The notes under the pieces: generated by a model
What the model was told of the DNA's origin: nothing
The model's database searches: none
What the model saw: only the letters and a program-made list of their open reading frames with translations
Translations under genes and position numbers: made by a program
DNA from: Desulfotignum sp.
GTDB taxonomy: Bacteria > Desulfobacterota > Desulfobacteria > Desulfobacterales > Desulfobacteraceae
Assembly (NCBI GenBank): GCA_018399285.1
Contig: JAGYOW010000003.1
Location: forward strand, 1-64,000
Direction of reading: 5' to 3'
Length of the DNA stretch: 64,000 nt
Part shown: one piece after another, positions 1 through 64,000 of the stretch
How positions within the stretch are numbered: position 1 is the first letter of the stretch
Layout: each line of letters begins with the position of its first letter

Positions 1-539
1 CCAGCGGATGCAGTTTCTGCTGCCATTCCCGCATCCATGTGACCCCGCTGGAAGCGATATTACTCAGCGCCCATATCCAGGCGAATTTCAGCCCGGATGA
101 ACAACGTCACCTGAAAACCCGGATTCGTGACAACCTGGCCCATACCCGGGGACAGTCCCTGGCACAGCGGGTGGCGATCAAGGACCAGACCCCATGCATT
201 TTTCTGGATCACCATGCCTGCATGGTGTATGACCAGCGTCCCTTTATCTGCAGAACCTGGAATTCCCTGGACCGCCGGGACTGTGAAGCCGCGTTTGTCT
301 CCGGAAATCATGACGCGGAGATTCCCTGTCTGTCCGCCCCCAATTATGTGTATACCCTGGCCCGGGATGTGGTTCAGTCCGTGTGCACCCGCATGCATCT
401 GGAGACCGGCCGGGTGGAACTGGTAACTGCCATGGATCTTTGCCTGGCATTGACGGATGCGGCAGATACCTTTGCAAGGGGTGAAACAATATTCAAACAA
501 GCGATTCCTGCCACCGGTTTCACGGCCGGTAAAACGTAA
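1..539 (+). CDS. YkgJ-like cysteine-cluster protein, 5' end outside window
   Basis: The frame is open to the left edge and ends at TAA 537-539. Reading back past the first possible GTG (position 39) gives SGCSFCCHSRIHVTPLEA, so the CxxCC cluster typical of YkgJ/UPF0153 proteins lies upstream of that GTG, which is therefore not the start. A second cluster (CIFL..ACMVYDQRPFICRTW, then C) follows at about 60-85 residues after position 39. Members of this family are small soluble proteins thought to bind Zn or Fe-S; their exact role is unknown. The DQRPxxCR motif is well conserved here. Confidence 0.8.
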   Translation, partial: SGCSFCCHSRIHVTPLEAILLSAHIQANFSPDEQRHLKTRIRDNLAHTRGQSLAQRVAIKDQTPCIFLDHHACMVYDQRPFICRTWNSLDRRDCEAAFVSGNHDAEIPCLSAPNYVYTLARDVVQSVCTRMHLETGRVELVTAMDLCLALTDAADTFARGETIFKQAIPATGFTAGKT

Positions 540-561
540 CGTTACCGTTTTGCTGAAAAAC

Positions 562-585
562 GACCCGTTCCCCGGGTAACGGGTC
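562..585 (+). terminator. Possible terminator hairpin after the YkgJ-like gene
   Basis: GACCCGTT (562-569) pairs with AACGGGTC (578-585) around an 8-base loop, and a T-rich stretch starts about 10 bases downstream (595-605). The spacing to the T-run is longer than ideal, so this is a weak intrinsic-terminator call. Confidence 0.4.
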
Positions 586-748
586 ACAAACCGGTTTTCT
601 TTTTTACAGCGTATCAAGTGAAAACCCCGGTCCCGGGCGGGCATTGCCATACTTTTTCCAGATAATTTTTTCCCGGCACGGTTTTTGATTATTATAATCA
701 ACAGGCATGATTGCTCAAAAACCTGAAACTGAAAAAGGATTATCAAAA

Positions 749-1060
749 ATGGAAATTACCCAGATGGACCCCGGTTTGAAAAATCAGATTGCTTTGGTGG
801 ATTTCAGCGCGACATGGTGCGGCCCCTGCCGGCAGATGGCGCCCGTGATCAAAGATCTGGCAGAAAAGTATCAGGGCCGGGTCACAATGGTGGAAATCGA
901 CATCAATTCCCAGCCGGATGTGGCCACCCATTATATGGTCCAGAGCATTCCCACATTTATCTTGTTTGATCATGGCAAAGAAATCAAACGATTCGTGGGC
1001 GTTCAACCCAAAGAAGCGCTGGAAAAAAATCTGAACGCTATTCTTTCAGACCGTCATTGA
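749..1060 (+). CDS. trxA: Thioredoxin
   Basis: This 103-residue thioredoxin-fold disulfide reductase has the active site WCGPC at residues 23-27 and the cis-proline motif SIPTF near residue 72, which together define classic thioredoxin. An in-frame ATG exists at 707, but the ATG at 749 is preceded by AGGA at a good distance (736-739) and gives the usual family length, so it is preferred. It is the first gene of a probable run with the small Cys-rich protein and the permease-USP fusion. That context suggests redox or stress physiology, but no specific partner can be read from the sequence. Confidence 0.9.
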   Translation: MEITQMDPGLKNQIALVDFSATWCGPCRQMAPVIKDLAEKYQGRVTMVEIDINSQPDVATHYMVQSIPTFILFDHGKEIKRFVGVQPKEALEKNLNAILSDRH

Positions 1061-1073
1061 ACAGGAGAAAACC

Positions 1074-1283
1074 ATGGGCAGATGCATCAACCACCCGGAC
1101 AGGGAGACCAGTTATATTTGTTTGAAGCACGGCATCTATTTGTGCGAGGAATGCCTGGAATGCCGTGACCCGGATATTTACTGCAAATTCCGGTCGTCCT
1201 GTCCCATTCATTTTGTGTCCAAAAAAAACTTTGACGATGCTGACGCAGTCGCAGCACTTCATCATAAGGAAAAACAGTCATGA
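1074..1283 (+). CDS. Small Cys/His-rich (B-box-like) protein
   Basis: This 69-residue protein begins with GRCINHPDRETSYIC and continues with KHGIYLCEECLECRD, YCKFRSSCPIH and a short basic tail. Regularly spaced Cys and His residues (CxxHP, C..KH, CxxC, C..C..H) look like a zinc-binding B-box-type fold. It has a good ribosome site (ACAGGAG) and its stop overlaps the next start by ATGA, so it is translationally coupled to the permease-USP gene. That tight coupling suggests a regulatory or accessory subunit of the permease. The function is not known to me; metal binding is inferred from the residue pattern only. Confidence 0.7.
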   Translation: MGRCINHPDRETSYICLKHGIYLCEECLECRDPDIYCKFRSSCPIHFVSKKNFDDADAVAALHHKEKQS

Positions 1284-2818
1284 TCAAAGCGTTGACATTC
1301 ATTCAGAAAAACCTGGTATGGACCATCCCCGTGGCCATGGGCTTTGGATTGATCTTCGGATACCTGTTTGATGCCGGTTTTTTAAAACAGTTCATCATTC
1401 CCGTGACCTTTGTCATGGTATATCCCATGATGGTGACCCTGAATGTGAAAACCATTTTCAAGGGCCGGGATCTCAAACTGCAGACAGCCACCCAGGTCAT
1501 CAATTTCATTCTCATTCCGCTGCTGGCGTTTTTCATCGGCAAGCTTTTTTTATCCGGCCAGGACCCCAAATACGGACTGTGGGCCGTGGGGCTGTTTCTG
1601 ATCGGGGTGCTGCCCACATCCGGAATGACCATTTCCTGGACCGGGTTTGCCAAAGGCAGCAAGGAAGCTGCCATCAAAATGGTGGTATTCGGCCTGGTCA
1701 TCGGATCTCTGGCTGCACCCGTCTACACCAAGGTGTTCATGGGCGCCACCATTGACGTGGATATGCTCCACATGTTCAAACAGATTGCCATTTTTGTGTT
1801 CTTTCCCCTGGTGGTAGGACTGTTGACTCAGGCCTATGGGTTAAAAAAATACGGGGCCCAGACATGGAATGAAAAAGTCAAACCCAAATTCCCGCCGTTT
1901 TCCGCCCTGGGTGTGGTGCTCATCGCGTTTGTGGCCATGTCTTTGAAAGCCAGGCACATCATTGCCAATCCCGGCGATATTCTCATTATTCTCCTGCCTT
2001 TGGCCGTGTTTTATCTAATTTCCTATGTATTTCTGACCGTTGCCGGCCGGTTTCTGTTCCAGCGGGAAGATGCCATTGCCATGGTGTTCGGTGTGGTCAT
2101 GCGGGATCTGTCCATTGCTTTGGCCATTGCCATGACCGCGTTCGGAAAAGAGGGCCTGACCATTGCCCTGCTCATATCTCTGGCCTATATCATCCAGATT
2201 CAGTCCGCGGCCTGGTATGTGAAATTCATCAATGTGATGTTCGGCCCGCCCAAACCGGCGAAACCAGAACCGGCTGCCAGAGAGGAGGCCCCGGACGAAG
2301 CGCTGGAAATCTCCGGATCCATGGTCATGGATATCAAAAAAATTCTTTTTGCCACAGACCTGTCCCAGACAGCCCGGCATGCCGTGAAATATGCATGCGC
2401 CATTGGTAACCGATTCAACGCACAGGTCCATGCCCTGCATGTGGTCCATGATATTTTGGAAGATTATTCCACGGGAACGGGCGTCAATCTGTCAGGGACT
2501 TTGAATCAGCATGAAAAAGACGCGCTGAACCGCGACAAAATCGAGGCAGCCAAAAAAGCCATGCACAAGCGGATGCGCGTCACTTCCCAGAAAGTGCTGT
2601 CGGAAATCCCCCATTGCCCGCTGTCGGAAAACCGGATCATTGTCACGGCCGGAGATCCTGTGGATGAGATTACGAAAATCGCCAGCGAAGGCGATTTTGA
2701 CCTGATTATCATGGGTACCCACGGCCATAACGAATTTGAAAGAATGATGCTGGGAAGTACTGCCAGCGGTGTGATGTCCAAATCCAGGATCCCGGTACTG
2801 GTGGCCCGGCCGTCCTGA
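1280..2818 (+). CDS. BASS/ACR3-like membrane permease fused to a universal stress (UspA) domain
   Basis: The N-terminal part (about residues 1-325) is a polytopic membrane protein with about ten hydrophobic segments, resembling the bile-acid/arsenite (BASS/ACR3) transporter superfamily. The loop LPTSGMTISWT lacks the Cys expected in arsenite exporters of the ACR3 type, so arsenite is unlikely. A charged Pro/Glu-rich linker (about 325-348) leads to a UspA domain (about 350-512). This domain ends with GTHG, nine residues, then GST, the pattern of ATP-binding Usp proteins. A cytoplasmic nucleotide-sensing domain may gate transport. The gene follows the small Cys-rich gene with an ATGA overlap. 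The substrate is unknown. Confidence 0.85.
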   Translation: MIKALTFIQKNLVWTIPVAMGFGLIFGYLFDAGFLKQFIIPVTFVMVYPMMVTLNVKTIFKGRDLKLQTATQVINFILIPLLAFFIGKLFLSGQDPKYGLWAVGLFLIGVLPTSGMTISWTGFAKGSKEAAIKMVVFGLVIGSLAAPVYTKVFMGATIDVDMLHMFKQIAIFVFFPLVVGLLTQAYGLKKYGAQTWNEKVKPKFPPFSALGVVLIAFVAMSLKARHIIANPGDILIILLPLAVFYLISYVFLTVAGRFLFQREDAIAMVFGVVMRDLSIALAIAMTAFGKEGLTIALLISLAYIIQIQSAAWYVKFINVMFGPPKPAKPEPAAREEAPDEALEISGSMVMDIKKILFATDLSQTARHAVKYACAIGNRFNAQVHALHVVHDILEDYSTGTGVNLSGTLNQHEKDALNRDKIEAAKKAMHKRMRVTSQKVLSEIPHCPLSENRIIVTAGDPVDEITKIASEGDFDLIIMGTHGHNEFERMMLGSTASGVMSKSRIPVLVARPS

Positions 2819-2846
2819 GGGACGTGCGTGTAACTTCATATTTTGG

Positions 2847-2875
2847 TTGACAAATGCGGCTGTCTGATTTAACTG
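2847..2875 (+). promoter_or_regulatory. Promoter of barrel paralog A, shared with paralog B
   Basis: TTGACA (2847-2852) is followed after 17 bases by a weak -10 (TAACTG). The 13-mer GGTTGACAAATGC is repeated exactly at 11775-11787 before the second paralog, which supports a common control element even though the -10 is poor. Confidence 0.5.
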
Positions 2876-2952
2876 TGAATAATCAACACCAGATGATCCG
2901 ATAACAGCAATGCACCAGCCAGTGACATGAAAGCCGAACAAGGAGGACCGCC

Positions 2953-3621
2953 ATGGCCGTGAAACTGATGCACTACTGGACAATCATCCCTTCCTCCAAG
3001 GAAGCGTATGCCGACTTTATCATCAAAAAATTCATTCCCGGCGTAAACCGGCTGGGAATGCATACCGTGGCCGGGTGGTCCGTGCTGGTGGGGTCCTATA
3101 GTGACGTGATCATGGAAACGGTCAGCAGTGATCTGGACCAGCTGGAATCCGCCCTTAAAACCCGGGATTACCGGCTGCTCAAGTCAGACCTGCTCAATCT
3201 TGTCAAAAACTACAAGACCCGGGTCATGATGCCCATTGCCAAGCGGGGCAGCTATTCCATAAGCATTTCACCCGGCACCGTCAAGTTCAATCAGATGTGG
3301 GATGTCATCACTTTGAAACCGGGTGATTACAGAAGTTATGAACAGTTTGTCACCCATGAGTTTTATCCGTTACTGGAAAAAATCGGCGTTCACCTGGCCG
3401 GAGAATGGGAAGTGTTGATCGGTGATGAGCCGCATACAGTCTGTGAAGGCCGGGTGACGGATGTCGGGACACTCATCCCCGGTCTTCAGGGGCCGGAATT
3501 CTACAGGGCCAAAAAGAAACTCAAACAATTTGTTGAAAATTATCAGAGTCGAATCCTGTCGTTTCATGTCCGGAAAATCAAAGGATACCGTTCTGAAGGG
3601 TATGAGTTCGTTGACATTTGA
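2953..3621 (+). CDS. Tandem dimeric alpha/beta-barrel protein, paralog A
   Basis: This 222-residue soluble protein is built of two similar halves (about 1-105 and 112-210). Each half has a 'F..Y..FV..EF.P....IG' helix and a 'W.VL.G' strand, the layout of NIPSNAP/dimeric alpha-beta barrel (ferredoxin-like) proteins. It has no signal peptide and no membrane segment. The start is supported by AAGGAGG nine bases upstream. A close paralog sits at 11848-12516; the two face inward on the Mrp operon from either side. The function is unrecognised: such barrels can be sensors, small-molecule binders or monooxygenase-like enzymes. Confidence 0.75.
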   Translation: MAVKLMHYWTIIPSSKEAYADFIIKKFIPGVNRLGMHTVAGWSVLVGSYSDVIMETVSSDLDQLESALKTRDYRLLKSDLLNLVKNYKTRVMMPIAKRGSYSISISPGTVKFNQMWDVITLKPGDYRSYEQFVTHEFYPLLEKIGVHLAGEWEVLIGDEPHTVCEGRVTDVGTLIPGLQGPEFYRAKKKLKQFVENYQSRILSFHVRKIKGYRSEGYEFVDI

Positions 3622-3673
3622 GCGGCTGTGATCAAAGAACTGCCAACCCGCACAGATAGACCTTTCAGCGGGT

Positions 3674-5467
3674 TCAGGTAATAAAGAAAAGCAGCACCAT
3701 CAGCACAATTATGATGAACACGGCGGAAGAGCCGATAGTGAACAATGATTGGCTAAACGTGTCTGTAAACTGTTTTTCCGCCCCATCCGGCCCCAGTACC
3801 TTCACCCCGGTCAGATACCACAGGGGCCGGATCAGCAGGAGGCTCAACCGGGCCGGACCGGACTGGGAAAACCGGTTGAGCCCTCGGGGAAGTGCATTCC
3901 CCAGATATTTATGGGCCCGGACGCTCAAATAATCCATCCCTTTCTGTGCCCCCAGCTGGAATACCCGTCCGCCCATCCGGTAGAACCAGTCCATATCCAG
4001 GCTGATAAAAGGTTTCGGTGTCAGTTTCTTCAGTAAAATAAAAAATCCCAGGGCCGTGAACAGCAGAATCTGCATGGATTCTGTCACATGATATGCGGTA
4101 TAAGGTTCATAGGCGGTGGCATAGGGCAGCATGTCATACAGATACGGGGTGTGTATCCCTATGAACAGGCACAGGAACGCGGCGATCCCCATGGCCACCT
4201 GCATGTGCATTGGCGGATCTTCGGCTTTTTCCCAGGTATCATCAGAACAGTTGTTTTTCCCGAACCAGATGAAATAAGGCACTTTGAGTCCGGTGTGCAG
4301 AAAGGTGCCGGCCGAGGCCAGGGTCAGCAGAAACGCGGCCCAGTAAAGATGATCCTCAAATCCGGCCGCCACGATCATGGATTTGCTCACAAATCCGGAA
4401 AACAAAGGAAATGCGGATATGGACAGCCCTCCGATCAGAGTGAACACAAAGGCCCGGGGCATTCGGCGGTACAGCCCTCCCAGATCGGTGAACCGGCTTT
4501 TGCCGGTCATGTAGAGCACCGACCCGACCCCCATGAACAACAAACCCTTGTACAGGATGTGGGCAAAGGCATGGGCGCAGGCCCCGTTGATGGCCAAATC
4601 GGTGCCGATCCCCACCCCGGCCACCATATACCCCACCTGGCTGATGATATGGTAGGCCAGCAGCCGCCTGGCATCGTTTTCCAGCACGGCGTACACCACG
4701 CCGTACAGGGCCATGACCACCCCTAACGGAATCAGGATCTCCATGCCGGCAAATCCCCGGGCCAGGGCGTACACCGCGGTTTTCGTGGTAAAGGCGCACA
4801 TGAACACGGCCCCGGACACTGTGGCCTCACCGTAGGCGTCCGGCAGCCAGGCGTGCAGGGGCGGCACAGCCGCGTTCAGGAGGAATCCTGTCAGAATCAG
4901 ATACATCGGCAGGGTGGGCCGGGTCACATCCAGTTGATGGAACCCCAGATCCCCTGTGGCATGATAGAGCAGGACAATGCCTGCCAGCAGGACCATTCCG
5001 CCGGCGGCATGGACCAGCAGGTACCGGAATCCGGCCCACACCGATTCCGGGCGAACTCTAAACCACACCAGAAACACTGATGAAAACGCCATGATCTCCC
5101 AGAACAGAAACAGCACCAGAAAATCCCCGGCAAAAATCACCCCCAGAGAGCCTGCCACATAGATCCAGGCGGCCGCCATCTCAAAGGGGTTGTCCACATG
5201 CAGTCCGTACAGGGTGCCGATGATGCACATCAGGGTCATGATATTGGCAAACACCAGGCTCAGCCGATCCACCCGGCCAAAGGTCAGGTTCCACTCCAGA
5301 AACGGCACCACACCGAACTCCCCCTGAGGCATCAAAAGGACCGCACCAAAGGCCAGCATCGGCACCAGCAGCAGGCAGGGGCGGAAAAGCCTTCCTTTGA
5401 CCAGCGGGAGAACCAGGGCCCCGGCCAGGAGGATAAGGCCCGGGTGCAGCCACAGATTACTGATCAT
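3674..5467 (-). CDS. Mrp/NuoL-type antiporter subunit D (third copy)
   Basis: This 597-residue polytopic membrane protein belongs to the proton-conducting NuoL/M/N-MrpA/D family. Diagnostic pieces are HAWLPDAYGEATVSGAVFM with its membrane Glu, KTAVYALAR with the channel Lys, and HIISQVGYM. The start at 5467 follows GGAGG with six bases spacing; an upstream in-frame ATG (5518) lies inside the preceding gene. It overlaps the upstream two-TM gene and is the last gene of the Mrp operon. It is intact, unlike the other two D-type subunits. It probably moves H+ or Na+ across the cytoplasmic membrane. Confidence 0.88.
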   Translation of the reverse strand: MISNLWLHPGLILLAGALVLPLVKGRLFRPCLLLVPMLAFGAVLLMPQGEFGVVPFLEWNLTFGRVDRLSLVFANIMTLMCIIGTLYGLHVDNPFEMAAAWIYVAGSLGVIFAGDFLVLFLFWEIMAFSSVFLVWFRVRPESVWAGFRYLLVHAAGGMVLLAGIVLLYHATGDLGFHQLDVTRPTLPMYLILTGFLLNAAVPPLHAWLPDAYGEATVSGAVFMCAFTTKTAVYALARGFAGMEILIPLGVVMALYGVVYAVLENDARRLLAYHIISQVGYMVAGVGIGTDLAINGACAHAFAHILYKGLLFMGVGSVLYMTGKSRFTDLGGLYRRMPRAFVFTLIGGLSISAFPLFSGFVSKSMIVAAGFEDHLYWAAFLLTLASAGTFLHTGLKVPYFIWFGKNNCSDDTWEKAEDPPMHMQVAMGIAAFLCLFIGIHTPYLYDMLPYATAYEPYTAYHVTESMQILLFTALGFFILLKKLTPKPFISLDMDWFYRMGGRVFQLGAQKGMDYLSVRAHKYLGNALPRGLNRFSQSGPARLSLLLIRPLWYLTGVKVLGPDGAEKQFTDTFSQSLFTIGSSAVFIIIVLMVLLFFIT

Positions 5468-5708
5468 AATAATCCTCCCGTCGGGTAATGCCCAGTTTGC
5501 CGAACCATTTGGAAACAAAGATGATCACCACGCAGGAAACCAGTCCGAACACGGCCCAGAATCCCGGCAGGTGTTCCGCTGCGGTGTGTGCCTTGTTCTT
5601 GTCCAGCAGCAGAGCGTCAAACCCCACCAGCAGGGCCATTATCACACAACACACCAGAATCACGCGGTTGAGCCGGCGCTTCAGAAATTCGATCAGACCA
5701 ACGATCAT
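5457..5708 (-). CDS. Small two-helix membrane protein of the Mrp operon
   Basis: This is an 83-residue protein with two hydrophobic helices (about residues 14-32 and 49-66) and a charged C-terminus ending TRREDYYDQ. Its start overlaps the stop of the upstream D-type subunit (ATGA) and its end overlaps the next D-type subunit, so it belongs in the operon. The ribosome-binding site lies in the upstream gene. I do not recognise a named family. It is likely a small structural subunit bridging two antiporter-like subunits. Confidence 0.75.
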   Translation of the reverse strand: MIVGLIEFLKRRLNRVILVCCVIMALLVGFDALLLDKNKAHTAAEHLPGFWAVFGLVSCVVIIFVSKWFGKLGITRREDYYDQ

Positions 5709-7253
5709 GATATCACCATCCTTACAAACTGCATCATCACACCGGGAAAGATCCCTGTCAGCAGCGACAGGAGCGCTGCCGCCACTATTGGCACCACCAT
5801 GATCAGCGGCGCTTCCCGGATACCTGTGCTGGCGGACTCGCCATCCGGAGGCCGGCCGAAAAATCCCTGAAAGGTCACCGGCGCAAAATAGACGATATTG
5901 AGCAGGGTGGAGGCCACCAGCACCAGAATAATGGCCATCTGGCCGGCATCCAAAGCCCCTTTGAGCAGATACCATTTGGTGATGAATCCCCCCACGGGCG
6001 GGGCCCCGATCATGGACAGGGAGGCCAGGGCAAACGCCCCGAAGGTAAAGGGCATCACCCGGCCCAGCCCCCCCATCTCGGAAATGTTTTTCCTGCGGGT
6101 GACCACATAGATCGCCCCGGCACAAAAAAACAGGGTGATCTTAGCAAATGCGTGGTTCACGATGTGGATGATCCCGCCCTGGACCGCCGCCGGAGTCAAC
6201 AGCGCCACGCCCAGAATGATATAGGAGAGCTGGCTGATGGTGGAATAGGCCAGCCGGGCCTTGAGGTTGTCTTTGGTCATGGCGATGATCGATGCCGTCA
6301 CAATGGTGAAGGATACGATATAGGCGGATAGAACGCCCAGGTTAAGGGCATCCATCAGGTCGATGCCGAACACGTAGAGCATGACCCGGGTGGTGCAGAA
6401 CACGCCCACCTTGACCACGGCCACGGCATGCAGCAGGGCGGATACCGGGGTCGGGGCTACCATGGCCCCGGGCAGCCAGGCATGCATGGGCATCACCCCG
6501 TTTTTGGCAAACCCGAACAAAAATGCAAAAAACAGGCAGAACACCACCGGGGTTTCGGTGCCGTCAGGGATGATGCCGGTATGGATATTGTCGGCAAAGG
6601 TCAGGTTTCCCCCTAAGGCGAACAATACGATCATGGCCGGCAGGACCAGACCAACAGACCCCCAGCAGAAAGGCTTTGTGTATTTGCGGCCCCGCCCGGC
6701 TCTTGTCCTGGTGATGGGCCACCAGAGGATACGTGGACAGCGAGAGCATCTCATAAAAAAGGTACAGGCCGCAGGTTGCCTGAAAACGCCACCCCGACAG
6801 CCGCACACAGGACAGGGCAAAGCAGATGAAAACTGGGTCCCGGCATGTTCGGACAGCCCCGCATATATCCGATGGTGTATAGGCGCCGCGATCCACAGGA
6901 ACGAGGACAATTTAGGGCGAACACGATGCCGAAGGCATCCACCCTGAACTGGATGCCCAGTTCAGGCAGCACCTGAATCAGGTCACCTCCACCACGTGGC
7001 CAAAGTCCAGGATCCAGCCCGCCAGCAGCAGCAATTCATACTGAATTTGAGCCCTGCCGCGGCAAAGGTCCAGAACTCCCCTTGTGCTGGGGTGCCGGCG
7101 GCTGATCGCGATCAGGGGCACGGCCCCCAGGGATGCGCACAGGGTTATCACCGGGGCGGCCTGATAAAAGTCGGCAGAAAAATATGACCGGATCTCTTTC
7201 AGTCTCCTTCCAAGTCTATCCTTTGAGTTAAGGGCGGATTTGTTGCCCGGCAT
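5705..7253 (-). pseudogene. Mrp subunit D (second copy), frame-broken at the N-terminal third
   Basis: From about 6660 to 5705 the frame is clean and encodes the C-terminal two thirds of a NuoM/MrpD-type protein (PMHAWLPGAMVAPTPVSALL, HAVAVVKVGVF, STISQLSYI). Upstream, pieces of the same protein continue in other frames: an N-terminal helix from ATG 7253, then LGIQFRVDAFGIVFA, then LYLFYEMLSLSTYPLVAHH, then KYTKPF. This implies about five frame breaks between 7100 and 6660. The order of pieces is collinear, so nothing large is missing. Whether it is a real pseudogene or a base-calling problem is open. It overlaps its neighbours as in an intact operon. Confidence 0.75.
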
Positions 7254-7271
7254 TGCCCTGGCGGCGGTGCT

Positions 7272-8785
7272 TCAAATTCCGCCGGCAGGGACCAGCGGAT
7301 CAGGTACTGGGACCACTTCACTGGTATAGATCTCGCGCCCGAACAGGGCCGCACCGGACAGGACCAGGGGCACCAGCATGGTCAGGAGCTTCCTGCATTC
7401 GATTCCAGAGCAGCGGTCTGGGATTTTCCGCTGCTGTTTCCGGTCACAGCATCATCCATCCGTCCGAAAAACGCCCTTCCAGCAGTCGGAAAAAGGGACG
7501 GCCGCCACCAGCCCCGCAATGATCAAGGCCACCACAAACACCCATTCGCCTGCCCGTACCTCGCCCCTGAAGCAGATACCATTGAAAAAACCGCAGGTGG
7601 GAGGAATCCCCTGACCACAGAGGTTGGCAGCCGTCAAAACACGGCGGCTGTCACCGCATCCGTGGAAAATCCTCCAAGGCAGCGGCTGTGCTTTCTCCGG
7701 TCCGGTAAATGATGGCCCCCACGGCCATGAACAAACACAGAGTCATGAGGCCGTCGGCCAGGATATGATATACCGCCCCGGTGTAACCTGCGATGTTGGC
7801 CAGCCAGGCCCCGCCGGTGAGATATCCGATCTCCGCCACAATGATATAGGTCATATCTTTCGCAGGTCCCGCTGGGACAGGGCCGTGATCATCCCTGCTT
7901 AAACAGCGGCAGCGGATGCCAGGTGGTAGATCACCAGGCGGTTCCAGGCGATCTGCTGAAAAACATACGGTAGAAACACCGTGAACATGATCCGAAGCAT
8001 CACATACACACTGACCTTGGTCATGAGCGGGGCGATGAGACAGGCCGTGGTGGTACTGGCCCGGCTATAGGCATTGGGCATCCAGGCATGCAGGGGAAAT
8101 AGGGCCATCTTGATCCAGACCCCCAGAATGATCAGGGTGAAGCCGATGCTACATCTCCCACTGATTCTCCAAGTTCAGTTGTTTCAGGATTTCAGCCAGG
8201 TCGGCCATATTCAGGGTGCCAATATGATGTAAAGATATCCCACCCCAGAAGATGAAGCTGGCACCAATGGTGCCCATCATGAGGTACCGGAAAGTGGCGT
8301 AATAGGCCTTGCCTTTGCCCCGGGCCAGCAGGCCGTAACTGGACAGCGCGGAAATCTCCAGCAGCACGTAGAGATTGAACACATCCCCGGTGGCGGTCAT
8401 ACCCATCAGACCTGCCACCAGCAGGGCGAACAGGGCATAATAGTGATTGAGCCGGTCCGGGTTGTCCTGCCTTGCCGTGTGCATGGAATAGATGGCGGTG
8501 AGAGCAGGCACATACATCCGCTGATCATCACCAGGACCCCGGCACCTGTGCGGTCGATCACCAGCTCGATACCCATGGGCGGCATCCAGTCCCCCATACG
8601 GTACTGAACCGCCCGGCCAGCCTGAACCACCTGCACCAGGGTGGCCATTGCCGCCGCCAGGAGCCGGCGATGGACAGGACTGTGTTGCCGTAAGCGGCCC
8701 GGTGGCCCAGCGGACCGATCAGGGTCAGTGCCAGGGAGGCGAACACCGGCAGCACAATCATGAGGACAGGGGCATGGTCCATCAT
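7272..8785 (-). pseudogene. Mrp subunit D (first copy), broken by many frameshifts
   Basis: ATG 8785 overlaps the mrpC stop (ATGA). Successive fragments in changing frames spell a NuoN/MrpD-type proton-channel subunit: MIVLPVFASLALTLIGPLG, then WMPPMGIELVIDRTGAG, then NRLNHYYALFALLVAGLMG, then FPLHAWMPNAYSRASTTTA with TKVSVYVMLR, then AEIGYLTGGAWLANIAGYTG, and a C-terminus VPLVLSGAALFGREIYTSE before TGA 7274-7272. At least six breaks are needed. Conserved residues remain readable (HAWMPNA, channel Lys in MTKVSVY), so the damage is recent or artefactual. Confidence 0.75.
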
Positions 8786-9166
8786 TTGCGCATATCCTCC
8801 AGGATTTCATCCTCTTCGATGGTGCCGTGGACCTGCTGAATCTTCTAGCAGGGCCAGGCCACCCCAGCACGGCCACCCCACCACAATGGCGGTGAGAATC
8901 AACACATGGGGAAGGGGATTGGCATAGGCGGCGTATCCAGCAGGGGCTGTTTGTCTGGCGAAAATTTTAGAATCGGCATGGTGGCCCTCAGCTTGACCCC
9001 TACGGAAACAAAAACAACAGAATCGCGGTCTGAAAAAATCACCATGCCGATGATCTTTTCATCAGGTTGTTGTGACGATCATGCTGTACAGCCTGATAAA
9101 GAGCAGTATAATGGCGTCTGTAGTTGCATTTGGAGATAATAAAATAAAACAGATCATCCATGGCAT
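8782..9166 (-). pseudogene. MrpC (NuoK-like) subunit, frame-broken
   Basis: ATG 9166 follows AAGGAG and opens with CFILLSPNATTDAII-LLFIRLYSMIVTT. After a break near 9070 the next frame gives KIIGMVIFSD and VKLRATMPILKFSPDKQPLL. After another break it gives LILTAIVVGVAVLGWPGLA and the acidic end EEDEILEDMRK, whose TGA overlaps the start of the next subunit. MrpC is a three-helix NuoK-type subunit that contacts MrpD. Two or three frame breaks are needed to read it through. Confidence 0.7.
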
Positions 9167-9171
9167 TACAA

Positions 9172-10201
9172 CTCCTTCTTCCAGATCACCGCCCGAGGCG
9201 AGATCATAATACAGGGATACCATCACCGCCATCACAGTGATGCCCACCCCTATCTCCACGGCCAGGATCCCATGGGACCGGGCCATCTTCCCGGATACTC
9301 CGAGAAGATCCGCCAGGGCCGCATATCCCAGAAAATTCCATCCCATGGCCAGGCAGGCGGAAGTGCCGATGCCGGCAATGCTAGCAAAACCCCGCCGGCA
9401 CAACACCACAGCACCAGATGCCCCGAAACCGGTTCATGGAGAACTTCAGATTGTAGCACAACGCCAGCAGGATAAAGCTGGCTGAAAATCACTCCTGCCC
9501 TGAAATCCCCCGCCCGGGCTGTAATGGCCATGGAACAGCACATAGAGGGCAAAAATCTGCATCACCGGAATGATGGACTGGGCAGCGCCCCGCAGCACCG
9601 TGTCCCGTCCCTCTCGTTTGGGCCTTAGGTGCAGCACCCTCCGGTGCTTGTGGGAGGTATGGCGCAGCACCACCATGACCACCAGGGCCGCAGCAAACAC
9701 CACCACCGATTCGAACAGGGTGTCATACCCCCGATAATCCGCCAGCACAGCAGTCACCACGTTTGGGGTGGCGGTTTCATGGTATCCCTGTTCGATATAT
9801 CCGGGGGACAGATGGGTGCTGGCCGGGGAGGCAGGATCGGCCCAGTCCGGCAGGTCCCGGGTCGCGCCAAGCATCATCACGGCGCAGATCATCCCAACCA
9901 CCAGGGTGAGCTGCTTGATTCCCTGCTCTTTGGACCGGTCTTTTTTGATCCACCGGTTGATATACTGGGCCGTGCCCAGAAAAATCACGGTACTGATGGC
10001 CGCCCCCACCGCTGCCTCGGTAAATGCCACATCCACCGCCATCATATGGGTCCACATCAGGCAGATCAGAAAACTGTACACCCCGGTCGCAATGGCGCTG
10101 CTGAGCAATCCTTCCAGGGCCAGGGCCGTGACGGCACAGATCACCATCATCAACAGAACCAGGATATCGAACTGCCACAGGAGGCTGGCATCCCAGGTCA
10201 T
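9172..10201 (-). pseudogene. MrpB-type subunit with DUF4040 plus MnhB domains, broken near the 3' end
   Basis: From 10201 to about 9500 the frame is clean. A DUF4040/MbhD-like N-terminal half (FTEAAVGAAISTVIFLGT) is followed by an MnhB domain (SIIPVMQIFALYVLFHGHYS, PGGGFQG). The remainder of MnhB continues in two other frames (FSQLYPAGVVLQSEVL; then VGITVMAVMVSLYYDLASGG), so at least two breaks lie between 9500 and 9390. Fusion of DUF4040 to MnhB is a known arrangement in Mrp and membrane-bound hydrogenase modules. It sits between mrpG and mrpC. Confidence 0.75.
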
Positions 10202-10205
10202 TTTT

Positions 10206-10604
10206 CTATCCTTTCAACTCTTCCGGGTAGAACCCGTTATCCAGGTTTTCTTCGGTTGTCTCTTCCCCTTCGGCACATTTCTTCTTTGATGACCGGGTCC
10301 AGTAAGGGACCCGGAACTCGTATCCGGCATCGATAATGGCATGGGTAGCCGTGGGACTGGCAATAAAGATGTAAAAAACGATGAGCAGCAGCTTGATGGC
10401 GGTCAACAGAGTTTCTTCGCTGAAATCACGTAAAATGAACAGGATCGCTCCCCCCAGAAACAGGGTGGTGGAAAGGGTGTCCCCTTTGCCGGCGGCATGG
10501 ACCCGGGAATAGAAATCAGGGAACCGGATGATTCCCACGGTGGTGGCCACAAAAAATAACAGACCGGTGAGCATCGCAATAATGACCAGAATATCGATAA
10601 TCAT
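10206..10604 (-). CDS. mrpG: Mrp antiporter subunit G
   Basis: This 132-residue membrane protein has three helices and the MnhG/PhaG signature GIIRFPDFYSRVHAAGKGDT near residue 25. The family length is about 100-130; the extra C-terminal 35 residues here are charged (SSKKKCAEGEETTEE) and cytoplasmic-looking. Its start overlaps the mrpF stop by four bases. The family contributes to Na+/H+ exchange as part of the hetero-oligomeric Mrp complex. Confidence 0.9.
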   Translation of the reverse strand: MIIDILVIIAMLTGLLFFVATTVGIIRFPDFYSRVHAAGKGDTLSTTLFLGGAILFILRDFSEETLLTAIKLLLIVFYIFIASPTATHAIIDAGYEFRVPYWTRSSKKKCAEGEETTEENLDNGFYPEELKG

Positions 10605-10981
10605 GGGGGTTCCTCCCGGACCGGATCCGATACTGTCGCATGGGCATCCGCCTCTGTCACCTCAGGGCCGGCAGACGGTGCCATCAGCGATTCTCTGGGT
10701 TCAGGCGGGGCCGGCTGGGCCAGACGCTGATAAAACCGGGCCGCGGCAATGGTGGTGATAAAATTGAGCAGTGCATACGCCAGGGTGATATCGATGAACA
10801 GGTCCACCCGGCCGTTGATAATCCCGACGAGAACGATCAGGACCGTGGTCTTGGTACCGATCACGTTCATCCCGAGCATCCGGTCGATGACCGTGGGACC
10901 GGCTACCACCCGGTAGAGGTTGCACAGCATCAGAAACAAAATGGCCACTGCCATGGCGATAAAAAACGGTTCCAGATTCAT
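10601..10981 (-). CDS. mrpF: Mrp antiporter subunit F
   Basis: This 126-residue protein has three helices and the MnhF/PhaF signature YRVVAGPTVIDRMLGMNVIG at residues 23-42, with DLFIDITLAYALLNF downstream. The C-terminal 35 residues form a Pro/Glu-rich tail longer than in most homologs. It overlaps mrpE upstream and mrpG downstream by four bases each, so the three are translationally coupled. Confidence 0.9.
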   Translation of the reverse strand: MNLEPFFIAMAVAILFLMLCNLYRVVAGPTVIDRMLGMNVIGTKTTVLIVLVGIINGRVDLFIDITLAYALLNFITTIAAARFYQRLAQPAPPEPRESLMAPSAGPEVTEADAHATVSDPVREEPP

Positions 10982-11481
10982 CGGGACCCGCCTTCAAACA
11001 CCCAGGCCACCCAGCGCTCCATCTCACCGGGTCCGGGGCCGGAAAAATCAGCGGAAGAGCGCCGGGTGATGGCATGGACATAAAAGACATTGTCTTCGAT
11101 TCTCACACTGACCGTTCCCGGCGTCAGGGTGATGGAATTGGCCAGCACGAACCTTGCAAAATCGGTTTTCAGTGAGGTCCTGAATTTGATGATATGGGGG
11201 TCCAGGTGTTTTTTAGGGTATAAAGACAGGGCCAGCCCGGCGATATGGAAATTGGCCAGCACGATCTGCCCGAAAAGCCACACCAGGTATCTGACAAAAC
11301 AGGCGATTTCGATCAGGGTGGCTCCCAGTTTCCTGGAATGGCCTTCAAACAGCAGGTCATGGGACAACCAGGCCACCAGCCCGCTGGAAAACATGCCCAT
11401 GCCCAGGTGAAAGAGATCAAATTTTCCAGATAAAGCCGTCCAGAAAGCGAGCATGACAAAAAAAGTGAATATCGGCGGCAT
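10978..11481 (-). CDS. mrpE: Mrp antiporter subunit E
   Basis: This 167-residue MnhE-family protein has two N-terminal helices, a helix near residue 65 and the conserved C-terminal domain (SITLTPGTVSV, FYVHAI). The frame is open far upstream, but ATG 11481 follows ACAGGAGA and gives the normal family length. As the first gene of the operon it marks the promoter region 11482-11770. MrpE is a non-channel subunit required for assembly. The 290 bases upstream show no convincing minus-strand promoter. Confidence 0.88.
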   Translation of the reverse strand: MPPIFTFFVMLAFWTALSGKFDLFHLGMGMFSSGLVAWLSHDLLFEGHSRKLGATLIEIACFVRYLVWLFGQIVLANFHIAGLALSLYPKKHLDPHIIKFRTSLKTDFARFVLANSITLTPGTVSVRIEDNVFYVHAITRRSSADFSGPGPGEMERWVAWVFEGGSR

Positions 11482-11776
11482 GATCTCTATTTCTCCTGTA
11501 TCGTCACAAATCGACATGATTTCGCCATCCCGGAGAATTTCGTATAAGTGTCCATTTCTGTCGGTATTTCCTCCTCGGCCAGCCAATGCCGGCGGCTTCG
11601 GGTAAACGCCAAACCATTTCGCAGACTCTTTCGGATGTACAGGACGATGTTCCTTGTTTTTGAAAGTCTTATCATGAAAACCCGGCTTCATCAACAGAAA
11701 CCTTTGGCAGGATGGTGACATCTTGATGCAGATAGTGTTATTTCCGTTGCTTTTTTCGCATTCGCGAGAATTTGGG

Positions 11777-11805
11777 TTGACAAATGCAAGGGTGTATTCT
11801 AAGTC
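11777..11805 (+). promoter_or_regulatory. Promoter of barrel paralog B
   Basis: TTGACA (11777-11782) with 17-base spacing to a weak -10 (TAAGTC). The surrounding GGTTGACAAATGC equals the element before paralog A at 2845-2857. The rest of 11482-11847 holds no supported gene. Confidence 0.5.
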
Positions 11806-11847
11806 ATAGTGTCAAGGTATCAATCCAAATCAGACAGGAGGGCACCC

Positions 11848-12516
11848 ATGACTGTAAAGCTGATGCACTATTGGACCATCATCCCTTCGAAAGTTGACGA
11901 ATACGCTGACTTCATCGTCAATAAACTCATTCCCGGCATTAATGGTCTGGGAATCCATACGGTGGCCGGGTGGTCCGTACTGGTGGGCTCCTACAGTGAA
12001 GTGATTGTGGAAACCGTCAGCAATGATCTGGATCAGCTGGAGATTGCCCTGAAAAGCACTGAATACCGTCGCCTGAAATCAGACCTGCTCAATTTTATCA
12101 AGCATTACAAAACCAAGGTTCTGGTTCCGCTGAAAAAAGAAAAGGCCTATTCCATGGATTTTGGCGAAAAAACGATTAAGTTCAATCAGGTCTGGGATAT
12201 CATCACCCGGGAAAAAGATGATTTCAAAAAATACCGGCAGTTTGTTTTATCAGAGTTTTACCCGATTCTGGAAGAGATCGGGGTCCAGGTTGCTGAAGAA
12301 TGGGAAGTGCTCATCGGAGAAGGGCCGAGAACCATATGCGAAGGGCGGGTCAAAGATGTGGAATCCTTGATCGCAGGGCTGCAGAGCAGCAAATTCCGTC
12401 AGGCCAAAGAAGCGCTTAAAACCCGGGTTGAAAATTATGAAAGTCGGATTCTATCTCTTCATATCATACGGCATCAGGACAATTCATCCGAATACTACGA
12501 AATTGTTGACGATTGA
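11848..12516 (+). CDS. Tandem dimeric alpha/beta-barrel protein, paralog B
   Basis: This 222-residue paralog of the 2953-3621 product shares the N-terminus VKLMHYWTIIPS and long identical stretches (HTVAGWSVLVGSY, SDLLN, EWEVLIG). It has two internal barrel repeats and no export signal. ATG 11848 follows ACAGGAGG; the frame is open upstream but without a better start. It is followed by a strong bidirectional terminator. Conservation with the first copy is highest in the first half. Function is unknown; the shared promoter element argues that both copies answer the same signal. Confidence 0.75.
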   Translation: MTVKLMHYWTIIPSKVDEYADFIVNKLIPGINGLGIHTVAGWSVLVGSYSEVIVETVSNDLDQLEIALKSTEYRRLKSDLLNFIKHYKTKVLVPLKKEKAYSMDFGEKTIKFNQVWDIITREKDDFKKYRQFVLSEFYPILEEIGVQVAEEWEVLIGEGPRTICEGRVKDVESLIAGLQSSKFRQAKEALKTRVENYESRILSLHIIRHQDNSSEYYEIVDD

Positions 12517-12525
12517 TATCGCAGG

Positions 12526-12569
12526 AAATAACAGGTCAGGATGCGGCCGCATCCCCTGACCTGTTATTT
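12526..12569. terminator. Strong bidirectional terminator
   Basis: A perfect 15-bp stem, AAATAACAGGTCAGG (12526-12540) with CCTGACCTGTTATTT (12555-12569), encloses a loop containing the palindrome ATGCGGCCGCAT. It is flanked by A and T runs and lies between convergent genes (paralog B and the cytochrome), so it can end transcription from both sides. Confidence 0.9.
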
Positions 12570-12573
12570 TAAA

Positions 12574-14592
12574 TTATTCCGTCCGGGCCTGACCTTGATA
12601 TCCCATGGGCAGCTTTTTGAACCGCCCGCCGTGAATAATGGGATCGCCTTCGTAACCCAGCGCCTTGAAGTTGATGTAATCGGTTTTGTCGATCAAATGA
12701 TCCACATCCCGTCCTGGGATTTCATCAGAGAAAATCCGTTCCTTTTTGGGCAAGGGCCTTGAAATCCACCTCCCGGTTGTCCTTGGCACCGGTTGCAGGT
12801 CTGATCGCCTTTGAGACTTTCATGACACTGAACACAGGACAAGGCCATGTCCGCAGGCATGACCTCATGGTTGATCCGCCAGTACATCCAGGTTTCCTTC
12901 CATGTGACATCCCCGCTGTAGGGCAGATCCACCGCTTTCATTCCTGCCTGGAATGCCTTGTCCCAGTCCAGGTTTTTCCAGTAGGCCGTAGTGTTGTCCT
13001 TGTCAGCGGAAAACAGCTGGGGCACCAGCACATGGGCATGTTCCGCATCAATGGGCTGGATGCCTTTCATGATTTTGAAAGCCGTGATCTTGGAACCCGG
13101 ATCATTGATGGATCCCACGGGATCAGTCAGTGATCACGTCCGCATCCAGATCCACTTTATCTCCCATGAGCACCCGGTCCATATACCCGAGTACCAGGTG
13201 TAATCCGGCAGTCCGGACTCCTCCCACTTGAATTCCCTTTTTCCAGTCATAATCCGGCTGGCCGTATTTGTCTTTTTTCACCTCCCGTTCCTTGTCTCCG
13301 GCCTGGGACCAGTCCCACCAGGTTTTGGTGGGTTTGCACCCTGGCAAACACCGGGCATGGCAGACATTGCAGGCCAGAGTTTTGGAGTGATCGTTCAGGT
13401 GATGGTCCAGCAGATTGCCGCTGTAATGCGGGGTTTCCGAGTGACAGCTTTCACAGTTTACCACCCCTTCGGCCACGGGCACGGAAGAACTTTTCCCGGA
13501 AATCTGGTGATTCCGGGTCTTGTGACATTCGGCGCAGGCAAAATCATATCCACCCATATGAATGTCGCAGTTTCTATCCGGGGTGAGCAGCTGGCGGGAC
13601 ATGTCCGCATGCTTGATGGCATCCCCGCCACCGCCGTTGAAATGGCAGGCCCCGCAGGTAGCCCGGGAGGAATATGGCCCACATTTTCGGCCACAAACTT
13701 CAAGTCCACCTCTTTTTGGGCATGCCCGCCCCCGGGGTCTTTTTCAGGTGCCCGTGGTATCATGGCACACCAGGCAGTCGATTCTGGTTTTATCGGTAAA
13801 ATCAAACGACGCGTCTTTCCATCCATATCCGGCATGACAGCTTGTGCAACGAGCCTCGTTGCTGATGGGACTGATTCAGAAATTGTTCAGGGCTGTCGTG
13901 CCCTTGCCGTGCAGGATGTCCTTTCGATGCCCCGTGGTGTAGGGGGAGGGTCCCCGCCACAGCCAGTGAGCGGTTTTCAGCATGTCTTCGCCCTGGGTAT
14001 CGTGGCATTCCAGACAGGCCTGGGTGACCTGGATGGGGTCCGGGTTGTCCGGCAGCTTCACCAGTTCCTTATGATCCGGCACATGTTTGAGGTGACACCC
14101 GGTACAGTCCACCGGTCCTTTGGCTTCCTGCTGGTGGCACTCCATGCACTGCTGATGATAGGCCGCCTTGAGTCCGATACGCTCGGGATACTCCGGGTTG
14201 AAACTGTCCTGGTGACAGGCGGAACACCGGGTGGTTTCCAGGGCATCCTCATCTTTGGGCCGGAAATGGTGACATTTGCTGCAGTCATCGACCAGGGCCG
14301 CATGGCGCTTGTGGGCGAACCGCACGGGTTCGTAATGATCTTCCCTTTCCTTGATGATGGGACTGTCTAAAAGAAAATAGACCGTTGAGACATCGTCTAA
14401 AGAAATTCCGGCATCCATCAGGCAGATGCGCCGGCTGATCTGGCAGTCATCCTTGTATTCTTTTATAAATGGAACCGTTTCTTTTGCCCGTTCCCTGGCC
14501 TGTTCCTGATCCGGGGCCTTCCACACTTCAGCGGTACAGACCCCTGCCAGAAAAGGGATCAGGCAGGCGCAAACCATTATTTTTTTTATCAT
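12574..14592 (-). pseudogene. Multihaem c-type cytochrome (class III module plus octahaem tetrathionate-reductase-like module), frame-broken
   Basis: ATG 14592 overlaps the NrfD stop. A signal peptide (IKKIMVCACLIPFLAGVCTA) is followed by five CxxCH sites in one clean frame (CSKCH, CSACH, CMECH, CTGCH, CLECH). A TGA at 13878-13876 follows NNF. The same frame then continues with CTSCH and CLVCH, and shifted frames carry CGACH, CAECH, CESCH, CNVCH, CVQCH and CNRC. About 13 haem sites are therefore readable. The later part (NNF..CTSCHAGYGW, DCLVCHDTTGT, TSHY-type spacing) resembles octahaem tetrathionate-reductase-type cytochromes. At the last site, CNRC is followed by bases that need two more (TGCCA AGGAC for TGCCACAAGGAC), so the break looks like a deletion. 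About six breaks in total. Periplasmic electron-transfer partner of the NrfD complex. Confidence 0.75.
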
Positions 14593-15791
14593 GAAGATAC
14601 CTCCTTGGGTGCCTGTAATACGGGCAGATATGTGACCACCACCCGGTAGATGAACATCAGGGTCGCGATCAGGCCCAGTGTGACCAGAATTTCCGATGGC
14701 GCCGGGAAATACCCGTTTTCCGTTAACGGAGACCGGTACCCGACAATAAACACGTTGACCCGGTTGAGCACCACACCGCCCACGATCAGGGCTGCGGCCG
14801 TGAACACGCCTCTGGCCGACTGCCGGACCGGTTTGAACAGCAGCATGATCCAGGGAATCATCACTCCGAACAGCAGTTCCACTAAAAAGGAATTGGTCTG
14901 ATACGTGCCGTCCAGCAGATAGATCCAGGTGCCCCGCACCCCCATGTCCCCGATTTTAAGGACCATGTAAAATCCCAGCAGAAAAATGGTGATCTTAGTC
15001 AAGGGTGCCAGAATCTTCACTTCTGAATCCAGCTTGAACGAGGCAGTGGCCAGGGTGGTTTCAAACACCACCATGGGATATCCCACGGCAATGGCGGAGG
15101 TGAGAAACAGCAGCGGCAGAATCGGGGTGTACCACAAGGGATGGAGCTTGGTGGGGGCCACCAGCATGAGGGACCCCAGACTGGACTGGTGCATGCAGGA
15201 CAATACCACCCCTAAAATGATGAACACCCACATGACCTTGCCTAAAATCCGGTCTGCTGTCTGTAAAAACCCGTCCACCAGGCGGTTGAGCCCGGACAGG
15301 ATCCCGGGCAGATTCACCCGGCCCTTGAACTGTTCCGCCACAATGGGCAGAAACTCGATGTACAGCACCGTGAGATAGATCATCACGCACATGGCCACTT
15401 CAAACAGCACGGAATTGAAATTCCAGTAAAACATGGGTTTCCAGATGGCCCAGGAACGGCCGATATCCACCAGCAGCCCGATGACCACAAAGGTATAGCC
15501 CAAAACAGCGGTCAACAGGGCCGGCCGGGTCACGGGTTCATAATAGTGACGGCCGAAAATATGTGCCAGGGCTGCCGTGGTGAATCCGCCGGCCGCCAGG
15601 GCTACGCCCGTGGCCACATCAATGCCCACCCAGATTCCCCAGGGCCGGGCATTGGTCAGGTTGGTAACATATCCGATGCCGCCGGTGAACCGGGCGATAA
15701 TGGCTACCGCACCGGCAAACATGAACACCAGCATCACCAGTACCCCGGGCGTCCACAAAGGCCGTTTCAGGGGTTGCGCCGCATGTGTCAT
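14589..15791 (-). CDS. NrfD/HybB-type quinone-interacting membrane subunit
   Basis: This 400-residue polytopic protein has about ten membrane helices and opens with VLVMLVFMFAGAVAIIARF. It contains the HybB-like features NARPWGIWVGIDVATGVALA and WAIWKPMFYWNF. This family binds menaquinone and anchors periplasmic Fe-S/cytochrome subunits (complex iron-sulfur molybdoenzyme-like and Hmc/Ohc-type complexes). The start shares a base with the stop of the ferredoxin gene and its end overlaps the cytochrome start by ATGA, so stoichiometric coupled translation is likely. It is intact, in contrast with the cytochrome. Confidence 0.88.
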   Translation of the reverse strand: MTHAAQPLKRPLWTPGVLVMLVFMFAGAVAIIARFTGGIGYVTNLTNARPWGIWVGIDVATGVALAAGGFTTAALAHIFGRHYYEPVTRPALLTAVLGYTFVVIGLLVDIGRSWAIWKPMFYWNFNSVLFEVAMCVMIYLTVLYIEFLPIVAEQFKGRVNLPGILSGLNRLVDGFLQTADRILGKVMWVFIILGVVLSCMHQSSLGSLMLVAPTKLHPLWYTPILPLLFLTSAIAVGYPMVVFETTLATASFKLDSEVKILAPLTKITIFLLGFYMVLKIGDMGVRGTWIYLLDGTYQTNSFLVELLFGVMIPWIMLLFKPVRQSARGVFTAAALIVGGVVLNRVNVFIVGYRSPLTENGYFPAPSEILVTLGLIATLMFIYRVVVTYLPVLQAPKEVSS

Positions 15792-16702
15792 CAGGCACCT
15801 CCTTTGTCCGGGGGGTTATCGTTTTTATTGAACCAGGCCATGAGCCCCCCGAGCACCCCGAACAGAAGAATGGGAGACCATAGATAGGTGAACAGCGAAT
15901 GCTGAACCGTTTCAGACAGTTTCGGGGACGGGGTTTCCGGCAGGGCCGGCAGGTTCACCTGTTCGAATGGCACTCCTGACAGATACATCCAGGAGGTACC
16001 GCCCACCTCCTTTTCCCCGTAAATATGCGGCAGATACCGGGCCGGGTTTTCTTTCAGCCGTTTTTTCGCCACTTCCAGCAGTGTTTCCCGTCTGCCGAAG
16101 GTGATGGCTTCCGTGGGACAGATGGTGGCACACCCCGGAACACCCCCTTGTTTGGAAATCCGGTCATAACAGAACGTGCATTTCATCACCTTAGGGGTGA
16201 TGGGATCATGATATTCATACGCCGGAATTTCAAAAGGACAGGCCACCATGCAGTAACGGCATCCGATACACCTGGTCACATCATATCTGACCGTACCGGT
16301 CTCATCTTTGGTCAACGCCCCCACAATACAGGCGGACACACAGGCCGGGTCCTGGCAGTGCATGCACTGAACCTTGGCATAGGTGGGAACCGGCTTGTCA
16401 AACTCATCCACCTTGCCGGTATAGTACCGGTTGACCACGGTATAGGCATCATGGTCCGGTCGCCGGTCTTTTTCAAAAATAGTGCACTGGCAGTTCACCC
16501 GCTCGGGTTCAGGCAGACCGTTGACTTCCGCGCAGGCTTCCTCGCACTTGCGGCATCCCACGCACCGGGTCAGGTCCACCAGGCATCCAAAAGGGTCCGG
16601 GGGGGCCTTGGACTGCCATGCATGACCGGTGGGAGGCCGGACAGCGACGGATGCCCCGGCAGCTCCCATGACCCCGAAAAAATGCCTTCTGGTGATTTGC
16701 AT
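15791..16702 (-). CDS. HybA-like periplasmic ferredoxin subunit with Tat signal
   Basis: This 303-residue protein starts with a twin-arginine signal ([18 protein letters not shown]). It then carries four [4Fe-4S] cysteine groups ([35 protein letters not shown] with later C..C..P) and a C-terminal membrane helix (about 270-290). This is the HybA/DsrO/HmeA plan. ATG 16702 follows GGAGG at six bases, preferred over an in-frame ATG seven codons upstream. It would pass electrons between the cytochrome and the quinone site of NrfD. Confidence 0.9.
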
Positions 16703-16740
16703 GTTTCCTCCTTTTTTTAACATTCAACCTTATAAACAGT

Positions 16741-17001
16741 TTACAATTGTAATGGGAATTCATCATATTGCCTGGGGCCTTTTCTGATACCGATACAGAT
16801 ACTGTCCCGGGTATGCTGGCGGTAAAGGATTTCATCATTGGACCGCAAAAGAATCGTGGTCAGATTGTCCGCCACTTCCGCATCCGCCAGGATGACCTCC
16901 AGAATATCCCCAGGGGCCATGGCCGTCAGACAGGCATTACATTTGAGCAGATCCATGGGAGACACCAACCCTTTGAGATCCAATATCATTTTATTTGCCA
17001 T
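16741..17001 (-). CDS. TusA/SirA-like protein lacking the catalytic Cys
   Basis: This 86-residue protein reads LDLKGLVSPMDLLKCNACLT, then PGDILEVILADAEVADNL. The fold pattern is TusA/SirA (LD.rGL.CP...), but the sulfur-carrying Cys of the CP motif is Ser (residue 14). Two Cys seven and ten residues later (21 and 24) could substitute. It is the first gene after the sigma-54 promoter and lies 38 bp before the ferredoxin gene. The start at 17001 follows GGGAG; the longer open frame extends through the promoter and is not used. It may be a regulatory or redox relay version of TusA. A true TusA-type remnant lies at 28648-28897. Confidence 0.75.
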   Translation of the reverse strand: MANKMILDLKGLVSPMDLLKCNACLTAMAPGDILEVILADAEVADNLTTILLRSNDEILYRQHTRDSICIGIRKGPRQYDEFPLQL

Positions 17002-17064
17002 ATCACACTCCCGGTATTCCCATTGACCGTCAGTCCCCCGGCCTGGATTTCCAGAATCCTTTGG

Positions 17065-17080
17065 TGCAACCTGCATGCCT
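17065..17080 (-). promoter_or_regulatory. Sigma-54 promoter of the TusA-like/ferredoxin/NrfD/cytochrome operon
   Basis: On the minus strand AGGCATGCAGGTTGCA has GG and GC separated by exactly ten bases, as required for -24/-12 recognition. It lies about 65 bp before the TusA-like start and between this operon and a divergent sigma-54 activator. Confidence 0.65.
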
Positions 17081-17170
17081 GACAGGCTGACAAGACCATA
17101 TCTTTTCCAACCAGCTGAATTCAAAGGAAAATAAAAATATTTTTCACCCGTTGACCCGACTGCGTGTTCA

Positions 17171-17211
17171 ATGGTATTTAAACAAGCGTTAAATTTTGAC
17201 ATGGTATTTAA
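17171..17211. promoter_or_regulatory. Putative upstream activator sites
   Basis: ATGGTATTTAA occurs exactly at 17171-17181 and 17201-17211, 30 bp (about three helical turns) apart. GTTAAAT between them pairs with ATTTAAAC as an inverted repeat. They lie about 90-145 bp upstream of the sigma-54 promoter and just before the activator gene, the usual place for enhancer sites and autoregulation. Confidence 0.5.
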
Positions 17212-17256
17212 CACCTGTTCACCTGATGACACTTCGGACGTCAAAGGAGCCTGCCC

Positions 17257-18660
17257 ATGAACGAACATAACATGAACACCTTCTGGAAAAAAATTGTCAA
17301 CACCATCAATGACGGACTCATGTTCATCGGGCCGGATGGCCGGATCCTCATGGTGAACAAAGCGTTTGAAGCACTGACCGGATATGAATCCCGGCAGGCC
17401 ATGGGCATGCCCTGCACCATGCTGGGGTGCGATGCCTGCGAACGGTTCATGCAGACCCGGCAGAACTCAACCTGGTGCAAACTGTTCGAACCGGGGCAGC
17501 AGGACATGAAAAAATGCCGATGCCTGATCCGGTGCAGGGACGGCAGTTTTCTGCAGGTATTGAAAAACGCGTCGGTTCTGCGGGATGAAAACCAGGCGGT
17601 CATGGGGGTGGTGGAAACCCTCACCGATATTTCAGAACTGGCTAAACTGGATGAAAAAGTCCACTACCTGTCCAGACACTGTGGCCGGGAAGATGATTTT
17701 CACGGTATTGTGGGACAATCCCAGCCCATGCACCAGGTGTTCGAGATGATCAAAAAAGCATCGGAAAGCACGGCACCGGTCATCATTCTGGGAGAAAGCG
17801 GCACGGGCAAAGAACTGGTGGCCAATGCCATCCATTTGTGCGGTACCCGAAAGAACGGCCCTTTTGTTCAGCTCAACTGTGCGGCCCTGAATGAATCCGT
17901 GCTGGAAAGTGAATTATTCGGGCATGTCAAAGGCGCGTTCACCGGGGCGTTCACCAGCCGTATCGGCCGGTTCGAGGCCGCCAACCACGGGGATATTTTT
18001 CTGGATGAAATCGGTGACATTCCCATCTCGCTGCAGACCAAACTGCTCCGGGTCCTGGAATCCGGGCAGTTTGAACGGGTGGGGGATATCTCTCCCGTCC
18101 GCACGGATGTAAGGATCATCACGGCCACCAACAAAAATCTGGAAAATTTGATCCAACAGGACCGGTTCCGGCAGGATCTGTTTTTCAGAATCAATGTCAT
18201 TCCCATTCACCTGCCCCCGCTGCGGGAAAGAAAACAGGACATTCCTTTGCTGGTCAACACCTTTCTCCGGCGCCTCAACGAAAAAACCGGCAAAGCGATC
18301 CAGGGCCTGGACAATCCGACCATGGCGCTGTTCATGGACTATACATGGCCAGGCAATGTCCGGGAGCTGAAAAATGCCATGGAATACGCCTTTGTGGTGG
18401 CGGACCAGGCCACCATCGGACGGCACCATCTGCCCCGCCACCTGGGGGTCGGCAATCCCGCGGCCCAGCCATCCGATGCCGTCGGAGACAGAGAAGACCT
18501 GTCCAGGAAAAACGATGAAAAAACCGCCCTGATTCAGGCCCTGAAACAGACCCGCGGCAATCAGACCCAGGCGGCACGGCTCCTGAATATTTCCCGGGTT
18601 ACGGTATGGAACCGCATGAAAAAACACGGCATCGATCTGACACGGGAATTGTCGGTATGA
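17257..18660 (+). CDS. PAS-domain sigma-54-dependent activator
   Basis: This is a 467-residue bacterial enhancer-binding protein. A PAS domain (about 10-130) contains seven Cys within residues 53-93 (C53, C58, C61, C74, C87, C89, C93), suggesting metal or redox sensing. The AAA+ domain follows: Walker A GESGTGKE near 178, GAFTGA near 228, Walker B GDIFLDEIGD. A Fis-type helix-turn-helix ends the protein (TQAARLLNISRVTVWNRMKK). ATG 17257 follows AAGGAG. It is divergent from the TusA-like/NrfD operon, whose promoter is sigma-54 type, so it very probably activates that operon. Confidence 0.9.
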   Translation: MNEHNMNTFWKKIVNTINDGLMFIGPDGRILMVNKAFEALTGYESRQAMGMPCTMLGCDACERFMQTRQNSTWCKLFEPGQQDMKKCRCLIRCRDGSFLQVLKNASVLRDENQAVMGVVETLTDISELAKLDEKVHYLSRHCGREDDFHGIVGQSQPMHQVFEMIKKASESTAPVIILGESGTGKELVANAIHLCGTRKNGPFVQLNCAALNESVLESELFGHVKGAFTGAFTSRIGRFEAANHGDIFLDEIGDIPISLQTKLLRVLESGQFERVGDISPVRTDVRIITATNKNLENLIQQDRFRQDLFFRINVIPIHLPPLRERKQDIPLLVNTFLRRLNEKTGKAIQGLDNPTMALFMDYTWPGNVRELKNAMEYAFVVADQATIGRHHLPRHLGVGNPAAQPSDAVGDREDLSRKNDEKTALIQALKQTRGNQTQAARLLNISRVTVWNRMKKHGIDLTRELSV

Positions 18661-18737
18661 CCCAGTGTCAAAGACCCATGCCGTTTAAAAAATTATGCAG
18701 GAGTTTCGGGGATAAAAAGTTGGACCCAGGGAATCAC

Positions 18738-18778
18738 AAGGAGGCTTCCCAATGTTTGCACGCGTAAAATTGATCTAA
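18738..18778 (+). mobile_element. Truncated transposase start (IS1634-like)
   Basis: AAGGAGG at 18738-18744 precedes ATG 18752, which opens MFARVK and then stops after eight codons (TAA 18776-18778). MFARVKK is a common N-terminus of IS1634-type transposases. The point coincides with a visible drop in GC, so this looks like the cut edge of an insertion sequence at the island boundary. The eight-codon length makes the family call tentative. The remaining bases 18661-18789 hold nothing else. Confidence 0.4.
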
Positions 18779-18789
18779 AAATATCTTAG

Positions 18790-19689
18790 TTACTTATGTT
18801 TGATACCGGCGTGTTCAAGGATATCAGGGACAATATCAGTCCAGCCAAGGGGCATGATATGGACACCCTGGCAAATGGATTTTACTTCTTTGACAAATCG
18901 GCCTGCTATTTCCGCTGATTTTTTCTTCCGATCTTCCTTGGCAACCGACCCGATTTCTTCTATCAAATCTTCGGGAACATGAACTCCAGATACATTTTTA
19001 TTCATAAATCTTGCCATTTGAGGTGATTTCAGAATAACGATACCGACTTGTATGGGGCAGTTGAATTTTTCAACCTTTTTAATAAATTTTTCAAAAACTG
19101 TAACATCATATACTGCCTGGGTTTGAAAAAATTGTGCGCCGGCATCAATTTTCTTTTTCATTTTCATTATTTGCAGGTCAAGGGGGTCGGAATTAGGATT
19201 GACAACAGCACCAAAGGCCATGTCAAGATAATTTTCAATTCTGGAGCCTGAAATATCATATCCTCTTTTAAGACCCTTTGCCATGTCGATTAATTGAACG
19301 GAGTCAAGGTCGAAAACAGGCTTGGCTTCCTTGTGGTCCCCCAGCTGAATGTGATCCCCGGTCAGAAGCAACACATTGTCAATACCCAGAGAATATGCCG
19401 TTAGAAGGTCGGACTGCAATGCCAGTCGATTTCTATCCCTGCAGGTGAGCTGATAAACAGGTTCGATTCCATTTGTCTTTAACCTCACGCTTGCAGCAAG
19501 GGAGCCCAGTCTCATAACGGCTGACTGGTTGTCGGTCACATTTACGGCATGGACATGCTGGTGAAGTTGCAGGGCCTCTATGGCGCAACTTGGTTCGATG
19601 CTTTTATCTCTATGGATGGCCCCTTTAATGGGTCCGACTTCACCGGTAACAACAAATTCACCTTTCTCAAAAAGGGTTGTCAGTTTCAT
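18790..19689 (-). CDS. metF: 5,10-methylenetetrahydrofolate reductase
   Basis: This 299-residue MetF TIM barrel opens with KLTTLFEKGEFVVTGEVGP and contains NVTDNQSAVMRLGS, the flavin-site stretch NVLLLTGDH, and the C-terminal MPLGWTDIVPDIL common in acetogen/sulfate-reducer MetF. ATG 19689 follows AGGAG. It is the only intact gene of a larger broken operon (activator-tusA-mvhD-hdrA-hdrC-hdrB-dsrE-metV), separated from metV by an insertion-sequence remnant. In anaerobes MetF with MetV and Hdr/MvhD carries out the methyl-branch reduction of CO2 fixation or its reverse. Base composition is AT-richer than the genes to the left. Confidence 0.92.
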   Translation of the reverse strand: MKLTTLFEKGEFVVTGEVGPIKGAIHRDKSIEPSCAIEALQLHQHVHAVNVTDNQSAVMRLGSLAASVRLKTNGIEPVYQLTCRDRNRLALQSDLLTAYSLGIDNVLLLTGDHIQLGDHKEAKPVFDLDSVQLIDMAKGLKRGYDISGSRIENYLDMAFGAVVNPNSDPLDLQIMKMKKKIDAGAQFFQTQAVYDVTVFEKFIKKVEKFNCPIQVGIVILKSPQMARFMNKNVSGVHVPEDLIEEIGSVAKEDRKKKSAEIAGRFVKEVKSICQGVHIMPLGWTDIVPDILEHAGIKHK

Positions 19690-20235
19690 TATTGAACTCC
19701 TAAAAATTATATACTTTTGTCAAAATTTATTCTTTACTTTTTTCTCGGGAAATCTCTTTACCAGAAAGGATTTCCGCAAAAATGCTTCTTTCCTTTTTAA
19801 TCTGAATTTGAAAGTTGTAATCATGAACCAATCGGTGGTTGGTTCATAATCGCCAAAAATAAATCAAACTAAAAAGGTCCGGTACATAATGCATCATTCT
19901 TGTTACGTCCTCATAAAATGGTTCTGCCGTAGATTGGCCTTCAATGAACTGGCTTCATGTGATCAGTCTTCCATGAGATCCTCAGCAATTCAAGATCTGA
20001 TATCCTTAAATCGGATGAAAAGCCCCCTCACTACTGACAGTTTCGTAAGGATCAAATCCCGCCTTTACCGGCTGATGACAAATTTCTTATAAACTGGAGT
20101 GGAAATTGCTCAAACAGGCTAAAGAGAGCCTTTCAGGCAAATCCATCAACCCAGTCTGCCATCGAATGAAGAAAACCACTCATACGGATGTAATGTGGCC
20201 ACTGTGAGCGTCTGCAAAGTATTTGTACTTAAACA
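19690..20235. other. No recognisable gene
   Basis: This AT-rich stretch lies between metF and the insertion-sequence remnant. Short frames exist on both strands but none shows a family pattern or a ribosome site tied to a plausible start. No hairpin or promoter stood out. Confidence 0.5.
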
Positions 20236-21290
20236 ATGGAATGCTGCAATCTCAGGTCAAATGTAAAAACTGCGGCAAAACCAGTCCTTCACGGCACCAA
20301 GCGCAAACGAAAACCAGGTATCTGCGTCCTCACTGCTCAAAAGCTCTTTCCCAATGGAAACAAAGCAAGCAAAGCACCATTTTATAAATGCTTTCATTTT
20401 ACATCACCCTCACTATTTGAATAATAAAACACGGCTTACAAAGAAGAGCAGATATCCGTGACCGACAAAAATATGATCCCAACTTCAAACTTCATTATCA
20501 ATACAGGAGTATCACATATCCCCAGATGACCTGGTCACACAAAGACCGGTTCTGGATACTAGGCTAATCTGCGGAATATTCACAAATAACCACTATACAC
20601 TGGGACTCGTTCTGACATTCGCTATTAACTCAGTTTAAGTTCCCGGGTAACCTGCAAAGATGACTGAAGGGTATATTTGATATCAGTCTTTCTCACCAAA
20701 CCGCTGTGGAACTATATCACCTGGCTGCACAGCATCTATCGTCATATATTGATGAACATGGTCCTGCACCTATGGGTTTATTCAGCTGATGAACTTTACA
20801 TCCTTGTTGATAATAAGGACTCCACACTTGGTTTGTTATTGACTCTAAAACCCGCGCCATATGTGGATATAACATTTCCAATCACCGTGGTATGCAGCCA
20901 GCCTTGGCATTGTTGTATAACACCTGTAATCCCAGTGACAAGGCAAAGCATCCGGATCTGATCACAGACGGCAACCCGGTTTATGTGATTCAGCTGTCAT
21001 GGCCTACAATGATTTGATCAAAAACGATGACAGCAAACTGACAAACGGACAGTCATCGGTCTCAAAAACCTTGATGACCAAAGCAAGGAATACCGAAGTT
21101 TCAAAATAGCTGGTTGAGCGCCTCAATCGTACTCATAAATATCAAGCACCAGCCAAGGGCCGGATTTAAAACATTCACTCTGGGCGCTGTGGCTCTCACA
21201 ACGCTTTTTGTGGCTTTTTATAATTTCATGAGGCCTCTTCAGCTCTTGAAAACGCCACAATTTTGTATCGCTTGATGCAATGAAAGAACA
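20236..21290 (+). mobile_element. Insertion-sequence remnant (DDE transposase fragments)
   Basis: Fragments in changing plus-strand frames spell a transposase. They are a zinc-ribbon-like start (CKNCGKTSPSRHQ then CSKALSQWKQ), middle pieces (VIGLKNLDDQSKEYRSFK), and the typical end ERLNRTHKY then FKTFTLGAVALTTLFVAFYN with FMRP. No complete frame survives and I could not place terminal inverted repeats. It separates metF from metV, breaking the old operon. Bases 21291-21640 carry no recognisable gene. Confidence 0.6.
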
Positions 21291-21639
21291 CTTTTAATGC
21301 CCGATAAATGGGTCGCCTTACTCGGCAGGCAGCAGCTTAACTTCAAAACGGATTGTCAAAGATCAAATCCTATTTTGCAAAACGACGGATACCTATGCTC
21401 GTCGTTACACAAGCGCCGATAAGCAGAAAAGCACCGAGATGCTCGGACCCACAAAAAATCAAGAGGATCTCGGGTACTTTTCTGCGTTGTTGGAATTACT
21501 CAATCGTCTTTCTTTCATTTTTCACTCTTTTCATAAAAATTTTGACACTACCACCATATATGTCCCAGGCACTTGATTTAAATCTGCGTGGTTTGCTTGA
21601 AATCTTTAATTCCATTGGCTAATCCCTGATTGCTGATGG

Positions 21640-22335
21640 TAACCTTACCATTGATGGAACAGAATGTGGCTTCAGTGGGGCTGACCTCAAGCGGCCCGGG
21701 GCGGCCCATTTTAATTTTTTTGGGCGGTTGAAAGGAATCCAGAAGGTCAAGACGTTCCAATTTTTTAAGGCGCTCATAAATCAGTATCCATCCGCAGGGA
21801 CGTTCGGGTCAACCTCGCAATGTCCGTCTTCAGCACCTCCGCAAGGGCCGTTCAGCAATTGTTTGGCACAGCGAGTCATAGGACAAAGACCACCTGTATT
21901 TTCAATGATACAATCTCCACAAAGGAACAATACTCTTCAATATGAGTATCTGAAACGGTTTCTCCACCAAAAACAGTGTCGCAACCAGGATGAACCATTC
22001 CACCGTCGGTTGCATCAAATCACCGTGCGAACCCTTGCCCGCATCCAAGGATAAGAAAAGAGTCCGCATTTTTAACTTCATCAGCATGGTCTTTCCAATA
22101 ACACTTTCCTGGTGTGGGAAAGCTTACACAAAGACATCCCCTGGGGGCCGGGTACCGTATATCCTGCAACCTCAATACCTTCTTTTTCAAGGCGCTTTGC
22201 CATCATTTCGGTTTCTGGCTTCACCTGAATAGTATTTCATGCAATTATTACACCCTACAACAAAGACTTTTTCGCCGTGGGTTGAATGTGCTTGATTATC
22301 TCATCTATTGGTTTCTTTGAATGGTTGTACGCACG
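21640..22335 (-). pseudogene. metV: metV remnant (zinc-binding partner of MetF)
   Basis: Minus-strand fragments give EIIKHIQPTAKKVFVVGCNN followed by CMKYYSGEA, then PTVEWFI. They then give FCGDCIIENTGGLCPMTRCA, with KQLLNGPCGGAEDGHCEVDP after it and RLKKLERLDLLDSF. These match the MTHFR_C/MetV signature (CxxC..C.P.tRCaK.llNGPCGG..G.CEV). Several frame breaks interrupt it. MetV is the Zn/Fe-S protein that pairs with MetF, and its position directly upstream of metF (apart from the insertion remnant) fits a former metVF pair. Confidence 0.75.
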
Positions 22336-22349
22336 TTTTTTCTCCCTAA

Positions 22350-23035
22350 TTAAAAATGGCTTTATATTTAATATTCATCGTTAAATTCTGTATATAAATA
22401 TTTTCACCGATCATTGGCTGTGACCAGAGCAACAGATTTTCTTTGGATTCGTTATTTGTCTGGAAACAGGCCAGACATCGCTGGAATTGACTTGTCCTTC
22501 CCAGGGCGGTGATATTAAAATCAGCCATAAAAAGGTCTGTTCATTTTTCTGATTTGCAAAATGCTCAACAGCCGGGATAACTTCAAGACTGATTTGAACC
22601 TCAACTCCATTGCCCTCTTTTGCAATGTTGATATAATCATGGATGGTTAGAATACCGCCTGTATCTCATTTTTAACGTCAACCGCATCGTATTTGACCAC
22701 TATGTCCTCAAGGCTGAAAAATGTTTCTTTAAAGGAGATGCCAGCATCAAAAAGTCTCTTTAAAATCCTTTTTCAAATACCGATTGGCAAATCATCACAG
22801 CCTGAGGCGGGCAAAGGTTGTCCGGGCACCCTTGGCATAGCATTTTCTAAAGCGAATGGCGTACCGTTAACTACTCCGAATAACTGCGTATGAAAATATA
22901 TGCTTGAATTCATAATGGTGGGCAAAATTTACAGGGACGATATTAGCGACAAGGTAATTTTAGGTCGTTTCGTTGCTTTTAAATTGACCAGGTCGATAAT
23001 TCGTTTGCGGATTTATAATGGCGGTATTATCCATT
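22350..23035 (-). pseudogene. Unrecognised Cys-motif protein, copy 1 (frame-broken)
   Basis: ATG near 23035 opens MDNTAIINPQTNYRPG. Fragments continue with ILPVNF-like sequence, a Cys motif reading CYAKG then CPDNLCPPQAVMICQSVFEK, then DAGISFKETFFSLEDIVVKY, IHDYINIAKEGNGVEVQISL and EVIPAVEHFANQKN. The same series of motifs occurs in copy 2 at 31260-31800, so it is a real protein family and not noise. It lies between dsrE-like and metV remnants in the Hdr operon. I cannot assign a function; the Cys motif suggests Fe-S or Zn binding. Confidence 0.5.
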
Positions 23036-23084
23036 TTTACCCTTAAGGATTTTTAAGGTTTACTATCTGGTTGCCATTCTAAAA

Positions 23085-23466
23085 AGACAGGTTGTTTTAG
23101 AAAAAACCAAAACGGCATCAGCTTTGATGGCCATTATATTCACTTCGGGCGGTAGCACTGATTTCCTGCGGCTTCAGGCAGTCCTGACGGATCCATTTTT
23201 CGCTCTTTGATACAGGGGTCCGCATACAAAAAGTTTCCCGCCATAATCAAGAAAACTTTAAACAATTTGTCTATGTCGGGAAAACTTCCACTCGGGCAGC
23301 ATATTTTTCTTCCGATAGCTTTAAAGATAGGCCCCATTGCTCTGGAGTACAATGGTTGCCTCAATGTCCATTGCAAGGCAGCAGTCGCCATTGTCAGCAA
23401 ATATGCTTTTTCAGGGTTGTCTCCCGCAGGTGGCAATGTACATGATTTTTCTACTTTTTCAGTCAT
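23085..23466 (-). pseudogene. DsrE-family protein remnant
   Basis: From ATG 23466 the pieces MTEKVEKSC, DNPEKAYLLTMATAAL, MDIEATIVLQSNGAYL, FPDIDKLFKVF, CGPCIKERKMDPS (frame-shifted) and VNIMAIKADAVLVF match DsrE/DsrF-like proteins (GEDNPEKA..., A.amd.eatvVLqg.gv.L, C.pC.keR). Such proteins handle protein-bound sulfur together with TusA. Two or three breaks are needed. The presence of dsrE-like and tusA-like genes in one Hdr operon suggests a sulfur-relay link. Confidence 0.65.
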
Positions 23467-23511
23467 TTTTGTCTCATTATAAAGTTTTGTTTTAAAAGTC
23501 ACTTCTTTGAA

Positions 23512-24415
23512 TAATCAAGCGCATGCCTGGCCAATAAAGTGAGCAACTTCAACATCGGCATTGGATTTTAAGGTTCCTGGAGGCAAATGGGGCAATAGGC
23601 AATAATCGGCTTTCCTGGGTTCTCCCAGCTCCTTGACTCTTTTTTCCAAAATTTCATTGGAAAGGCTTGGGGAAATGGATTCAGCAGGTCCCCGCAGCAA
23701 CTTGTAAATTCACCTGGTTCCTGATATTTGTTACAGAAATTCTATATTGGCTAGTTGTTTTCTGGTTATATCCGATGCTTTGAGGTATCTGCCAAAACAG
23801 GGATCATGGAGTGACCTCAAGTCCGCAGTCTTTGGGCCTAAAATTGAGAAGCTCAAAATATGGCTTACATCAAAACTGATGCCCGTATATTTGGGAAAAG
23901 CTCTTTAAGGCGTAGGCGGTATGGGGGTCAATGGTGATAATTTTTTTATACCGGCATTTTTGAGTTTTTGGGCAACTTTTTTGCATGGGCCACAAACTCT
24001 TCTTGGTCTCCTATATCGTGAGAAGAATCCCGGAATAATTATCCAAATCAGGCCTGTAACTAAAATCTCTTACCTTGATTTATGAAGAAGGTAGGCAATA
24101 TTTTTAAGAAGTTGACCTGCTTTTCTTTCTTTCCTCTTTGTCATCATGGCAAGACCAATACCTGAAATATAGCCAGGAACCCATTTGGCACATTTTAGAT
24201 AGCCGGCTGTTTCAGTGTCTTCGTATTTTTCGCAATAATAAAAGTGGTTTCAATAAATGGTGAAATTGATACATCAGGCTGTAATAATAGATATTCCCCT
24301 TAGGCAGTCTGAGATCCTTGAACCATGTGTTTACCATAAATTTGGGGATGCCAAAGGGGGCTTTCGTCCGCTCTTTACATTGGCAGCAAGAACTTCAATA
24401 ATATCTCTGGATTAA
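23512..24415 (-). pseudogene. HdrB/HdrD-type CCG-domain subunit remnant
   Basis: Shifted fragments include ITIDPHTAYALKELFP, DCGLEV then DPC-like, GRYLKASDITRKQLANI, SLSNEILEKRVKELGEP and LPPGTLKSNADVEVAHF. These correspond to the C-terminal CCG half of HdrB/HdrD-like disulfide reductases, where C..CC motifs bind the noncubane cluster. The cysteines themselves are hard to read because several breaks fall near them. It follows hdrC and precedes the dsrE-like remnant. Confidence 0.6.
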
Positions 24416-24780
24416 ACATGATTTATGATTTCTCCAGTTTGCTAAAACAAATCGTTTCAGACCAAGAATAATTCACCTGGCCAGCTTTCTCTCGGGCAGG
24501 TAGGGTATTAATAGTCCAACAATGGAGGCAACGCCAGAGTTCATCAGAATTTTCAAGAATTTTTTCCTTGGCCCCCACCTGAATATAACGAATCATTCTT
24601 CTGGGGAAATTATCATGGACAAGAGGCAGATGGCGGCACATGTCCCGCAGTTAAAATATCAAAGCTGTGTCGTCACTATACTCTTTTAACTCTTCTGCAA
24701 AATCCAAGTTTACCGCATCTATATCAAGCCTCTGCTTCTTTTTTGTAATTTTTTCCTGTTCGCTCAGAGTGTATTTAAAA
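24410..24780 (-). pseudogene. hdrC: HdrC remnant
   Basis: A clean segment reads CRHLPLVHDNFPRRMIRYIQ then VGAKEKILENSDELWRCLHC, followed in another frame by CPRE/PGELI-like sequence. This is the HdrC pattern of two CxxCxxC..CP Fe-S motifs around a conserved R.iRm...G helix region. It lies directly before the HdrB/D remnant, the usual hdrCB order. Two or three frame breaks. Confidence 0.7.
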
Positions 24781-25031
24781 GCTCCCTTTTTGTACTTCAA
24801 CGATCTGGCCGTATTTTTTCAGGGTTGCCATATACCATAGGGCTTTGTCCGTCGGCATATCGATGCCCGCTGCAATTTGGATGGTTGCCGCCCCTCCCTT
24901 TAAAAAATGCTTTGATGGCGGCGATATCTTTTTTTTGTATTTTCATTGTGGATGAAGTTGAGGCTATCAAGCTTTTTCAGGCCCCTTAATTCCTTCATGG
25001 CGGTTTTTTGCCTCTTATCTTTATTGATCAT
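24730..25031 (-). pseudogene. Small winged-helix-like gene remnant
   Basis: ATG 25031 opens INKDKRQ; joined fragments give LRGLKKLDSLNFIHNENTKK, AIKAFFKGRGGATIQIAAGI, KALWYMATLKKYGQIVEVQK and YTLSEQEKITKKKQ. The T-x-Q-I-A-..T-..LWY-...-LKK-GQI pattern resembles a winged helix. It lies between hdrA and hdrC. Function is not known to me. Confidence 0.45.
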
Positions 25032-25067
25032 TGTATTTTTTCCAATAAACGAAGTTTTGTGAATCCA

Positions 25068-26832
25068 TCAGACAGTAAAACCATCTGAAACAATTGCATC
25101 AACCATATCTTCATATTGTTTTAATGCCCATCCATTTATATCGATTGCTTTTTCAGATAGACAGCCGCGTACGCTTTCCCGCATCCCAGGTATAATGCAA
25201 TGTTACCTGAGCCTTTTATGTGAATTTTATCTTTCATATTCACTCTATGAGCTCCAGCGCCCCTCTTTAAGATAGGCTTCCTACACAGGCGCCATGGCCC
25301 TGGCATTTGTCGGTATCAACTTCTCGCTACAAAGGGATCAGTTCAATATACCCTTTGCTTAAAAGAGCAGATGCTTTTACAGCCGAAGCCCTGCAGCATT
25401 GCAAGCTTCCCGGCATCCATGGGTGCCTGACATGTCCCGGCAAGAAAACTCCGGTTATGGGAAATTCAACTGGCCGAAGTTTTGGATGGACTAAAGAAAT
25501 TTATCTGTTCCAATGGGAAGTTTCAACATTGAGGCAAGGCCTGAAACATCATCGTCTAATTTCGTTGCAAGAATAACAAGGTCTGCCGGAATCTCCATCT
25601 CCTGTTAAGGTCAGCTGTCTTTTAATTTTGACCTGCAATGGATAATCAGGTTTGGGGCATGGGATTATTTCAGTAAGGGGCATCCGCCTCATACCGCATG
25701 AAAATCACCTTTGTTTTTGGATGCCTGATTATACAACTCTTCCTGTCCCCGGCTTATAGGTTCTGATATCCCTGTACATTTCATAAATCCCGGTTTCCAG
25801 GAAAATTTTCCCTGATCTGATTTGGAGATACATTGAGCATGGCAGCGCAGCATGTTCTGGAACAATATTCATTGAGTTGCCCATTTTCTTTAGGCTGGTG
25901 AATCCTGGTATCTGCCGGTCGCCCACACAATGAATCATGACCATATTTTTAATAGTCTTCCCATTAACTCAAGCACAGATCCTGCAGATTTGTTTTTTAA
26001 AATAGGGATCAAATCCTTGAGGGTAATTACCTGCTCATGCCGGCCAAAGCCGCATTCGCCTCAAAGGGCATATAGAAACAGATCCGCCGCTATAACAATG
26101 GCTCCGGTATCTATTGTTAATTTTTTATTATCTTGATTTCGGTTAATATATCCAGGCTGAAGTTGCTTATCCTGTTACATCTTGAATTTTGCAATCTGTG
26201 TGAATGGTGATACCTTTGGGGTTAAGAACCTGATCCAAAAGTTCCTGGAGTACCTCGGATGCTTTTCTCCGGAAGGGGCGAGTCTGTCAAGGTTATTCAG
26301 CTGACGCCACATGATAGGTGCTTTCGATGAGTGTCACATCAATCCCCGTTTGAGCAATATCCAAAGCGGCCTTAATATCATAAATACCACCCGATTATGG
26401 TTGTATGCTTTTGGCTTCAACCCGGATGGGATCCAAGGGTTTGAGTTGTTTTGCCTTGGCCGTGGCAGATGATAAGAACTGAGGCCTTGCTCCGTGGCAG
26501 GTCTCCGTGGTGAACCCAGGAGACCTGTTCCCGGATATTGGCATGTTCATAAATAAAGGGTTGGAACTCGCCCGACACTGCATCCCTGAAAGTAGTTTCA
26601 TGCAGGCTTGGCGCGCAGGATGCAAACTACCACCGGGTCAATTTTGCCGCTTTTTAAATCCTTCTATGATCATTTCTTGTCCGGGATCAGAGCACATGAA
26701 CATCTCAGTTCTACAAGGCAACACTGCATTTTTCAACCCTGTTTCTGACTTCTTCCACATCAACATGGTCTGAAATATTGCCCCCGCAATAGCATATATA
26801 GACCCCTTACGTTTTGATTTTTTTCACTCATC
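25068..26832 (-). pseudogene. HdrA remnant, C-terminal-type polypeptide
   Basis: ATG 26832 follows ATAGGAG and opens a second HdrA-like chain. Fragments read ISDHVDVEEVRNRVEKNAVL, MFMCSDPGQEMIIEGFKK, GGIYDIKAALDIAQTGIDVT, and a double ferredoxin end: VDTDKCQGHGACV, then CGECVRG-like and AIDINGWALKQYEDMVDAIV, stopping at 25068. HdrA carries FAD and Fe-S clusters and is the bifurcating core of Hdr complexes. Many breaks (of order fifteen) interrupt it. The two-chain HdrA arrangement (with 26844-28100) is notable. Confidence 0.6.
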
Positions 26833-26843
26833 TTTAATTCTCC

Positions 26844-28100
26844 TATAAGGCTTTGGACATGAATTTAGCAGCTCCCGGCGGCGGCAGAACCTGATCCTGT
26901 AATGGTGTCCACAATATCCTTGGGTCCCGCTGCTGCTCCTGCCAAGCAAAACAGACCATCCATATTCGTGAGAACCGGAGATACTTTTGGGCTTTATCGA
27001 GGTAATAAAACTGCATCAGTGTTCTGAAACGGACATACTGGTTGGTTTAGATTCCAGCCCGGAACCATTCCCATGGAGAACCACCAGATCATGGCTTGCC
27101 GTTGCAGTACCGGAACCGTCCTGAAGCCTATATCGAACCCAAGCTGCCAGTGTTTTCACCTTTATCAACCCGGCAACCTTGGCTTTGATAAACTCAATAC
27201 CCATGGCTTTTGCATTTTGCAAAATTGTTCACCTCTTTCCAAATGCCCTGATATCCATGTAATAATCGTAATGTCCGCCAGGAAGGAACCGGATAACAGC
27301 ATGGCCTGTTTAATGGCATACATGCAGCAGACCCTTGAGTTAATAGGAAACCTTACGCTTATCCCGTGAACTGTTAACATTGAACATAGGCAATGGAATC
27401 AGGTTCCATAACAGTTCTGAGGGTCTTAATACGGTTATAGGGTCCATGGGGGCCAGAAGCCTTCCATCTGTAAAGAATCAATCACATTGGGACCTTTGCT
27501 GCTGCCGTATTGAGTATTGTCTTTCACGGGGAGCAGATCAAAACCCTGTTGTGACCACGGCTGTTTTTGAAGCAATCAGAAATTCTTCGGCTTTTGAAGG
27601 TAATCAATAGCATTTGTGGGACATGCTTTTCGCATTGCCCGCAAAGCATGCAGTTTTCTATATCCATGATGGGCAGTTGGGGGATAGCATTTGAAAATGG
27701 ATGGCAAATCGCTTTTGTGGCGCTTAAACCGCCTTGTTCCATATCTGGTATATGCACAGGGCAAACATATTCACATTGTCTGCACCCGATACATTTTACC
27801 GGATCCACATATCTGTGCTTTGAGTAATTAGCGCTTTCATGCCCTGGAATTCCTCGGAACCGTCATAGTCCAATGAATTCAATTCGCAATATGTAAATAT
27901 GTAATGTTTTCACAGGGCGACAGCCGATATTTTAGGGGTGGTAATACAACTACAGTCAAGGGTGGGAAAATCTCGAAAGCCGTATCATTTTCCCCCAATG
28001 GAAGCATCTTTTCACAACACAACCTTGTATCCCTGATCACCAAGATCCAGAGCCGTCTGTAAGCCTGCAATGCCGCCATACAACAAGTGTGTCACAAAAT
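26844..28100 (-). pseudogene. hdrA: HdrA remnant, N-terminal-type polypeptide
   Basis: Fragments in order: GGIAGLQTALDLGDQGYKVV, DASIGGK, FPTLDC..CITTPKISAVA, a ferredoxin (DPVKCIGCRQCEYVCPVHIP and ENCMLCGQCEKACPTNAIDY by joining frames), AVVTTGFDLLPV-like, SRVCCMYAIKQAML, AKAMGIEFIKAKVAGLI, SPVLTNMDGLF and GPKDIVDTIT, ending KFMSKAL at 26844. This is standard HdrA order. Where checked, deletions are evident: the TLDCSSCI motif reads TGTAGTTGTATT, three bases short. Flavin- and Fe-S-containing electron-bifurcating subunit. Confidence 0.7.
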
Positions 28101-28149
28101 TAAATATATCTGTGGGATCACAACATCCTCCTGAAAGATTTTCTTTCTT

Positions 28150-28640
28150 AGTTCACTGCCAAAAATGGCAGGAACTTTAATTGGTCTGATGTTAAATTCG
28201 CTGCCTGTCTTAACTAAAACACGGAATCAGACTATCAATTGCGGCGGGCCGATTTCACGTATCAACTGGTCCATCTGTTTTACCTCATTTAAAAAGGCCC
28301 GGTTACAAACCGTACAGATGGCTGTCAGGCGAAGACGTTTTATATCAATCTCCATTTTCTTCATTTTTGTAGACACTATCCAGCCTTTTGCTAGGCCTTA
28401 TAAGCTCCTTCATAGGGACATTCTTCACCAGGACATTACAATGATGCCGCTTATCCCTTTTAAAGCAGCTTGATAAAATGATTCCGGGAAAAGGACAGGT
28501 GCCCTTACTCTTAAAATATAGGTGTTTGCAGGATAAGTTGAATGGGCTTGACCTACAGAATCCGCTCCGGATAGCACAGGTTTCCGTGGCTAAAATTAAA
28601 ATTTTGTTCTTGTTCTTCTTTCCGCCTGGGGTGACATCAC
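28150..28640 (-). pseudogene. mvhD: MvhD/FlpD-type subunit remnant
   Basis: Joined frames give ADSVGQAHSTYPANTYILRV, PVLFPESFYQAALKGISGII with VMSW, CPYEGAYK, DSVYKN, MKKMEIDIKRLRLTAICTVC and NEVKQMDQLIREIGPPQ. This is the MvhD/FrhD delta-subunit plan (Cys-containing, passes electrons to HdrA). It lies between tusA and hdrA remnants. Several breaks. Confidence 0.65.
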
Positions 28641-28647
28641 CACCTGC

Positions 28648-28897
28648 CTATTTATTTCTGGTTATAAAATGCCTGTCATATCCTTCAGCTTCCAGGAGGC
28701 CAAGATACTCATGTCCAATCCTTCCCGCCCACGCCGGAAGATCAGTTTTTGTTCCGTTATCGTTGGAAAGAATTTCCAGTGTCTGACCTACCTGAACTTC
28801 TTGCCGATGCCTTTTTGGCTTCAAGAAGGGGGCCAGGACATGCACTGCCTCTGCGTCAACTTATGTCTGCGGCTTCTATTGCATTAAGATCTGTCAT
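28648..28897 (-). pseudogene. TusA-like sulfur carrier remnant (CPGP motif kept)
   Basis: ATG 28897 opens MTDLNAIEAADI. After a break the frame reads GSACPGPLLEAKK, then after another break VQVGQTLEILSNDNGTKTDL, PAWAGRIGHEYLGLLEAEGY and DRHFITRNK before the stop at 28648. The active Cys of the TusA CPxP motif is present, unlike the intact relative at 16741-17001. As first gene after a sigma-54 promoter it heads the Hdr/MetVF operon. Confidence 0.65.
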
Positions 28898-28970
28898 TTT
28901 TATTCCTTAATATTTAATTTTTTAGGTTCAATTTCTTTTAGAGGCATGATCGCCATATAGAAAGGGATTT

Positions 28971-28986
28971 TGCAAGGACAGTGCCA
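28971..28986 (-). promoter_or_regulatory. Sigma-54 promoter of the tusA-mvhD-hdr-metVF operon
   Basis: Minus strand TGGCACTGTCCTTGCA matches the consensus TGGCAC-N5-TTGCA at every fixed position, about 75 bp before the tusA-like start and just after the end of an activator gene remnant. The promoter is intact although nearly every gene after it is broken. Confidence 0.8.
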
Positions 28987-29012
28987 AGGCTTTATAATCA
29001 ATTTGATTAAAT

Positions 29013-30405
29013 CTAAAAGCGGTTGGTTTCATTGGCCAGGTCCGCAGCCGGTATCGCTTCATCTGACTCCACACGCTGGTACGGGATATCCCCAGGATTT
29101 TCGCCTGTGACTGGTTGCCACCGGTTTGCGCCAGTGCCTCCAGCAACCGCTTTTTTGATATCATCAATGCTTTGTGCCTTATCCCGTAAGTGTCCTCGCA
29201 AACAGGCTCCGCCGGGTCATATCCGGAGGAAAATGATGAGGCTGTATCATAGGGTCGTGACAAGAAACAAAGGCATATTCGAAGGCACTTTTCAATTCAC
29301 GGACATTGCCCGGCCAGCGATACTGAATAAGTGCTTCCCGGTGGCTTCGTTGAATGCCTGATTTTTTTGCCGCCTGAGAAGAATGCGCCGGAAAAAATGA
29401 TTCTGCCAGCAGGAATGTCGCTGATGCGCTCCCGGAGCGGCGATCCAGATCGGAACCACGTTGATTCGGTAGTAAAAATCTTCCCGGAAGGCCCCCTTTG
29501 TCAACCGTGCCCTTAGATCACGGTTGCGGCCGAAATCACCCGGGCGTTGATGGACACAGACAGGTTGTCACCCACCCTCTCGACCACTTTTCGATAGAAC
29601 ACGCAAAAAGTTCTTACCTGGGTGAGAGTGGCAGATCCCCGATTTCATCAAGAAAATACTTCCCCGCCTGCTGCGGCAAAACGCCCGTCCCTGTTTTTAT
29701 AGGCACCGGTAAAGGCCCCTTTCTTACATGGCCGAATAGTCACTTTCCAGCAGGGACTCATTCAACGCGGCACAATTTACCTTACATACGGTTTTTCACG
29801 GCGCTACCATTTTCAGCGAATCGCCCGGGCAACAAGCCTTTACCGGTTCCGCTTTCACGTAAATGATGACCGGAGCATCAGACTCCGGCGGTATCGGCAA
29901 TCAGCCTGGAAAACACTCACTGACGCTGAATTGCCTACCATTCCGAACGCCGGTCTTCCGATTCCAGTTCCTGCCGGAACCTCAATCTGGGTCTCTTTAT
30001 CCAGTAAGTCACTGGATATCAGCAATGCTTTCCCACTGCCCCGGAACCCTTCTCCTTCTGGTCTTTCAATACAGACGCGTTTTTTACCACATGTATATAG
30101 GAACCGTCTTTAGCATCAGGACGCATTCGCTCCTTCATCGTCCTCTGAATAGCGTACCAGTGGCACTCTTCTGGGCTTTAGCGCACGATGTGTCACATGT
30201 GCTGCACCAACACCGAACAGGGCTTCCTGAAGTATTTGCCTTTGCGGGTAACCCGTTATCTTCTCAAACCCTGGTTCACCGACACGATGGTCCCTTCGGT
30301 ATCCACGATCATGACGCCGTCTTGAATCGTATCAACCACGGTTTTCCAATATTTGTTCAGTTCTGTTTTTAAACATTGTTCAGTTCTGTCTACTCTATTT
30401 AACAT
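29013..30405 (-). pseudogene. PAS-type sigma-54 activator remnant
   Basis: ATG 30405 opens MLNRVDRTEQ and a PAS-like segment (KYWKTVVDTIQDGVMIVDTE, GTIVSVNQGL). Later fragments give VNCAALNESLLES, FREDFYYRINVVPIW, AMSVNxK-like (from W.GNVREL), DIKKAVAGGTGANRW and a Fis-type end (NPGDIPYQRVESD in one frame, GISRTSVWSQMKRYRL in another). Walker A and GAFTGA are not cleanly readable. It lies directly upstream of the sigma-54 promoter it presumably served and parallels the intact activator at 17257-18660. Confidence 0.7.
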
Positions 30406-31070
30406 GCAAATGTTTAGCAACTTAACACTTCGTATAGTGAAAATCAATGCCGAATAAAAACCACAGACCTGAAACTGAATTTGCTTAAACCATTCAGCTG
30501 CCGAGCATAATTTGTAGAACTCCTGACACCTACTTTGTCATGCAACTTACGCCGTATTGTAAAAGTTGTTTTAATGTGGTTGAGACCTTAAAACCATTGA
30601 TACGAAGCCTTTTCAAATATGATGTCAGGAATTTGAATTTTAAATGGCATTTCCAATCCTTAACGTTTTGTGTTTATATATTTATTTTTTTCCAGGCGGC
30701 GCCCTTTGTTCCCTGTCTTGCTAACTAGGCCAGTAGCTGTATTTGCAATTCCCACAAAACAAACTGTTAACCATCAACAGGGCAAAAATACAATGCAAAA
30801 ATTGATTCATGGGGCCATGGTCCCTTCACACTCCTTAAAAATAAGCAATTCGTTCAGAACTCTTGGAAAAGGAGGAAATCCTGAGATTTTATTGAGTGAC
30901 CGCGATGCCCCTGGATGATCTTGTCATGATAATTCCTGAAAGCGTATGCGCTGATCAAGATGGAGGTTCTTGGATGGAGAGGATCAGGGGATCCGGATTC
31001 AGTTAAAAAATGCGCGGAAAATAGAAAAGAGTCGTTTCCTAACAACCCAATAAATATGAGACTATCATTA
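30406..31070. other. No recognisable gene
   Basis: AT-rich sequence upstream of the activator remnant. A short plus-strand frame from 30793 (MQKLIHGAMVPSHS) has no family match I can name. No promoter, tRNA or hairpin could be supported. Confidence 0.5.
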
Positions 31071-31074
31071 GGGA

Positions 31075-31180
31075 ATCGGCGAAGTTCTGGCTCTCCAAAG
31101 TGTTTCAACCCCTGACTGCGCCAGTTACATTACTACTCCTAAAATGGCCTCAGCAGCTCATCACGATAACATTACGCGTT
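31075..31180 (+). pseudogene. Short HdrA fragment in opposite orientation
   Basis: One plus-strand frame, with a small shift, gives LSKVFQPL then DCASYITTPKMASAAHHDNI T, the strongly conserved HdrA segment TLDCASCITTPKM.sAa.H.nIt. One Cys reads Tyr. It is isolated: flanking sequence does not continue as HdrA, and it points opposite to the main hdr remnants. It looks like debris from a second hdrA copy. Confidence 0.5.
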
Positions 31181-31259
31181 GTCTACCTTTGGGATGTGGA
31201 ATGTCCTGACCGGACGGGAGACAAGTATGAAACCTGCGATTCATTAGCAAGAGAGGCGT

Positions 31260-32620
31260 ATCATGAAAGAAGCTACAACCCATTTTTCCCTGAATCGGGT
31301 TTCCGACCTGGTAGCACTGCAGCATGGGGGAAACAGCGTCAGATGCAACACTTTGGAGATTTTACCGGTTAACTTTGTTCATCGGGACAATCTGTTTCAG
31401 GTTTATATTTTTCTTTTGTCGGTATAACGGCACGGTGAATGACAAAGCGTACAGTTTTTGGAAGTGTTACGCCCGTGGATGCTCGCACAACCTGTGTCCC
31501 CATATTTCCCAGGCCGTTATGATTGCCAACCGATATCTTCAAAGAGATTATTGCAAGCTGGAGCAGGCTGGTATCGAGGGCGAAAAAATCTTTTACGCTT
31601 GAGGAAATGACGGTCAAGTTCGATGGGTACTAGGAAGAGCACGGGCCCGATTTTGCCATCCAATACGCCTATATCAATATCGCCGGCGAAGGCACCGACG
31701 TCAAAGTGGCGCTGGTTCTCGAATTTGTGCCCGCGGTCGAACACGTTGCGAATCATGAAAACCGGATGATTTTCTTGATGGTCAATTTTACCGTCACCTG
31801 CTCAAAGAACCCAACACTATGAACGCTGCCCGGCATGTTACCCCAGGCCGAAGAAGACGAACCCAGAAAGCAGAAATTTCAGCCGCCAATGAACGCTTAA
31901 GATTATTGTACGACGAGTCTGACAAAGCTCGCAATTGATCATGAAAACGATTTTTCCAATTAGGATCGAATGTGACTCGACCAGCACCAAAGAACCGTTA
32001 AACCCAGAAGACAAGCGGTTACTCTTGATCCTATACACCTTTTTGCTGAGTGACTATCATTGATCCAATACGCGAACACCGGATTGTCTATGTGAATTCG
32101 GAAGCCGCCCGCATGATGGGCCGCCCGCAAACGGAGATGTTTCAACCAAGTTTGCCAAGCAACTATATTTGCCCTTTTGCTCGAGGAAAATGCCCGATAA
32201 CCGACCTGGGGCAGCAGATCGATCGGTCCGCACGCGTTGTGTGGGATTGACAGCACGGGTGCTGAGGTTCCAACTTGAAGAGTGTCAACGCATCCGGTTC
32301 ATGGCGCAGGATCACCCGCTGAAACATTCATGACAACCGCGCTGTCGTGAGAAGAGCGCCTGGTAGGGGTTCTGGAAAATGGCAGGCGCTGCTGCTCGCT
32401 AATTTGAGCCAGCCTCTGCAGGCGCTCATGTTCGACCTGGATGACCTTGGAACAAGAAGGTCCCACAGCGCTGGTCTGATAAATTGAAGACCATGCAGGA
32501 ATCGGTTGAAGAAACGCGGATGTCATCAGAAACATCCAGGCAATTACCCCGTTACCAGACCAGGAATATGTTCATGGAGCCCGCATCGTCGATACCGACG
32601 GGTGCCTCCGCCCCGGGAAT
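31260..32620 (+). pseudogene. Sensor kinase remnant: unknown Cys domain, PAS and HisKA-like region (copy 2)
   Basis: Shifted plus-strand frames give THFSLNRVSDLVALQHGG, LPVNFVHRDNLFQVYIFL, then KAYSFWKCYARG, CSHNLCPHISQAVMIANRYL and QRDY, FTLEEMTVKFDGY, YINIAGEGTDVKVALVLEFV and PAVEHVANHENRMIFLMVNF (the family shared with 22350-23035). A PAS segment follows (IREHRIVYVNSEAARMMGRP, then CPFA..KCPITDLGQQID). Then comes a kinase dimerisation-like region (FSQPLQALMFDLDDL-type, NADVIRNIQAIT, YVHGARIVD). No ATPase domain is seen. Many breaks. Confidence 0.5.
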
Positions 32621-32744
32621 AACATAACCAATATTTACTCAGCTGGGCTTTTTACCGTTAACCTGGGCAATTTCTTTGACATAAGAGAACTCTTACAGCG
32701 CACACGCGCGAAAAGCTCGTCAATAGAGGATTTGGTACTTGGAC

Positions 32745-33165
32745 AAAAGGTTATCTCGAAACTCCCACATACATCCTGTATGTCAGCGTGCGATATGAAA
32801 CTCGGGCGGGTTGAGAATATTGCGTTTCACCGTGCACAGCCCGGCGTTTTGACAATTGCGGATCGGTACTTTTGGGAAACCCCGGGGGCAGGCTGATATC
32901 AATATTCACATTTCGAACCACGGTCTGTCTGTTTCTGTCAAAAGACAAGACATTTTCAACCCCGTGGTATCGATATTTCTTCTTTCACAAAATAGATCAC
33001 ATAAATACCGGCACAGCGCCTATGGATGCCAGGAAACAGGTCAACGGCTCGGGCATCAACCGTCAGCTCTCTTCTCTGCCTGGTCGGTTTCAATGGTAAA
33101 ACCCGTTGTACCGGGCGTTGACTTTATTGCCGGAAAATTCAATTTCCATGGTCATGGACATCGCC
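32745..33165 (-). pseudogene. OsmC-family protein remnant
   Basis: Minus-strand pieces read MTMEIEFSGNKVNARYNGF, PEPLTCFLASIGA, VLSFDRNRQT, VRNVNIDISLPPGFP, then KTAGLCTVK-like and NPPEF by shifting frame. This is the OsmC/YhfA pattern with the catalytic Cys region after the LPPGFP strand. OsmC proteins reduce organic hydroperoxides. It is convergent with the kinase remnant and downstream of the DUF1638-like remnant. Confidence 0.55.
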
Positions 33166-33289
33166 CTTGTCAGCAGGATCTCAGGTGTATTTAACTCTCA
33201 CTTCCTTTGCCGTATACTATAATCAGGATCACAGGTATTGCAACGATTTTGCGCCAGGCCGGGTCCGTCGAAACTTATTAAGGTTGCTC

Positions 33290-34020
33290 GATTCGCCGTC
33301 AGAACAGCCAGTTGATCGGTCACAGGGACTTGAACCGGTCCAGGGTGATGGGATAGGCCTGCATGGGAATCCCCATCCAGTCACAATATTCCAGAAATCC
33401 TCAGATCTTTTCCATGTAGTCATCCATGAATCCGATGCCGTCCAGTTAACCACAGCCCCGCCCGTATGACGGGGGAAAATTTCAGCAATGCCCTTGTCCC
33501 AGCCCTTGAACACCAGTTTCCGAATTTCACCCACCCCGGGGTCATGAACTGAGACTCCGGCCTCGCCGGCAACTTCCCGAACAATTCGATCCATCTCATC
33601 CCTGACTTTGGCCAGCATGTCATGTAGTGACTGGCCTGAACCCGCACGACCTCTGACTATATTCTGAAATCACGTTGGCCATCAGCCGGGTGGGTTCATC
33701 CCGATTGAATAGCAGTATTTGCCTCCGTACACCACAATCACCCCTTTGGCCCGGGATTTTGCTTTTTCAATGGCTTTGCCCAGCTGGAGGTTCCAGTTCC
33801 CGGATGTCCCAGTGAAGACCGGGGTGGTAAAATAAATATGGTCGGTGTCTATAAAATTTTTGCTGTCAGAAATTGATTTCCGGACGGCAAGTGCCACATG
33901 CCACGATTGTTGCATTCGAAAATGACTGTGTCATTCGGATCTCCCTTTGGATTTGAGTGTGTGGGTCGGGGACTTTGAACCACGCCTGAAGAAGTGGTCT
34001 TTTGTTCAGTCTTCATCACT
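33290..34020 (-). pseudogene. DUF1638-like protein remnant
   Basis: Fragments: DTVIFECNNRGMWHLPSGN, IDTDHIYFTTPVFTGTSGNW, LQLGKAIEKAKSRAKGVIVV and YGGKYCY, NPDEPTRLM (shifted), GEIRKLVFKGWDKGIAEIFP, RHTGGAVV, DGIGFMDDYMEKI, DWMGIPMQAYPITLDRFKSL. The order suggests a DUF1638-type protein, a family often near methyltransferase or C1 genes in anaerobes; my recall of the exact family is not certain. Broken at several places. Confidence 0.4.
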
Positions 34021-34034
34021 GTATAACTCACCTA

Positions 34035-34265
34035 CAGGAATTTTTTCACCTTTTTCCAGTCAGCGAAATCTCTTTGCTGATAGTTTTCTCCGCTGATACG
34101 GCTCTTGTCCACCACACAATGTGGGTATGGTATCTCAAGATCGGCCGGTGCAGGTCTTCGCGTCGCCGGTGAAGTGGCCTTTCCGCATCGTTTCGCTTTC
34201 TATGAACCGAATCACTTTTTTAACGTGCCTTTCTGATCCGGATCATCATAAATTAATGCATACAT
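34035..34265 (-). pseudogene. Small protein remnant upstream of the DUF1638-like gene
   Basis: ATG 34265 opens PMYALIYDDPDQKGTLKK; later, in another frame, DLEIPYPHCVVDKSRISGEN and YQQRDFADWKKVKKFL stop near 34035. I do not recognise the family. It is in line with the DUF1638-like and OsmC remnants on the minus strand, suggesting an old three-gene unit. Confidence 0.35.
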
Positions 34266-34516
34266 CGGCGGCCCCCTTTCCCGTAAAATTTCGAATTCCT
34301 TTGGATTACTGGACCGCTCTGCGGTCAAGCGTCCCGGCATCCCTAAGGCGGAGTCAGATGATGGAGGTAAGTAAATGCCATTACTTGATCTGATCACCGG
34401 AAATTTTTTAGCCGTGGTGGTTCATGCCAGATCAGCCAAAATAATTATAATTCCGCTGAACCGCCCGGGTTGAAACCGTTTTCAAATATTGTTTGTTTTT
34501 CACGGATGCCCGGTCT

Positions 34517-34555
34517 AACCGGTTATCGTTACATCTTCACCCAAAGTAACGTTAC
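34517..34555. promoter_or_regulatory. Cluster of small palindromes
   Basis: TAACCGGTTA (34517-34526) and GTAACGTTAC (34546-34555) are perfect 10-base palindromes, with CGTTACAT repeated at 34527 and 34550. They lie about 120 bp upstream of the TrmB promoter. They could be operator sites; no factor can be named. Confidence 0.3.
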
Positions 34556-34672
34556 ATAGCGCCACCCTGTTTCTAAAGACAAACAAACGCGATAATGCAA
34601 ATCCTGTTTATCTCGATGACAAAAAGCGACCCATGCTCACTGTTTTCCAGAAAAATTTGCCAATACAAACAC

Positions 34673-34720
34673 TTGACAACAGACCCGGTTGCCAGTATAT
34701 GTTGCTATTAAGGTAGCAAC
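34673..34720 (+). promoter_or_regulatory. Promoter with overlapping operator before the TrmB remnant
   Basis: TTGACA (34673-34678), 17 bases, TATATG (34696-34701) form a good sigma-70 promoter. The perfect inverted repeat GTTGCTA-N6-TAGCAAC (34701-34720) overlaps the -10/start region, the expected place for an autorepressor site. Confidence 0.65.
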
Positions 34721-34758
34721 TTTATTGAATCACATAACAATCAGATCAGGAACGAGCA

Positions 34759-35534
34759 TTGAAAAACAAATCCAAACTCAGGATCTGGGGTTTTCCCAAT
34801 ACGAAGCCGCATGCTATATGGCGCTTCTGGGAAACCATCCGGCCAACGGATCCCAGCTCAGCAAGGCCTCTCAGGCATTGCCAGATCGCGAATCTACGAT
34901 GATGCTGCGCAGCCTTTCTCAGCCAAAGGATTTGTGATCGAGGTCAATACGGGTCAGTATGCACCATTGCCCGTGGATGAACTGCGCGCCGGCTTTGCGA
35001 CTTCGAATCCAAACATCCAGGCGTTTGAAGCTGAAATCGCCCGGTCAGACCGGGAAAATGATCTGGAGTTCATCTGACTTTGACCGGGTATGACAATGTC
35101 AGCGGAAAAAGCTCACACATGATTCAGGGGGCAGAAAAAGAAATTTACGCCCGGTTGTTTCGAGGCAGACCGTCATCTGTCCAAGATCTGATCAAAGCAC
35201 AAAAAAGGCGCTTATCCGTTACATCGCCATGGGCGATATCCCGAAACGGTTTTCCGTGCAGGTCAAATTTATCCGGACCATCAAAACCTGATCCAGACCA
35301 TCGGGGCCGATCCTTGACATCATCACCGATAAAAATGAAGCTCTGGTGGGCATTTTGAAGTGGACAATGAAGACAGCTCCCACTTCAACTGACCCGGAAC
35401 CCTGGTTTGTCATTGCCAACAGAGACAGCCTCAGACATGATTTTTTTACCACTGTTTTCTGGAAAACCCTGACCGGCACCTGGGACTCACACATGAAGAA
35501 AACAATTATACCGGCTCATAAAACAGACAATTAA
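34759..35534 (+). pseudogene. TrmB-type transcriptional regulator remnant
   Basis: Joined frames read IQTQDLGFSQYEAACYMALL, GNHPANGSQLSKAS, GIARSRIYD, SAKGFVIEVNTGQYAPLPVD, NIQAFEAEIARSDRENDLEF, MIQGAEKEIYARLF, RYIAMGDIPKRFSVQV, LDIITDKNEALVGIFEVDNE and WFVIANRDSLRHDFF. This is the TrmB plan: N-terminal winged helix (LGFSQYEA.. is diagnostic) and a C-terminal effector domain. The start is probably TTG 34759 after AGGAACG. At least six breaks. It precedes the aminotransferase by 14 bp and may have controlled it. Confidence 0.65.
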
Positions 35535-35547
35535 GGAGACAAACGCC

Positions 35548-36831
35548 ATGACCCCCATGAAAAAACTACATGATTCTCACCCCGGTTTTTCCGATAAAAC
35601 CGACGATGCCATCTTTCATATGGAAAATGATTTCGGTGCCCACCACTATGAGCGCATTCAAGTGGTGGTCCGGCACGCCAGAGGCTGCTGGCTCACCGAT
35701 GATAAAGGCAACAAATATCTGGACTGCCTGGCCGCCTATTCCGCAGCCAATCCCGGCCATCATCACCCCGCCATCACGGGCGCGGTCATGGATGCGCTGA
35801 CCGGCCATTACGCGTCTGTGCTGTCCAATGTGGTGTTTACGGATCCCCTGGGCGTTTTTCTGTCGGAAGCAGCAAAATTCGCGCCCCAGATGGCCCCGCG
35901 GTTCGGGAGTCACGGCAACAAGGTGCTCCCCAAAAACGGGGGCGTGGAATCCGTGGAAACCGCCATCAAGACCATGCGGTATTACGGGTTCAAGCAAAAA
36001 GGCATCCCGGACGGCAACCAGGAGATCATTGTGTTCAACAACAACTTCCACGGCCGGACCATTTCCGTGGTCTCTTTTTCCTCCTCAAAAAAATATAAAG
36101 AAGGGTTCGGCCCTTTGACCCCGGGATTTGTGTCTGTGGAATTCGGCGATCTTGATGCCGTGAAAAACGCCATCACTCCCAACACCTGCGGCATCCTGGT
36201 GGAACCGTTCCAGGGGGAAGGGGGCATGATCATTCCGCCCAAAGGATTTCTGGCAGGGCTTCGCAAGCTGTGTGATGATCACGATCTGTTACTGGTGGCG
36301 GACGAAATCCAGGTGGGCATGGGACGGACCGGCAAAAAATTCTGTTTTGAGCATGAAAACATCGTGCCCGACGGCGTGATCTTAGGCAAAGCCCTGTCCG
36401 GGGGTCTGGTGCCCCTGTCCGTGTTCATCACCAATGCCGCACTCATGGACATGGTGTTTTCCAAAGGATCGGACGGGTCCACGTTCGGGGGGTATCCTCT
36501 GGCCTGTGTGGCCGGGACCGCATCCCTGAAAGTGTTTGAAGACGAAAAACTGGCAGACCAGGCGGCCCGGAAAGGAGACATTCTCAAACAGCGGATCCAG
36601 GAGATTGCCGACCGGTCTGTTCATGTCAAAGAGGTCCGGGGCAAAGGCCTGTTCATCGGCATTGAAGTGAAAGACGGCAATGCCATGGATTTCTGCCGCA
36701 AACTGCTGAAGCTGGGTCTGGTGGTCAATGACAGCCACGGGCACACCATCCGCATCTCCCCGCCCCTGGTGATCAATGAGGAGGAAATGGATTTTCTGGT
36801 GGACCGGCTGGAAAAAGTATTGATCGAGTAA
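35548..36831 (+). CDS. Class-III aminotransferase, ornithine aminotransferase-like
   Basis: This 427-residue PLP enzyme has the N-terminal motif FGAHHYERIQVVV of RocD/OAT proteins, the fold motif CLAAYSAANPGHHHPAI, the acidic motif LLVADEIQVGMGRTG and the PLP lysine in ILGKALSGG near residue 281. OAT converts ornithine and 2-oxoglutarate to glutamate semialdehyde and glutamate; other omega-amino donors cannot be excluded. AAGGAG precedes ATG 35548. It is the first intact gene right of the broken block and has higher GC than it. A RocR-like activator lies 3.5 kb downstream. Confidence 0.85.
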   Translation: MTPMKKLHDSHPGFSDKTDDAIFHMENDFGAHHYERIQVVVRHARGCWLTDDKGNKYLDCLAAYSAANPGHHHPAITGAVMDALTGHYASVLSNVVFTDPLGVFLSEAAKFAPQMAPRFGSHGNKVLPKNGGVESVETAIKTMRYYGFKQKGIPDGNQEIIVFNNNFHGRTISVVSFSSSKKYKEGFGPLTPGFVSVEFGDLDAVKNAITPNTCGILVEPFQGEGGMIIPPKGFLAGLRKLCDDHDLLLVADEIQVGMGRTGKKFCFEHENIVPDGVILGKALSGGLVPLSVFITNAALMDMVFSKGSDGSTFGGYPLACVAGTASLKVFEDEKLADQAARKGDILKQRIQEIADRSVHVKEVRGKGLFIGIEVKDGNAMDFCRKLLKLGLVVNDSHGHTIRISPPLVINEEEMDFLVDRLEKVLIE

Positions 36832-36845
36832 TCTGTAAATATGTC

Positions 36846-36874
36846 TTGACAACTTAACAGATATCTTTTAGGGT
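36846..36874 (+). promoter_or_regulatory. Possible promoter before the GntR gene
   Basis: TTGACA (36846-36851) is followed by T-rich sequence but only a poor -10 (TAGGGT) at 17 bases. The position, 41 bp before the regulator start, is suitable. Weak call. Confidence 0.3.
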
Positions 36875-36886
36875 GTCCTCAAATCC

Positions 36887-37633
36887 ATGAACCGATATGA
36901 GGACCCCATGCTCAATCCCAACTCACCTGTGCCATTGTATCACCAGCTGGCAGAGATTATTTCTGAACGGATCCGATCCGGGGAATACCCGCCCGGCCAG
37001 GCGATCCCCTCGGAAACCGCCATGGCCCGGCAATACCATATCGGCCGCCCCACCGTGCGCCAGGCCATGGATGTGCTGGTGCACAAAAATCTGATCCTGC
37101 GCAGACGCGGTGCCGGCACCTTTGTGCAGTCTCCGGCCCCCAAAGTGGATCTGTTTTCCCTGGCCGGCACGTCCCAGGCGTTTTTCACCCGGGGTATCAC
37201 CATTGAAAAAACCATTGTCACCCCGGTCACGCGGATGTCCGTGGAAAATCAGCCGGACAACCCGTTCAACCACGCATCCGCATATTTTTTGTCCCGGTTG
37301 ATCCGGGCCCAGAACACCCCCGTGCTCAAGGAAGATATTTTCCTGGATCCGGAACTGTTCCGGGGTCTGGACCGTGTGGATCTGGGCACCGAGTCTTTGT
37401 CCCGGACCGTGGCTGAAAAGTATCACCTGGCCCCGGAAAACGGTACCCAGGTCTTCACGGTGGCGCCACCGGATCCGGTCACGGCCCGGTGGCTGGAACT
37501 GACGTCCGACACCCCCGTGCTCACCGTGTTCCGGGAGCTGAATTTCCCCGATGCACCCGCGGCTGTTTACGGGGTGCTCTACTGCCGGACCGACCGGTTC
37601 GCCTTTTCCCAGACCATCGGGAACCTGTCATGA
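36887..37633 (+). CDS. GntR-family (HutC/UTRA) regulator
   Basis: This is a 248-residue regulator. The winged helix (about 12-80) has PLYHQLAEIISERI, YPPGQAIPSETAMA and the recognition helix RPTVRQAMDVL. A UTRA ligand-binding domain (about 95-240) follows. A second in-frame ATG (36908) could also be used. Its stop (ATGA) couples to a 15-codon reading frame that ends at the trpB start, so the gene is tightly linked to trpBA and probably controls it. The ligand is unknown. Confidence 0.85.
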   Translation: MNRYEDPMLNPNSPVPLYHQLAEIISERIRSGEYPPGQAIPSETAMARQYHIGRPTVRQAMDVLVHKNLILRRRGAGTFVQSPAPKVDLFSLAGTSQAFFTRGITIEKTIVTPVTRMSVENQPDNPFNHASAYFLSRLIRAQNTPVLKEDIFLDPELFRGLDRVDLGTESLSRTVAEKYHLAPENGTQVFTVAPPDPVTARWLELTSDTPVLTVFRELNFPDAPAAVYGVLYCRTDRFAFSQTIGNLS

Positions 37634-37673
37634 TCCGTTTTTTATCAACCTGTTGCATCAAGGACCCAAAATC

Positions 37674-38900
37674 ATGAAACACCGCGGTTATTACGGTGAT
37701 TTCGGCGGCGCCTTTCTGCCTGAAATCCTGATTCCCACATTTGACGAACTGGTATCCACCTTTGACTCGGCCAAAGCCGATCCCGGATTCCGGAACCAGT
37801 ATGAAACCCTGATGGCCCAGTATTCCGGCCGGCCCACGCCGTTGACGTTCGCCGCCAACCTCACCCGGCATTTTGATGGTGCCAAAATCTATATCAAGCG
37901 CGAGGACCTGAATCACACCGGGGCCCACAAAGCCAACAATGTCATGGGCCAGGGACTTTTGGTGAAAAAAATGGGCAAAACCCGGGTGATCGCGGAAACC
38001 GGGGCCGGTCAGCACGGAGTGGCCTGCGCCACCATGGCTGCCAAATTCGGGTTTGACTGCACCATTTACATGGGGGAAAAAGATGTGATGCGCCAGCGGC
38101 CCAATGTGTTCTGGATGGAGCAGCTGGGCGCCACCGTGGTGCCGGTGACCGACGGCACCAAAATCCTCAAGGATGCTATCAACCAGGCGTTCCGGGACTG
38201 GGTGACCCATATGGACACCACCCATTATGTGCTGGGAACCGCCTGCGGCCCCCACCCGTTTCCGGAAATGGTGGCATGGTTTCAGTCCATTATCGGCATT
38301 GAAGCCAGACAGCAGATTCTGGACCTGGAAAGCCGGCTGCCGGACCGGGTGTATGCCTGTGTGGGCGGGGGGTCCAATGCCCTGGGCCTGTTTGCCGGTT
38401 TTCTGGATGACCCGGTGGAACTGGTCGGCGTGGAGGCCGGCGGCAAAGGCATTGACACGGGATTTCATGCAGCCCGTCTGTCTTCCACCGATGCCGGTGC
38501 CGGCATTGCCCAGGGATACAAAACTTATTTTCTCCAGGATGATGACGGTCAGATGAAAGAAACCCACTCCATTTCCGCCGGCCTGGATTATGTGGGGGTA
38601 TCCCCCATTCTGGCCCACATGCATGAAACCGGAACCGCCCGGTTTGAAAGCGCCACAGACGCGGAAGTGGTGGATGCCCTGAAGCTGACCATGAAAAACG
38701 AAGGCATCATCCCGGCCCTGGAATCGGCCCATGCCTTTGCCGGAGCGTTCCGGGAAGCCCCAACCCTGTCCAGAGACCAGATCATCATCATCAACCAGTC
38801 CGGCAGGGGCGACAAGGATATCTTCACGGTGGCCGACGCCCTGAACGACCCTGAATGGAAAACCTTTATCCAGACAAAGGCGGCACAATACCATGCTTGA
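37674..38900 (+). CDS. trpB: Tryptophan synthase beta chain
   Basis: This 408-residue PLP enzyme joins indole and serine. The PLP lysine is in HTGAHKANN (Lys86), the phosphate loop is GGGSNAL, and ETGAGQHGVA and SAGLDYVGV are present, which is the TrpB1 type. ATG 37674 follows AAGGACC; the longer open frame upstream lies in the GntR gene. The gene overlaps trpA by eight bases. No trpE, D, C or F is nearby, so the pair is separated from the rest of the pathway and may salvage indole or be controlled independently by GntR. Confidence 0.95.
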   Translation: MKHRGYYGDFGGAFLPEILIPTFDELVSTFDSAKADPGFRNQYETLMAQYSGRPTPLTFAANLTRHFDGAKIYIKREDLNHTGAHKANNVMGQGLLVKKMGKTRVIAETGAGQHGVACATMAAKFGFDCTIYMGEKDVMRQRPNVFWMEQLGATVVPVTDGTKILKDAINQAFRDWVTHMDTTHYVLGTACGPHPFPEMVAWFQSIIGIEARQQILDLESRLPDRVYACVGGGSNALGLFAGFLDDPVELVGVEAGGKGIDTGFHAARLSSTDAGAGIAQGYKTYFLQDDDGQMKETHSISAGLDYVGVSPILAHMHETGTARFESATDAEVVDALKLTMKNEGIIPALESAHAFAGAFREAPTLSRDQIIIINQSGRGDKDIFTVADALNDPEWKTFIQTKAAQYHA

Positions 38901-39663
38901 ATCCTATATCCGTGACAAACACAAGAAAAAAGACCTGCTGCTCATGACCCACATTGTCATGGGTTATCCCAGTTTTGACGACAGCCATGCCATGGTGAAA
39001 CACATGGTGGCGGCCGGCGTGGATCTTATGGAGCTGCAGATTCCGTTTTCCGAACCCATGGCAGACGGACCTGTGATTCTCAAGGCCAACCAGAAAGCCC
39101 TGGAGCAAGGCGCCACCGTGGCAAAATGCCTGGCATTTGCCAAAGACGTGGCAGCAAGATATCCCATTCCGTTTCTGTTCATGACCTATGCCAACATCCC
39201 TTACAGATTCGGCATGGCAGCGTTTGCAAAAACCACTGCAGACATCGGCCTGACCGGTGCCATTGTCCCGGATCTGCCCATGGAGGAAGGCGCGGAATAT
39301 CTCCAAGCCATGGAAAAAAACCATTTGTCTCCCATACAGATGTTTTCACCCAGTACCAGTGATGCCCGCATGGCACAGATCGCATCCATTGCTTCCGGGT
39401 TCATCTATTGTCTGGCCAGAAAAGGCGTGACCGGCGCACAGACTGATTTGTCCGATGATCTGGCCCAATACCTGGCCCGGTGCCGAAAGGCGGCTTCCGT
39501 TCCCCTGGCCGTGGGATTCGGGATCAAAGACCGGGCGGATATGGATTTTCTGGCAGGCAGGGCCGATATCGCGGTGATCGGCTCTGAAACCATCCGAATG
39601 ATGGAAAGGGGCGGTGTGGCGGCTGTCCGGGATTTTATTCAGGGGCTGTCACGTTCGGCTTGA
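38893..39663 (+). CDS. trpA: Tryptophan synthase alpha chain
   Basis: This 256-residue TIM barrel releases indole from indole-glycerol phosphate. Catalytic Glu47 and Asp58 are visible in ELQIPFSEPMADGP, and the phosphate site in GFGIKDRAD. The motif has Glu where Asp is commoner (SEP for SDP). It starts inside the trpB end, so the two are co-translated. Confidence 0.93.
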   Translation: MLESYIRDKHKKKDLLLMTHIVMGYPSFDDSHAMVKHMVAAGVDLMELQIPFSEPMADGPVILKANQKALEQGATVAKCLAFAKDVAARYPIPFLFMTYANIPYRFGMAAFAKTTADIGLTGAIVPDLPMEEGAEYLQAMEKNHLSPIQMFSPSTSDARMAQIASIASGFIYCLARKGVTGAQTDLSDDLAQYLARCRKAASVPLAVGFGIKDRADMDFLAGRADIAVIGSETIRMMERGGVAAVRDFIQGLSRSA

Positions 39664-39770
39664 CCCGGCAATCGGTTTCAGGTGTTTTTTTATTGCATCC
39701 CCAAGGGTTTTGCCATAGAATTCACGCCATCGGGTATCACCTGAAACCTTAAAACAAGAAAGGTCTGCCC

Positions 39771-40286
39771 ATGGATGACCTGGACAACCCCAAAGAACCG
39801 TTGATTCAGAAACTGCGGGTTATCATCCGGTTCAGTGTCCGCTGTCTGGCGGTCCTGATGACCCTGGTAATTCTCTGGGGCGTGGTGGACGTGGCCTGGG
39901 AGATCTACCAGAAACTGCGCACCCCGCCGGTCATGCTCATGAGCATCAGTGACATTCTGGCCACATTCGGCGCGTTCATGGCAGTGCTGATCGCCATTGA
40001 AATCTTCATCAACATCACCGTGTACCTGAGAGATGATGTCATTCATGTCAAAATTGTCATGGCCACGGCACTGATGGCCATTGCTCGAAAAGTCATCATC
40101 CTGGATTTCTCCGTGGTTACACCGGATTACATTCTGGCCACTGCGGCCCTGGTGTTTGCCATGGGGATCGGATACTGGCTGGTGGTCAAAAACGCCGACG
40201 CCCGGTCGGTACTGCACAGCGAAGCGGAAAGATGCTTTGAAAATCCGGATCATTGTGAAATGGAAGGGGTGGACAAAAAGCTGTGA
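39771..40286 (+). CDS. PsiE-family membrane protein
   Basis: This 171-residue protein has four predicted helices (about 18-40, 55-80, 88-108, 120-140) and the PsiE pattern (phosphate-starvation-inducible E; FINITVYLRDD, ARKVIILDF). Function of the family is unclear. ATG 39771 lies after AGAAAGG. Its TGA overlaps a GTG start of the next gene, coupling it to a sigma-54 activator. Confidence 0.8.
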   Translation: MDDLDNPKEPLIQKLRVIIRFSVRCLAVLMTLVILWGVVDVAWEIYQKLRTPPVMLMSISDILATFGAFMAVLIAIEIFINITVYLRDDVIHVKIVMATALMAIARKVIILDFSVVTPDYILATAALVFAMGIGYWLVVKNADARSVLHSEAERCFENPDHCEMEGVDKKL

Positions 40287-41779
40287 TCGCCGGCCGGATA
40301 TGTGATGTGAAACGGTTCTGCCTGCCCGGCGTGGATTTCAGCCGGCTGGCGTTTATGGATCTGCTCTGTGATCTGGATCTGGGCGTGCTCATGACCGACG
40401 ACAAGGGCATCCTGATTTTTTACAATGAGGTCCAGGCCACCATCGACAAGATGGACCCGGCCGATGTCCTGGGCAAACCCATCACCCAGGTTTATAAATA
40501 CAACAATGACTCTTCCACCTGCATGCGGGTGCTCAAACACGGCAAGCCCATCATCAACTATGCGCTGTCCTACCGGTCGCATAATGCCGATGTGGGCAAT
40601 ACCATTCACAGCGTATTTCCTTTGTTTCACAAACAAAAAATCTTTGCCACCATCTGTTTTGTAAAAGATTACAATATTCTGGAACGGTCCATTCCGGCTT
40701 TTCTGTCTCCCAAGAACAATCAGCGCTTTGCGGACGGCACCCACTATACATTTGCCAGCATTATCGGATCCGACCCCGGGTTCGTGGATGCGGTAAAAAC
40801 CGCCAAGATGGCCGGAAATTCGCCGTCTCCGGTCATGCTCTACGGTGAGACAGGCACGGGCAAGGAACTTTTTGCCCAGGCCATCCACAATTTTTATTAT
40901 GGAAAAAAGGGCCATTATGTGGATATCAATTGTGCGGCCATCCCTGAAAATCTGATTGAAGGGCTGCTTTTCGGCACGACAAAAGGGGCGTATACCGGTG
41001 CTGTGGACCGGGCCGGACTGTTTGAACAGGCCAACGGAGGCACCATTTTTCTGGATGAAATCAACTCCATGCCACTGCACTTACAGGGCAAACTGCTGCG
41101 GGTGCTCCAGGAAAAAAAGCTGCGCCGGGTGGGATCGCTCAAAACCATCGATCTGGACGTAAAAATCATCTCCTCCCTGAACCAGTCTCCCCGGGATCTG
41201 ATCCGATCCGGGGTCTTCCGCATGGATCTTTTTTATCGCTTAGGCGTGATCTACATCAAGCTGCCGGCCCTGCGGGACCGGCGCCCGGACATTGAAGAGC
41301 TTGGACGTCATTTTCTGCAGAAATACAATACCCAGCTGGGCAAATCCCTTCAAAACATCGCCCCGGAGGTGATTGATTTTTTCTGGCAGTATCCCTGGCC
41401 GGGCAATGTCCGGGAACTGGAACATGTGATTGAAAGTGCCGTCAATTTCGCCGGCAGAGATGAAACCCGTCTCAAACTGGAGCATTGTTATTTTGCCAAT
41501 ATTCTGGAACAGGAACCACCCCATTCGCCGTCACCGGATCCGACACCGGCGGATGATTCTCATCAATCTGAATCATCCGCTTTACCGGCAAATCTCGATC
41601 TGTGCTCAGCGCTCAAAACTCTGGAAAAAAAAATGATTATCCAGGCCCTGGAACAATCCAGCGGCAATGTGGCCGGGGCAGCCAGGCGCCTGGGCATTTC
41701 CCGTCAGCTGCTGGGCAGCAAAATATCCAGGCTGCGGCTTCGCCACTTTCTGGCTGAGCTTAAACACAAAAATATGTAA
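40283..41779 (+). CDS. RocR-like PAS sigma-54 activator
   Basis: This 498-residue enhancer-binding protein has an N-terminal PAS (about 25-130), an AAA+ domain with GETGTGKE near 188, GAYTGA near 236 (F to Y variant) and GTIFLDEINS, and a Fis-type helix-turn-helix (VAGAARRLGISRQLLGSKIS). GAYTGA and NSMPLHLQGKLLRVLQEKK resemble RocR-type regulators of arginine/ornithine use. The start is GTG 40283 overlapping the psiE stop; an internal ATG at 40355 is possible. A sigma-54 promoter sits 130 bp downstream of its stop, so it likely activates the BCCT/QueG-like genes. Confidence 0.88.
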   Translation: MIAGRICDVKRFCLPGVDFSRLAFMDLLCDLDLGVLMTDDKGILIFYNEVQATIDKMDPADVLGKPITQVYKYNNDSSTCMRVLKHGKPIINYALSYRSHNADVGNTIHSVFPLFHKQKIFATICFVKDYNILERSIPAFLSPKNNQRFADGTHYTFASIIGSDPGFVDAVKTAKMAGNSPSPVMLYGETGTGKELFAQAIHNFYYGKKGHYVDINCAAIPENLIEGLLFGTTKGAYTGAVDRAGLFEQANGGTIFLDEINSMPLHLQGKLLRVLQEKKLRRVGSLKTIDLDVKIISSLNQSPRDLIRSGVFRMDLFYRLGVIYIKLPALRDRRPDIEELGRHFLQKYNTQLGKSLQNIAPEVIDFFWQYPWPGNVRELEHVIESAVNFAGRDETRLKLEHCYFANILEQEPPHSPSPDPTPADDSHQSESSALPANLDLCSALKTLEKKMIIQALEQSSGNVAGAARRLGISRQLLGSKISRLRLRHFLAELKHKNM

Positions 41780-41790
41780 AACAAATTTGC

Positions 41791-41812
41791 TTTGTAAATT
41801 CTATTTTACAAA
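41791..41812. promoter_or_regulatory. Inverted repeat, probable activator site
   Basis: TTTGTAAA-N6-TTTACAAA is a perfect 8-bp inverted repeat about 95 bp upstream of the sigma-54 -24 box, the normal distance for an enhancer. It could also serve as the activator gene's terminator, as a T-run follows at 41822. Confidence 0.5.
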
Positions 41813-41906
41813 AGAGCAAACATTTTTTCCCTCCTTTAATTTCTTTTTTTTCGCTTATTTTTCGATCGCCTGATCTATAAAGGCGTTGCAGGCCCATGCG
41901 GCTGCC

Positions 41907-41922
41907 CGGCACACAAATTGCT
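41907..41922 (+). promoter_or_regulatory. Sigma-54 promoter of the BCCT/QueG-like genes
   Basis: CGGCACACAAATTGCT has GGCAC and TTGC with GG and GC ten bases apart. It lies 65 bp before the transporter start and downstream of a sigma-54 activator gene. Confidence 0.7.
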
Positions 41923-41986
41923 CAAAGCAAAAGCCAGCGATACAATAAAGGATGTCAACACAACCATTTAATTGAAGGAGAAAATC

Positions 41987-42490
41987 ATGTCGGAAGTGTC
42001 CAAAAAAATCGATCACACCCTGATGTGGCCCGGGGTTATCGTCACGGGTATTATCGGTCTGCTCCTGTCCTTGTTCCCGGAATCGGGACGGGCCGTGGTA
42101 GATACCCTGTTTGCCATACTCACCCACAATTTCAAATGGCTTTTCCTGATGTTCGGCCTGTTCTGCGTCATTTTTCTGGCCACCACCCTGAACTCGGCTG
42201 CCTACACCCTGTCATCCCAGGTGACCATAAATCTTTCCGGTGATGAGGAACCGCCCCGCTGGAACCGAACCCTCTGGGGAATCATTCTGGGACTTCTGGC
42301 CCTGGGACTGCTTTCTACCGGCGCACTCAAGGCGGTGCAGCTCTCCTCCATTGTGGTGGCCCTGCCGTTGATTCCGGTACTGCTGCTCATGGTCTTCTCG
42401 CTGATGAAATGGCTTAAAGAGGATTACGGGGAAATTTTGAAAACAAATGTCCAGGCACTGCCTCCTGAAAAGATCAAACCCGCTGTTTAG
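41987..42490 (+). CDS. Internally deleted BCCT-type (betaine/carnitine/choline) transporter
   Basis: This 167-residue protein joins the N-terminal end of a BCCT transporter (DHTLMWPGVIVTGIIGLLLS to about residue 62) directly to its last two or three helices (TTLNSAAYTLSS, PRWNRTLWGIILGLLALGLL, LKAVQLSSIVVALP, ending KEDYGEIL). Full BCCT proteins are about 500-650 residues, so about 330-400 residues including the Trp-rich substrate box are gone, and the frame is kept. ATG 41987 follows AAGGAG. It cannot be a normal transporter. It could be a decayed gene or a small derived membrane protein. Sigma-54 controlled. Confidence 0.75.
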   Translation: MSEVSKKIDHTLMWPGVIVTGIIGLLLSLFPESGRAVVDTLFAILTHNFKWLFLMFGLFCVIFLATTLNSAAYTLSSQVTINLSGDEEPPRWNRTLWGIILGLLALGLLSTGALKAVQLSSIVVALPLIPVLLLMVFSLMKWLKEDYGEILKTNVQALPPEKIKPAV

Positions 42491-42510
42491 GCGGATCAAA
42501 GGAAAACATC

Positions 42511-43338
42511 ATGATTATTGAGCAACAAGCATCCGCTGCCATATTAAAGCAGGCAAAGGCGCTGGGCGCCAGCCTGGTTGGGATCGCCCGGGTGGAAGAT
42601 CTCAGATCCGCGCCTTCTTTCACTTTTGCGCCGAAAATGCCCCATGCCGGAGAAGGCATCGGAACCCGGAAAACCGATTCCGGCCTGAAACCCGGAGAAG
42701 CGGCATGGCCTGAAAATGCAAAATCAGTGATTGTCATCGCGGTGAACCATCCTGCAGACGAACCCGAGATGGACTGGTGGTTCGGCCGGAAAGATCCGCC
42801 GGGCAACCGCATCCTGGCAAAAATCTGCCGGGACCTGTGCCCCTGGATCGAAAAAACCTTCGGCATCCAGACCGTGCACCTGCCCTATCACGTGGAAAAG
42901 GGCGGCACCTATCTCAAAGATGCCGCGGTCATGGCGGGCCTTGGCTGTATCGGCAAAAACAATATTCTGATCACCCCGGAATTCGGTCCCCGGGTGCGGC
43001 TCCGGGCCCTGACCGTGGATACAGACCTGATCGCTACCGGCCCCAGGCAGTTTGATCCCTGTAAAAACTGTCAGGAATTCTGCCGAAAGGCCTGTCCTCA
43101 AAATGCTTTTGCCACCCAGCAGTACACGGAAGCGGAATATGGACAAAAAATCCTTCCGGGACGGGACGGCAGCTACAGCCGGCCTTTTTGCAATATGCAG
43201 ATGGAACAAGACAATGATGTGGCAAAAGAACAGCTGGTTGACGGGTTTGACGACCCTGTGAAAATCATCAAATACTGCCGCAGATGCGAGCTGGCCTGCC
43301 CGGTGGGAAAACCGGTCAAATCTTCGGACACCCATTGA
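42511..43338 (+). CDS. QueG/reductive-dehalogenase-like Fe-S protein
   Basis: This 275-residue protein opens with an alpha/beta domain (AKSVIVIAVNHPADEP, AAVMAGLGCIGKNNILITPE, FGPRVRL) typical of epoxyqueuosine-reductase-like and corrinoid-linked reductases. It ends with two [4Fe-4S] groups (CKNCQEFCRKACP, CRRCELACPVG). It lacks the C-terminal repeats of QueG. Such short relatives are found in methylamine/betaine methyltransferase loci as corrinoid activators; the BCCT neighbour makes that reading plausible, but no methyltransferase is present here. Twenty bases separate it from the BCCT gene. Confidence 0.7.
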   Translation: MIIEQQASAAILKQAKALGASLVGIARVEDLRSAPSFTFAPKMPHAGEGIGTRKTDSGLKPGEAAWPENAKSVIVIAVNHPADEPEMDWWFGRKDPPGNRILAKICRDLCPWIEKTFGIQTVHLPYHVEKGGTYLKDAAVMAGLGCIGKNNILITPEFGPRVRLRALTVDTDLIATGPRQFDPCKNCQEFCRKACPQNAFATQQYTEAEYGQKILPGRDGSYSRPFCNMQMEQDNDVAKEQLVDGFDDPVKIIKYCRRCELACPVGKPVKSSDTH

Positions 43339-43360
43339 CGCTGGATGATAACCACCTCTT

Positions 43361-43395
43361 CATCCCGGCCCGGAGCTGTCTTCCGGGCCGGGATG
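43361..43395. terminator. Hairpin between convergent genes
   Basis: A perfect 13-bp stem CATCCCGGCCCGG / CCGGGCCGGGATG with a 9-base loop lies between the QueG-like gene and recD2. There is no clear T-run, so it is a likely but not classic terminator. Confidence 0.6.
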
Positions 43396-43423
43396 GGGCC
43401 TACCGGGTGTTTCCCCTGTTTGA

Positions 43424-45559
43424 TCATGCGGTCAGCCGGTCTTTGAGCCCGGATCGGCGCAGGCGGGTGCGGTTGTTTTCAAATGCGGTGTGCACGGCCC
43501 GGGAGGATCCCACCATGATCACCAGGTGTTTGCCCCGGGTCAGGGCCGTGTAGAGCAGGTTGCGCTGGAGCAGGGGAAAATGGGCCATGGTCAAAGCGAT
43601 GATCACAGCCCCGTATTCCGAGCCCTGGGACTTGTGCACGGACACGGCATAGGCCAGGGTGAGTTCGTCCAGGTCCAGCAGGTCATAGGTCACACAGCGG
43701 CCGTCATAGTCCACTATCAGGGTCCCGTCCGCCCTGGACACTTCAGTGACCTGGCCGATATCGCCGTTGAATACCTCTTTCTCATAATTGTTTTTCAAAT
43801 GCATCACCTTGTCCCCGGACCGGAACGTGATGCCATGGCTGTCGATCCCGCCTTTGCCCGGATTGAGCACGGCCTGGAGCTGCTGGTTGAGATTGATGGT
43901 GCCGGCCTCGCCCCGGTGCATGGGGGTTAAGACCTGAAAATCGGTAATATGGGGAAAGGTTCTGGGAATCCGGTTGGCGCACAGTTCTATGATGGTGGCC
44001 ACCACTTTGCCACTGTGCTGGTTTTCAATAAAATAAAACTCGGAGAGCCCCTGTTCTTCCCTGGCTTTGAAATCAGGCATTTGCCCGTTCCGGATATCGT
44101 GGGCATGGCGAACGATGGGGCTTTTCTGGGCCTGCCGGAAAATTTTGGTCAGCGCAAACACCCGGACCCGGCCTGAATCCATGATATCGGACAGCACATT
44201 GCCCGGTCCCACAGACGGCAGCTGAAACGTGTCTCCCACCAGAATGAGACTGGCACCCGCCGGCATGGCCTGGAGCAAATGGTACATCAAAAGGGTATCC
44301 ACCATGCTGGCCTCATCCACCACCATCACATCCAGGTTCAAGGGATTGGTGTAATTGTGTTCCACCGTGCCCTGATCCGTATCAAATCCCAGCAGCTTGT
44401 GCAGGGTAAACGCTTTTTTGCCCGTGGTTTCGGAAAGGCGCCGGGCGGCCCGGCCCGTGGGGGCTGCCAGAACCACGGTGAGACGAAGCTGTTTGAACAC
44501 CTGGCACAACGCCCGCACCAGGGTGGTCTTGCCCGTACCCGGACCCCCGGTGATCACGGACATTTTCCGGGTCATCACCTGGCACACCACCTCCAGCTGC
44601 TCGTCGGACAATTTCACTGCCATGCCGGACAGCACCTGTTCCAGAATCTCCTCCTGACTGATCTGCGGTTCCGGCGCCGGCATGGATAAAAGGGCATTGA
44701 TCCGGTCGGCAATTCCTTTTTCCGCTGCATACAGTCGGGTCAGATAGATGCGTTCCTCCCAGATCCGGATCTCTTTGCTGCCGGCAAGGGTTTCCAGGGC
44801 CGGGGCAAACAGGTCTACATCCACCCCGGCCAGGCGGGCGCAGGCAGAAAAAAGTTCCTCTTTCAGCGCATAGACATGGCCGTCCGATTCAAAGGTCAGC
44901 AGCTGGCAGAGCAGACAGGCGGCCAGACGGGCAGGGTCGGTTTTTTCCACCCCTTTGGCCCGGGCCACGGCATCGGCGGCCGCAAACCCGATCACCGGAA
45001 TATCAATGGCAATGCGAAACGGATCGGTTTCCAGAACGGTCATGGCACCGGCTCCATAGGTTTTGAGAATCAGTCCGGCATGGGCCACATTCACGCTGTT
45101 TTCCTGGAGAAACTGCATGACCCGGCGCACAGCGTGATGGGTGTTCCAGGATTTGACAATCATCTGCTGTTTGCCCTTGCCGATACCCGTCACCTCCCGC
45201 AGTTTTTCCGGCTGATTCTCAATGATCTCCAGGGTCTGATCCTGGAACCGGTCCACGATGCGGTCTGCCAGGGATCTGCTGATCCCCTTGATCATGCCGG
45301 AGCCCAGGTATCTGCGGATACCGGATATTGTGGCCGGCAGGGTGACTTCATAGGTTTCCGCTTTGAACTGGTCCCCGTATTTTGGATGAGACGCCCACTG
45401 GCCTTTCAGGGTCAGGGTCTCACCTTCAGCCACCCCGGCCAGATATCCCACCACGGTGATGGGGTCCTGGATCTTTTCCACCTGGATCCGGCACACCGTG
45501 TAGTGGTTGTCCGGGTTCTGGTATGTCAGGCGGGACAGCACCCCTTTGATGGTGATCAT
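43424..45559 (-). CDS. recD2: RecD2-type ATP-dependent DNA helicase
   Basis: This 711-residue superfamily-1 5'-3' helicase starts with an OB-like domain (GVLSRLTYQNPDNHYTVCRI) and helix-hairpin-helix stretch (VTGIGKGKQQMIVKSW). Its motor motifs are GGPGTGKTTLV (motif I), VVDEASMVD (II), LVGDTFQLPSVGPG (III) and AVSVHKSQGSEY with LLYTALTRGK (V-VI). RecD2 works without RecBC in DNA repair. Its start overlaps the gmhB stop by ATGA and it is the last gene of the lon-rlpA-gmhB-recD2 run. Confidence 0.93.
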   Translation of the reverse strand: MITIKGVLSRLTYQNPDNHYTVCRIQVEKIQDPITVVGYLAGVAEGETLTLKGQWASHPKYGDQFKAETYEVTLPATISGIRRYLGSGMIKGISRSLADRIVDRFQDQTLEIIENQPEKLREVTGIGKGKQQMIVKSWNTHHAVRRVMQFLQENSVNVAHAGLILKTYGAGAMTVLETDPFRIAIDIPVIGFAAADAVARAKGVEKTDPARLAACLLCQLLTFESDGHVYALKEELFSACARLAGVDVDLFAPALETLAGSKEIRIWEERIYLTRLYAAEKGIADRINALLSMPAPEPQISQEEILEQVLSGMAVKLSDEQLEVVCQVMTRKMSVITGGPGTGKTTLVRALCQVFKQLRLTVVLAAPTGRAARRLSETTGKKAFTLHKLLGFDTDQGTVEHNYTNPLNLDVMVVDEASMVDTLLMYHLLQAMPAGASLILVGDTFQLPSVGPGNVLSDIMDSGRVRVFALTKIFRQAQKSPIVRHAHDIRNGQMPDFKAREEQGLSEFYFIENQHSGKVVATIIELCANRIPRTFPHITDFQVLTPMHRGEAGTINLNQQLQAVLNPGKGGIDSHGITFRSGDKVMHLKNNYEKEVFNGDIGQVTEVSRADGTLIVDYDGRCVTYDLLDLDELTLAYAVSVHKSQGSEYGAVIIALTMAHFPLLQRNLLYTALTRGKHLVIMVGSSRAVHTAFENNRTRLRRSGLKDRLTA

Positions 45560-46122
45560 GGGACCGGGTGCCCGGGTTGGTGGGTGATCCAGTGGGCGGC
45601 CGCCATCAGGTTCTCTGCGAAATAATCCGGTGGTTCGCCCTGGTCGGTCAATTTTTCAAACGCCTGTTTGCCGTTTCCCGTGGCCACCAGCACGGCCTTG
45701 CCGCACCCCGCGTTCCGGGCCGCCTGAATATCTTTGACACTGTCGCCCACAAACAGGGATCGGGACAAATCGATGTCATACCGGGCCTTTGCCTGGTATA
45801 TCAATCCCGGCTCTGGTTTACGGCAGTCACATCCGGCATCCGGGGTGTGGGGACACAAAAATATATCCAGGATCCGGCCTCCGGCCGCAGCAATCCCCTG
45901 GTGCATTTTATCAAAAATCAAATCCAGGGTCTGCCGGGTGACCATGTTTCTGCCGATAATGGACTGGTTGGTGATGACAATGATGTCAAATCCATACCGA
46001 TTCAGCCTTGCAATGGCCCGGCGGCTGCCCGGAATGAAATGAAATTCAGACGGGTGCTTGATATATTCAGGCGAATCCTGATTGATCACCCCGTCACGGT
46101 CCAGAAATACCACGGCTGCCAT
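45556..46122 (-). CDS. gmhB: D-glycero-D-manno-heptose bisphosphate phosphatase (HAD family)
   Basis: This 188-residue HAD phosphatase has FLDRDGVINQDSPEYI (motif I), ITNQS (II), the zinc loop CPHTPDAGCDCRKPEPG and VGDSVKDI (motif IV), the GmhB signature. It removes a phosphate in ADP-heptose synthesis for lipopolysaccharide core. The start at 46122 (MAAVVFLDRDG) is preferred over the longer frame that would enter rlpA. It is four bases from rlpA. Confidence 0.9.
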   Translation of the reverse strand: MAAVVFLDRDGVINQDSPEYIKHPSEFHFIPGSRRAIARLNRYGFDIIVITNQSIIGRNMVTRQTLDLIFDKMHQGIAAAGGRILDIFLCPHTPDAGCDCRKPEPGLIYQAKARYDIDLSRSLFVGDSVKDIQAARNAGCGKAVLVATGNGKQAFEKLTDQGEPPDYFAENLMAAAHWITHQPGHPVP

Positions 46123-46126
46123 ACGG

Positions 46127-46942
46127 CTACTCCGCCACGGCAAAGGCCTGGGCAAACCCGTCATTTTTCAAAAGATTGTCTCTGAACCGTTCGGCATCCT
46201 TGAGACTGGAAAACCGGCCGATGCGGACCCGATAGAACCGGCCCCGGTGATCCTCATGCACCATAATATGGGCGTTGAGATAGGATTTGGACAATTTTTC
46301 CCTGAACCGGTCGGCATTGGCCTTTTCCCGGAACGCACCCACCTGCACCGTGAAATTGCCGGTCCAGTAGTCCAGTTCCCTGAATGCCACCGGCTCTTTT
46401 TCAGCATATCGGGTCGCGGCCCCCAGGGCGGTCACCCGGACCCGGGCTGTTCCCGGGCCCATCATGCCGATCTTCCTGGCTCCGGTATAGGACAGATCAA
46501 TGATCCGGCCCGTGACAAACGGTCCCCGGTCATTGATGCGCACTTTGATTTTTTGGTTGTTGTCCAGATTGTGGACCGCCACCCAGGTGTTCATGGGCAG
46601 GGTCTTGTGGGCCGCGGTCATGGCATACATGTCATAGGTTTCACCATTGGCGGTCTTCCGGCCGTGAAATTTTTTGCCGTACCAGGAGGCAATGCCCGTC
46701 TCGGAAAACCCATGGGCACTGGCAATGGGGGTATAATGCTTGCCCAGGACTTTATAGGGCCGCTGGGTGGCAGGAATTTTTCCTGAATCTTTCCGGGAAG
46801 AAGGCGCCGGGCGTGTATCCGGCAGGTCCGGATCGATGGATTTGGCACATCCGGCACTTACGGCACAGAACAAAAGCAGGCAAACCAGCCGGATGCCGAC
46901 AACCAACATCAGGGGATATTTTTTTTCATGAGTCAAAGGCAT
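46127..46942 (-). CDS. rlpA: RlpA-like lipoprotein with SPOR domain
   Basis: This 271-residue outer-membrane lipoprotein has signal VVGIRLVCLLLFCAVSAGC with the lipobox Cys near residue 32. The double-psi barrel domain (ETGIASWYGKKFHGRKTANG, MTAAHKTLP, INDRGPFV, IDLSYTGA) follows, then a C-terminal SPOR peptidoglycan-binding domain (NFTVQVGAFREKANADRF). RlpA cleaves denuded peptidoglycan strands at the septum. The start overlaps the lon 3' end by 17 bases; a later ATG (46909) is also possible. Confidence 0.9.
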   Translation of the reverse strand: MPLTHEKKYPLMLVVGIRLVCLLLFCAVSAGCAKSIDPDLPDTRPAPSSRKDSGKIPATQRPYKVLGKHYTPIASAHGFSETGIASWYGKKFHGRKTANGETYDMYAMTAAHKTLPMNTWVAVHNLDNNQKIKVRINDRGPFVTGRIIDLSYTGARKIGMMGPGTARVRVTALGAATRYAEKEPVAFRELDYWTGNFTVQVGAFREKANADRFREKLSKSYLNAHIMVHEDHRGRFYRVRIGRFSSLKDAERFRDNLLKNDGFAQAFAVAE

Positions 46943-49280
46943 GTAAAATAATGTCTTCCATTTTATCGGTAAACATAAAATTCATCTGATCCTGGATATG
47001 CCTTGGCACATCCTCCATGTCTTTTTGATTCCATAACGGAAGAATCACGGATTTGACACCGGCCCGGTGGGCGGCAATGATTTTTTCCTTGATCCCGCCC
47101 ACGGGCAGCACTTCTCCCCGAAGGGTGATTTCCCCGGTCATGGCCGTGCGGGGCCGCACTTTCCGGCCCGTGACCAGAGATACCAGCGCCACCAGCAGGG
47201 TGACTCCGGCAGAGGGTCCATCCTTGGGAATGGATCCGGCCGGCACATGGACATGGATATCATGGGTATCAAAAAACGTATCTTCCACCCCCAGTTTTCC
47301 AGCATGGGACCGGATAAAACTTAACGCCGTGGCAGCGGATTCCTTCATCACATCTCCCAGCTGGCCCGTGAGGGTCAACTCCTTGCCCCCTTTCATGGCC
47401 ACGGCTTCCACAAACAGAATTTCCCCGCCCACCGGGGTCCAGGCCAGACCCACCACCACACCGGGGGTGTGAATGCGCAGGGCCAGATCCGGAGAATACT
47501 GCACCGGTCCCAGATATTCATGCAGATCATCCTGGCGGATCACCAGATGAACGGCCTGTGCTTCAGCGATTTTTGTGGCCACCCCCCGGCACACCGTGCC
47601 GATCCGGCGTTCCAGATTCCGCAACCCCGATTCCCGGGTATACCCGGAAATAATTTTTTTGACGGCCCCGGGCGTGAACCGGATCTGTCCGGCGGTCAAC
47701 CCATGGGCATCCCGTTGTCTGGGGATCAGATACCGGGTGGCGATCTTGTGTTTCTCATCCTCGGTGTACCCGTTGAGTTCCAGCACTTCCATGCGGTCCC
47801 GCAACGGGGCAGGAATGGTATGCATCACATTGGCCGTGGTCAGAAACATGACATCCGACAGATCAAACGCCACATCCAGATAATGATCGGTGAATGAATC
47901 ATTCTGTTCCGGATCCAGCACCTCCAGCAGAGCTGCGGATGGATCTCCCCGATAGGAAGAATCCAGCTTGTCGATTTCATCGAGCATGAACACGGGATTT
48001 TTTTTCCCGGCTTTCCGGACATTCTGGATGATCCGGCCGGGCAGAGCCCCCACATAGGTTCTGCGGTGTCCCCGGATCTCAGCCTCATCCCGAACCCCTC
48101 CCAACGAAATCCGGACAAATTCCCGGCCCAGCGCCCTGGCGATGGAGCGGCCCAGTGACGTTTTTCCCGTACCCGGAGGACCCGTGAAGCACAGAATCGG
48201 GCCTTTGGAATTTTTCTTGAGTTTTCGCACGGCCAGAAATTCCAGAATTCGCTTTTTGGGCTTTTCCAGTCCATAATGATCCTGGTTCAAGATACGCCGG
48301 GCGGACTTGATATCCAGCACATCTTTGGATGCCTCGTGCCAGGGCAGGCTGGTGAGCCAGTCCAGGTAGGTGGAAGCCACCACATATTCCGACGATGAGG
48401 GATTCATGCGGGACAGGCGCTGCAATTCTCTCTGGGCTTCTTTTTCCGCCTCTTCCGGCAGACGGCTTTCCTGGATCACTGCCCGGTATTCACGGATTTC
48501 CACGCTGTCATTGTCGGTTTCCCCCAGCTCTTCCCGGATGGCTTTGAGCTGCCGGCGCAGATAATATTCCCGCTGCTGTTTGTCCATGTCTTCCTTGACC
48601 TGGTTCTGAATCCGGGAGCCCATTTCCAGAATTTCCAGCTGATCATTGACCAGGCGGGTAACTTTTTTCAACCGCTGGTTGACATTAAGCATTTCCAGCA
48701 CTTTCTGTTTTTCTTCCACAGGCGCGTTAATGGAGGACGCGACCATGTCCGCCAGCACATTGGGTTCTTTCAGGGATTTGATCATATGGGCCATCTCTCC
48801 GGGCAGTCCGGGAGACAGGTTGACGATTTTTTCGTACTGTTCAGCGATATTGGCCATGAGTGCCCGGTTTTCCACACTCCGATCCTGGTTTTTGCAGGTC
48901 AGGACCTCGATATTTGCCTGAAGATAAGGTTTGCCCTGTAAAAACTGCACGGTCTTGAACCGGTTCAGCCCCTGAATGAGCAGTTGCGCTTTTTCATCCT
49001 TCATTTTGGACATTTTCAGAATCATGGCCACGGTACCGATGCGAAACAGATCCTCGGCCCGGTGTTTCGACCCCGGGTCCGGTTTTCTGGAAAGAATCAG
49101 GCCCAGCATCCGGGATCCGGCCATGGCTTCGTCAATCAGATCAATCGCCTCTTTCTGGATCAATACCAGAGGCAGCACCATTTTGGGAAACAGGTTGGTA
49201 TCCACAATGGGAAGGATGGGAATTTTACCGGGAATATCGTTGGTGGAGATGGCAGCGGCTGAATGTCTGATGTCATCCAT
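46926..49280 (-). CDS. lon: Lon ATP-dependent protease
   Basis: This 784-residue LonA begins with a substrate-binding LON domain (IPILPIVDTNLFPKMVLPLV). A coiled coil and the AAA+ domain follow, with Walker A GPPGTGKT near residue 363 and Walker B FMLDEIDKL. The protease domain has catalytic Ser in KDGPSAGVT near 688 and Lys near 730 (GGIKEKIIAAHRAG). It degrades damaged proteins and some regulators. It lies 29 bp after hsp20, and rlpA overlaps its end. Confidence 0.95.
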   Translation of the reverse strand: MDDIRHSAAAISTNDIPGKIPILPIVDTNLFPKMVLPLVLIQKEAIDLIDEAMAGSRMLGLILSRKPDPGSKHRAEDLFRIGTVAMILKMSKMKDEKAQLLIQGLNRFKTVQFLQGKPYLQANIEVLTCKNQDRSVENRALMANIAEQYEKIVNLSPGLPGEMAHMIKSLKEPNVLADMVASSINAPVEEKQKVLEMLNVNQRLKKVTRLVNDQLEILEMGSRIQNQVKEDMDKQQREYYLRRQLKAIREELGETDNDSVEIREYRAVIQESRLPEEAEKEAQRELQRLSRMNPSSSEYVVASTYLDWLTSLPWHEASKDVLDIKSARRILNQDHYGLEKPKKRILEFLAVRKLKKNSKGPILCFTGPPGTGKTSLGRSIARALGREFVRISLGGVRDEAEIRGHRRTYVGALPGRIIQNVRKAGKKNPVFMLDEIDKLDSSYRGDPSAALLEVLDPEQNDSFTDHYLDVAFDLSDVMFLTTANVMHTIPAPLRDRMEVLELNGYTEDEKHKIATRYLIPRQRDAHGLTAGQIRFTPGAVKKIISGYTRESGLRNLERRIGTVCRGVATKIAEAQAVHLVIRQDDLHEYLGPVQYSPDLALRIHTPGVVVGLAWTPVGGEILFVEAVAMKGGKELTLTGQLGDVMKESAATALSFIRSHAGKLGVEDTFFDTHDIHVHVPAGSIPKDGPSAGVTLLVALVSLVTGRKVRPRTAMTGEITLRGEVLPVGGIKEKIIAAHRAGVKSVILPLWNQKDMEDVPRHIQDQMNFMFTDKMEDIILHAFDS

Positions 49281-49309
49281 GTATTATCCTTTGTGAATGG
49301 ACAGAAATG

Positions 49310-49762
49310 CTAGATAAAATCCATGGACAGATCATGTGCCGGTTTAATATTCTCAGAAAATAATTTGCCCAGGGTCAGTTGAAGAAAACCGTTGTTAAAC
49401 ACTGCGGAGACTTTTTCCACATCGATCATGCAGGGAAGATACAGGACCCGTTCGAACTGACCGAACTGAATTTCAGCCAGCCGGTAGGTGGCTGCGGGAT
49501 CCAGACGGGCACTTTTTCTGATTCCGGAAATTTTGACTGCTTTGTTGCTGACCTCGATAATAATATCCTCTTTTTGCACCCCGGCGATCTCCGCCTGGAT
49601 AATGATCTGATTTTGGGTTTCAAAAATATCCATCTGGGGTTTCCAGATCCGTTTTGAAAAACAGAACATGGGATTTACGGACTGAAACATGTCTTGAAAG
49701 GATTTTTCATCGGTATCGTACGTACCAAGGTTGCTGCCGAAACGAATTTCTATATGTTCCAT
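49310..49762 (-). CDS. Hsp20/alpha-crystallin small heat-shock protein
   Basis: This 150-residue protein has an alpha-crystallin core (about 45-135): PQMDIFETQNQIIIQAEIAG, VQKEDIIIEVSNKAVKISGI, LAEIQFGQFERVLYLP and NNGFLQLTLGK. It is a chaperone holding unfolded proteins. ATG 49762 follows CAGGAG; the longer frame upstream runs into the promoter. It sits directly before lon, so both answer the same promoter. Confidence 0.88.
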   Translation of the reverse strand: MEHIEIRFGSNLGTYDTDEKSFQDMFQSVNPMFCFSKRIWKPQMDIFETQNQIIIQAEIAGVQKEDIIIEVSNKAVKISGIRKSARLDPAATYRLAEIQFGQFERVLYLPCMIDVEKVSAVFNNGFLQLTLGKLFSENIKPAHDLSMDFI

Positions 49763-49809
49763 AAAAAGCTCCTGCAGATGGTGTTCATATGATCGTATGA
49801 CCATCAGTG

Positions 49810-49838
49810 AAGATATCATCCGGCCATAAAATTGTAAA
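49810..49838 (-). promoter_or_regulatory. Promoter of hsp20-lon
   Basis: Minus strand TTTACA (49838-49833), 17 bases, TATCTT (49815-49810) fits sigma-70. No CIRCE repeat or clear sigma-32 boxes are visible in the 140 bp before hsp20. Confidence 0.5.
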
Positions 49839-49903
49839 GCGCAATAAAAATATTCCCATATCCGGGTCTTGAAATCCCGGTCCATGGGTGATATTGGACA
49901 GGT

Positions 49904-50638
49904 ATGAACATATCGTTTCAACAGACCGCACTGATTACCGGCGCATCCCGGGGCATTGGCCGGGCCATTGCCCGGCAGCTGGCCGGTCAGGGCATGTTTG
50001 TCTATCTCAGTTTTCGGTCAAATGAAGCGGCCGCCCAAAAAGCCCTGGATGACATCCAGACCCGAAACGGCCGGGGTGCACTGCTCCGGTTTGACGTCAC
50101 CCGTCAGACAGAATGCGACGCAGCCGTTGCCGCTATTATTGAACAGCGAGGACGCCTGGATATTCTGGTAAACAATGCCGGCATCCGGGATGATCACCTG
50201 TTTGCCATGATGAAAAAACCAGCCTGGGAAACGGTGATGAACACCCATTTGAATGGATTTTATCACCTGACCCGGCCGGTGGTCCGCCAGATGCTCAAGC
50301 AGCGTTGCGGCCGGATCATCAACATCAGCTCCGCCGCCGGCCAGGCCGGTAATGCCGGCCAGGTCAATTACAGTGCTGCCAAGGCGGGAATCATCGGGGC
50401 CACCAAAGCTTTGGCAAAAGAAATCGGCAGCCGGGGCATCACAGTGAATGTTGTGGCTCCGGGGTTTATTGAAACCGACATGCTCACAGGCATGGATCTG
50501 GAAAAAATAAAAAAAGAGATCCCGGCCGGCCGACTGGGTCAACCCGAAGATGTGGCGGCCGTGGTCTGTTTTCTGTGCTCGGACAACGCCGCTTACGTCA
50601 ACGGTCAGGTGATCGGCGTCAACGGCGGTTTGATTTAA
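49904..50638 (+). CDS. 3-oxoacyl-ACP reductase-like short-chain dehydrogenase
   Basis: This 244-residue FabG-type reductase has the NADP motif TGASRGIG (13-20), NNAGIRDD, NISSAAGQAGNAGQVNYSAA with catalytic Ser, Tyr and Lys, and VAPGFIETDM. The family reduces 3-oxoacyl thioesters. It is not beside other fatty-acid genes, so the substrate is open. It lies six bases before lnt. Confidence 0.85.
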   Translation: MNISFQQTALITGASRGIGRAIARQLAGQGMFVYLSFRSNEAAAQKALDDIQTRNGRGALLRFDVTRQTECDAAVAAIIEQRGRLDILVNNAGIRDDHLFAMMKKPAWETVMNTHLNGFYHLTRPVVRQMLKQRCGRIINISSAAGQAGNAGQVNYSAAKAGIIGATKALAKEIGSRGITVNVVAPGFIETDMLTGMDLEKIKKEIPAGRLGQPEDVAAVVCFLCSDNAAYVNGQVIGVNGGLI

Positions 50639-50643
50639 GATCG

Positions 50644-52209
50644 ATGTCCCTTCTTTACAGTTATTTTCCCGCCATGGTGAGCGGCCTGCTTCTGACCATG
50701 AGCTTTCCCGACGTTCATCTGTATTATCTGGGATTCATTGCTCTTGCCCCGCTTATGGTTTCTTTGACGCCCCTGACGGCCCGGCAGGCATTTGTTGCCG
50801 GATTTGCTGCGGGATTCGTTCATTTCTCCACCTTGATTTACTGGATTGTTCCCACATTGTGCAAATTCGGCGGATTACACACGGTTTTGTCAGTGTCCGC
50901 TCTGATTCTTCTGTGCCTGTATCTGTCTGTTTATCCGGCGTTGTTTGCCTTTGGCCTCAAAAAACTGGCCCCGCCACCCGTATTAATGCCGCCGGCTGCA
51001 GCCGCCATCTGGATCGGGCTTGAATGGGTGCGGACCTATCTGTTCACCGGGTTTCCCTGGGGCATTTTAGGCTACAGCCAGGCGGAAAACCGGTGGATTG
51101 TCCAGATCGCGGACATGACCGGGGTGATGGGCATCTCTTTTCTTCTGGTCCTGTGCAGTGCCGTGGCCGCACTGATATGGCGATATCTTGTGACACGCCG
51201 GCGAGCCGGACATTCTGCGGCATTGATCCCGGTGGCCGTCAGCGCCGGATACACCTGTCTGCTTCTGGCCGGGGCGTATGGATATTCAATGTATCGAATT
51301 GCCGATGTACAGAAAAAAATGGCCCGGGCTTCGGACACCCGCCTGGCCATCATTCAGGGAAACATCCGGCAGGACATGAAATGGGACATGGCGTTCCGCC
51401 TGGCCACCATCGAAAAATACGGGACATTGTCCCTTGAGGCGGCCCAATTTCAACCGGACCTGATCATCTGGCCGGAAACCGCTCTGCCGTTTTATTACGG
51501 CCATAACACCGCGCTTTCCAATCAGGTGGACCCGTATATCCGGCAGGCCGGCACCCATTTTCTCATCGGCACCCCGGCCGTGGACACGGCCCATGATCCG
51601 GTCCGATATTTCAACCGGGTGGTGATGCTCGATCACCTGGCTTTGCCCAGAGGCGTGTATGACAAAACCCATCTGGTGCCGTTCGGCGAATATGTCCCGT
51701 TCCAGGACCTGCTGTTTTTCATTGAAAAACTGACGGCGGAAGCCGGTAATTTTTCCAGAGGAGATCCGGCATTCACTCCTCTGACGTTTAAAAATCATCA
51801 CACCGGAGTACTGATCTGTTTTGAAATCCTGTTTCCAGACATTTCCCGCGCGTTTGTCAAAAACCGGGCCGATCTGCTGACCACGGTGACCAACGATGCC
51901 TGGTTCGGACACACATCCGCAGCATCCCAGCATTTTGCCATTGCCGTGCTCCGGGCCGTGGAAAACCGCCGGAGCGTGGCCCGGGCCGCCAACACCGGGA
52001 TTTCCGGGTTCATCGACCCCACCGGCCGGGTGCGGCAATCCACCCCTGTTTTTACCGATGCCGTGATCCTGCAAGCCCTCCCGGCCATGACGTCTTTGAG
52101 CGTTTACACCCGTTTCGGGGATCTGTTCACCCTGATCTGTGTTATTGCAATCATCCCGGGTTTTATGGTAAAAACCTGTCAATATATGAAAAGGAGATAT
52201 CAGCCATGA
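50644..52209 (+). CDS. lnt: Apolipoprotein N-acyltransferase
   Basis: This 521-residue protein has six to seven N-terminal membrane helices and a C-terminal nitrilase-like domain. The catalytic Glu is in IWPETALPF, the Lys in YDKTHLVPFGEY and the Cys in GVLICFEILFPD. Lnt adds the third acyl chain to lipoproteins at the inner membrane. ATG 50644 (MSLLYSYFPA) is chosen over the frame start inside the fabG-like gene. Its stop overlaps the prfB start by ATGA. Confidence 0.93.
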   Translation: MSLLYSYFPAMVSGLLLTMSFPDVHLYYLGFIALAPLMVSLTPLTARQAFVAGFAAGFVHFSTLIYWIVPTLCKFGGLHTVLSVSALILLCLYLSVYPALFAFGLKKLAPPPVLMPPAAAAIWIGLEWVRTYLFTGFPWGILGYSQAENRWIVQIADMTGVMGISFLLVLCSAVAALIWRYLVTRRRAGHSAALIPVAVSAGYTCLLLAGAYGYSMYRIADVQKKMARASDTRLAIIQGNIRQDMKWDMAFRLATIEKYGTLSLEAAQFQPDLIIWPETALPFYYGHNTALSNQVDPYIRQAGTHFLIGTPAVDTAHDPVRYFNRVVMLDHLALPRGVYDKTHLVPFGEYVPFQDLLFFIEKLTAEAGNFSRGDPAFTPLTFKNHHTGVLICFEILFPDISRAFVKNRADLLTTVTNDAWFGHTSAASQHFAIAVLRAVENRRSVARAANTGISGFIDPTGRVRQSTPVFTDAVILQALPAMTSLSVYTRFGDLFTLICVIAIIPGFMVKTCQYMKRRYQP

Positions 52210-53295
52210 ATACCGACTTAAAACAAACCCTGTCTGCATTAACCGCCAAAGCCGACCGCCTCAAGGAGTATCTTTGACCTGCCGGTCAAGGAAAAACGAT
52301 TAAAAGAACTGGAATTCTTCAGTGCCCGGCCTGATTTCTGGGATGATCCGGAAAAAGCCACTGAAATGCTCAAGGAACAGACCCGGCTTTCCGATCTGAT
52401 CGACCATTGCAACCATCTTGGCAATGAAATTGAAGACGCCCGCATGCTGCTGGAAATGGCCCATGAGGAAGAAGACAAGGAAGCGGAAGCGGACGTGGCC
52501 CGGCAACTGGCCGACATTGAAAAGAAAATCAAACAGTTTTCCCTGGACATCACCCTGGACCATGAAGACGATGCCAGGGATGCCCTGGTATCCATCAATG
52601 CCGGGGCCGGGGGTACGGATTCCCAGGACTGGGCCGAAATACTGTTCCGCATGTATTCCCGGTGGATCGATAAAAAAGGGTATAAAATGACCCTGATCGA
52701 CTTGCAGCCCGGAGACGAGGCCGGTATCAAAGGGGTGACCTTCAAAGTGGCGGGAAAAAATTGCTTCGGGTTCATGAAAGTGGAATCCGGGGTCCACCGG
52801 CTGGTGCGCATCTCCCCGTTCAATGCCGGGGGCAAGCGCCACACTTCATTTGCTTCGGTATTTGTGTATCCGGACATCAAAGATGACATCCAGATCGATA
52901 TCGAAGACAAAGACCTGCGCATCGATGTGTTCCGGGCATCCGGGGCCGGGGGCCAGCACGTGAACAAGACCAGCTCGGCTGTGCGCATCACCCATCTGCC
53001 CTCCGGCACCGTGGTCCAGTGCCAGCAGGAACCGTCCCAGCACCGGAACAAGGAGATTGCCATGAAGGTGCTGAAATCCCGGCTCTACCAGCAGGAAAAA
53101 CAAAAGCAGGATCAGAAGATGCAGTCGCTGCACGACGGCAAGGACGACATCGCCTGGGGCAGTCAGATCCGGTCCTATGTGCTGCATCCTTACCGCATGA
53201 TCAAGGACCACCGCACGGATCATGAGATCGGGGATGTGGACCGGGTCCTGGACGGGGATCTGGATGAACTCATCGAAGGGGTATTGATGTCCTGA
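52206..53295 (+). CDS. prfB: Peptide chain release factor 2 (programmed +1 frameshift)
   Basis: The product is 362 residues: 23 codons from ATG 52206 to CTT 52272-52274, then a +1 shift over TGA into the frame from 52276 to 53295. It carries the stop-recognition tripeptide SPF (RISPFNAGGKR) and the catalytic GGQ (GAGGQHVNKT). It releases proteins at UGA and UAA. The frameshift gives autoregulation: low RF2 favours shifting. It is coupled to lnt by ATGA. Confidence 0.96.
52265..52278 (+). promoter_or_regulatory. prfB programmed frameshift signal
   Basis: GGAG (52265-52268) acts as internal Shine-Dalgarno, followed by CTT TGA C at 52272-52278, the conserved RF2 slippery stop. Exactly one reading-frame change at this point joins both halves of the protein. 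Confidence 0.95.
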
Positions 53296-53297
53296 CC

Positions 53298-53846
53298 ATG
53301 GACCCCATGGCCGTTATTGAAAAATATTATCCGCCCGGATCCGAACTGCACCGCATTTTGGTGGATCACAGCCGGCAGGTGGCAGAAAAAAGCCTGGAAA
53401 TCGCCCGGAACCTGGCGGATCCGGACCTGGATCTTTTGTTTATCGAACAGGCCGCCCTGCTCCATGACATCGGCATCTTTTTGACCGCCTCCCCGAAACT
53501 CGGCTGCACCGGGGAGGCATCCTATGTGTGTCATGGATATCTGGGCCGGGAACTGCTGGACAGCGAAGGCCTGGATCCGGCTTACGGCCGGGTGGCCGAA
53601 CGGCACACCGGAGCCGGTATCAGCCTGGACACCATTGACCGCCATAATTTGCCCCTGCCCCGGCGGGACATGGTGCCGGTCACCCCGGCAGAAAAAATCA
53701 TCTGCTGTGCAGACAAATTTTTTTCCAAAACCGGTCCGGCCCGGCACCAGCCCAGGACCGTGCCCCAGATCCTGGCGGACTTAAACGCCATCAATCCGGC
53801 CCATGCCCACCGGTTTGTCCGGTGGGCACAGGAATTCAGACTGTAA
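53298..53846 (+). CDS. HD-domain phosphohydrolase
   Basis: This 182-residue protein has VDHSRQVAEKSLEIA, then HDIGIF (HD pair), CHGYLGRELL and AERHTGAGI supplying metal-binding His and a basic pocket. This small HD type hydrolyses phosphate bonds, probably of nucleotides; the substrate is not known. It lies two bases after prfB, so is co-transcribed with it. Confidence 0.85.
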   Translation: MDPMAVIEKYYPPGSELHRILVDHSRQVAEKSLEIARNLADPDLDLLFIEQAALLHDIGIFLTASPKLGCTGEASYVCHGYLGRELLDSEGLDPAYGRVAERHTGAGISLDTIDRHNLPLPRRDMVPVTPAEKIICCADKFFSKTGPARHQPRTVPQILADLNAINPAHAHRFVRWAQEFRL

Positions 53847-53878
53847 ACAATCGCTTCCAGATCAGTCATTCAAAATTG

Positions 53879-53897
53879 CCGGCCGGTTTGCGGCCGG
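53879..53897. terminator. GC-rich hairpin between convergent genes
   Basis: CCGGCCG and CGGCCGG flank a five-base loop between the HD gene and the ABC ATPase. There is no T-run; probable bidirectional stop. Confidence 0.45.
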
Positions 53898-53917
53898 GCA
53901 TCATCCGAATAGAACCG

Positions 53918-54649
53918 CTATAGAATCTGTTTCAAAAACAGTTTGGTCCGGTCGTGGGTGGGGTTTTTGAAAAAATGTTCCGGTGTGCCTTCCTCGACAA
54001 TCATGCCTTCGTCCATGAAAATCACCCGGTCTCCCACTTCCCTGGCAAACCCCATTTCATGGGTGACGCACACCATGGTCATGCCCTCTTTGGCCAGGGT
54101 TTTCATCACCTCCAGCACCTCGCCGATCATCTCCGGATCCAGGGCCGAGGTGGGTTCGTCAAACAGCATGATCTTGGGGTCCATTGCCAGGGCTCTGGCA
54201 ATGGCCACCCGCTGCTGCTGGCCCCCGGAAAGATTTGAGGGCCAGGCCTTGGCCTTGTTGGCAATACCCACCTTTTCCAGCAGCATCAAGGCTTTTTCAT
54301 CCCGCTCCTTTTTGGGGCGGTTTCTCACCAGTTTCTGGGCCATGGTCACATTGCCCATGACGCTCAGATGGGGATACAGGTTAAAGGACTGAAACACCAT
54401 GCCCATCTCGGCCCGGACTTTGTTGATATTGGTTTTGGGGTCGAAAATATCCACCCCGTCCACCAGAATCTGCCCGTGGTCCGCTGTTTCCAGGCGGTTC
54501 AGACAGCGCAGAAACGTGCTTTTTCCGGAACCGGACGGGCCGATCACCACCACCACCTCACCCGCCTCAATGGTATTGGACACATCCACCAGGGCCTTGA
54601 CCTCATGGGGCACATAAAATGTCTTGTAAATATGTTTGACGTCTATCAT
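53918..54649 (-). CDS. Polar amino-acid ABC transporter ATP-binding protein
   Basis: This 243-residue ATPase of the GlnQ/HisP type has Walker [10 protein letters not shown] near 38, signature LSGGQQQR, Walker [14 protein letters not shown] and the H-loop CVTHEMGF. It powers import of a polar amino acid. ATG 54649 overlaps the permease stop (ATGA), preferred over a longer frame lying in the permease gene. It is the last gene of the three-gene operon. Confidence 0.92.
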
Positions 54650-55662
54650 CGGGTGGCGGTCCTCCTTTCCAGATACTGGACACACATGGACAGCGTAAAG
54701 GTCATCATCAGATAGAGAATGGCACACACGATCCACAGTTCAAACGTCTGAAGACTGGTGGTGATACCTTCCCGGGTGGCCTTGGTCAACTCCCGGATGG
54801 AGATCATGCCCAGCAGGGAGGAGTCCTTGATCAGGTTGATGAACTGGCCGGCCAGCGGCGGCAGAATGGTGCGCAAAGCCTGGGGGAGAATGATATGGAA
54901 CATGCACTGAAAATAGGTCATGCCCGAGGATCGGGCCGCCTCCACTTGGCCCGGATGGATGGATTCGATCCCGGCCCGGACAATCTCCACCACATAGGCC
55001 CCGGTGAACACGGACAGGGCCATGATCCCGTACCACTCCGGATCCAGTTTGGGAATGCCGTTCATGAGAAGAATCTTGTTCATGGTAGTGCCCAGAACAA
55101 AATAAAAGATCATGATCTGCACCAGCAGCGGAGATCCCCGGATGATCTCCACATAGGTGATGGACGACCATTTGAGGACCGGGGTATCCGACACCCTTGC
55201 CACCCCGCCGATGATCCCCAGAAGAATGCCGAAAATGGTGGAAATGAACGAAATTTTCAGGGTGACCCACATCCCCTTGGCCAGAATGCCGGGCTGCCAG
55301 TCCCCCTCGTAAGTGGCAATCATATCGCCCGGGGAAACCAGATCCCCTTCGGTCCAGTCAAACGATCCTTTGGGAACCGTATAGGTTCTTTCTCCGGCAT
55401 CGGTGGTCACGGTGACGTCAAATTTGTCTTTGTTGGGCGAAACCGATTCGATCTCCCCAAATCCTTCCGAATACAGGGTAATATCAGGCTGGTACATGAA
55501 ATACTGGGGCACCTTGAACCAGCGCCAGTGGTAATCCACGGCCACCGTGGCATAATACACCGAACCGATGACCATGAACAAAAGCACAAAAAACCCGCAC
55601 ACAGAAAGTACATAGGCAAAAGGATTGCTCAATCGCTTGATGTTGGATATGTTCTGTTTCAT
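54646..55662 (-). CDS. Polar amino-acid ABC transporter permease with periplasmic insert
   Basis: This 338-residue HisMQ-family permease has one N-terminal helix (about 16-38) followed by about 90 residues of extra soluble sequence (about 40-125; [20 protein letters not shown]). The standard permease core then follows with the EAA loop [14 protein letters not shown] and [10 protein letters not shown]. The extra domain is longer than usual for GlnP (about 220 residues). It forms the membrane channel with the ATPase. Confidence 0.88.
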
Positions 55663-55680
55663 AAATCTGACCTTAAAAAA

Positions 55681-55714
55681 ACAGACCGGCAGAAAAATAT
55701 TTCTGCCGGTCTGT
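55681..55714 (-). terminator. Intergenic attenuating hairpin
   Basis: A perfect 15-bp stem ACAGACCGGCAGAAA / TTTCTGCCGGTCTGT has a four-base loop and A/T runs on both sides. It lies between the solute-binding gene and the permease in one operon, so it probably stops part of the transcripts and protects the upstream mRNA, raising binding-protein output. Confidence 0.85.
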
Positions 55715-55756
55715 TTTTTATCTTATAATTTCCTGATACAATAGTGACAATGGCAA

Positions 55757-56578
55757 TTATTCCTGAAGTTCTGACTGCCAGTCATTGGATTTGATCCATT
55801 TGTCATAGGCCATCTGCCATCTGCCGTCGTTTTTATACTGGCGGATGAAGTTGTTCAAAAAGTTGAGGAAATCCGGATCCCCTTTTCTGACGGCCATTGC
55901 CAGGGGCTCAAATGTAAACGGTTCGGTGAGGGCCACGGTTTTGCCTTCGCCGTGCTGGGCCTGCATGATCTCAATGAGGGGCAGGTCATATACCGTGGCA
56001 TCGGCATTGCCCTGGACTACTTCCATGACCGCTTCGGTTTCCACCTCAAAGCTTTTGTAGGTGGCCCGGGGGATCATTCGTTTCACTGCCTGCTCACCGG
56101 TTGTCCCCAGTTTGGATGTAATCGTGTACTTGGGGTCATTCAGGTCTCTGTAGGATTTTACCACCCCTTCATGTTTTTTGTTAAGAAGGATGGCCTGTCC
56201 CACAACAATATAGGGATCGGTGAAGTTGACGGCCAGGTTTCTTTCCTGGGTCACGGTCATACCGGAAATGATGATGTCAAACTTGTCCGTGAGCAGAGAC
56301 GGAATAATGCCGTCCCAGGCGGTGTTCACAGGCGCATATGTAACACCCATGGCCCTGGCCAGATGTTTTCCCATGTCAATGTCAAACCCGATGTACTGAC
56401 CCTTGGTATTGGTCATTTCAAAGGGAAGGTAACCGGATTCAAATCCAATCCGGATTTCCCCGGCCTTGACAATGGATTCAAGGGTTGATTTTTTGGCCAG
56501 CTCGATGTCGGCACTGAACGCCGGCGCGGAAACTAGGACAAATGCCAGTGCAAACAGGGATACGAACAATTTTTTCAT
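55757..56578 (-). CDS. Polar amino-acid ABC transporter solute-binding protein
   Basis: This 273-residue family-3 binding protein has signal peptide KKLFVSLFALAFVLVSAPAF and the ligand motifs IRIGFESGYLPFEM, GQYIGFDIDMGKHLA and DIIISGMTVTQERN. It binds an amino acid (Gln/Glu/His/Arg class) in the periplasm. AGGAGG precedes the start. It is first in the operon with permease and ATPase; 56579-56735 upstream holds its promoter region, with no clear -35/-10 that I can defend. Confidence 0.92.
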   Translation of the reverse strand: MKKLFVSLFALAFVLVSAPAFSADIELAKKSTLESIVKAGEIRIGFESGYLPFEMTNTKGQYIGFDIDMGKHLARAMGVTYAPVNTAWDGIIPSLLTDKFDIIISGMTVTQERNLAVNFTDPYIVVGQAILLNKKHEGVVKSYRDLNDPKYTITSKLGTTGEQAVKRMIPRATYKSFEVETEAVMEVVQGNADATVYDLPLIEIMQAQHGEGKTVALTEPFTFEPLAMAVRKGDPDFLNFLNNFIRQYKNDGRWQMAYDKWIKSNDWQSELQE

Positions 56579-56789
56579 CTTTTTCCTCCTGAAAATTAGG
56601 TTTCGTCTCTGATCATCTCCGATAGTGAAGATAATCGGTTAACACCCGTTTTAGAATCAAGTCTATTACTTAGCACAACCAAATTAAATGGCAAGCAATA
56701 TTTTATGGATCTGGATATTTGAAACAATATAGCATATGATGATCGCGTTGTTTTCCATTCACCCTGTAACCGGAACCTGTTATTATTTC

Positions 56790-57437
56790 ATGAAAAAGCA
56801 GCTGACCCCCACTGGCCTTTCCCGTTCATTGCGGAAACCCTTTGGCCTGAAAATTCTGGCAGTATCTGATTTCATTGATAAAACCCTGACCCGCCTGGTG
56901 GAAACCAGAACCCTGGAACCGGTGGACCTGATCCTCTCCTGCGGTGATCTGGACCCGGAATTTCTGTCTTTTCTGCGGGACCGGCTGGACCGGCCCCTGT
57001 TTTATGTCAAAGGCAACCATGATATCCGGTATACGCCTTCCAATCCCGTGGGATGTGAAAATATTCATCGCCGCATCGTGAAATTCAACACGTTCAATAT
57101 TCTGGGCCTGGAAGGATCCATGTGGTACAACGGCGGCGCCAACCAGTATACCGAAGCCATGATGAAAAAACAGATATTTTCCCTGTGGCTGTCTTTATGG
57201 CGTAAAAAACCGATTCATATGATCATCACCCATGCCCCGCCCCGCCACATCCATGACAAAGAAGACTTATGTCACCGGGGATTTGAATGCTTCAACACGT
57301 TGATTCAAAAATACCGGCCCGATTATTTTATCCATGGACACATACACCGGGAATTTGATACCCAATCCGATAGAATTACACGCGTCAACCATACGCAGGT
57401 CATCAACACCTGCGGATTTACACTCATAGAGGTCTGA
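56790..57437 (+). CDS. Metallophosphoesterase
   Basis: This 215-residue calcineurin-like phosphoesterase has ILAVSDFIDKT (D..x variant of DxH), SCGDLDPEF, YVKGNHD, ITHAPPRH and HGHIHREFD. The first motif has Asp-Phe where DxH is usual. ATG 56790 is chosen over 56736 because the protein then begins at the core. It lies three bases before the ParB-like gene. Confidence 0.82.
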   Translation: MKKQLTPTGLSRSLRKPFGLKILAVSDFIDKTLTRLVETRTLEPVDLILSCGDLDPEFLSFLRDRLDRPLFYVKGNHDIRYTPSNPVGCENIHRRIVKFNTFNILGLEGSMWYNGGANQYTEAMMKKQIFSLWLSLWRKKPIHMIITHAPPRHIHDKEDLCHRGFECFNTLIQKYRPDYFIHGHIHREFDTQSDRITRVNHTQVINTCGFTLIEV

Positions 57438-57440
57438 ACC

Positions 57441-58532
57441 ATGAAAAATTTCTTCAAATACCTGTTTTCGGCCGATGCCGCCCGGCAGGATACACGCAAC
57501 CACGTGGATTCGTTCCATGAACAGCAGGCCCAGGAAGAAGATGTGACGTTCGTTGATCACGGCATCCAGACCATTTCTTTGGAAAACATCATCGGCAGTG
57601 TGGGTAAATACGGGGATTTTGATTCCCGGTTCCGGCCCAAAAAACACATGTCCGCCCAGCGGTTTACGGAAATCAAACAGGCCATGCGTCAGGGCAGAGC
57701 CATCCCGCCGGTCAACCTGTACCAGATCCGCAACCAGTACTATGTCCTGGACGGCAACCACCGGGTGGCGGCGGCCAAGGAACTGGGATGGACGGAAATC
57801 AAGGCCAAGGTGGTGGAGATTGTATCCGCCAGGAATACCCTGGAAAACCTGTTGTATCTGGAAAAAACGAAATTTCTGGAAAAAACCGAACTGCCCCGGG
57901 AAATCGATCTCACGGAAGTGGGAAAATACAAATATCTGGAACAGCAGATCCGGAAACATCAGGATTACCTGACATCCCAGTCCGGCAAAAGCTGCGATTT
58001 CATCCGGGCCGCCAGAGACTGGTACCACACCATATACCTGCCCATGACCTCCATCATCCAAAACGGGGACCTGCTCAAGTATTTTCCCGGGCGGACCCTT
58101 GCCGACCTGTACACCTATATTGCCTATCATCACTGGGATTCCAGTACCAACCGGCGTTACGGCATCGGTATCGATCGGCTCATCCCCAAAAGCATGGCCG
58201 GTTTCAGAACCGCGATGCTGGAAAAACAAACCCCGGAATACCCGGAAATGAAACGCACCATTACCGCATTCATTCTCATTGACACGGATGCCATGACGGA
58301 AACCACCCTGTCGGATCGATTGTTCGCACTGGATGAAGTCCGGGAGGTCCATACGGTTCACGGCAGTATCGATCTCTTGGTAAAAGTGGTTCTCCAGCGG
58401 GATTTTCTCACCTCGGATGCGGAAACCATTGCCGAGTTTCTGGATCAGCAGATCCGGAAAATCGAGGGAATCAAACGGACCCAGACCATGATACCGGGCC
58501 GGTCCCTGGTCAAAGACGGCTTTGTCGGCTAA
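57441..58532 (+). CDS. ParB-like nuclease-domain protein
   Basis: This 363-residue protein has a ParB/Srx-like domain (about 30-125) with FDSRFRPKKHMSAQRFTEIK, GRAIPPVNLYQIRNQYYVLD and DGNHRVAAAKELGW. The rest (about 130-360) is unrecognised, ending in a possible ligand domain (TAFILIDTDAMTETTLSDRL). It is not a chromosome-partition ParB by context; DGNHR proteins of this kind act on nucleotides or as regulators. Its last bases overlap the convergent MBL gene. Confidence 0.7.
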   Translation: MKNFFKYLFSADAARQDTRNHVDSFHEQQAQEEDVTFVDHGIQTISLENIIGSVGKYGDFDSRFRPKKHMSAQRFTEIKQAMRQGRAIPPVNLYQIRNQYYVLDGNHRVAAAKELGWTEIKAKVVEIVSARNTLENLLYLEKTKFLEKTELPREIDLTEVGKYKYLEQQIRKHQDYLTSQSGKSCDFIRAARDWYHTIYLPMTSIIQNGDLLKYFPGRTLADLYTYIAYHHWDSSTNRRYGIGIDRLIPKSMAGFRTAMLEKQTPEYPEMKRTITAFILIDTDAMTETTLSDRLFALDEVREVHTVHGSIDLLVKVVLQRDFLTSDAETIAEFLDQQIRKIEGIKRTQTMIPGRSLVKDGFVG

Positions 58533-59440
58533 TGAGTGTTGGAAATTTGGGACAATTCAGGAAAAAACGCCGTTAATCCGCCTTGTGCCAATAAATTTTT
58601 GTGGTGCTGAAACATGACAGAATCCCACATATCCAGAAATGTTTTCAAAGGTTGGGGCACCTTTTTTTTGTGGAGATAGAACACCCCGTTTTCAATGATT
58701 TGAGCCTCAGATTTACCTTTGGACAACTGTTTTTCAATGTAATGTTCCCGCTGGAGGATCTCTTTGATTTTTGCCATAAAAATGTCGGATATGCCTTTTT
58801 GGATCATTCCGCCATGACTGGACAGAATCAAATTGATCTGCATTCCATCCAATCGAAGAAGGGAGAAGACCAGATCCCGGATATCACAATTCTGCCACCC
58901 ATACCACGGCCCGAACCGGTCCAGTCCCAGGTCCCCTGAAAACAGAATCCGGTCATCCGGAAAATAAAACGAGGTATGCCCCGGGGAGTGGCCCGGGGTG
59001 TCCATCACCACCATTTCCGGAGCAAACTCCACAAAAACTGTGTCAGGCCCATAGGATGAAAAATGCGTCAACGACCGGAATCCCTGGGTGTTTTCAACAA
59101 ACGCATGCCACTGTTTGCCGCAGCCTAAGGGACCGGCTGTCTGTTGAACCACATGATCCAGACTGGAAAGGAATGCCGCTTCCTTTGCCGGAACAAAGAC
59201 CTGTATCCCGGCTTTTTCCGCCTGGTGGGTCCAGACGCTGTGATCCAGATGAAAATGCGTGATCACCGCTGCATCCGGACATCTTTGTTCCAGCAGGGTC
59301 CGGGTATCGGGTTCTCCTAAATTCATGTCTATGAATATCTGTTTTCTGGACTGGACAATCAATCCGGCACAAGAGGAAAACCGGGCCATGGAATCGGGTT
59401 CCACATATGTAATTTTGTCTGTAATCCGGGTTTGTTTCAT
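58529..59440 (-). CDS. MBL-fold metallo-hydrolase
   Basis: This 303-residue metallo-beta-lactamase fold protein has the metal motif THFHLDHSVW, a second His (DTPGHSPGHTSFYF) and LFSGDLGLDRFG. The C-terminal helical part (about 190-300; ILQREHYIEKQLSKGKSEAQ) is of the glyoxalase-II-like, flavodiiron-free type. ATG 59440 follows AAAGGAAAA. Substrate unknown. It overlaps the ParB-like gene end by four bases. Confidence 0.82.
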   Translation of the reverse strand: MKQTRITDKITYVEPDSMARFSSCAGLIVQSRKQIFIDMNLGEPDTRTLLEQRCPDAAVITHFHLDHSVWTHQAEKAGIQVFVPAKEAAFLSSLDHVVQQTAGPLGCGKQWHAFVENTQGFRSLTHFSSYGPDTVFVEFAPEMVVMDTPGHSPGHTSFYFPDDRILFSGDLGLDRFGPWYGWQNCDIRDLVFSLLRLDGMQINLILSSHGGMIQKGISDIFMAKIKEILQREHYIEKQLSKGKSEAQIIENGVFYLHKKKVPQPLKTFLDMWDSVMFQHHKNLLAQGGLTAFFPELSQISNTH

Positions 59441-59510
59441 AAAAACGTTTTCCTTTGAAAATATCCTGCAAGCGGACATCCGTGCCTGCAAAACCGTCTG
59501 GTACCGACCT

Positions 59511-61133
59511 TCAGGGTGAGACAAATGCGGTACGTTCGTCAAACTGAGGATACCCCGCCAGGGTATTTAACAGATCATGCCCATAGTCAAGATCGGATTT
59601 TCGGGCCACACAATACTTGATATCCAGCAAAGGATACACCCATACATCGTGCAGGATTTTTATCTGGGCCTGCTCCCACAACCGGATCTGTTTTTTGGGA
59701 TCCATTTCCATCAAAGCCGTGTCCAGCAGATCATCCACGGAGGTACAATGGGAAAAATTGGTATATGCCTTGACACCGGTCAGAACGATGGCATCGGAAT
59801 GAAAAAATCCCCGCAGATACGTATCTGCATTGGGTCGGAGCGTAAAATACAGCACCATGGCATTCCGGTTGTCCCGGACAATCCGGTGGTATTCTGAATG
59901 GGATACGATTTTCAACTCCACGATAATGCCGATCTCTTTCAACGCATGCTGCAAAATGTCATAGCTTGTCTTAAACAGCCGTTTTTCCGATCCATACAGA
60001 GTTATGGAAAATCCGTCTGCAAACCCGGCGTCCGCCAGCAGTTTTCTGGCTTTTTCAATGTTTTTTTCAAAATTCAGCCCCAAACTGATAATTTTTTCGT
60101 TTGTCAGCCCACCGGGCAGAAACGCCGAACTCATGGGGGAAAGCACTGGAGACACCAGCTTTGGGCTGGATGCGGCCAGAAAATCATCCCGGTCCAGGGC
60201 ATGGACGATGGCCTGCCTCACCCGGGGATCATTCAGGGGCTCAATGGAGGTGTTAAAATGAAACAGGCCGGTGAATCCCGGACCAAACACATCGACGATG
60301 GTTTCAGGTACCCGGTCCATACGCTCAATCCATCCGGGTTCGCCCACTCCGAGGATCAGATCCATCTCCTTGTTTGCAAAGGCCGCCTCCCGGGTATCGT
60401 TGTCCGGAATAAAATACATTTCCACGCCCGCCAGTTTCGGGGTTCCCCGAAAATACCCGGCATAGGCTCTGAACTCACATTTTTCCTTTGGTACATACCG
60501 GTGAAACATGAACGGACCCGTGCCCACCGGGTGAGTGACAAAGGCATCATATCCACCCGCCTGGATCGCTTTTTCACTCACAACATATCCGCCCCGGTGA
60601 TTGGCGATTTTCGGCAGAAAAAACAACGGTGACACGGGTTCTTCAAGAATAATTTTCAGGGTATGGTCATCTGTCTTTTCAAACGTCATGCCCGCATATT
60701 CACCGGCCATGCTGCTGAAATCCGGGTCCGCCAGTTTTTTTAATGAAAAAATCACATCATCTGCGGTCAACTCATACACCGGGTTGAACGGGCCGGGATG
60801 AAAAAAAATTCGTTTTTTCAGATGAACCGTCCAGACCTGGCGGCCATTTTCAAGTTGATACGTGGGAATGGATGCTGCGATATCCGGTTCCAGACGGGAA
60901 AGATCTCCGGGTACATACCGGATCAGGCAGTTGAAAACCATGTCTGCATAGGTATAGTCCTGGGATCCTCTCAGCAGATGAGGATCCAGACTGCCCAAAC
61001 TGCTGGTATGAACGGCAAATTTCAATACCCGGCCCGGCGGAGAAATCGCATCTGCCTGACCGGTCATCAACACCCCCCACAACCCACAACCCAATGTCAG
61101 GCATCCCAGAAAAGACAACCACCGCTGTTTCAC
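59511..61133 (-). CDS. ABC transporter solute-binding protein, family 5
   Basis: This 540-residue periplasmic binding protein of the peptide/nickel family has a signal (KQRWLSFLGCLTLGCGLWGV), SLGSLDPHLLRGSQDYTYAD, LTADDVIFSLKKLADP, DNDTREAAFANKEMDLI and PRVRQAIVHALDRDDF. GTG 61133 follows a run of G and fits the signal peptide; the upstream ATG at 61211 would add a charged leader. No permease or ATPase gene is adjacent, so its transporter must lie elsewhere. Confidence 0.85.
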   Translation of the reverse strand: MKQRWLSFLGCLTLGCGLWGVLMTGQADAISPPGRVLKFAVHTSSLGSLDPHLLRGSQDYTYADMVFNCLIRYVPGDLSRLEPDIAASIPTYQLENGRQVWTVHLKKRIFFHPGPFNPVYELTADDVIFSLKKLADPDFSSMAGEYAGMTFEKTDDHTLKIILEEPVSPLFFLPKIANHRGGYVVSEKAIQAGGYDAFVTHPVGTGPFMFHRYVPKEKCEFRAYAGYFRGTPKLAGVEMYFIPDNDTREAAFANKEMDLILGVGEPGWIERMDRVPETIVDVFGPGFTGLFHFNTSIEPLNDPRVRQAIVHALDRDDFLAASSPKLVSPVLSPMSSAFLPGGLTNEKIISLGLNFEKNIEKARKLLADAGFADGFSITLYGSEKRLFKTSYDILQHALKEIGIIVELKIVSHSEYHRIVRDNRNAMVLYFTLRPNADTYLRGFFHSDAIVLTGVKAYTNFSHCTSVDDLLDTALMEMDPKKQIRLWEQAQIKILHDVWVYPLLDIKYCVARKSDLDYGHDLLNTLAGYPQFDERTAFVSP

Positions 61134-61215
61134 GACACAATCCCCCCCCTTTTGATTCGGATTCTTTTTATACGAATCAAAAAGGGCAGCGTCAAGGAAA
61201 AACTCAAACACCCGG

Positions 61216-63546
61216 TTACATGGGGGTATTGGGTATCAAGTCCCAGATGCCGCAGGGACAGGCTCCTTTGCAGAACCCGCACCCGATGCATTTGTCCGGA
61301 TCCACCTGGTATTCAAATCCTGCTTTTCCCAGATCGTTGCGAAAAATGGCCGATTCCGGGCAAACCGCCACGCAGATACCGCAATCCCGGCATCTGCCGC
61401 AGGATGCACAGACATCACCGCAGGACGACAAATCATCAGGCCGTGTTTTGGGATCATAATATGCCAGATGAACCCGGGATGTATCCATGACCGGCATGGC
61501 GGGTGTTTCCCGGACTTCTTTTCCGGATATCAGCTGATCAATAACCTGGGCCGTGCGTTTACCCGCACCGATGGCATCCGTGATCAGGCCCGAAGCCACT
61601 GCATCGCCGATGGCAAATACTTTGGGATCCGAGGTCCGGTTGAACCGGTCCACGGTGACGAATCCATTGTCCACAGCCAGATGGGGTTGAATGAAATCCA
61701 GGTCCGGAACATCGCCGATGGCCACCACCACCGTGTCTGCCGGCAGCAGATCGCCGCTTTGGAGCATCACGCCCTGTTCGGTAATTTCTTTAGTATACAC
61801 GGGCCATAGAAATTTGGCCCCGCAATTTTCCGCATCTTCCCGTTCTTTGCCGAATGCGGCCGGCCGCTGCACATCGATGAGGGTGATGTCTCGGGCTCCT
61901 AAGCGATGGGCTTCCGTGGCCACATCACACCCCACATTGCCGGCCCCGATGATCACCACCTGTTTGCCGGGGGTGATTTTCTTTGTTTTGGCATCCGACA
62001 GAAATTCATTGGCAAATACCGCCAGCTCGATGCCGGGCACGGGCAGGGATTTTGGTTTTTTTGCTCCGGCCGCCACAACCGTGAAATCATATTCATCCCG
62101 GATCCGGGCAAAGGCATCCGCATCAATGGACTGTTTCAGGCGGATATCGGGAATCAGGGCCTTGATCCGCGCCAGTTCCGTTTTCAGGGTGTTTTCAGGA
62201 ATCCGGGACCCCGGTATCACGGATGCGATCTTGCCGCCGATGACTGACCCGGTGTCGAACACGGTCACCAAATGGCCGTTAAGGGTCAGGTGCCAGGCAG
62301 CGGACAGCCCGCCGGGACCCGCACCGATCACCGCCATTTTTCTGCCGGTTTTTTCCGGCGGTTCCGGGGGGGGGACCTGTTCCCCGGCCCGGCCCAGGTT
62401 TCTGACACTCACCGGGGGCATGCCTTCCTGATGCCGGGTGCAGGCAGCCATGCAGGGGCTGGGACACAGATATCCGCACACGGTGGCGGGAAACGGGGTA
62501 TGGGCCAGACCCATGGCAATGGCTTCGTCCACATTGTCAGCCCTTACCATGGCCCAGCGGTCCTGAACCGGAATCCCGGTAGGGCAGGCTGCCTGGCACG
62601 GAGCAATATATTTATCCTGTTCCCACACCGGCACATACCGGCGCAGATCCCCTGTGGCGATTACCGGAATGGTTCCCGGCACTGTTTCCTGCAAATCTCC
62701 GATCAGCCCGCCTGGACCCAGTTCCCGGTCCCACACCTGTTTTCTGAAACCCTGCATATCCGGCCGGTTTGGGCTGTCCGCTTTTTCATGGGGAGATTTG
62801 GCTGTCAGCAGCATCCACTCCGGCCGGACCGTCAAAGTGGCCAAAAGGTCCATCCGGCCGGTTTTTTTCAAAAAATTTTCCAGCCCGGTTTCCAGCCACT
62901 GCCAGTCGTCATCGGTCAGTGACACCTGTTTGGCATCTTTTTGGCTGAATCCTGCCGCGCTGCCCCGGACAAACACCTTGCCTCCCACCATGCCCACCAG
63001 GGGCCGGTATCCCAGCACCTTTTCTTCCGGCTGACTGCCGTGTCCGCACACCACGGCAATACCTCCGGCCATGAATTCACCGAAATAATCCCCGGCCGTG
63101 CCCAGAACCCACAGCTCCGGCGGATCGAACCGGGGGTTGTGTTTGGTCATGGTCATGCCCCGGGCACCGATGCTGCCGCCCACAAACACCCGGCCCTGGG
63201 CCGCGCCGTTCATCACGCCGTTGGAGGCGTGGCCGTGGACCACAATCCGGGCCCCGGCATTGAGCCATCCCAGATCATCAGATGCCGGTCCCATGATCTC
63301 GATACAGGTATTGGCATTTCCCAGGGACCCGGTTCTCTGGCCGGAGTGTCCGATAATGCGGATATTCACCGGATCCGTGCCCGCGTCCCACAGCCGGCCC
63401 CCGATGCCGTGCTGGCCGAATGCCTCGATCTCCAGATGCCTTTGGCCGCTGTGGATCTGCTGATGAATGATCTCCTCCAGAACCCTGGAAGGAATCCGTT
63501 TTTCTTCTCTTTTGCCGGGAATATAAATAAAATCAGTGTGTGTCAT
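61216..63546 (-). CDS. Glutamate-synthase-like GXGXG plus FAD/NAD oxidoreductase with Fe-S clusters
   Basis: This 776-residue fusion has four parts in order. The first is a GXGXG beta-helix domain (about 1-240; GLG-type repeats NANTCIEIMG, GGSIGARG, GGIAVVCG, GMVGGKVFVRG). A Fer4_20 region with CQAACPTGIPVQ, CGYLCPSPC and CTRH follows (about 315-390). The third is FAD/NAD-binding (AVIGAGPGGLSAA near 405, VVIIGAGNVGCDVA, AIGDAVASGL). The last is two ferredoxin motifs at the end (CASCGRCRDCGICVAVCP and CIGCGFCKGACP). This matches the archaeal-type split glutamate synthase. It feeds electrons to the FMN subunit upstream. Confidence 0.88.
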   Translation of the reverse strand: MTHTDFIYIPGKREEKRIPSRVLEEIIHQQIHSGQRHLEIEAFGQHGIGGRLWDAGTDPVNIRIIGHSGQRTGSLGNANTCIEIMGPASDDLGWLNAGARIVVHGHASNGVMNGAAQGRVFVGGSIGARGMTMTKHNPRFDPPELWVLGTAGDYFGEFMAGGIAVVCGHGSQPEEKVLGYRPLVGMVGGKVFVRGSAAGFSQKDAKQVSLTDDDWQWLETGLENFLKKTGRMDLLATLTVRPEWMLLTAKSPHEKADSPNRPDMQGFRKQVWDRELGPGGLIGDLQETVPGTIPVIATGDLRRYVPVWEQDKYIAPCQAACPTGIPVQDRWAMVRADNVDEAIAMGLAHTPFPATVCGYLCPSPCMAACTRHQEGMPPVSVRNLGRAGEQVPPPEPPEKTGRKMAVIGAGPGGLSAAWHLTLNGHLVTVFDTGSVIGGKIASVIPGSRIPENTLKTELARIKALIPDIRLKQSIDADAFARIRDEYDFTVVAAGAKKPKSLPVPGIELAVFANEFLSDAKTKKITPGKQVVIIGAGNVGCDVATEAHRLGARDITLIDVQRPAAFGKEREDAENCGAKFLWPVYTKEITEQGVMLQSGDLLPADTVVVAIGDVPDLDFIQPHLAVDNGFVTVDRFNRTSDPKVFAIGDAVASGLITDAIGAGKRTAQVIDQLISGKEVRETPAMPVMDTSRVHLAYYDPKTRPDDLSSCGDVCASCGRCRDCGICVAVCPESAIFRNDLGKAGFEYQVDPDKCIGCGFCKGACPCGIWDLIPNTPM

Positions 63547-63557
63547 ATCTGAATTCC

Positions 63558-64000
63558 TTACACTACATACTTGATACTCAATCGCTGGGCTGCCGCAACA
63601 TCATCAATACCCAGGGCGTCGGACATGCCGATGGGCAGAGAGGTGGACCGACCCAGAGGCGCCACGATCTTTTTGAGTTCCGTGTCAAAGGACACGAACA
63701 GGTCCACCACCCGCTCTGCCACATCTTCAGGGTCCAGCCGCCGGTAGAGTCTGGGATCCTGGGAGGTGATGCCCTTGGGACAGATCCCCACGTTGCAGAC
63801 ATTGCACCGGTCCTCTTCGGTTCCCACGCACCCGGCGGCCGCCTGCATCACATATTTGCCGATCTGGACCCCGGAGGCCCCCAGCATGATCAATGCCGCG
63901 GCATTGGCGGCCAGGTTCCCGTTTTTTCCGATGCCGCCCCCGGCAAAAATCGGAATTTCGTTCTGCTTGCCGATCTTGATCAGGTTCAGGTAGTTGTCTC
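63558..64000 (-). CDS. gltB: Glutamate synthase FMN-binding subunit, 5' end outside window
   Basis: The frame is open from the right edge (reading LIKIGKQNEIPIFAGGGIGK) and ends at 63558. It shows the FMN-phosphate loop, GASGVQIGKYVMQAAAGC and CNVCNVGICPKGIT with the Cys of a [3Fe-4S] cluster. It is the C-terminal part of the glutamate synthase alpha subunit and lies 12 bp before the GXGXG/FAD subunit. The first part is not in the window. Confidence 0.85.
   Translation of the reverse strand, partial: DNYLNLIKIGKQNEIPIFAGGGIGKNGNLAANAAALIMLGASGVQIGKYVMQAAAGCVGTEEDRCNVCNVGICPKGITSQDPRLYRRLDPEDVAERVVDLFVSFDTELKKIVAPLGRSTSLPIGMSDALGIDDVAAAQRLSIKYVV

Follow-up and report, generated by a model that had tools for sequence, protein, structure and literature searches.

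A probable short-repeat deletion in a DddT-like BCCT transporter gene within a conserved three-gene unit of Desulfotignum

Deletion between short direct repeats, by slippage or annealing, is a textbook class of bacterial mutation. The gene described here resembles such cases in that a repeat occurs at both ends of the lost segment and one copy is kept; nothing notable sets it apart from them, except that the frame and the helix orientation are preserved. The gene belongs to the BCCT family, of which DddT, an Na+-coupled DMSP importer of Psychrobacter sp. D2, is a member whose residues of the substrate path, substrate box and sodium sites are named in the available part of its description (PMC13270143). 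Among solved structures, DddT is closest to the intact orthologue (E = 5.6e-131, residues 8 to 508), followed by CaiT (2e-79), a trimethylamine transporter (8e-76) and BetP (6e-68). CaiT, an L-carnitine/gamma-butyrobetaine antiporter, belongs to the same BCCT fold family but is more distant than DddT from the orthologue; compared with CaiT, the copy described here has lost its substrate site. Our literature search, judged from listings, found nothing on a truncated BCCT and nothing on Desulfotignum with a BCCT.

We analyzed a 64,000-nucleotide stretch of a Desulfotignum draft genome (G000), referred to as the window. It is very probable that a DddT-like BCCT importer gene in this window has undergone a recent, lineage-private deletion between direct repeats, which left a transport-dead, in-frame remnant. 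The features concerned are as follows.

40283 to 41779, + strand: intact sigma-54-dependent activator of 498 aa, with PAS-like, AAA+ and Fis HTH domains (Pfam)
41791 to 41812, + strand: inverted repeat TTTGTAAA-N6-TTTACAAA, putative activator binding site
41907 to 41922, + strand: sigma-54 -24/-12 promoter element CGGCAC-N5-TTGCT (GG-N10-GC; pattern match)
41975 to 41980, + strand: ribosome-binding site AAGGAG (read directly from the sequence)
41987 to 42490, + strand: BCCT gene remnant of 167 aa, in frame, with a 1077-bp internal deletion, corresponding to residues 1 to 61 and 421 to 526 of the intact protein
42170 to 42179, + strand: deletion junction ATTTTTCTGG, the one remaining copy of a direct repeat found in relatives on both sides of the missing segment
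42511 to 43338, + strand: intact Fe-S protein of 275 aa, the third gene of the unit and a distant relative of QueG/reductive dehalogenases

No Rfam families or tRNAs were found in the window.

The remnant and its intact allele

The remnant open reading frame starts with ATG at 41987 (an alternative TTG at 41972 would yield 172 aa). Its 167-aa protein is a BCCT member by homology, since PF02028 matches two parts of it (E = 2.9e-22; 79.2 bits, cut-off 27), the better of which pairs remnant residues 56 to 146 with profile positions 398 to 485 of 485. The 12-helix BCCT core with its substrate path (i.e., residues of TM3 and TM8 and the aromatic box) is lacking from this protein. Five further BCCT genes in the source genome have open frames of 520 to 534 aa, and these paralogues share only approximately 30 to 36% identity with the intact version of the remnant gene.

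Two genomes of the same genus, G009 and G011, carry at the same locus an intact BCCT gene of 526 residues in a single open frame; the two genes differ at 2 of 1581 bases. The G009 locus is collinear with window positions 37001 to 42179 (97.2%) and 42141 to 45999 (96.8%), and the figures for G011 are nearly equal. Measured against this gene, exactly 1077 bp are missing, which correspond to 359 codons and to residues 62 to 420 of the intact protein. The gene is also full length in G033, G200, G301 and G172, and every one of the 23 chosen relatives that were aligned covers the missing part. A previous reading from the sequence alone had described a gene that kept its ribosome-binding site, its start and both ends, while 330 to 400 central residues were absent and no frameshift was present. 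The comparison agrees on each point: AAGGAG, the ATG and both terminal parts are in place, the loss falls within the proposed range, and the remnant aligns with the same-genus intact gene without a frameshift.

Compared with the G009 protein, the N-terminal part of the remnant exhibits one amino acid change (S11T) in 61 residues, and the C-terminal part exhibits none in 106. The underlying substitutions (1 synonymous and 1 nonsynonymous in the N part, 3 synonymous and 0 nonsynonymous in the C part) are too few for a judgement of selection on the remnant. It carries no disabling mutation, as would be expected if the deletion is very recent or if selection has continued.

The deletion junction

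The 9-bp direct repeat TTTTTCTGG is present at both ends of the deleted segment in the intact gene, and one copy is found at the join; the repeat sits within a 39-bp imperfect repeat (26 of 39 positions matching). The endpoints and a short direct repeat, which the sequence-only reading had proposed to look for in an alignment with full-length BCCT genes, were thus located with G009 and G011. The window reads GTC-ATTTTTCTGG at the join. The left repeat copy is CTTTTTCTGG in G009, and both G009 and G011 have C where the window has A, so that either the crossover lay immediately to the left of the repeat or A was the ancestral base. The left copy in the G301 gene (L152) reads ATTTTTCTGG (i.e., GTCATTTTTCTGG is present there), and the A at the join can therefore be ancestral. 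The difference in the base beside the repeat between the G009/G011 left copy and the join is compatible with more than one crossover point.

A fraction of approximately 1.5e-4 of the 816,600 possible junctions in the intact gene (deletions of 300 to 1499 bp) would lie in or beside a repeat of at least 9 bp, which places the repeat at the join beyond chance in a test chosen after the join had been seen. At the sequence level, the relatives have the intact gene in the same place, exactly 1077 bp are gone, and one copy of the 9-10 bp repeat is left. The mechanism that we infer is strand slippage or single-strand annealing from one repeat copy to the other while the DNA was being replicated or repaired, with loss of what lay between them.

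The source genome is a fragmented draft (199 contigs; 3.5 Mb; 86.5% complete) and is the only genome in which the deletion was seen. A chimeric amplicon or a misassembly could thus have produced the join from a gene that is in reality intact, and template switching at short direct repeats is generally known to leave the same signature. Usual assembler word sizes exceed 9 to 11 bp. The longest exact repeat in the intact gene with copies 300 to 1499 bp apart is 11 bp, and that at the join is 9 bp, which makes an assembler join through a shared word unlikely. Moreover, the collinearity of the contig with G009 extends across the deletion site, and no other contig of the incomplete source assembly contains the missing middle. 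A search of that genome with the intact middle (1061 bp) yielded six matches, none of which is the missing segment: five are to the paralogues (69 to 80% over 63 to 100 bp; the best, 80% over 94 bp), and the sixth is a 30-bp stretch (90%) elsewhere on the window's own contig. An assembly collapse with the middle placed on another contig was rejected on these matches. We accordingly regard an artefact as unlikely.

A recent deletion would not be an isolated event, either in this region or in this genus. Several other large insertions and deletions separate the window from G009 within the same 64 kb. In G010, which belongs to the same genus, a different BCCT paralogue is broken; a deletion of approximately 1.36 kb removed the start together with about the first 430 codons, with an overlap of approximately 5 bp at the join as judged from the intact copy in G002. 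Thus, BCCT decay occurs in the genus, and the loss of one of several BCCT genes is unremarkable. Taken alone, the event would be ordinary gene loss. It nevertheless shows clearly how, in a draft genome, a clean deletion that keeps the frame can be mistaken for a new short gene.

The truncated product

Residues named in the available part of the DddT description (PMC13270143) were mapped onto the intact orthologue via the DddT structure alignment. Ten of the 12 mapped substrate-path residues are identical (W107, Y114, W144, S208, W317, F320, Y321, W324, W325 and Y328), and the other two are G and A in place of A99 and G101 of DddT. Deleted residues 62 to 420 include all 12 positions, so that the window copy, compared with DddT, lacks every one of these mapped residues; the proposal that the substrate site had been lost holds for the mapped positions. 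Five of the 10 mapped sodium-site positions are also deleted, and five (F422, T425, T426, N428 and S429, on TM10) are left. With no mapped substrate-path position left and only half of those mapped for the cation site, the remnant would be transport-dead. DddT and the intact orthologue differ at cation-site positions too, including S256 (A) and D421 (N). Given these differences among the named residues (A99/G101, S256 and D421), neither DMSP as the substrate of the orthologue nor its coupling can be deduced from its likeness to DddT.

Hydropathy indicates four membrane segments in the remnant, with TM2 and TM10 fused; the polypeptide would thus consist of TM1, a TM2/TM10 fusion, TM11 and TM12. 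An AlphaFold2 model has a mean pLDDT of 74.5 and a pTM of 0.48, which leaves the fold uncertain, and a search of the PDB with this model returned no match at E <= 0.001 (the best was a weak match to CaiT, E = 2.2). A new fold for the 167-aa product was rejected on these values.

We surveyed 59 near genomes, including the source genome, and found a BCCT match in 30. A short frame with both BCCT ends occurred in none of the 58 others, 29 of which have a BCCT match. Three other short frames were found in this survey: the matches in G010:C35 (292 aa) and G005:C96 (80 aa) lie at the very start of their contigs, and G010:C55 (84 aa) is a start-less BCCT remnant of a different kind. Among 395 genomes of the phylum, including the source genome, 9 matched at E <= 1e-12. 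None of the 394 others (8 with a match) has a short frame with both ends, and the nine matches listed from these are open frames of 419 to 873 aa; a divergent short form could escape a limit this strict. In the genome and viral collections, 82 of the listed loci were checked: 79 have frames of at least 450 aa, and contig ends cut two others (L108 and L111). The frame of L139, from a contig of the viral collection, is 418 aa long (33% identity); it matches residues 17 to 378 only, lacks the end and is therefore truncated in another way. A plasmid search gave two records with weak BCCT matches. A widespread short form was not found in these surveys and was rejected as a candidate, the other short frames of the near genomes being contig-edge fragments or a different remnant.

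The sequence-only reading had left open whether the product is a new small membrane protein or a leftover after recombination, and had pointed to the same short form in other strains as a check. A functional protein (e.g., a regulator, or a partner that interferes with BCCT subunits) would be in keeping with the preserved start, ribosome-binding site, promoter, frame and helix orientation, and with the C part free of amino acid changes. TM2 and TM10 run in the same direction in the 12-helix topology given in the available part of PMC13270143, so the fusion helix could keep the topology. Against this, no second case, such as a conserved small membrane protein family would show in more than one lineage, was found among the 58 near and 394 phylum genomes (the latter at E <= 1e-12), and the predicted fold is uncertain. 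Furthermore, the intact gene contains 12 repeats of at least 9 bp, the spacing of which is divisible by three in 8 cases, so that the frame is easily kept by luck and an in-frame outcome is no argument for function. We therefore hold a functional small membrane protein to be very improbable. We consider it even less probable that a working four-helix membrane protein, such as a decoy subunit or a substrate sensor, arose from a 12-helix importer in one short-repeat deletion; if true, a four-helix protein with its promoter, frame and topology kept could sense a substrate handled by its neighbors. The leftover half of the earlier suggestion gains from the intact allele in the nearest relatives, the direct repeat at the ends and the restriction of the deletion to the source genome. 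As the product of a recent direct-repeat deletion, the polypeptide would be unable to transport, would presumably have no new function and may be on its way to loss.

Control region and the three-gene unit

The activator matches Sigma54_activat (4.5e-58), HTH_8 (1.2e-10) and PAS_9 (5.4e-6), and its dN/dS is approximately 0.1 against G009 and G011. The inverted repeat downstream of its gene is likely its binding site. We compared seven upstream regions (the window, G009, G011, G200, G033, G301 and G172). The -24/-12 element occurs in six of them, with a stricter pattern in the window, G009, G011 and G200; the G033 and G301 elements fit only the loose pattern GG-N10-GC, for which a chance match is possible, and have the same GGC...TTGC core. 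It was not found upstream in G172. Four of the seven regions (the window, G009, G011 and G033) contain an inverted repeat with arms of at least 6 bp, which in G033 is TGTAAA-N6-TTTACA, with shorter arms. The rpoN gene is present in all three genomes searched (G000, G009 and G011).

These observations support the earlier statement that activator, inverted repeat and sigma-54 promoter are intact, the activator having all its domains and both elements having been found. With an AAA+/HTH activator, a -24/-12 element and rpoN present, the locus has the makeup of a sigma-54-regulated operon, and the remnant and the Fe-S gene are plausibly expressed. On firing of the activator with RNA polymerase-sigma54, an mRNA for the 167-aa polypeptide and the intact Fe-S protein would still be made; we propose that, the deletion not being polar, expression of the Fe-S gene continues.

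The Fe-S protein matches TIGR00276 (1e-11) and TIGR02486 (2.6e-8), both below the cut-offs, and a tetrachloroethene reductive dehalogenase chain (1.2e-9); the dN/dS of its gene is approximately 0.1. At E <= 1e-40, it was found in 66 of 242 genomes of the order (G000 included). A BCCT match lay beside it at 5 of the 30 loci fetched (window included; short flanks), and within these short flanks a BCCT neighbor was thus not seen for most Fe-S loci.

More useful than the deletion itself is a by-product of its study, namely the conserved unit that it damaged, which combines a sigma-54 activator, a DddT-like BCCT and a QueG/dehalogenase-like Fe-S protein and occurs in several families of the order. 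The three genes were found together at 10 other loci, with a full-length BCCT in all 10: five close versions (G009, G011, G033, G200 and G301), two more distant ones (G015 and G204) and three paralogous cassettes (two in G002 and one in G008, whose activator is cut by a contig end). G172 has the BCCT and Fe-S genes side by side but not the unit's activator with them; they are followed by a methylenetetrahydrofolate reductase gene.

At least one of the three paralogous cassettes contains an MttB methyltransferase. Such MttB-linked cassettes of the same genus (e.g., G002:C92, L143) share the gene order of the window unit, with a sigma-54 activator, a BCCT and an Fe-S protein of the same type; they differ in that an MttB-type gene (PF06253, 3.1e-120) lies between activator and BCCT, whereas the window unit has none. 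By association only, these links and the 13 MttB-family matches of the source genome point to a role of the unit in methylated-compound metabolism. Judged from its neighbors, the unit is a candidate for the uptake and handling of methylated sulfonium compounds or amines by anaerobes. The gene after the broken BCCT of G010 matches an MttB-family gene at C13 of G000.

Identity upstream of the BCCT gene and its Fe-S neighbor

The 123 bp preceding the BCCT start (window 41864-41986) show no difference from the same-genus genome G009, whereas ~2% divergence separates the two in both the activator gene and the Fe-S gene; this identity may reflect promoter constraint or chance. The adjoining Fe-S protein (window 42511-43338) is QueG/reductive-dehalogenase-like, and the same type was found again near BCCT, MttB, or MTHFR genes in other loci (L182, L040, and L143, an MttB-linked BCCT cassette). 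As a candidate role, the protein may reductively activate a methyl-transfer system that depends on a corrinoid.

Other BCCT and MttB-family genes

A second BCCT gene, paralogous to that of the window, is damaged in another same-genus genome (locus L140, G010:C55:1-5745; the gene lies at about 4988-5194). This paralogue lacks its start and first ~430 codons (i.e., a missing piece of ~1.36 kb, with an overlap of ~5 bp at the join), and an MttB-like gene is located downstream of it. On a viral-collection contig (L139), a BCCT-like gene at 5001-6077 has a 418-aa frame that aligns only to residues 17-378 of the BCCT query. Since the match is limited to these residues, the end of the gene is missing, even though the contig extends beyond it.

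An in-frame TAG is expected for pyrrolysine-containing MttB, and two MttB-family genes of the window's own genome fit this expectation with one such codon each (G000:C2:77847-79322 and G000:C145:99604-101070).

A low-GC stretch of the window

Long ORFs are scarce across ~13 kb of the window (19700-33200), where GC is mostly 0.40 to 0.47 versus ~0.51 in the surroundings. No tandem arrays were found in this stretch, and a search for a phage match to 20000-27900 found none. The G009 locus largely lacks a counterpart, contig G004:C50 resembles the stretch (92% over ~9.5 kb), and further copies of the first 1.85 kb of the stretch (88 to 89%) occur on two other G000 contigs. The stretch is probably mobile-element debris.
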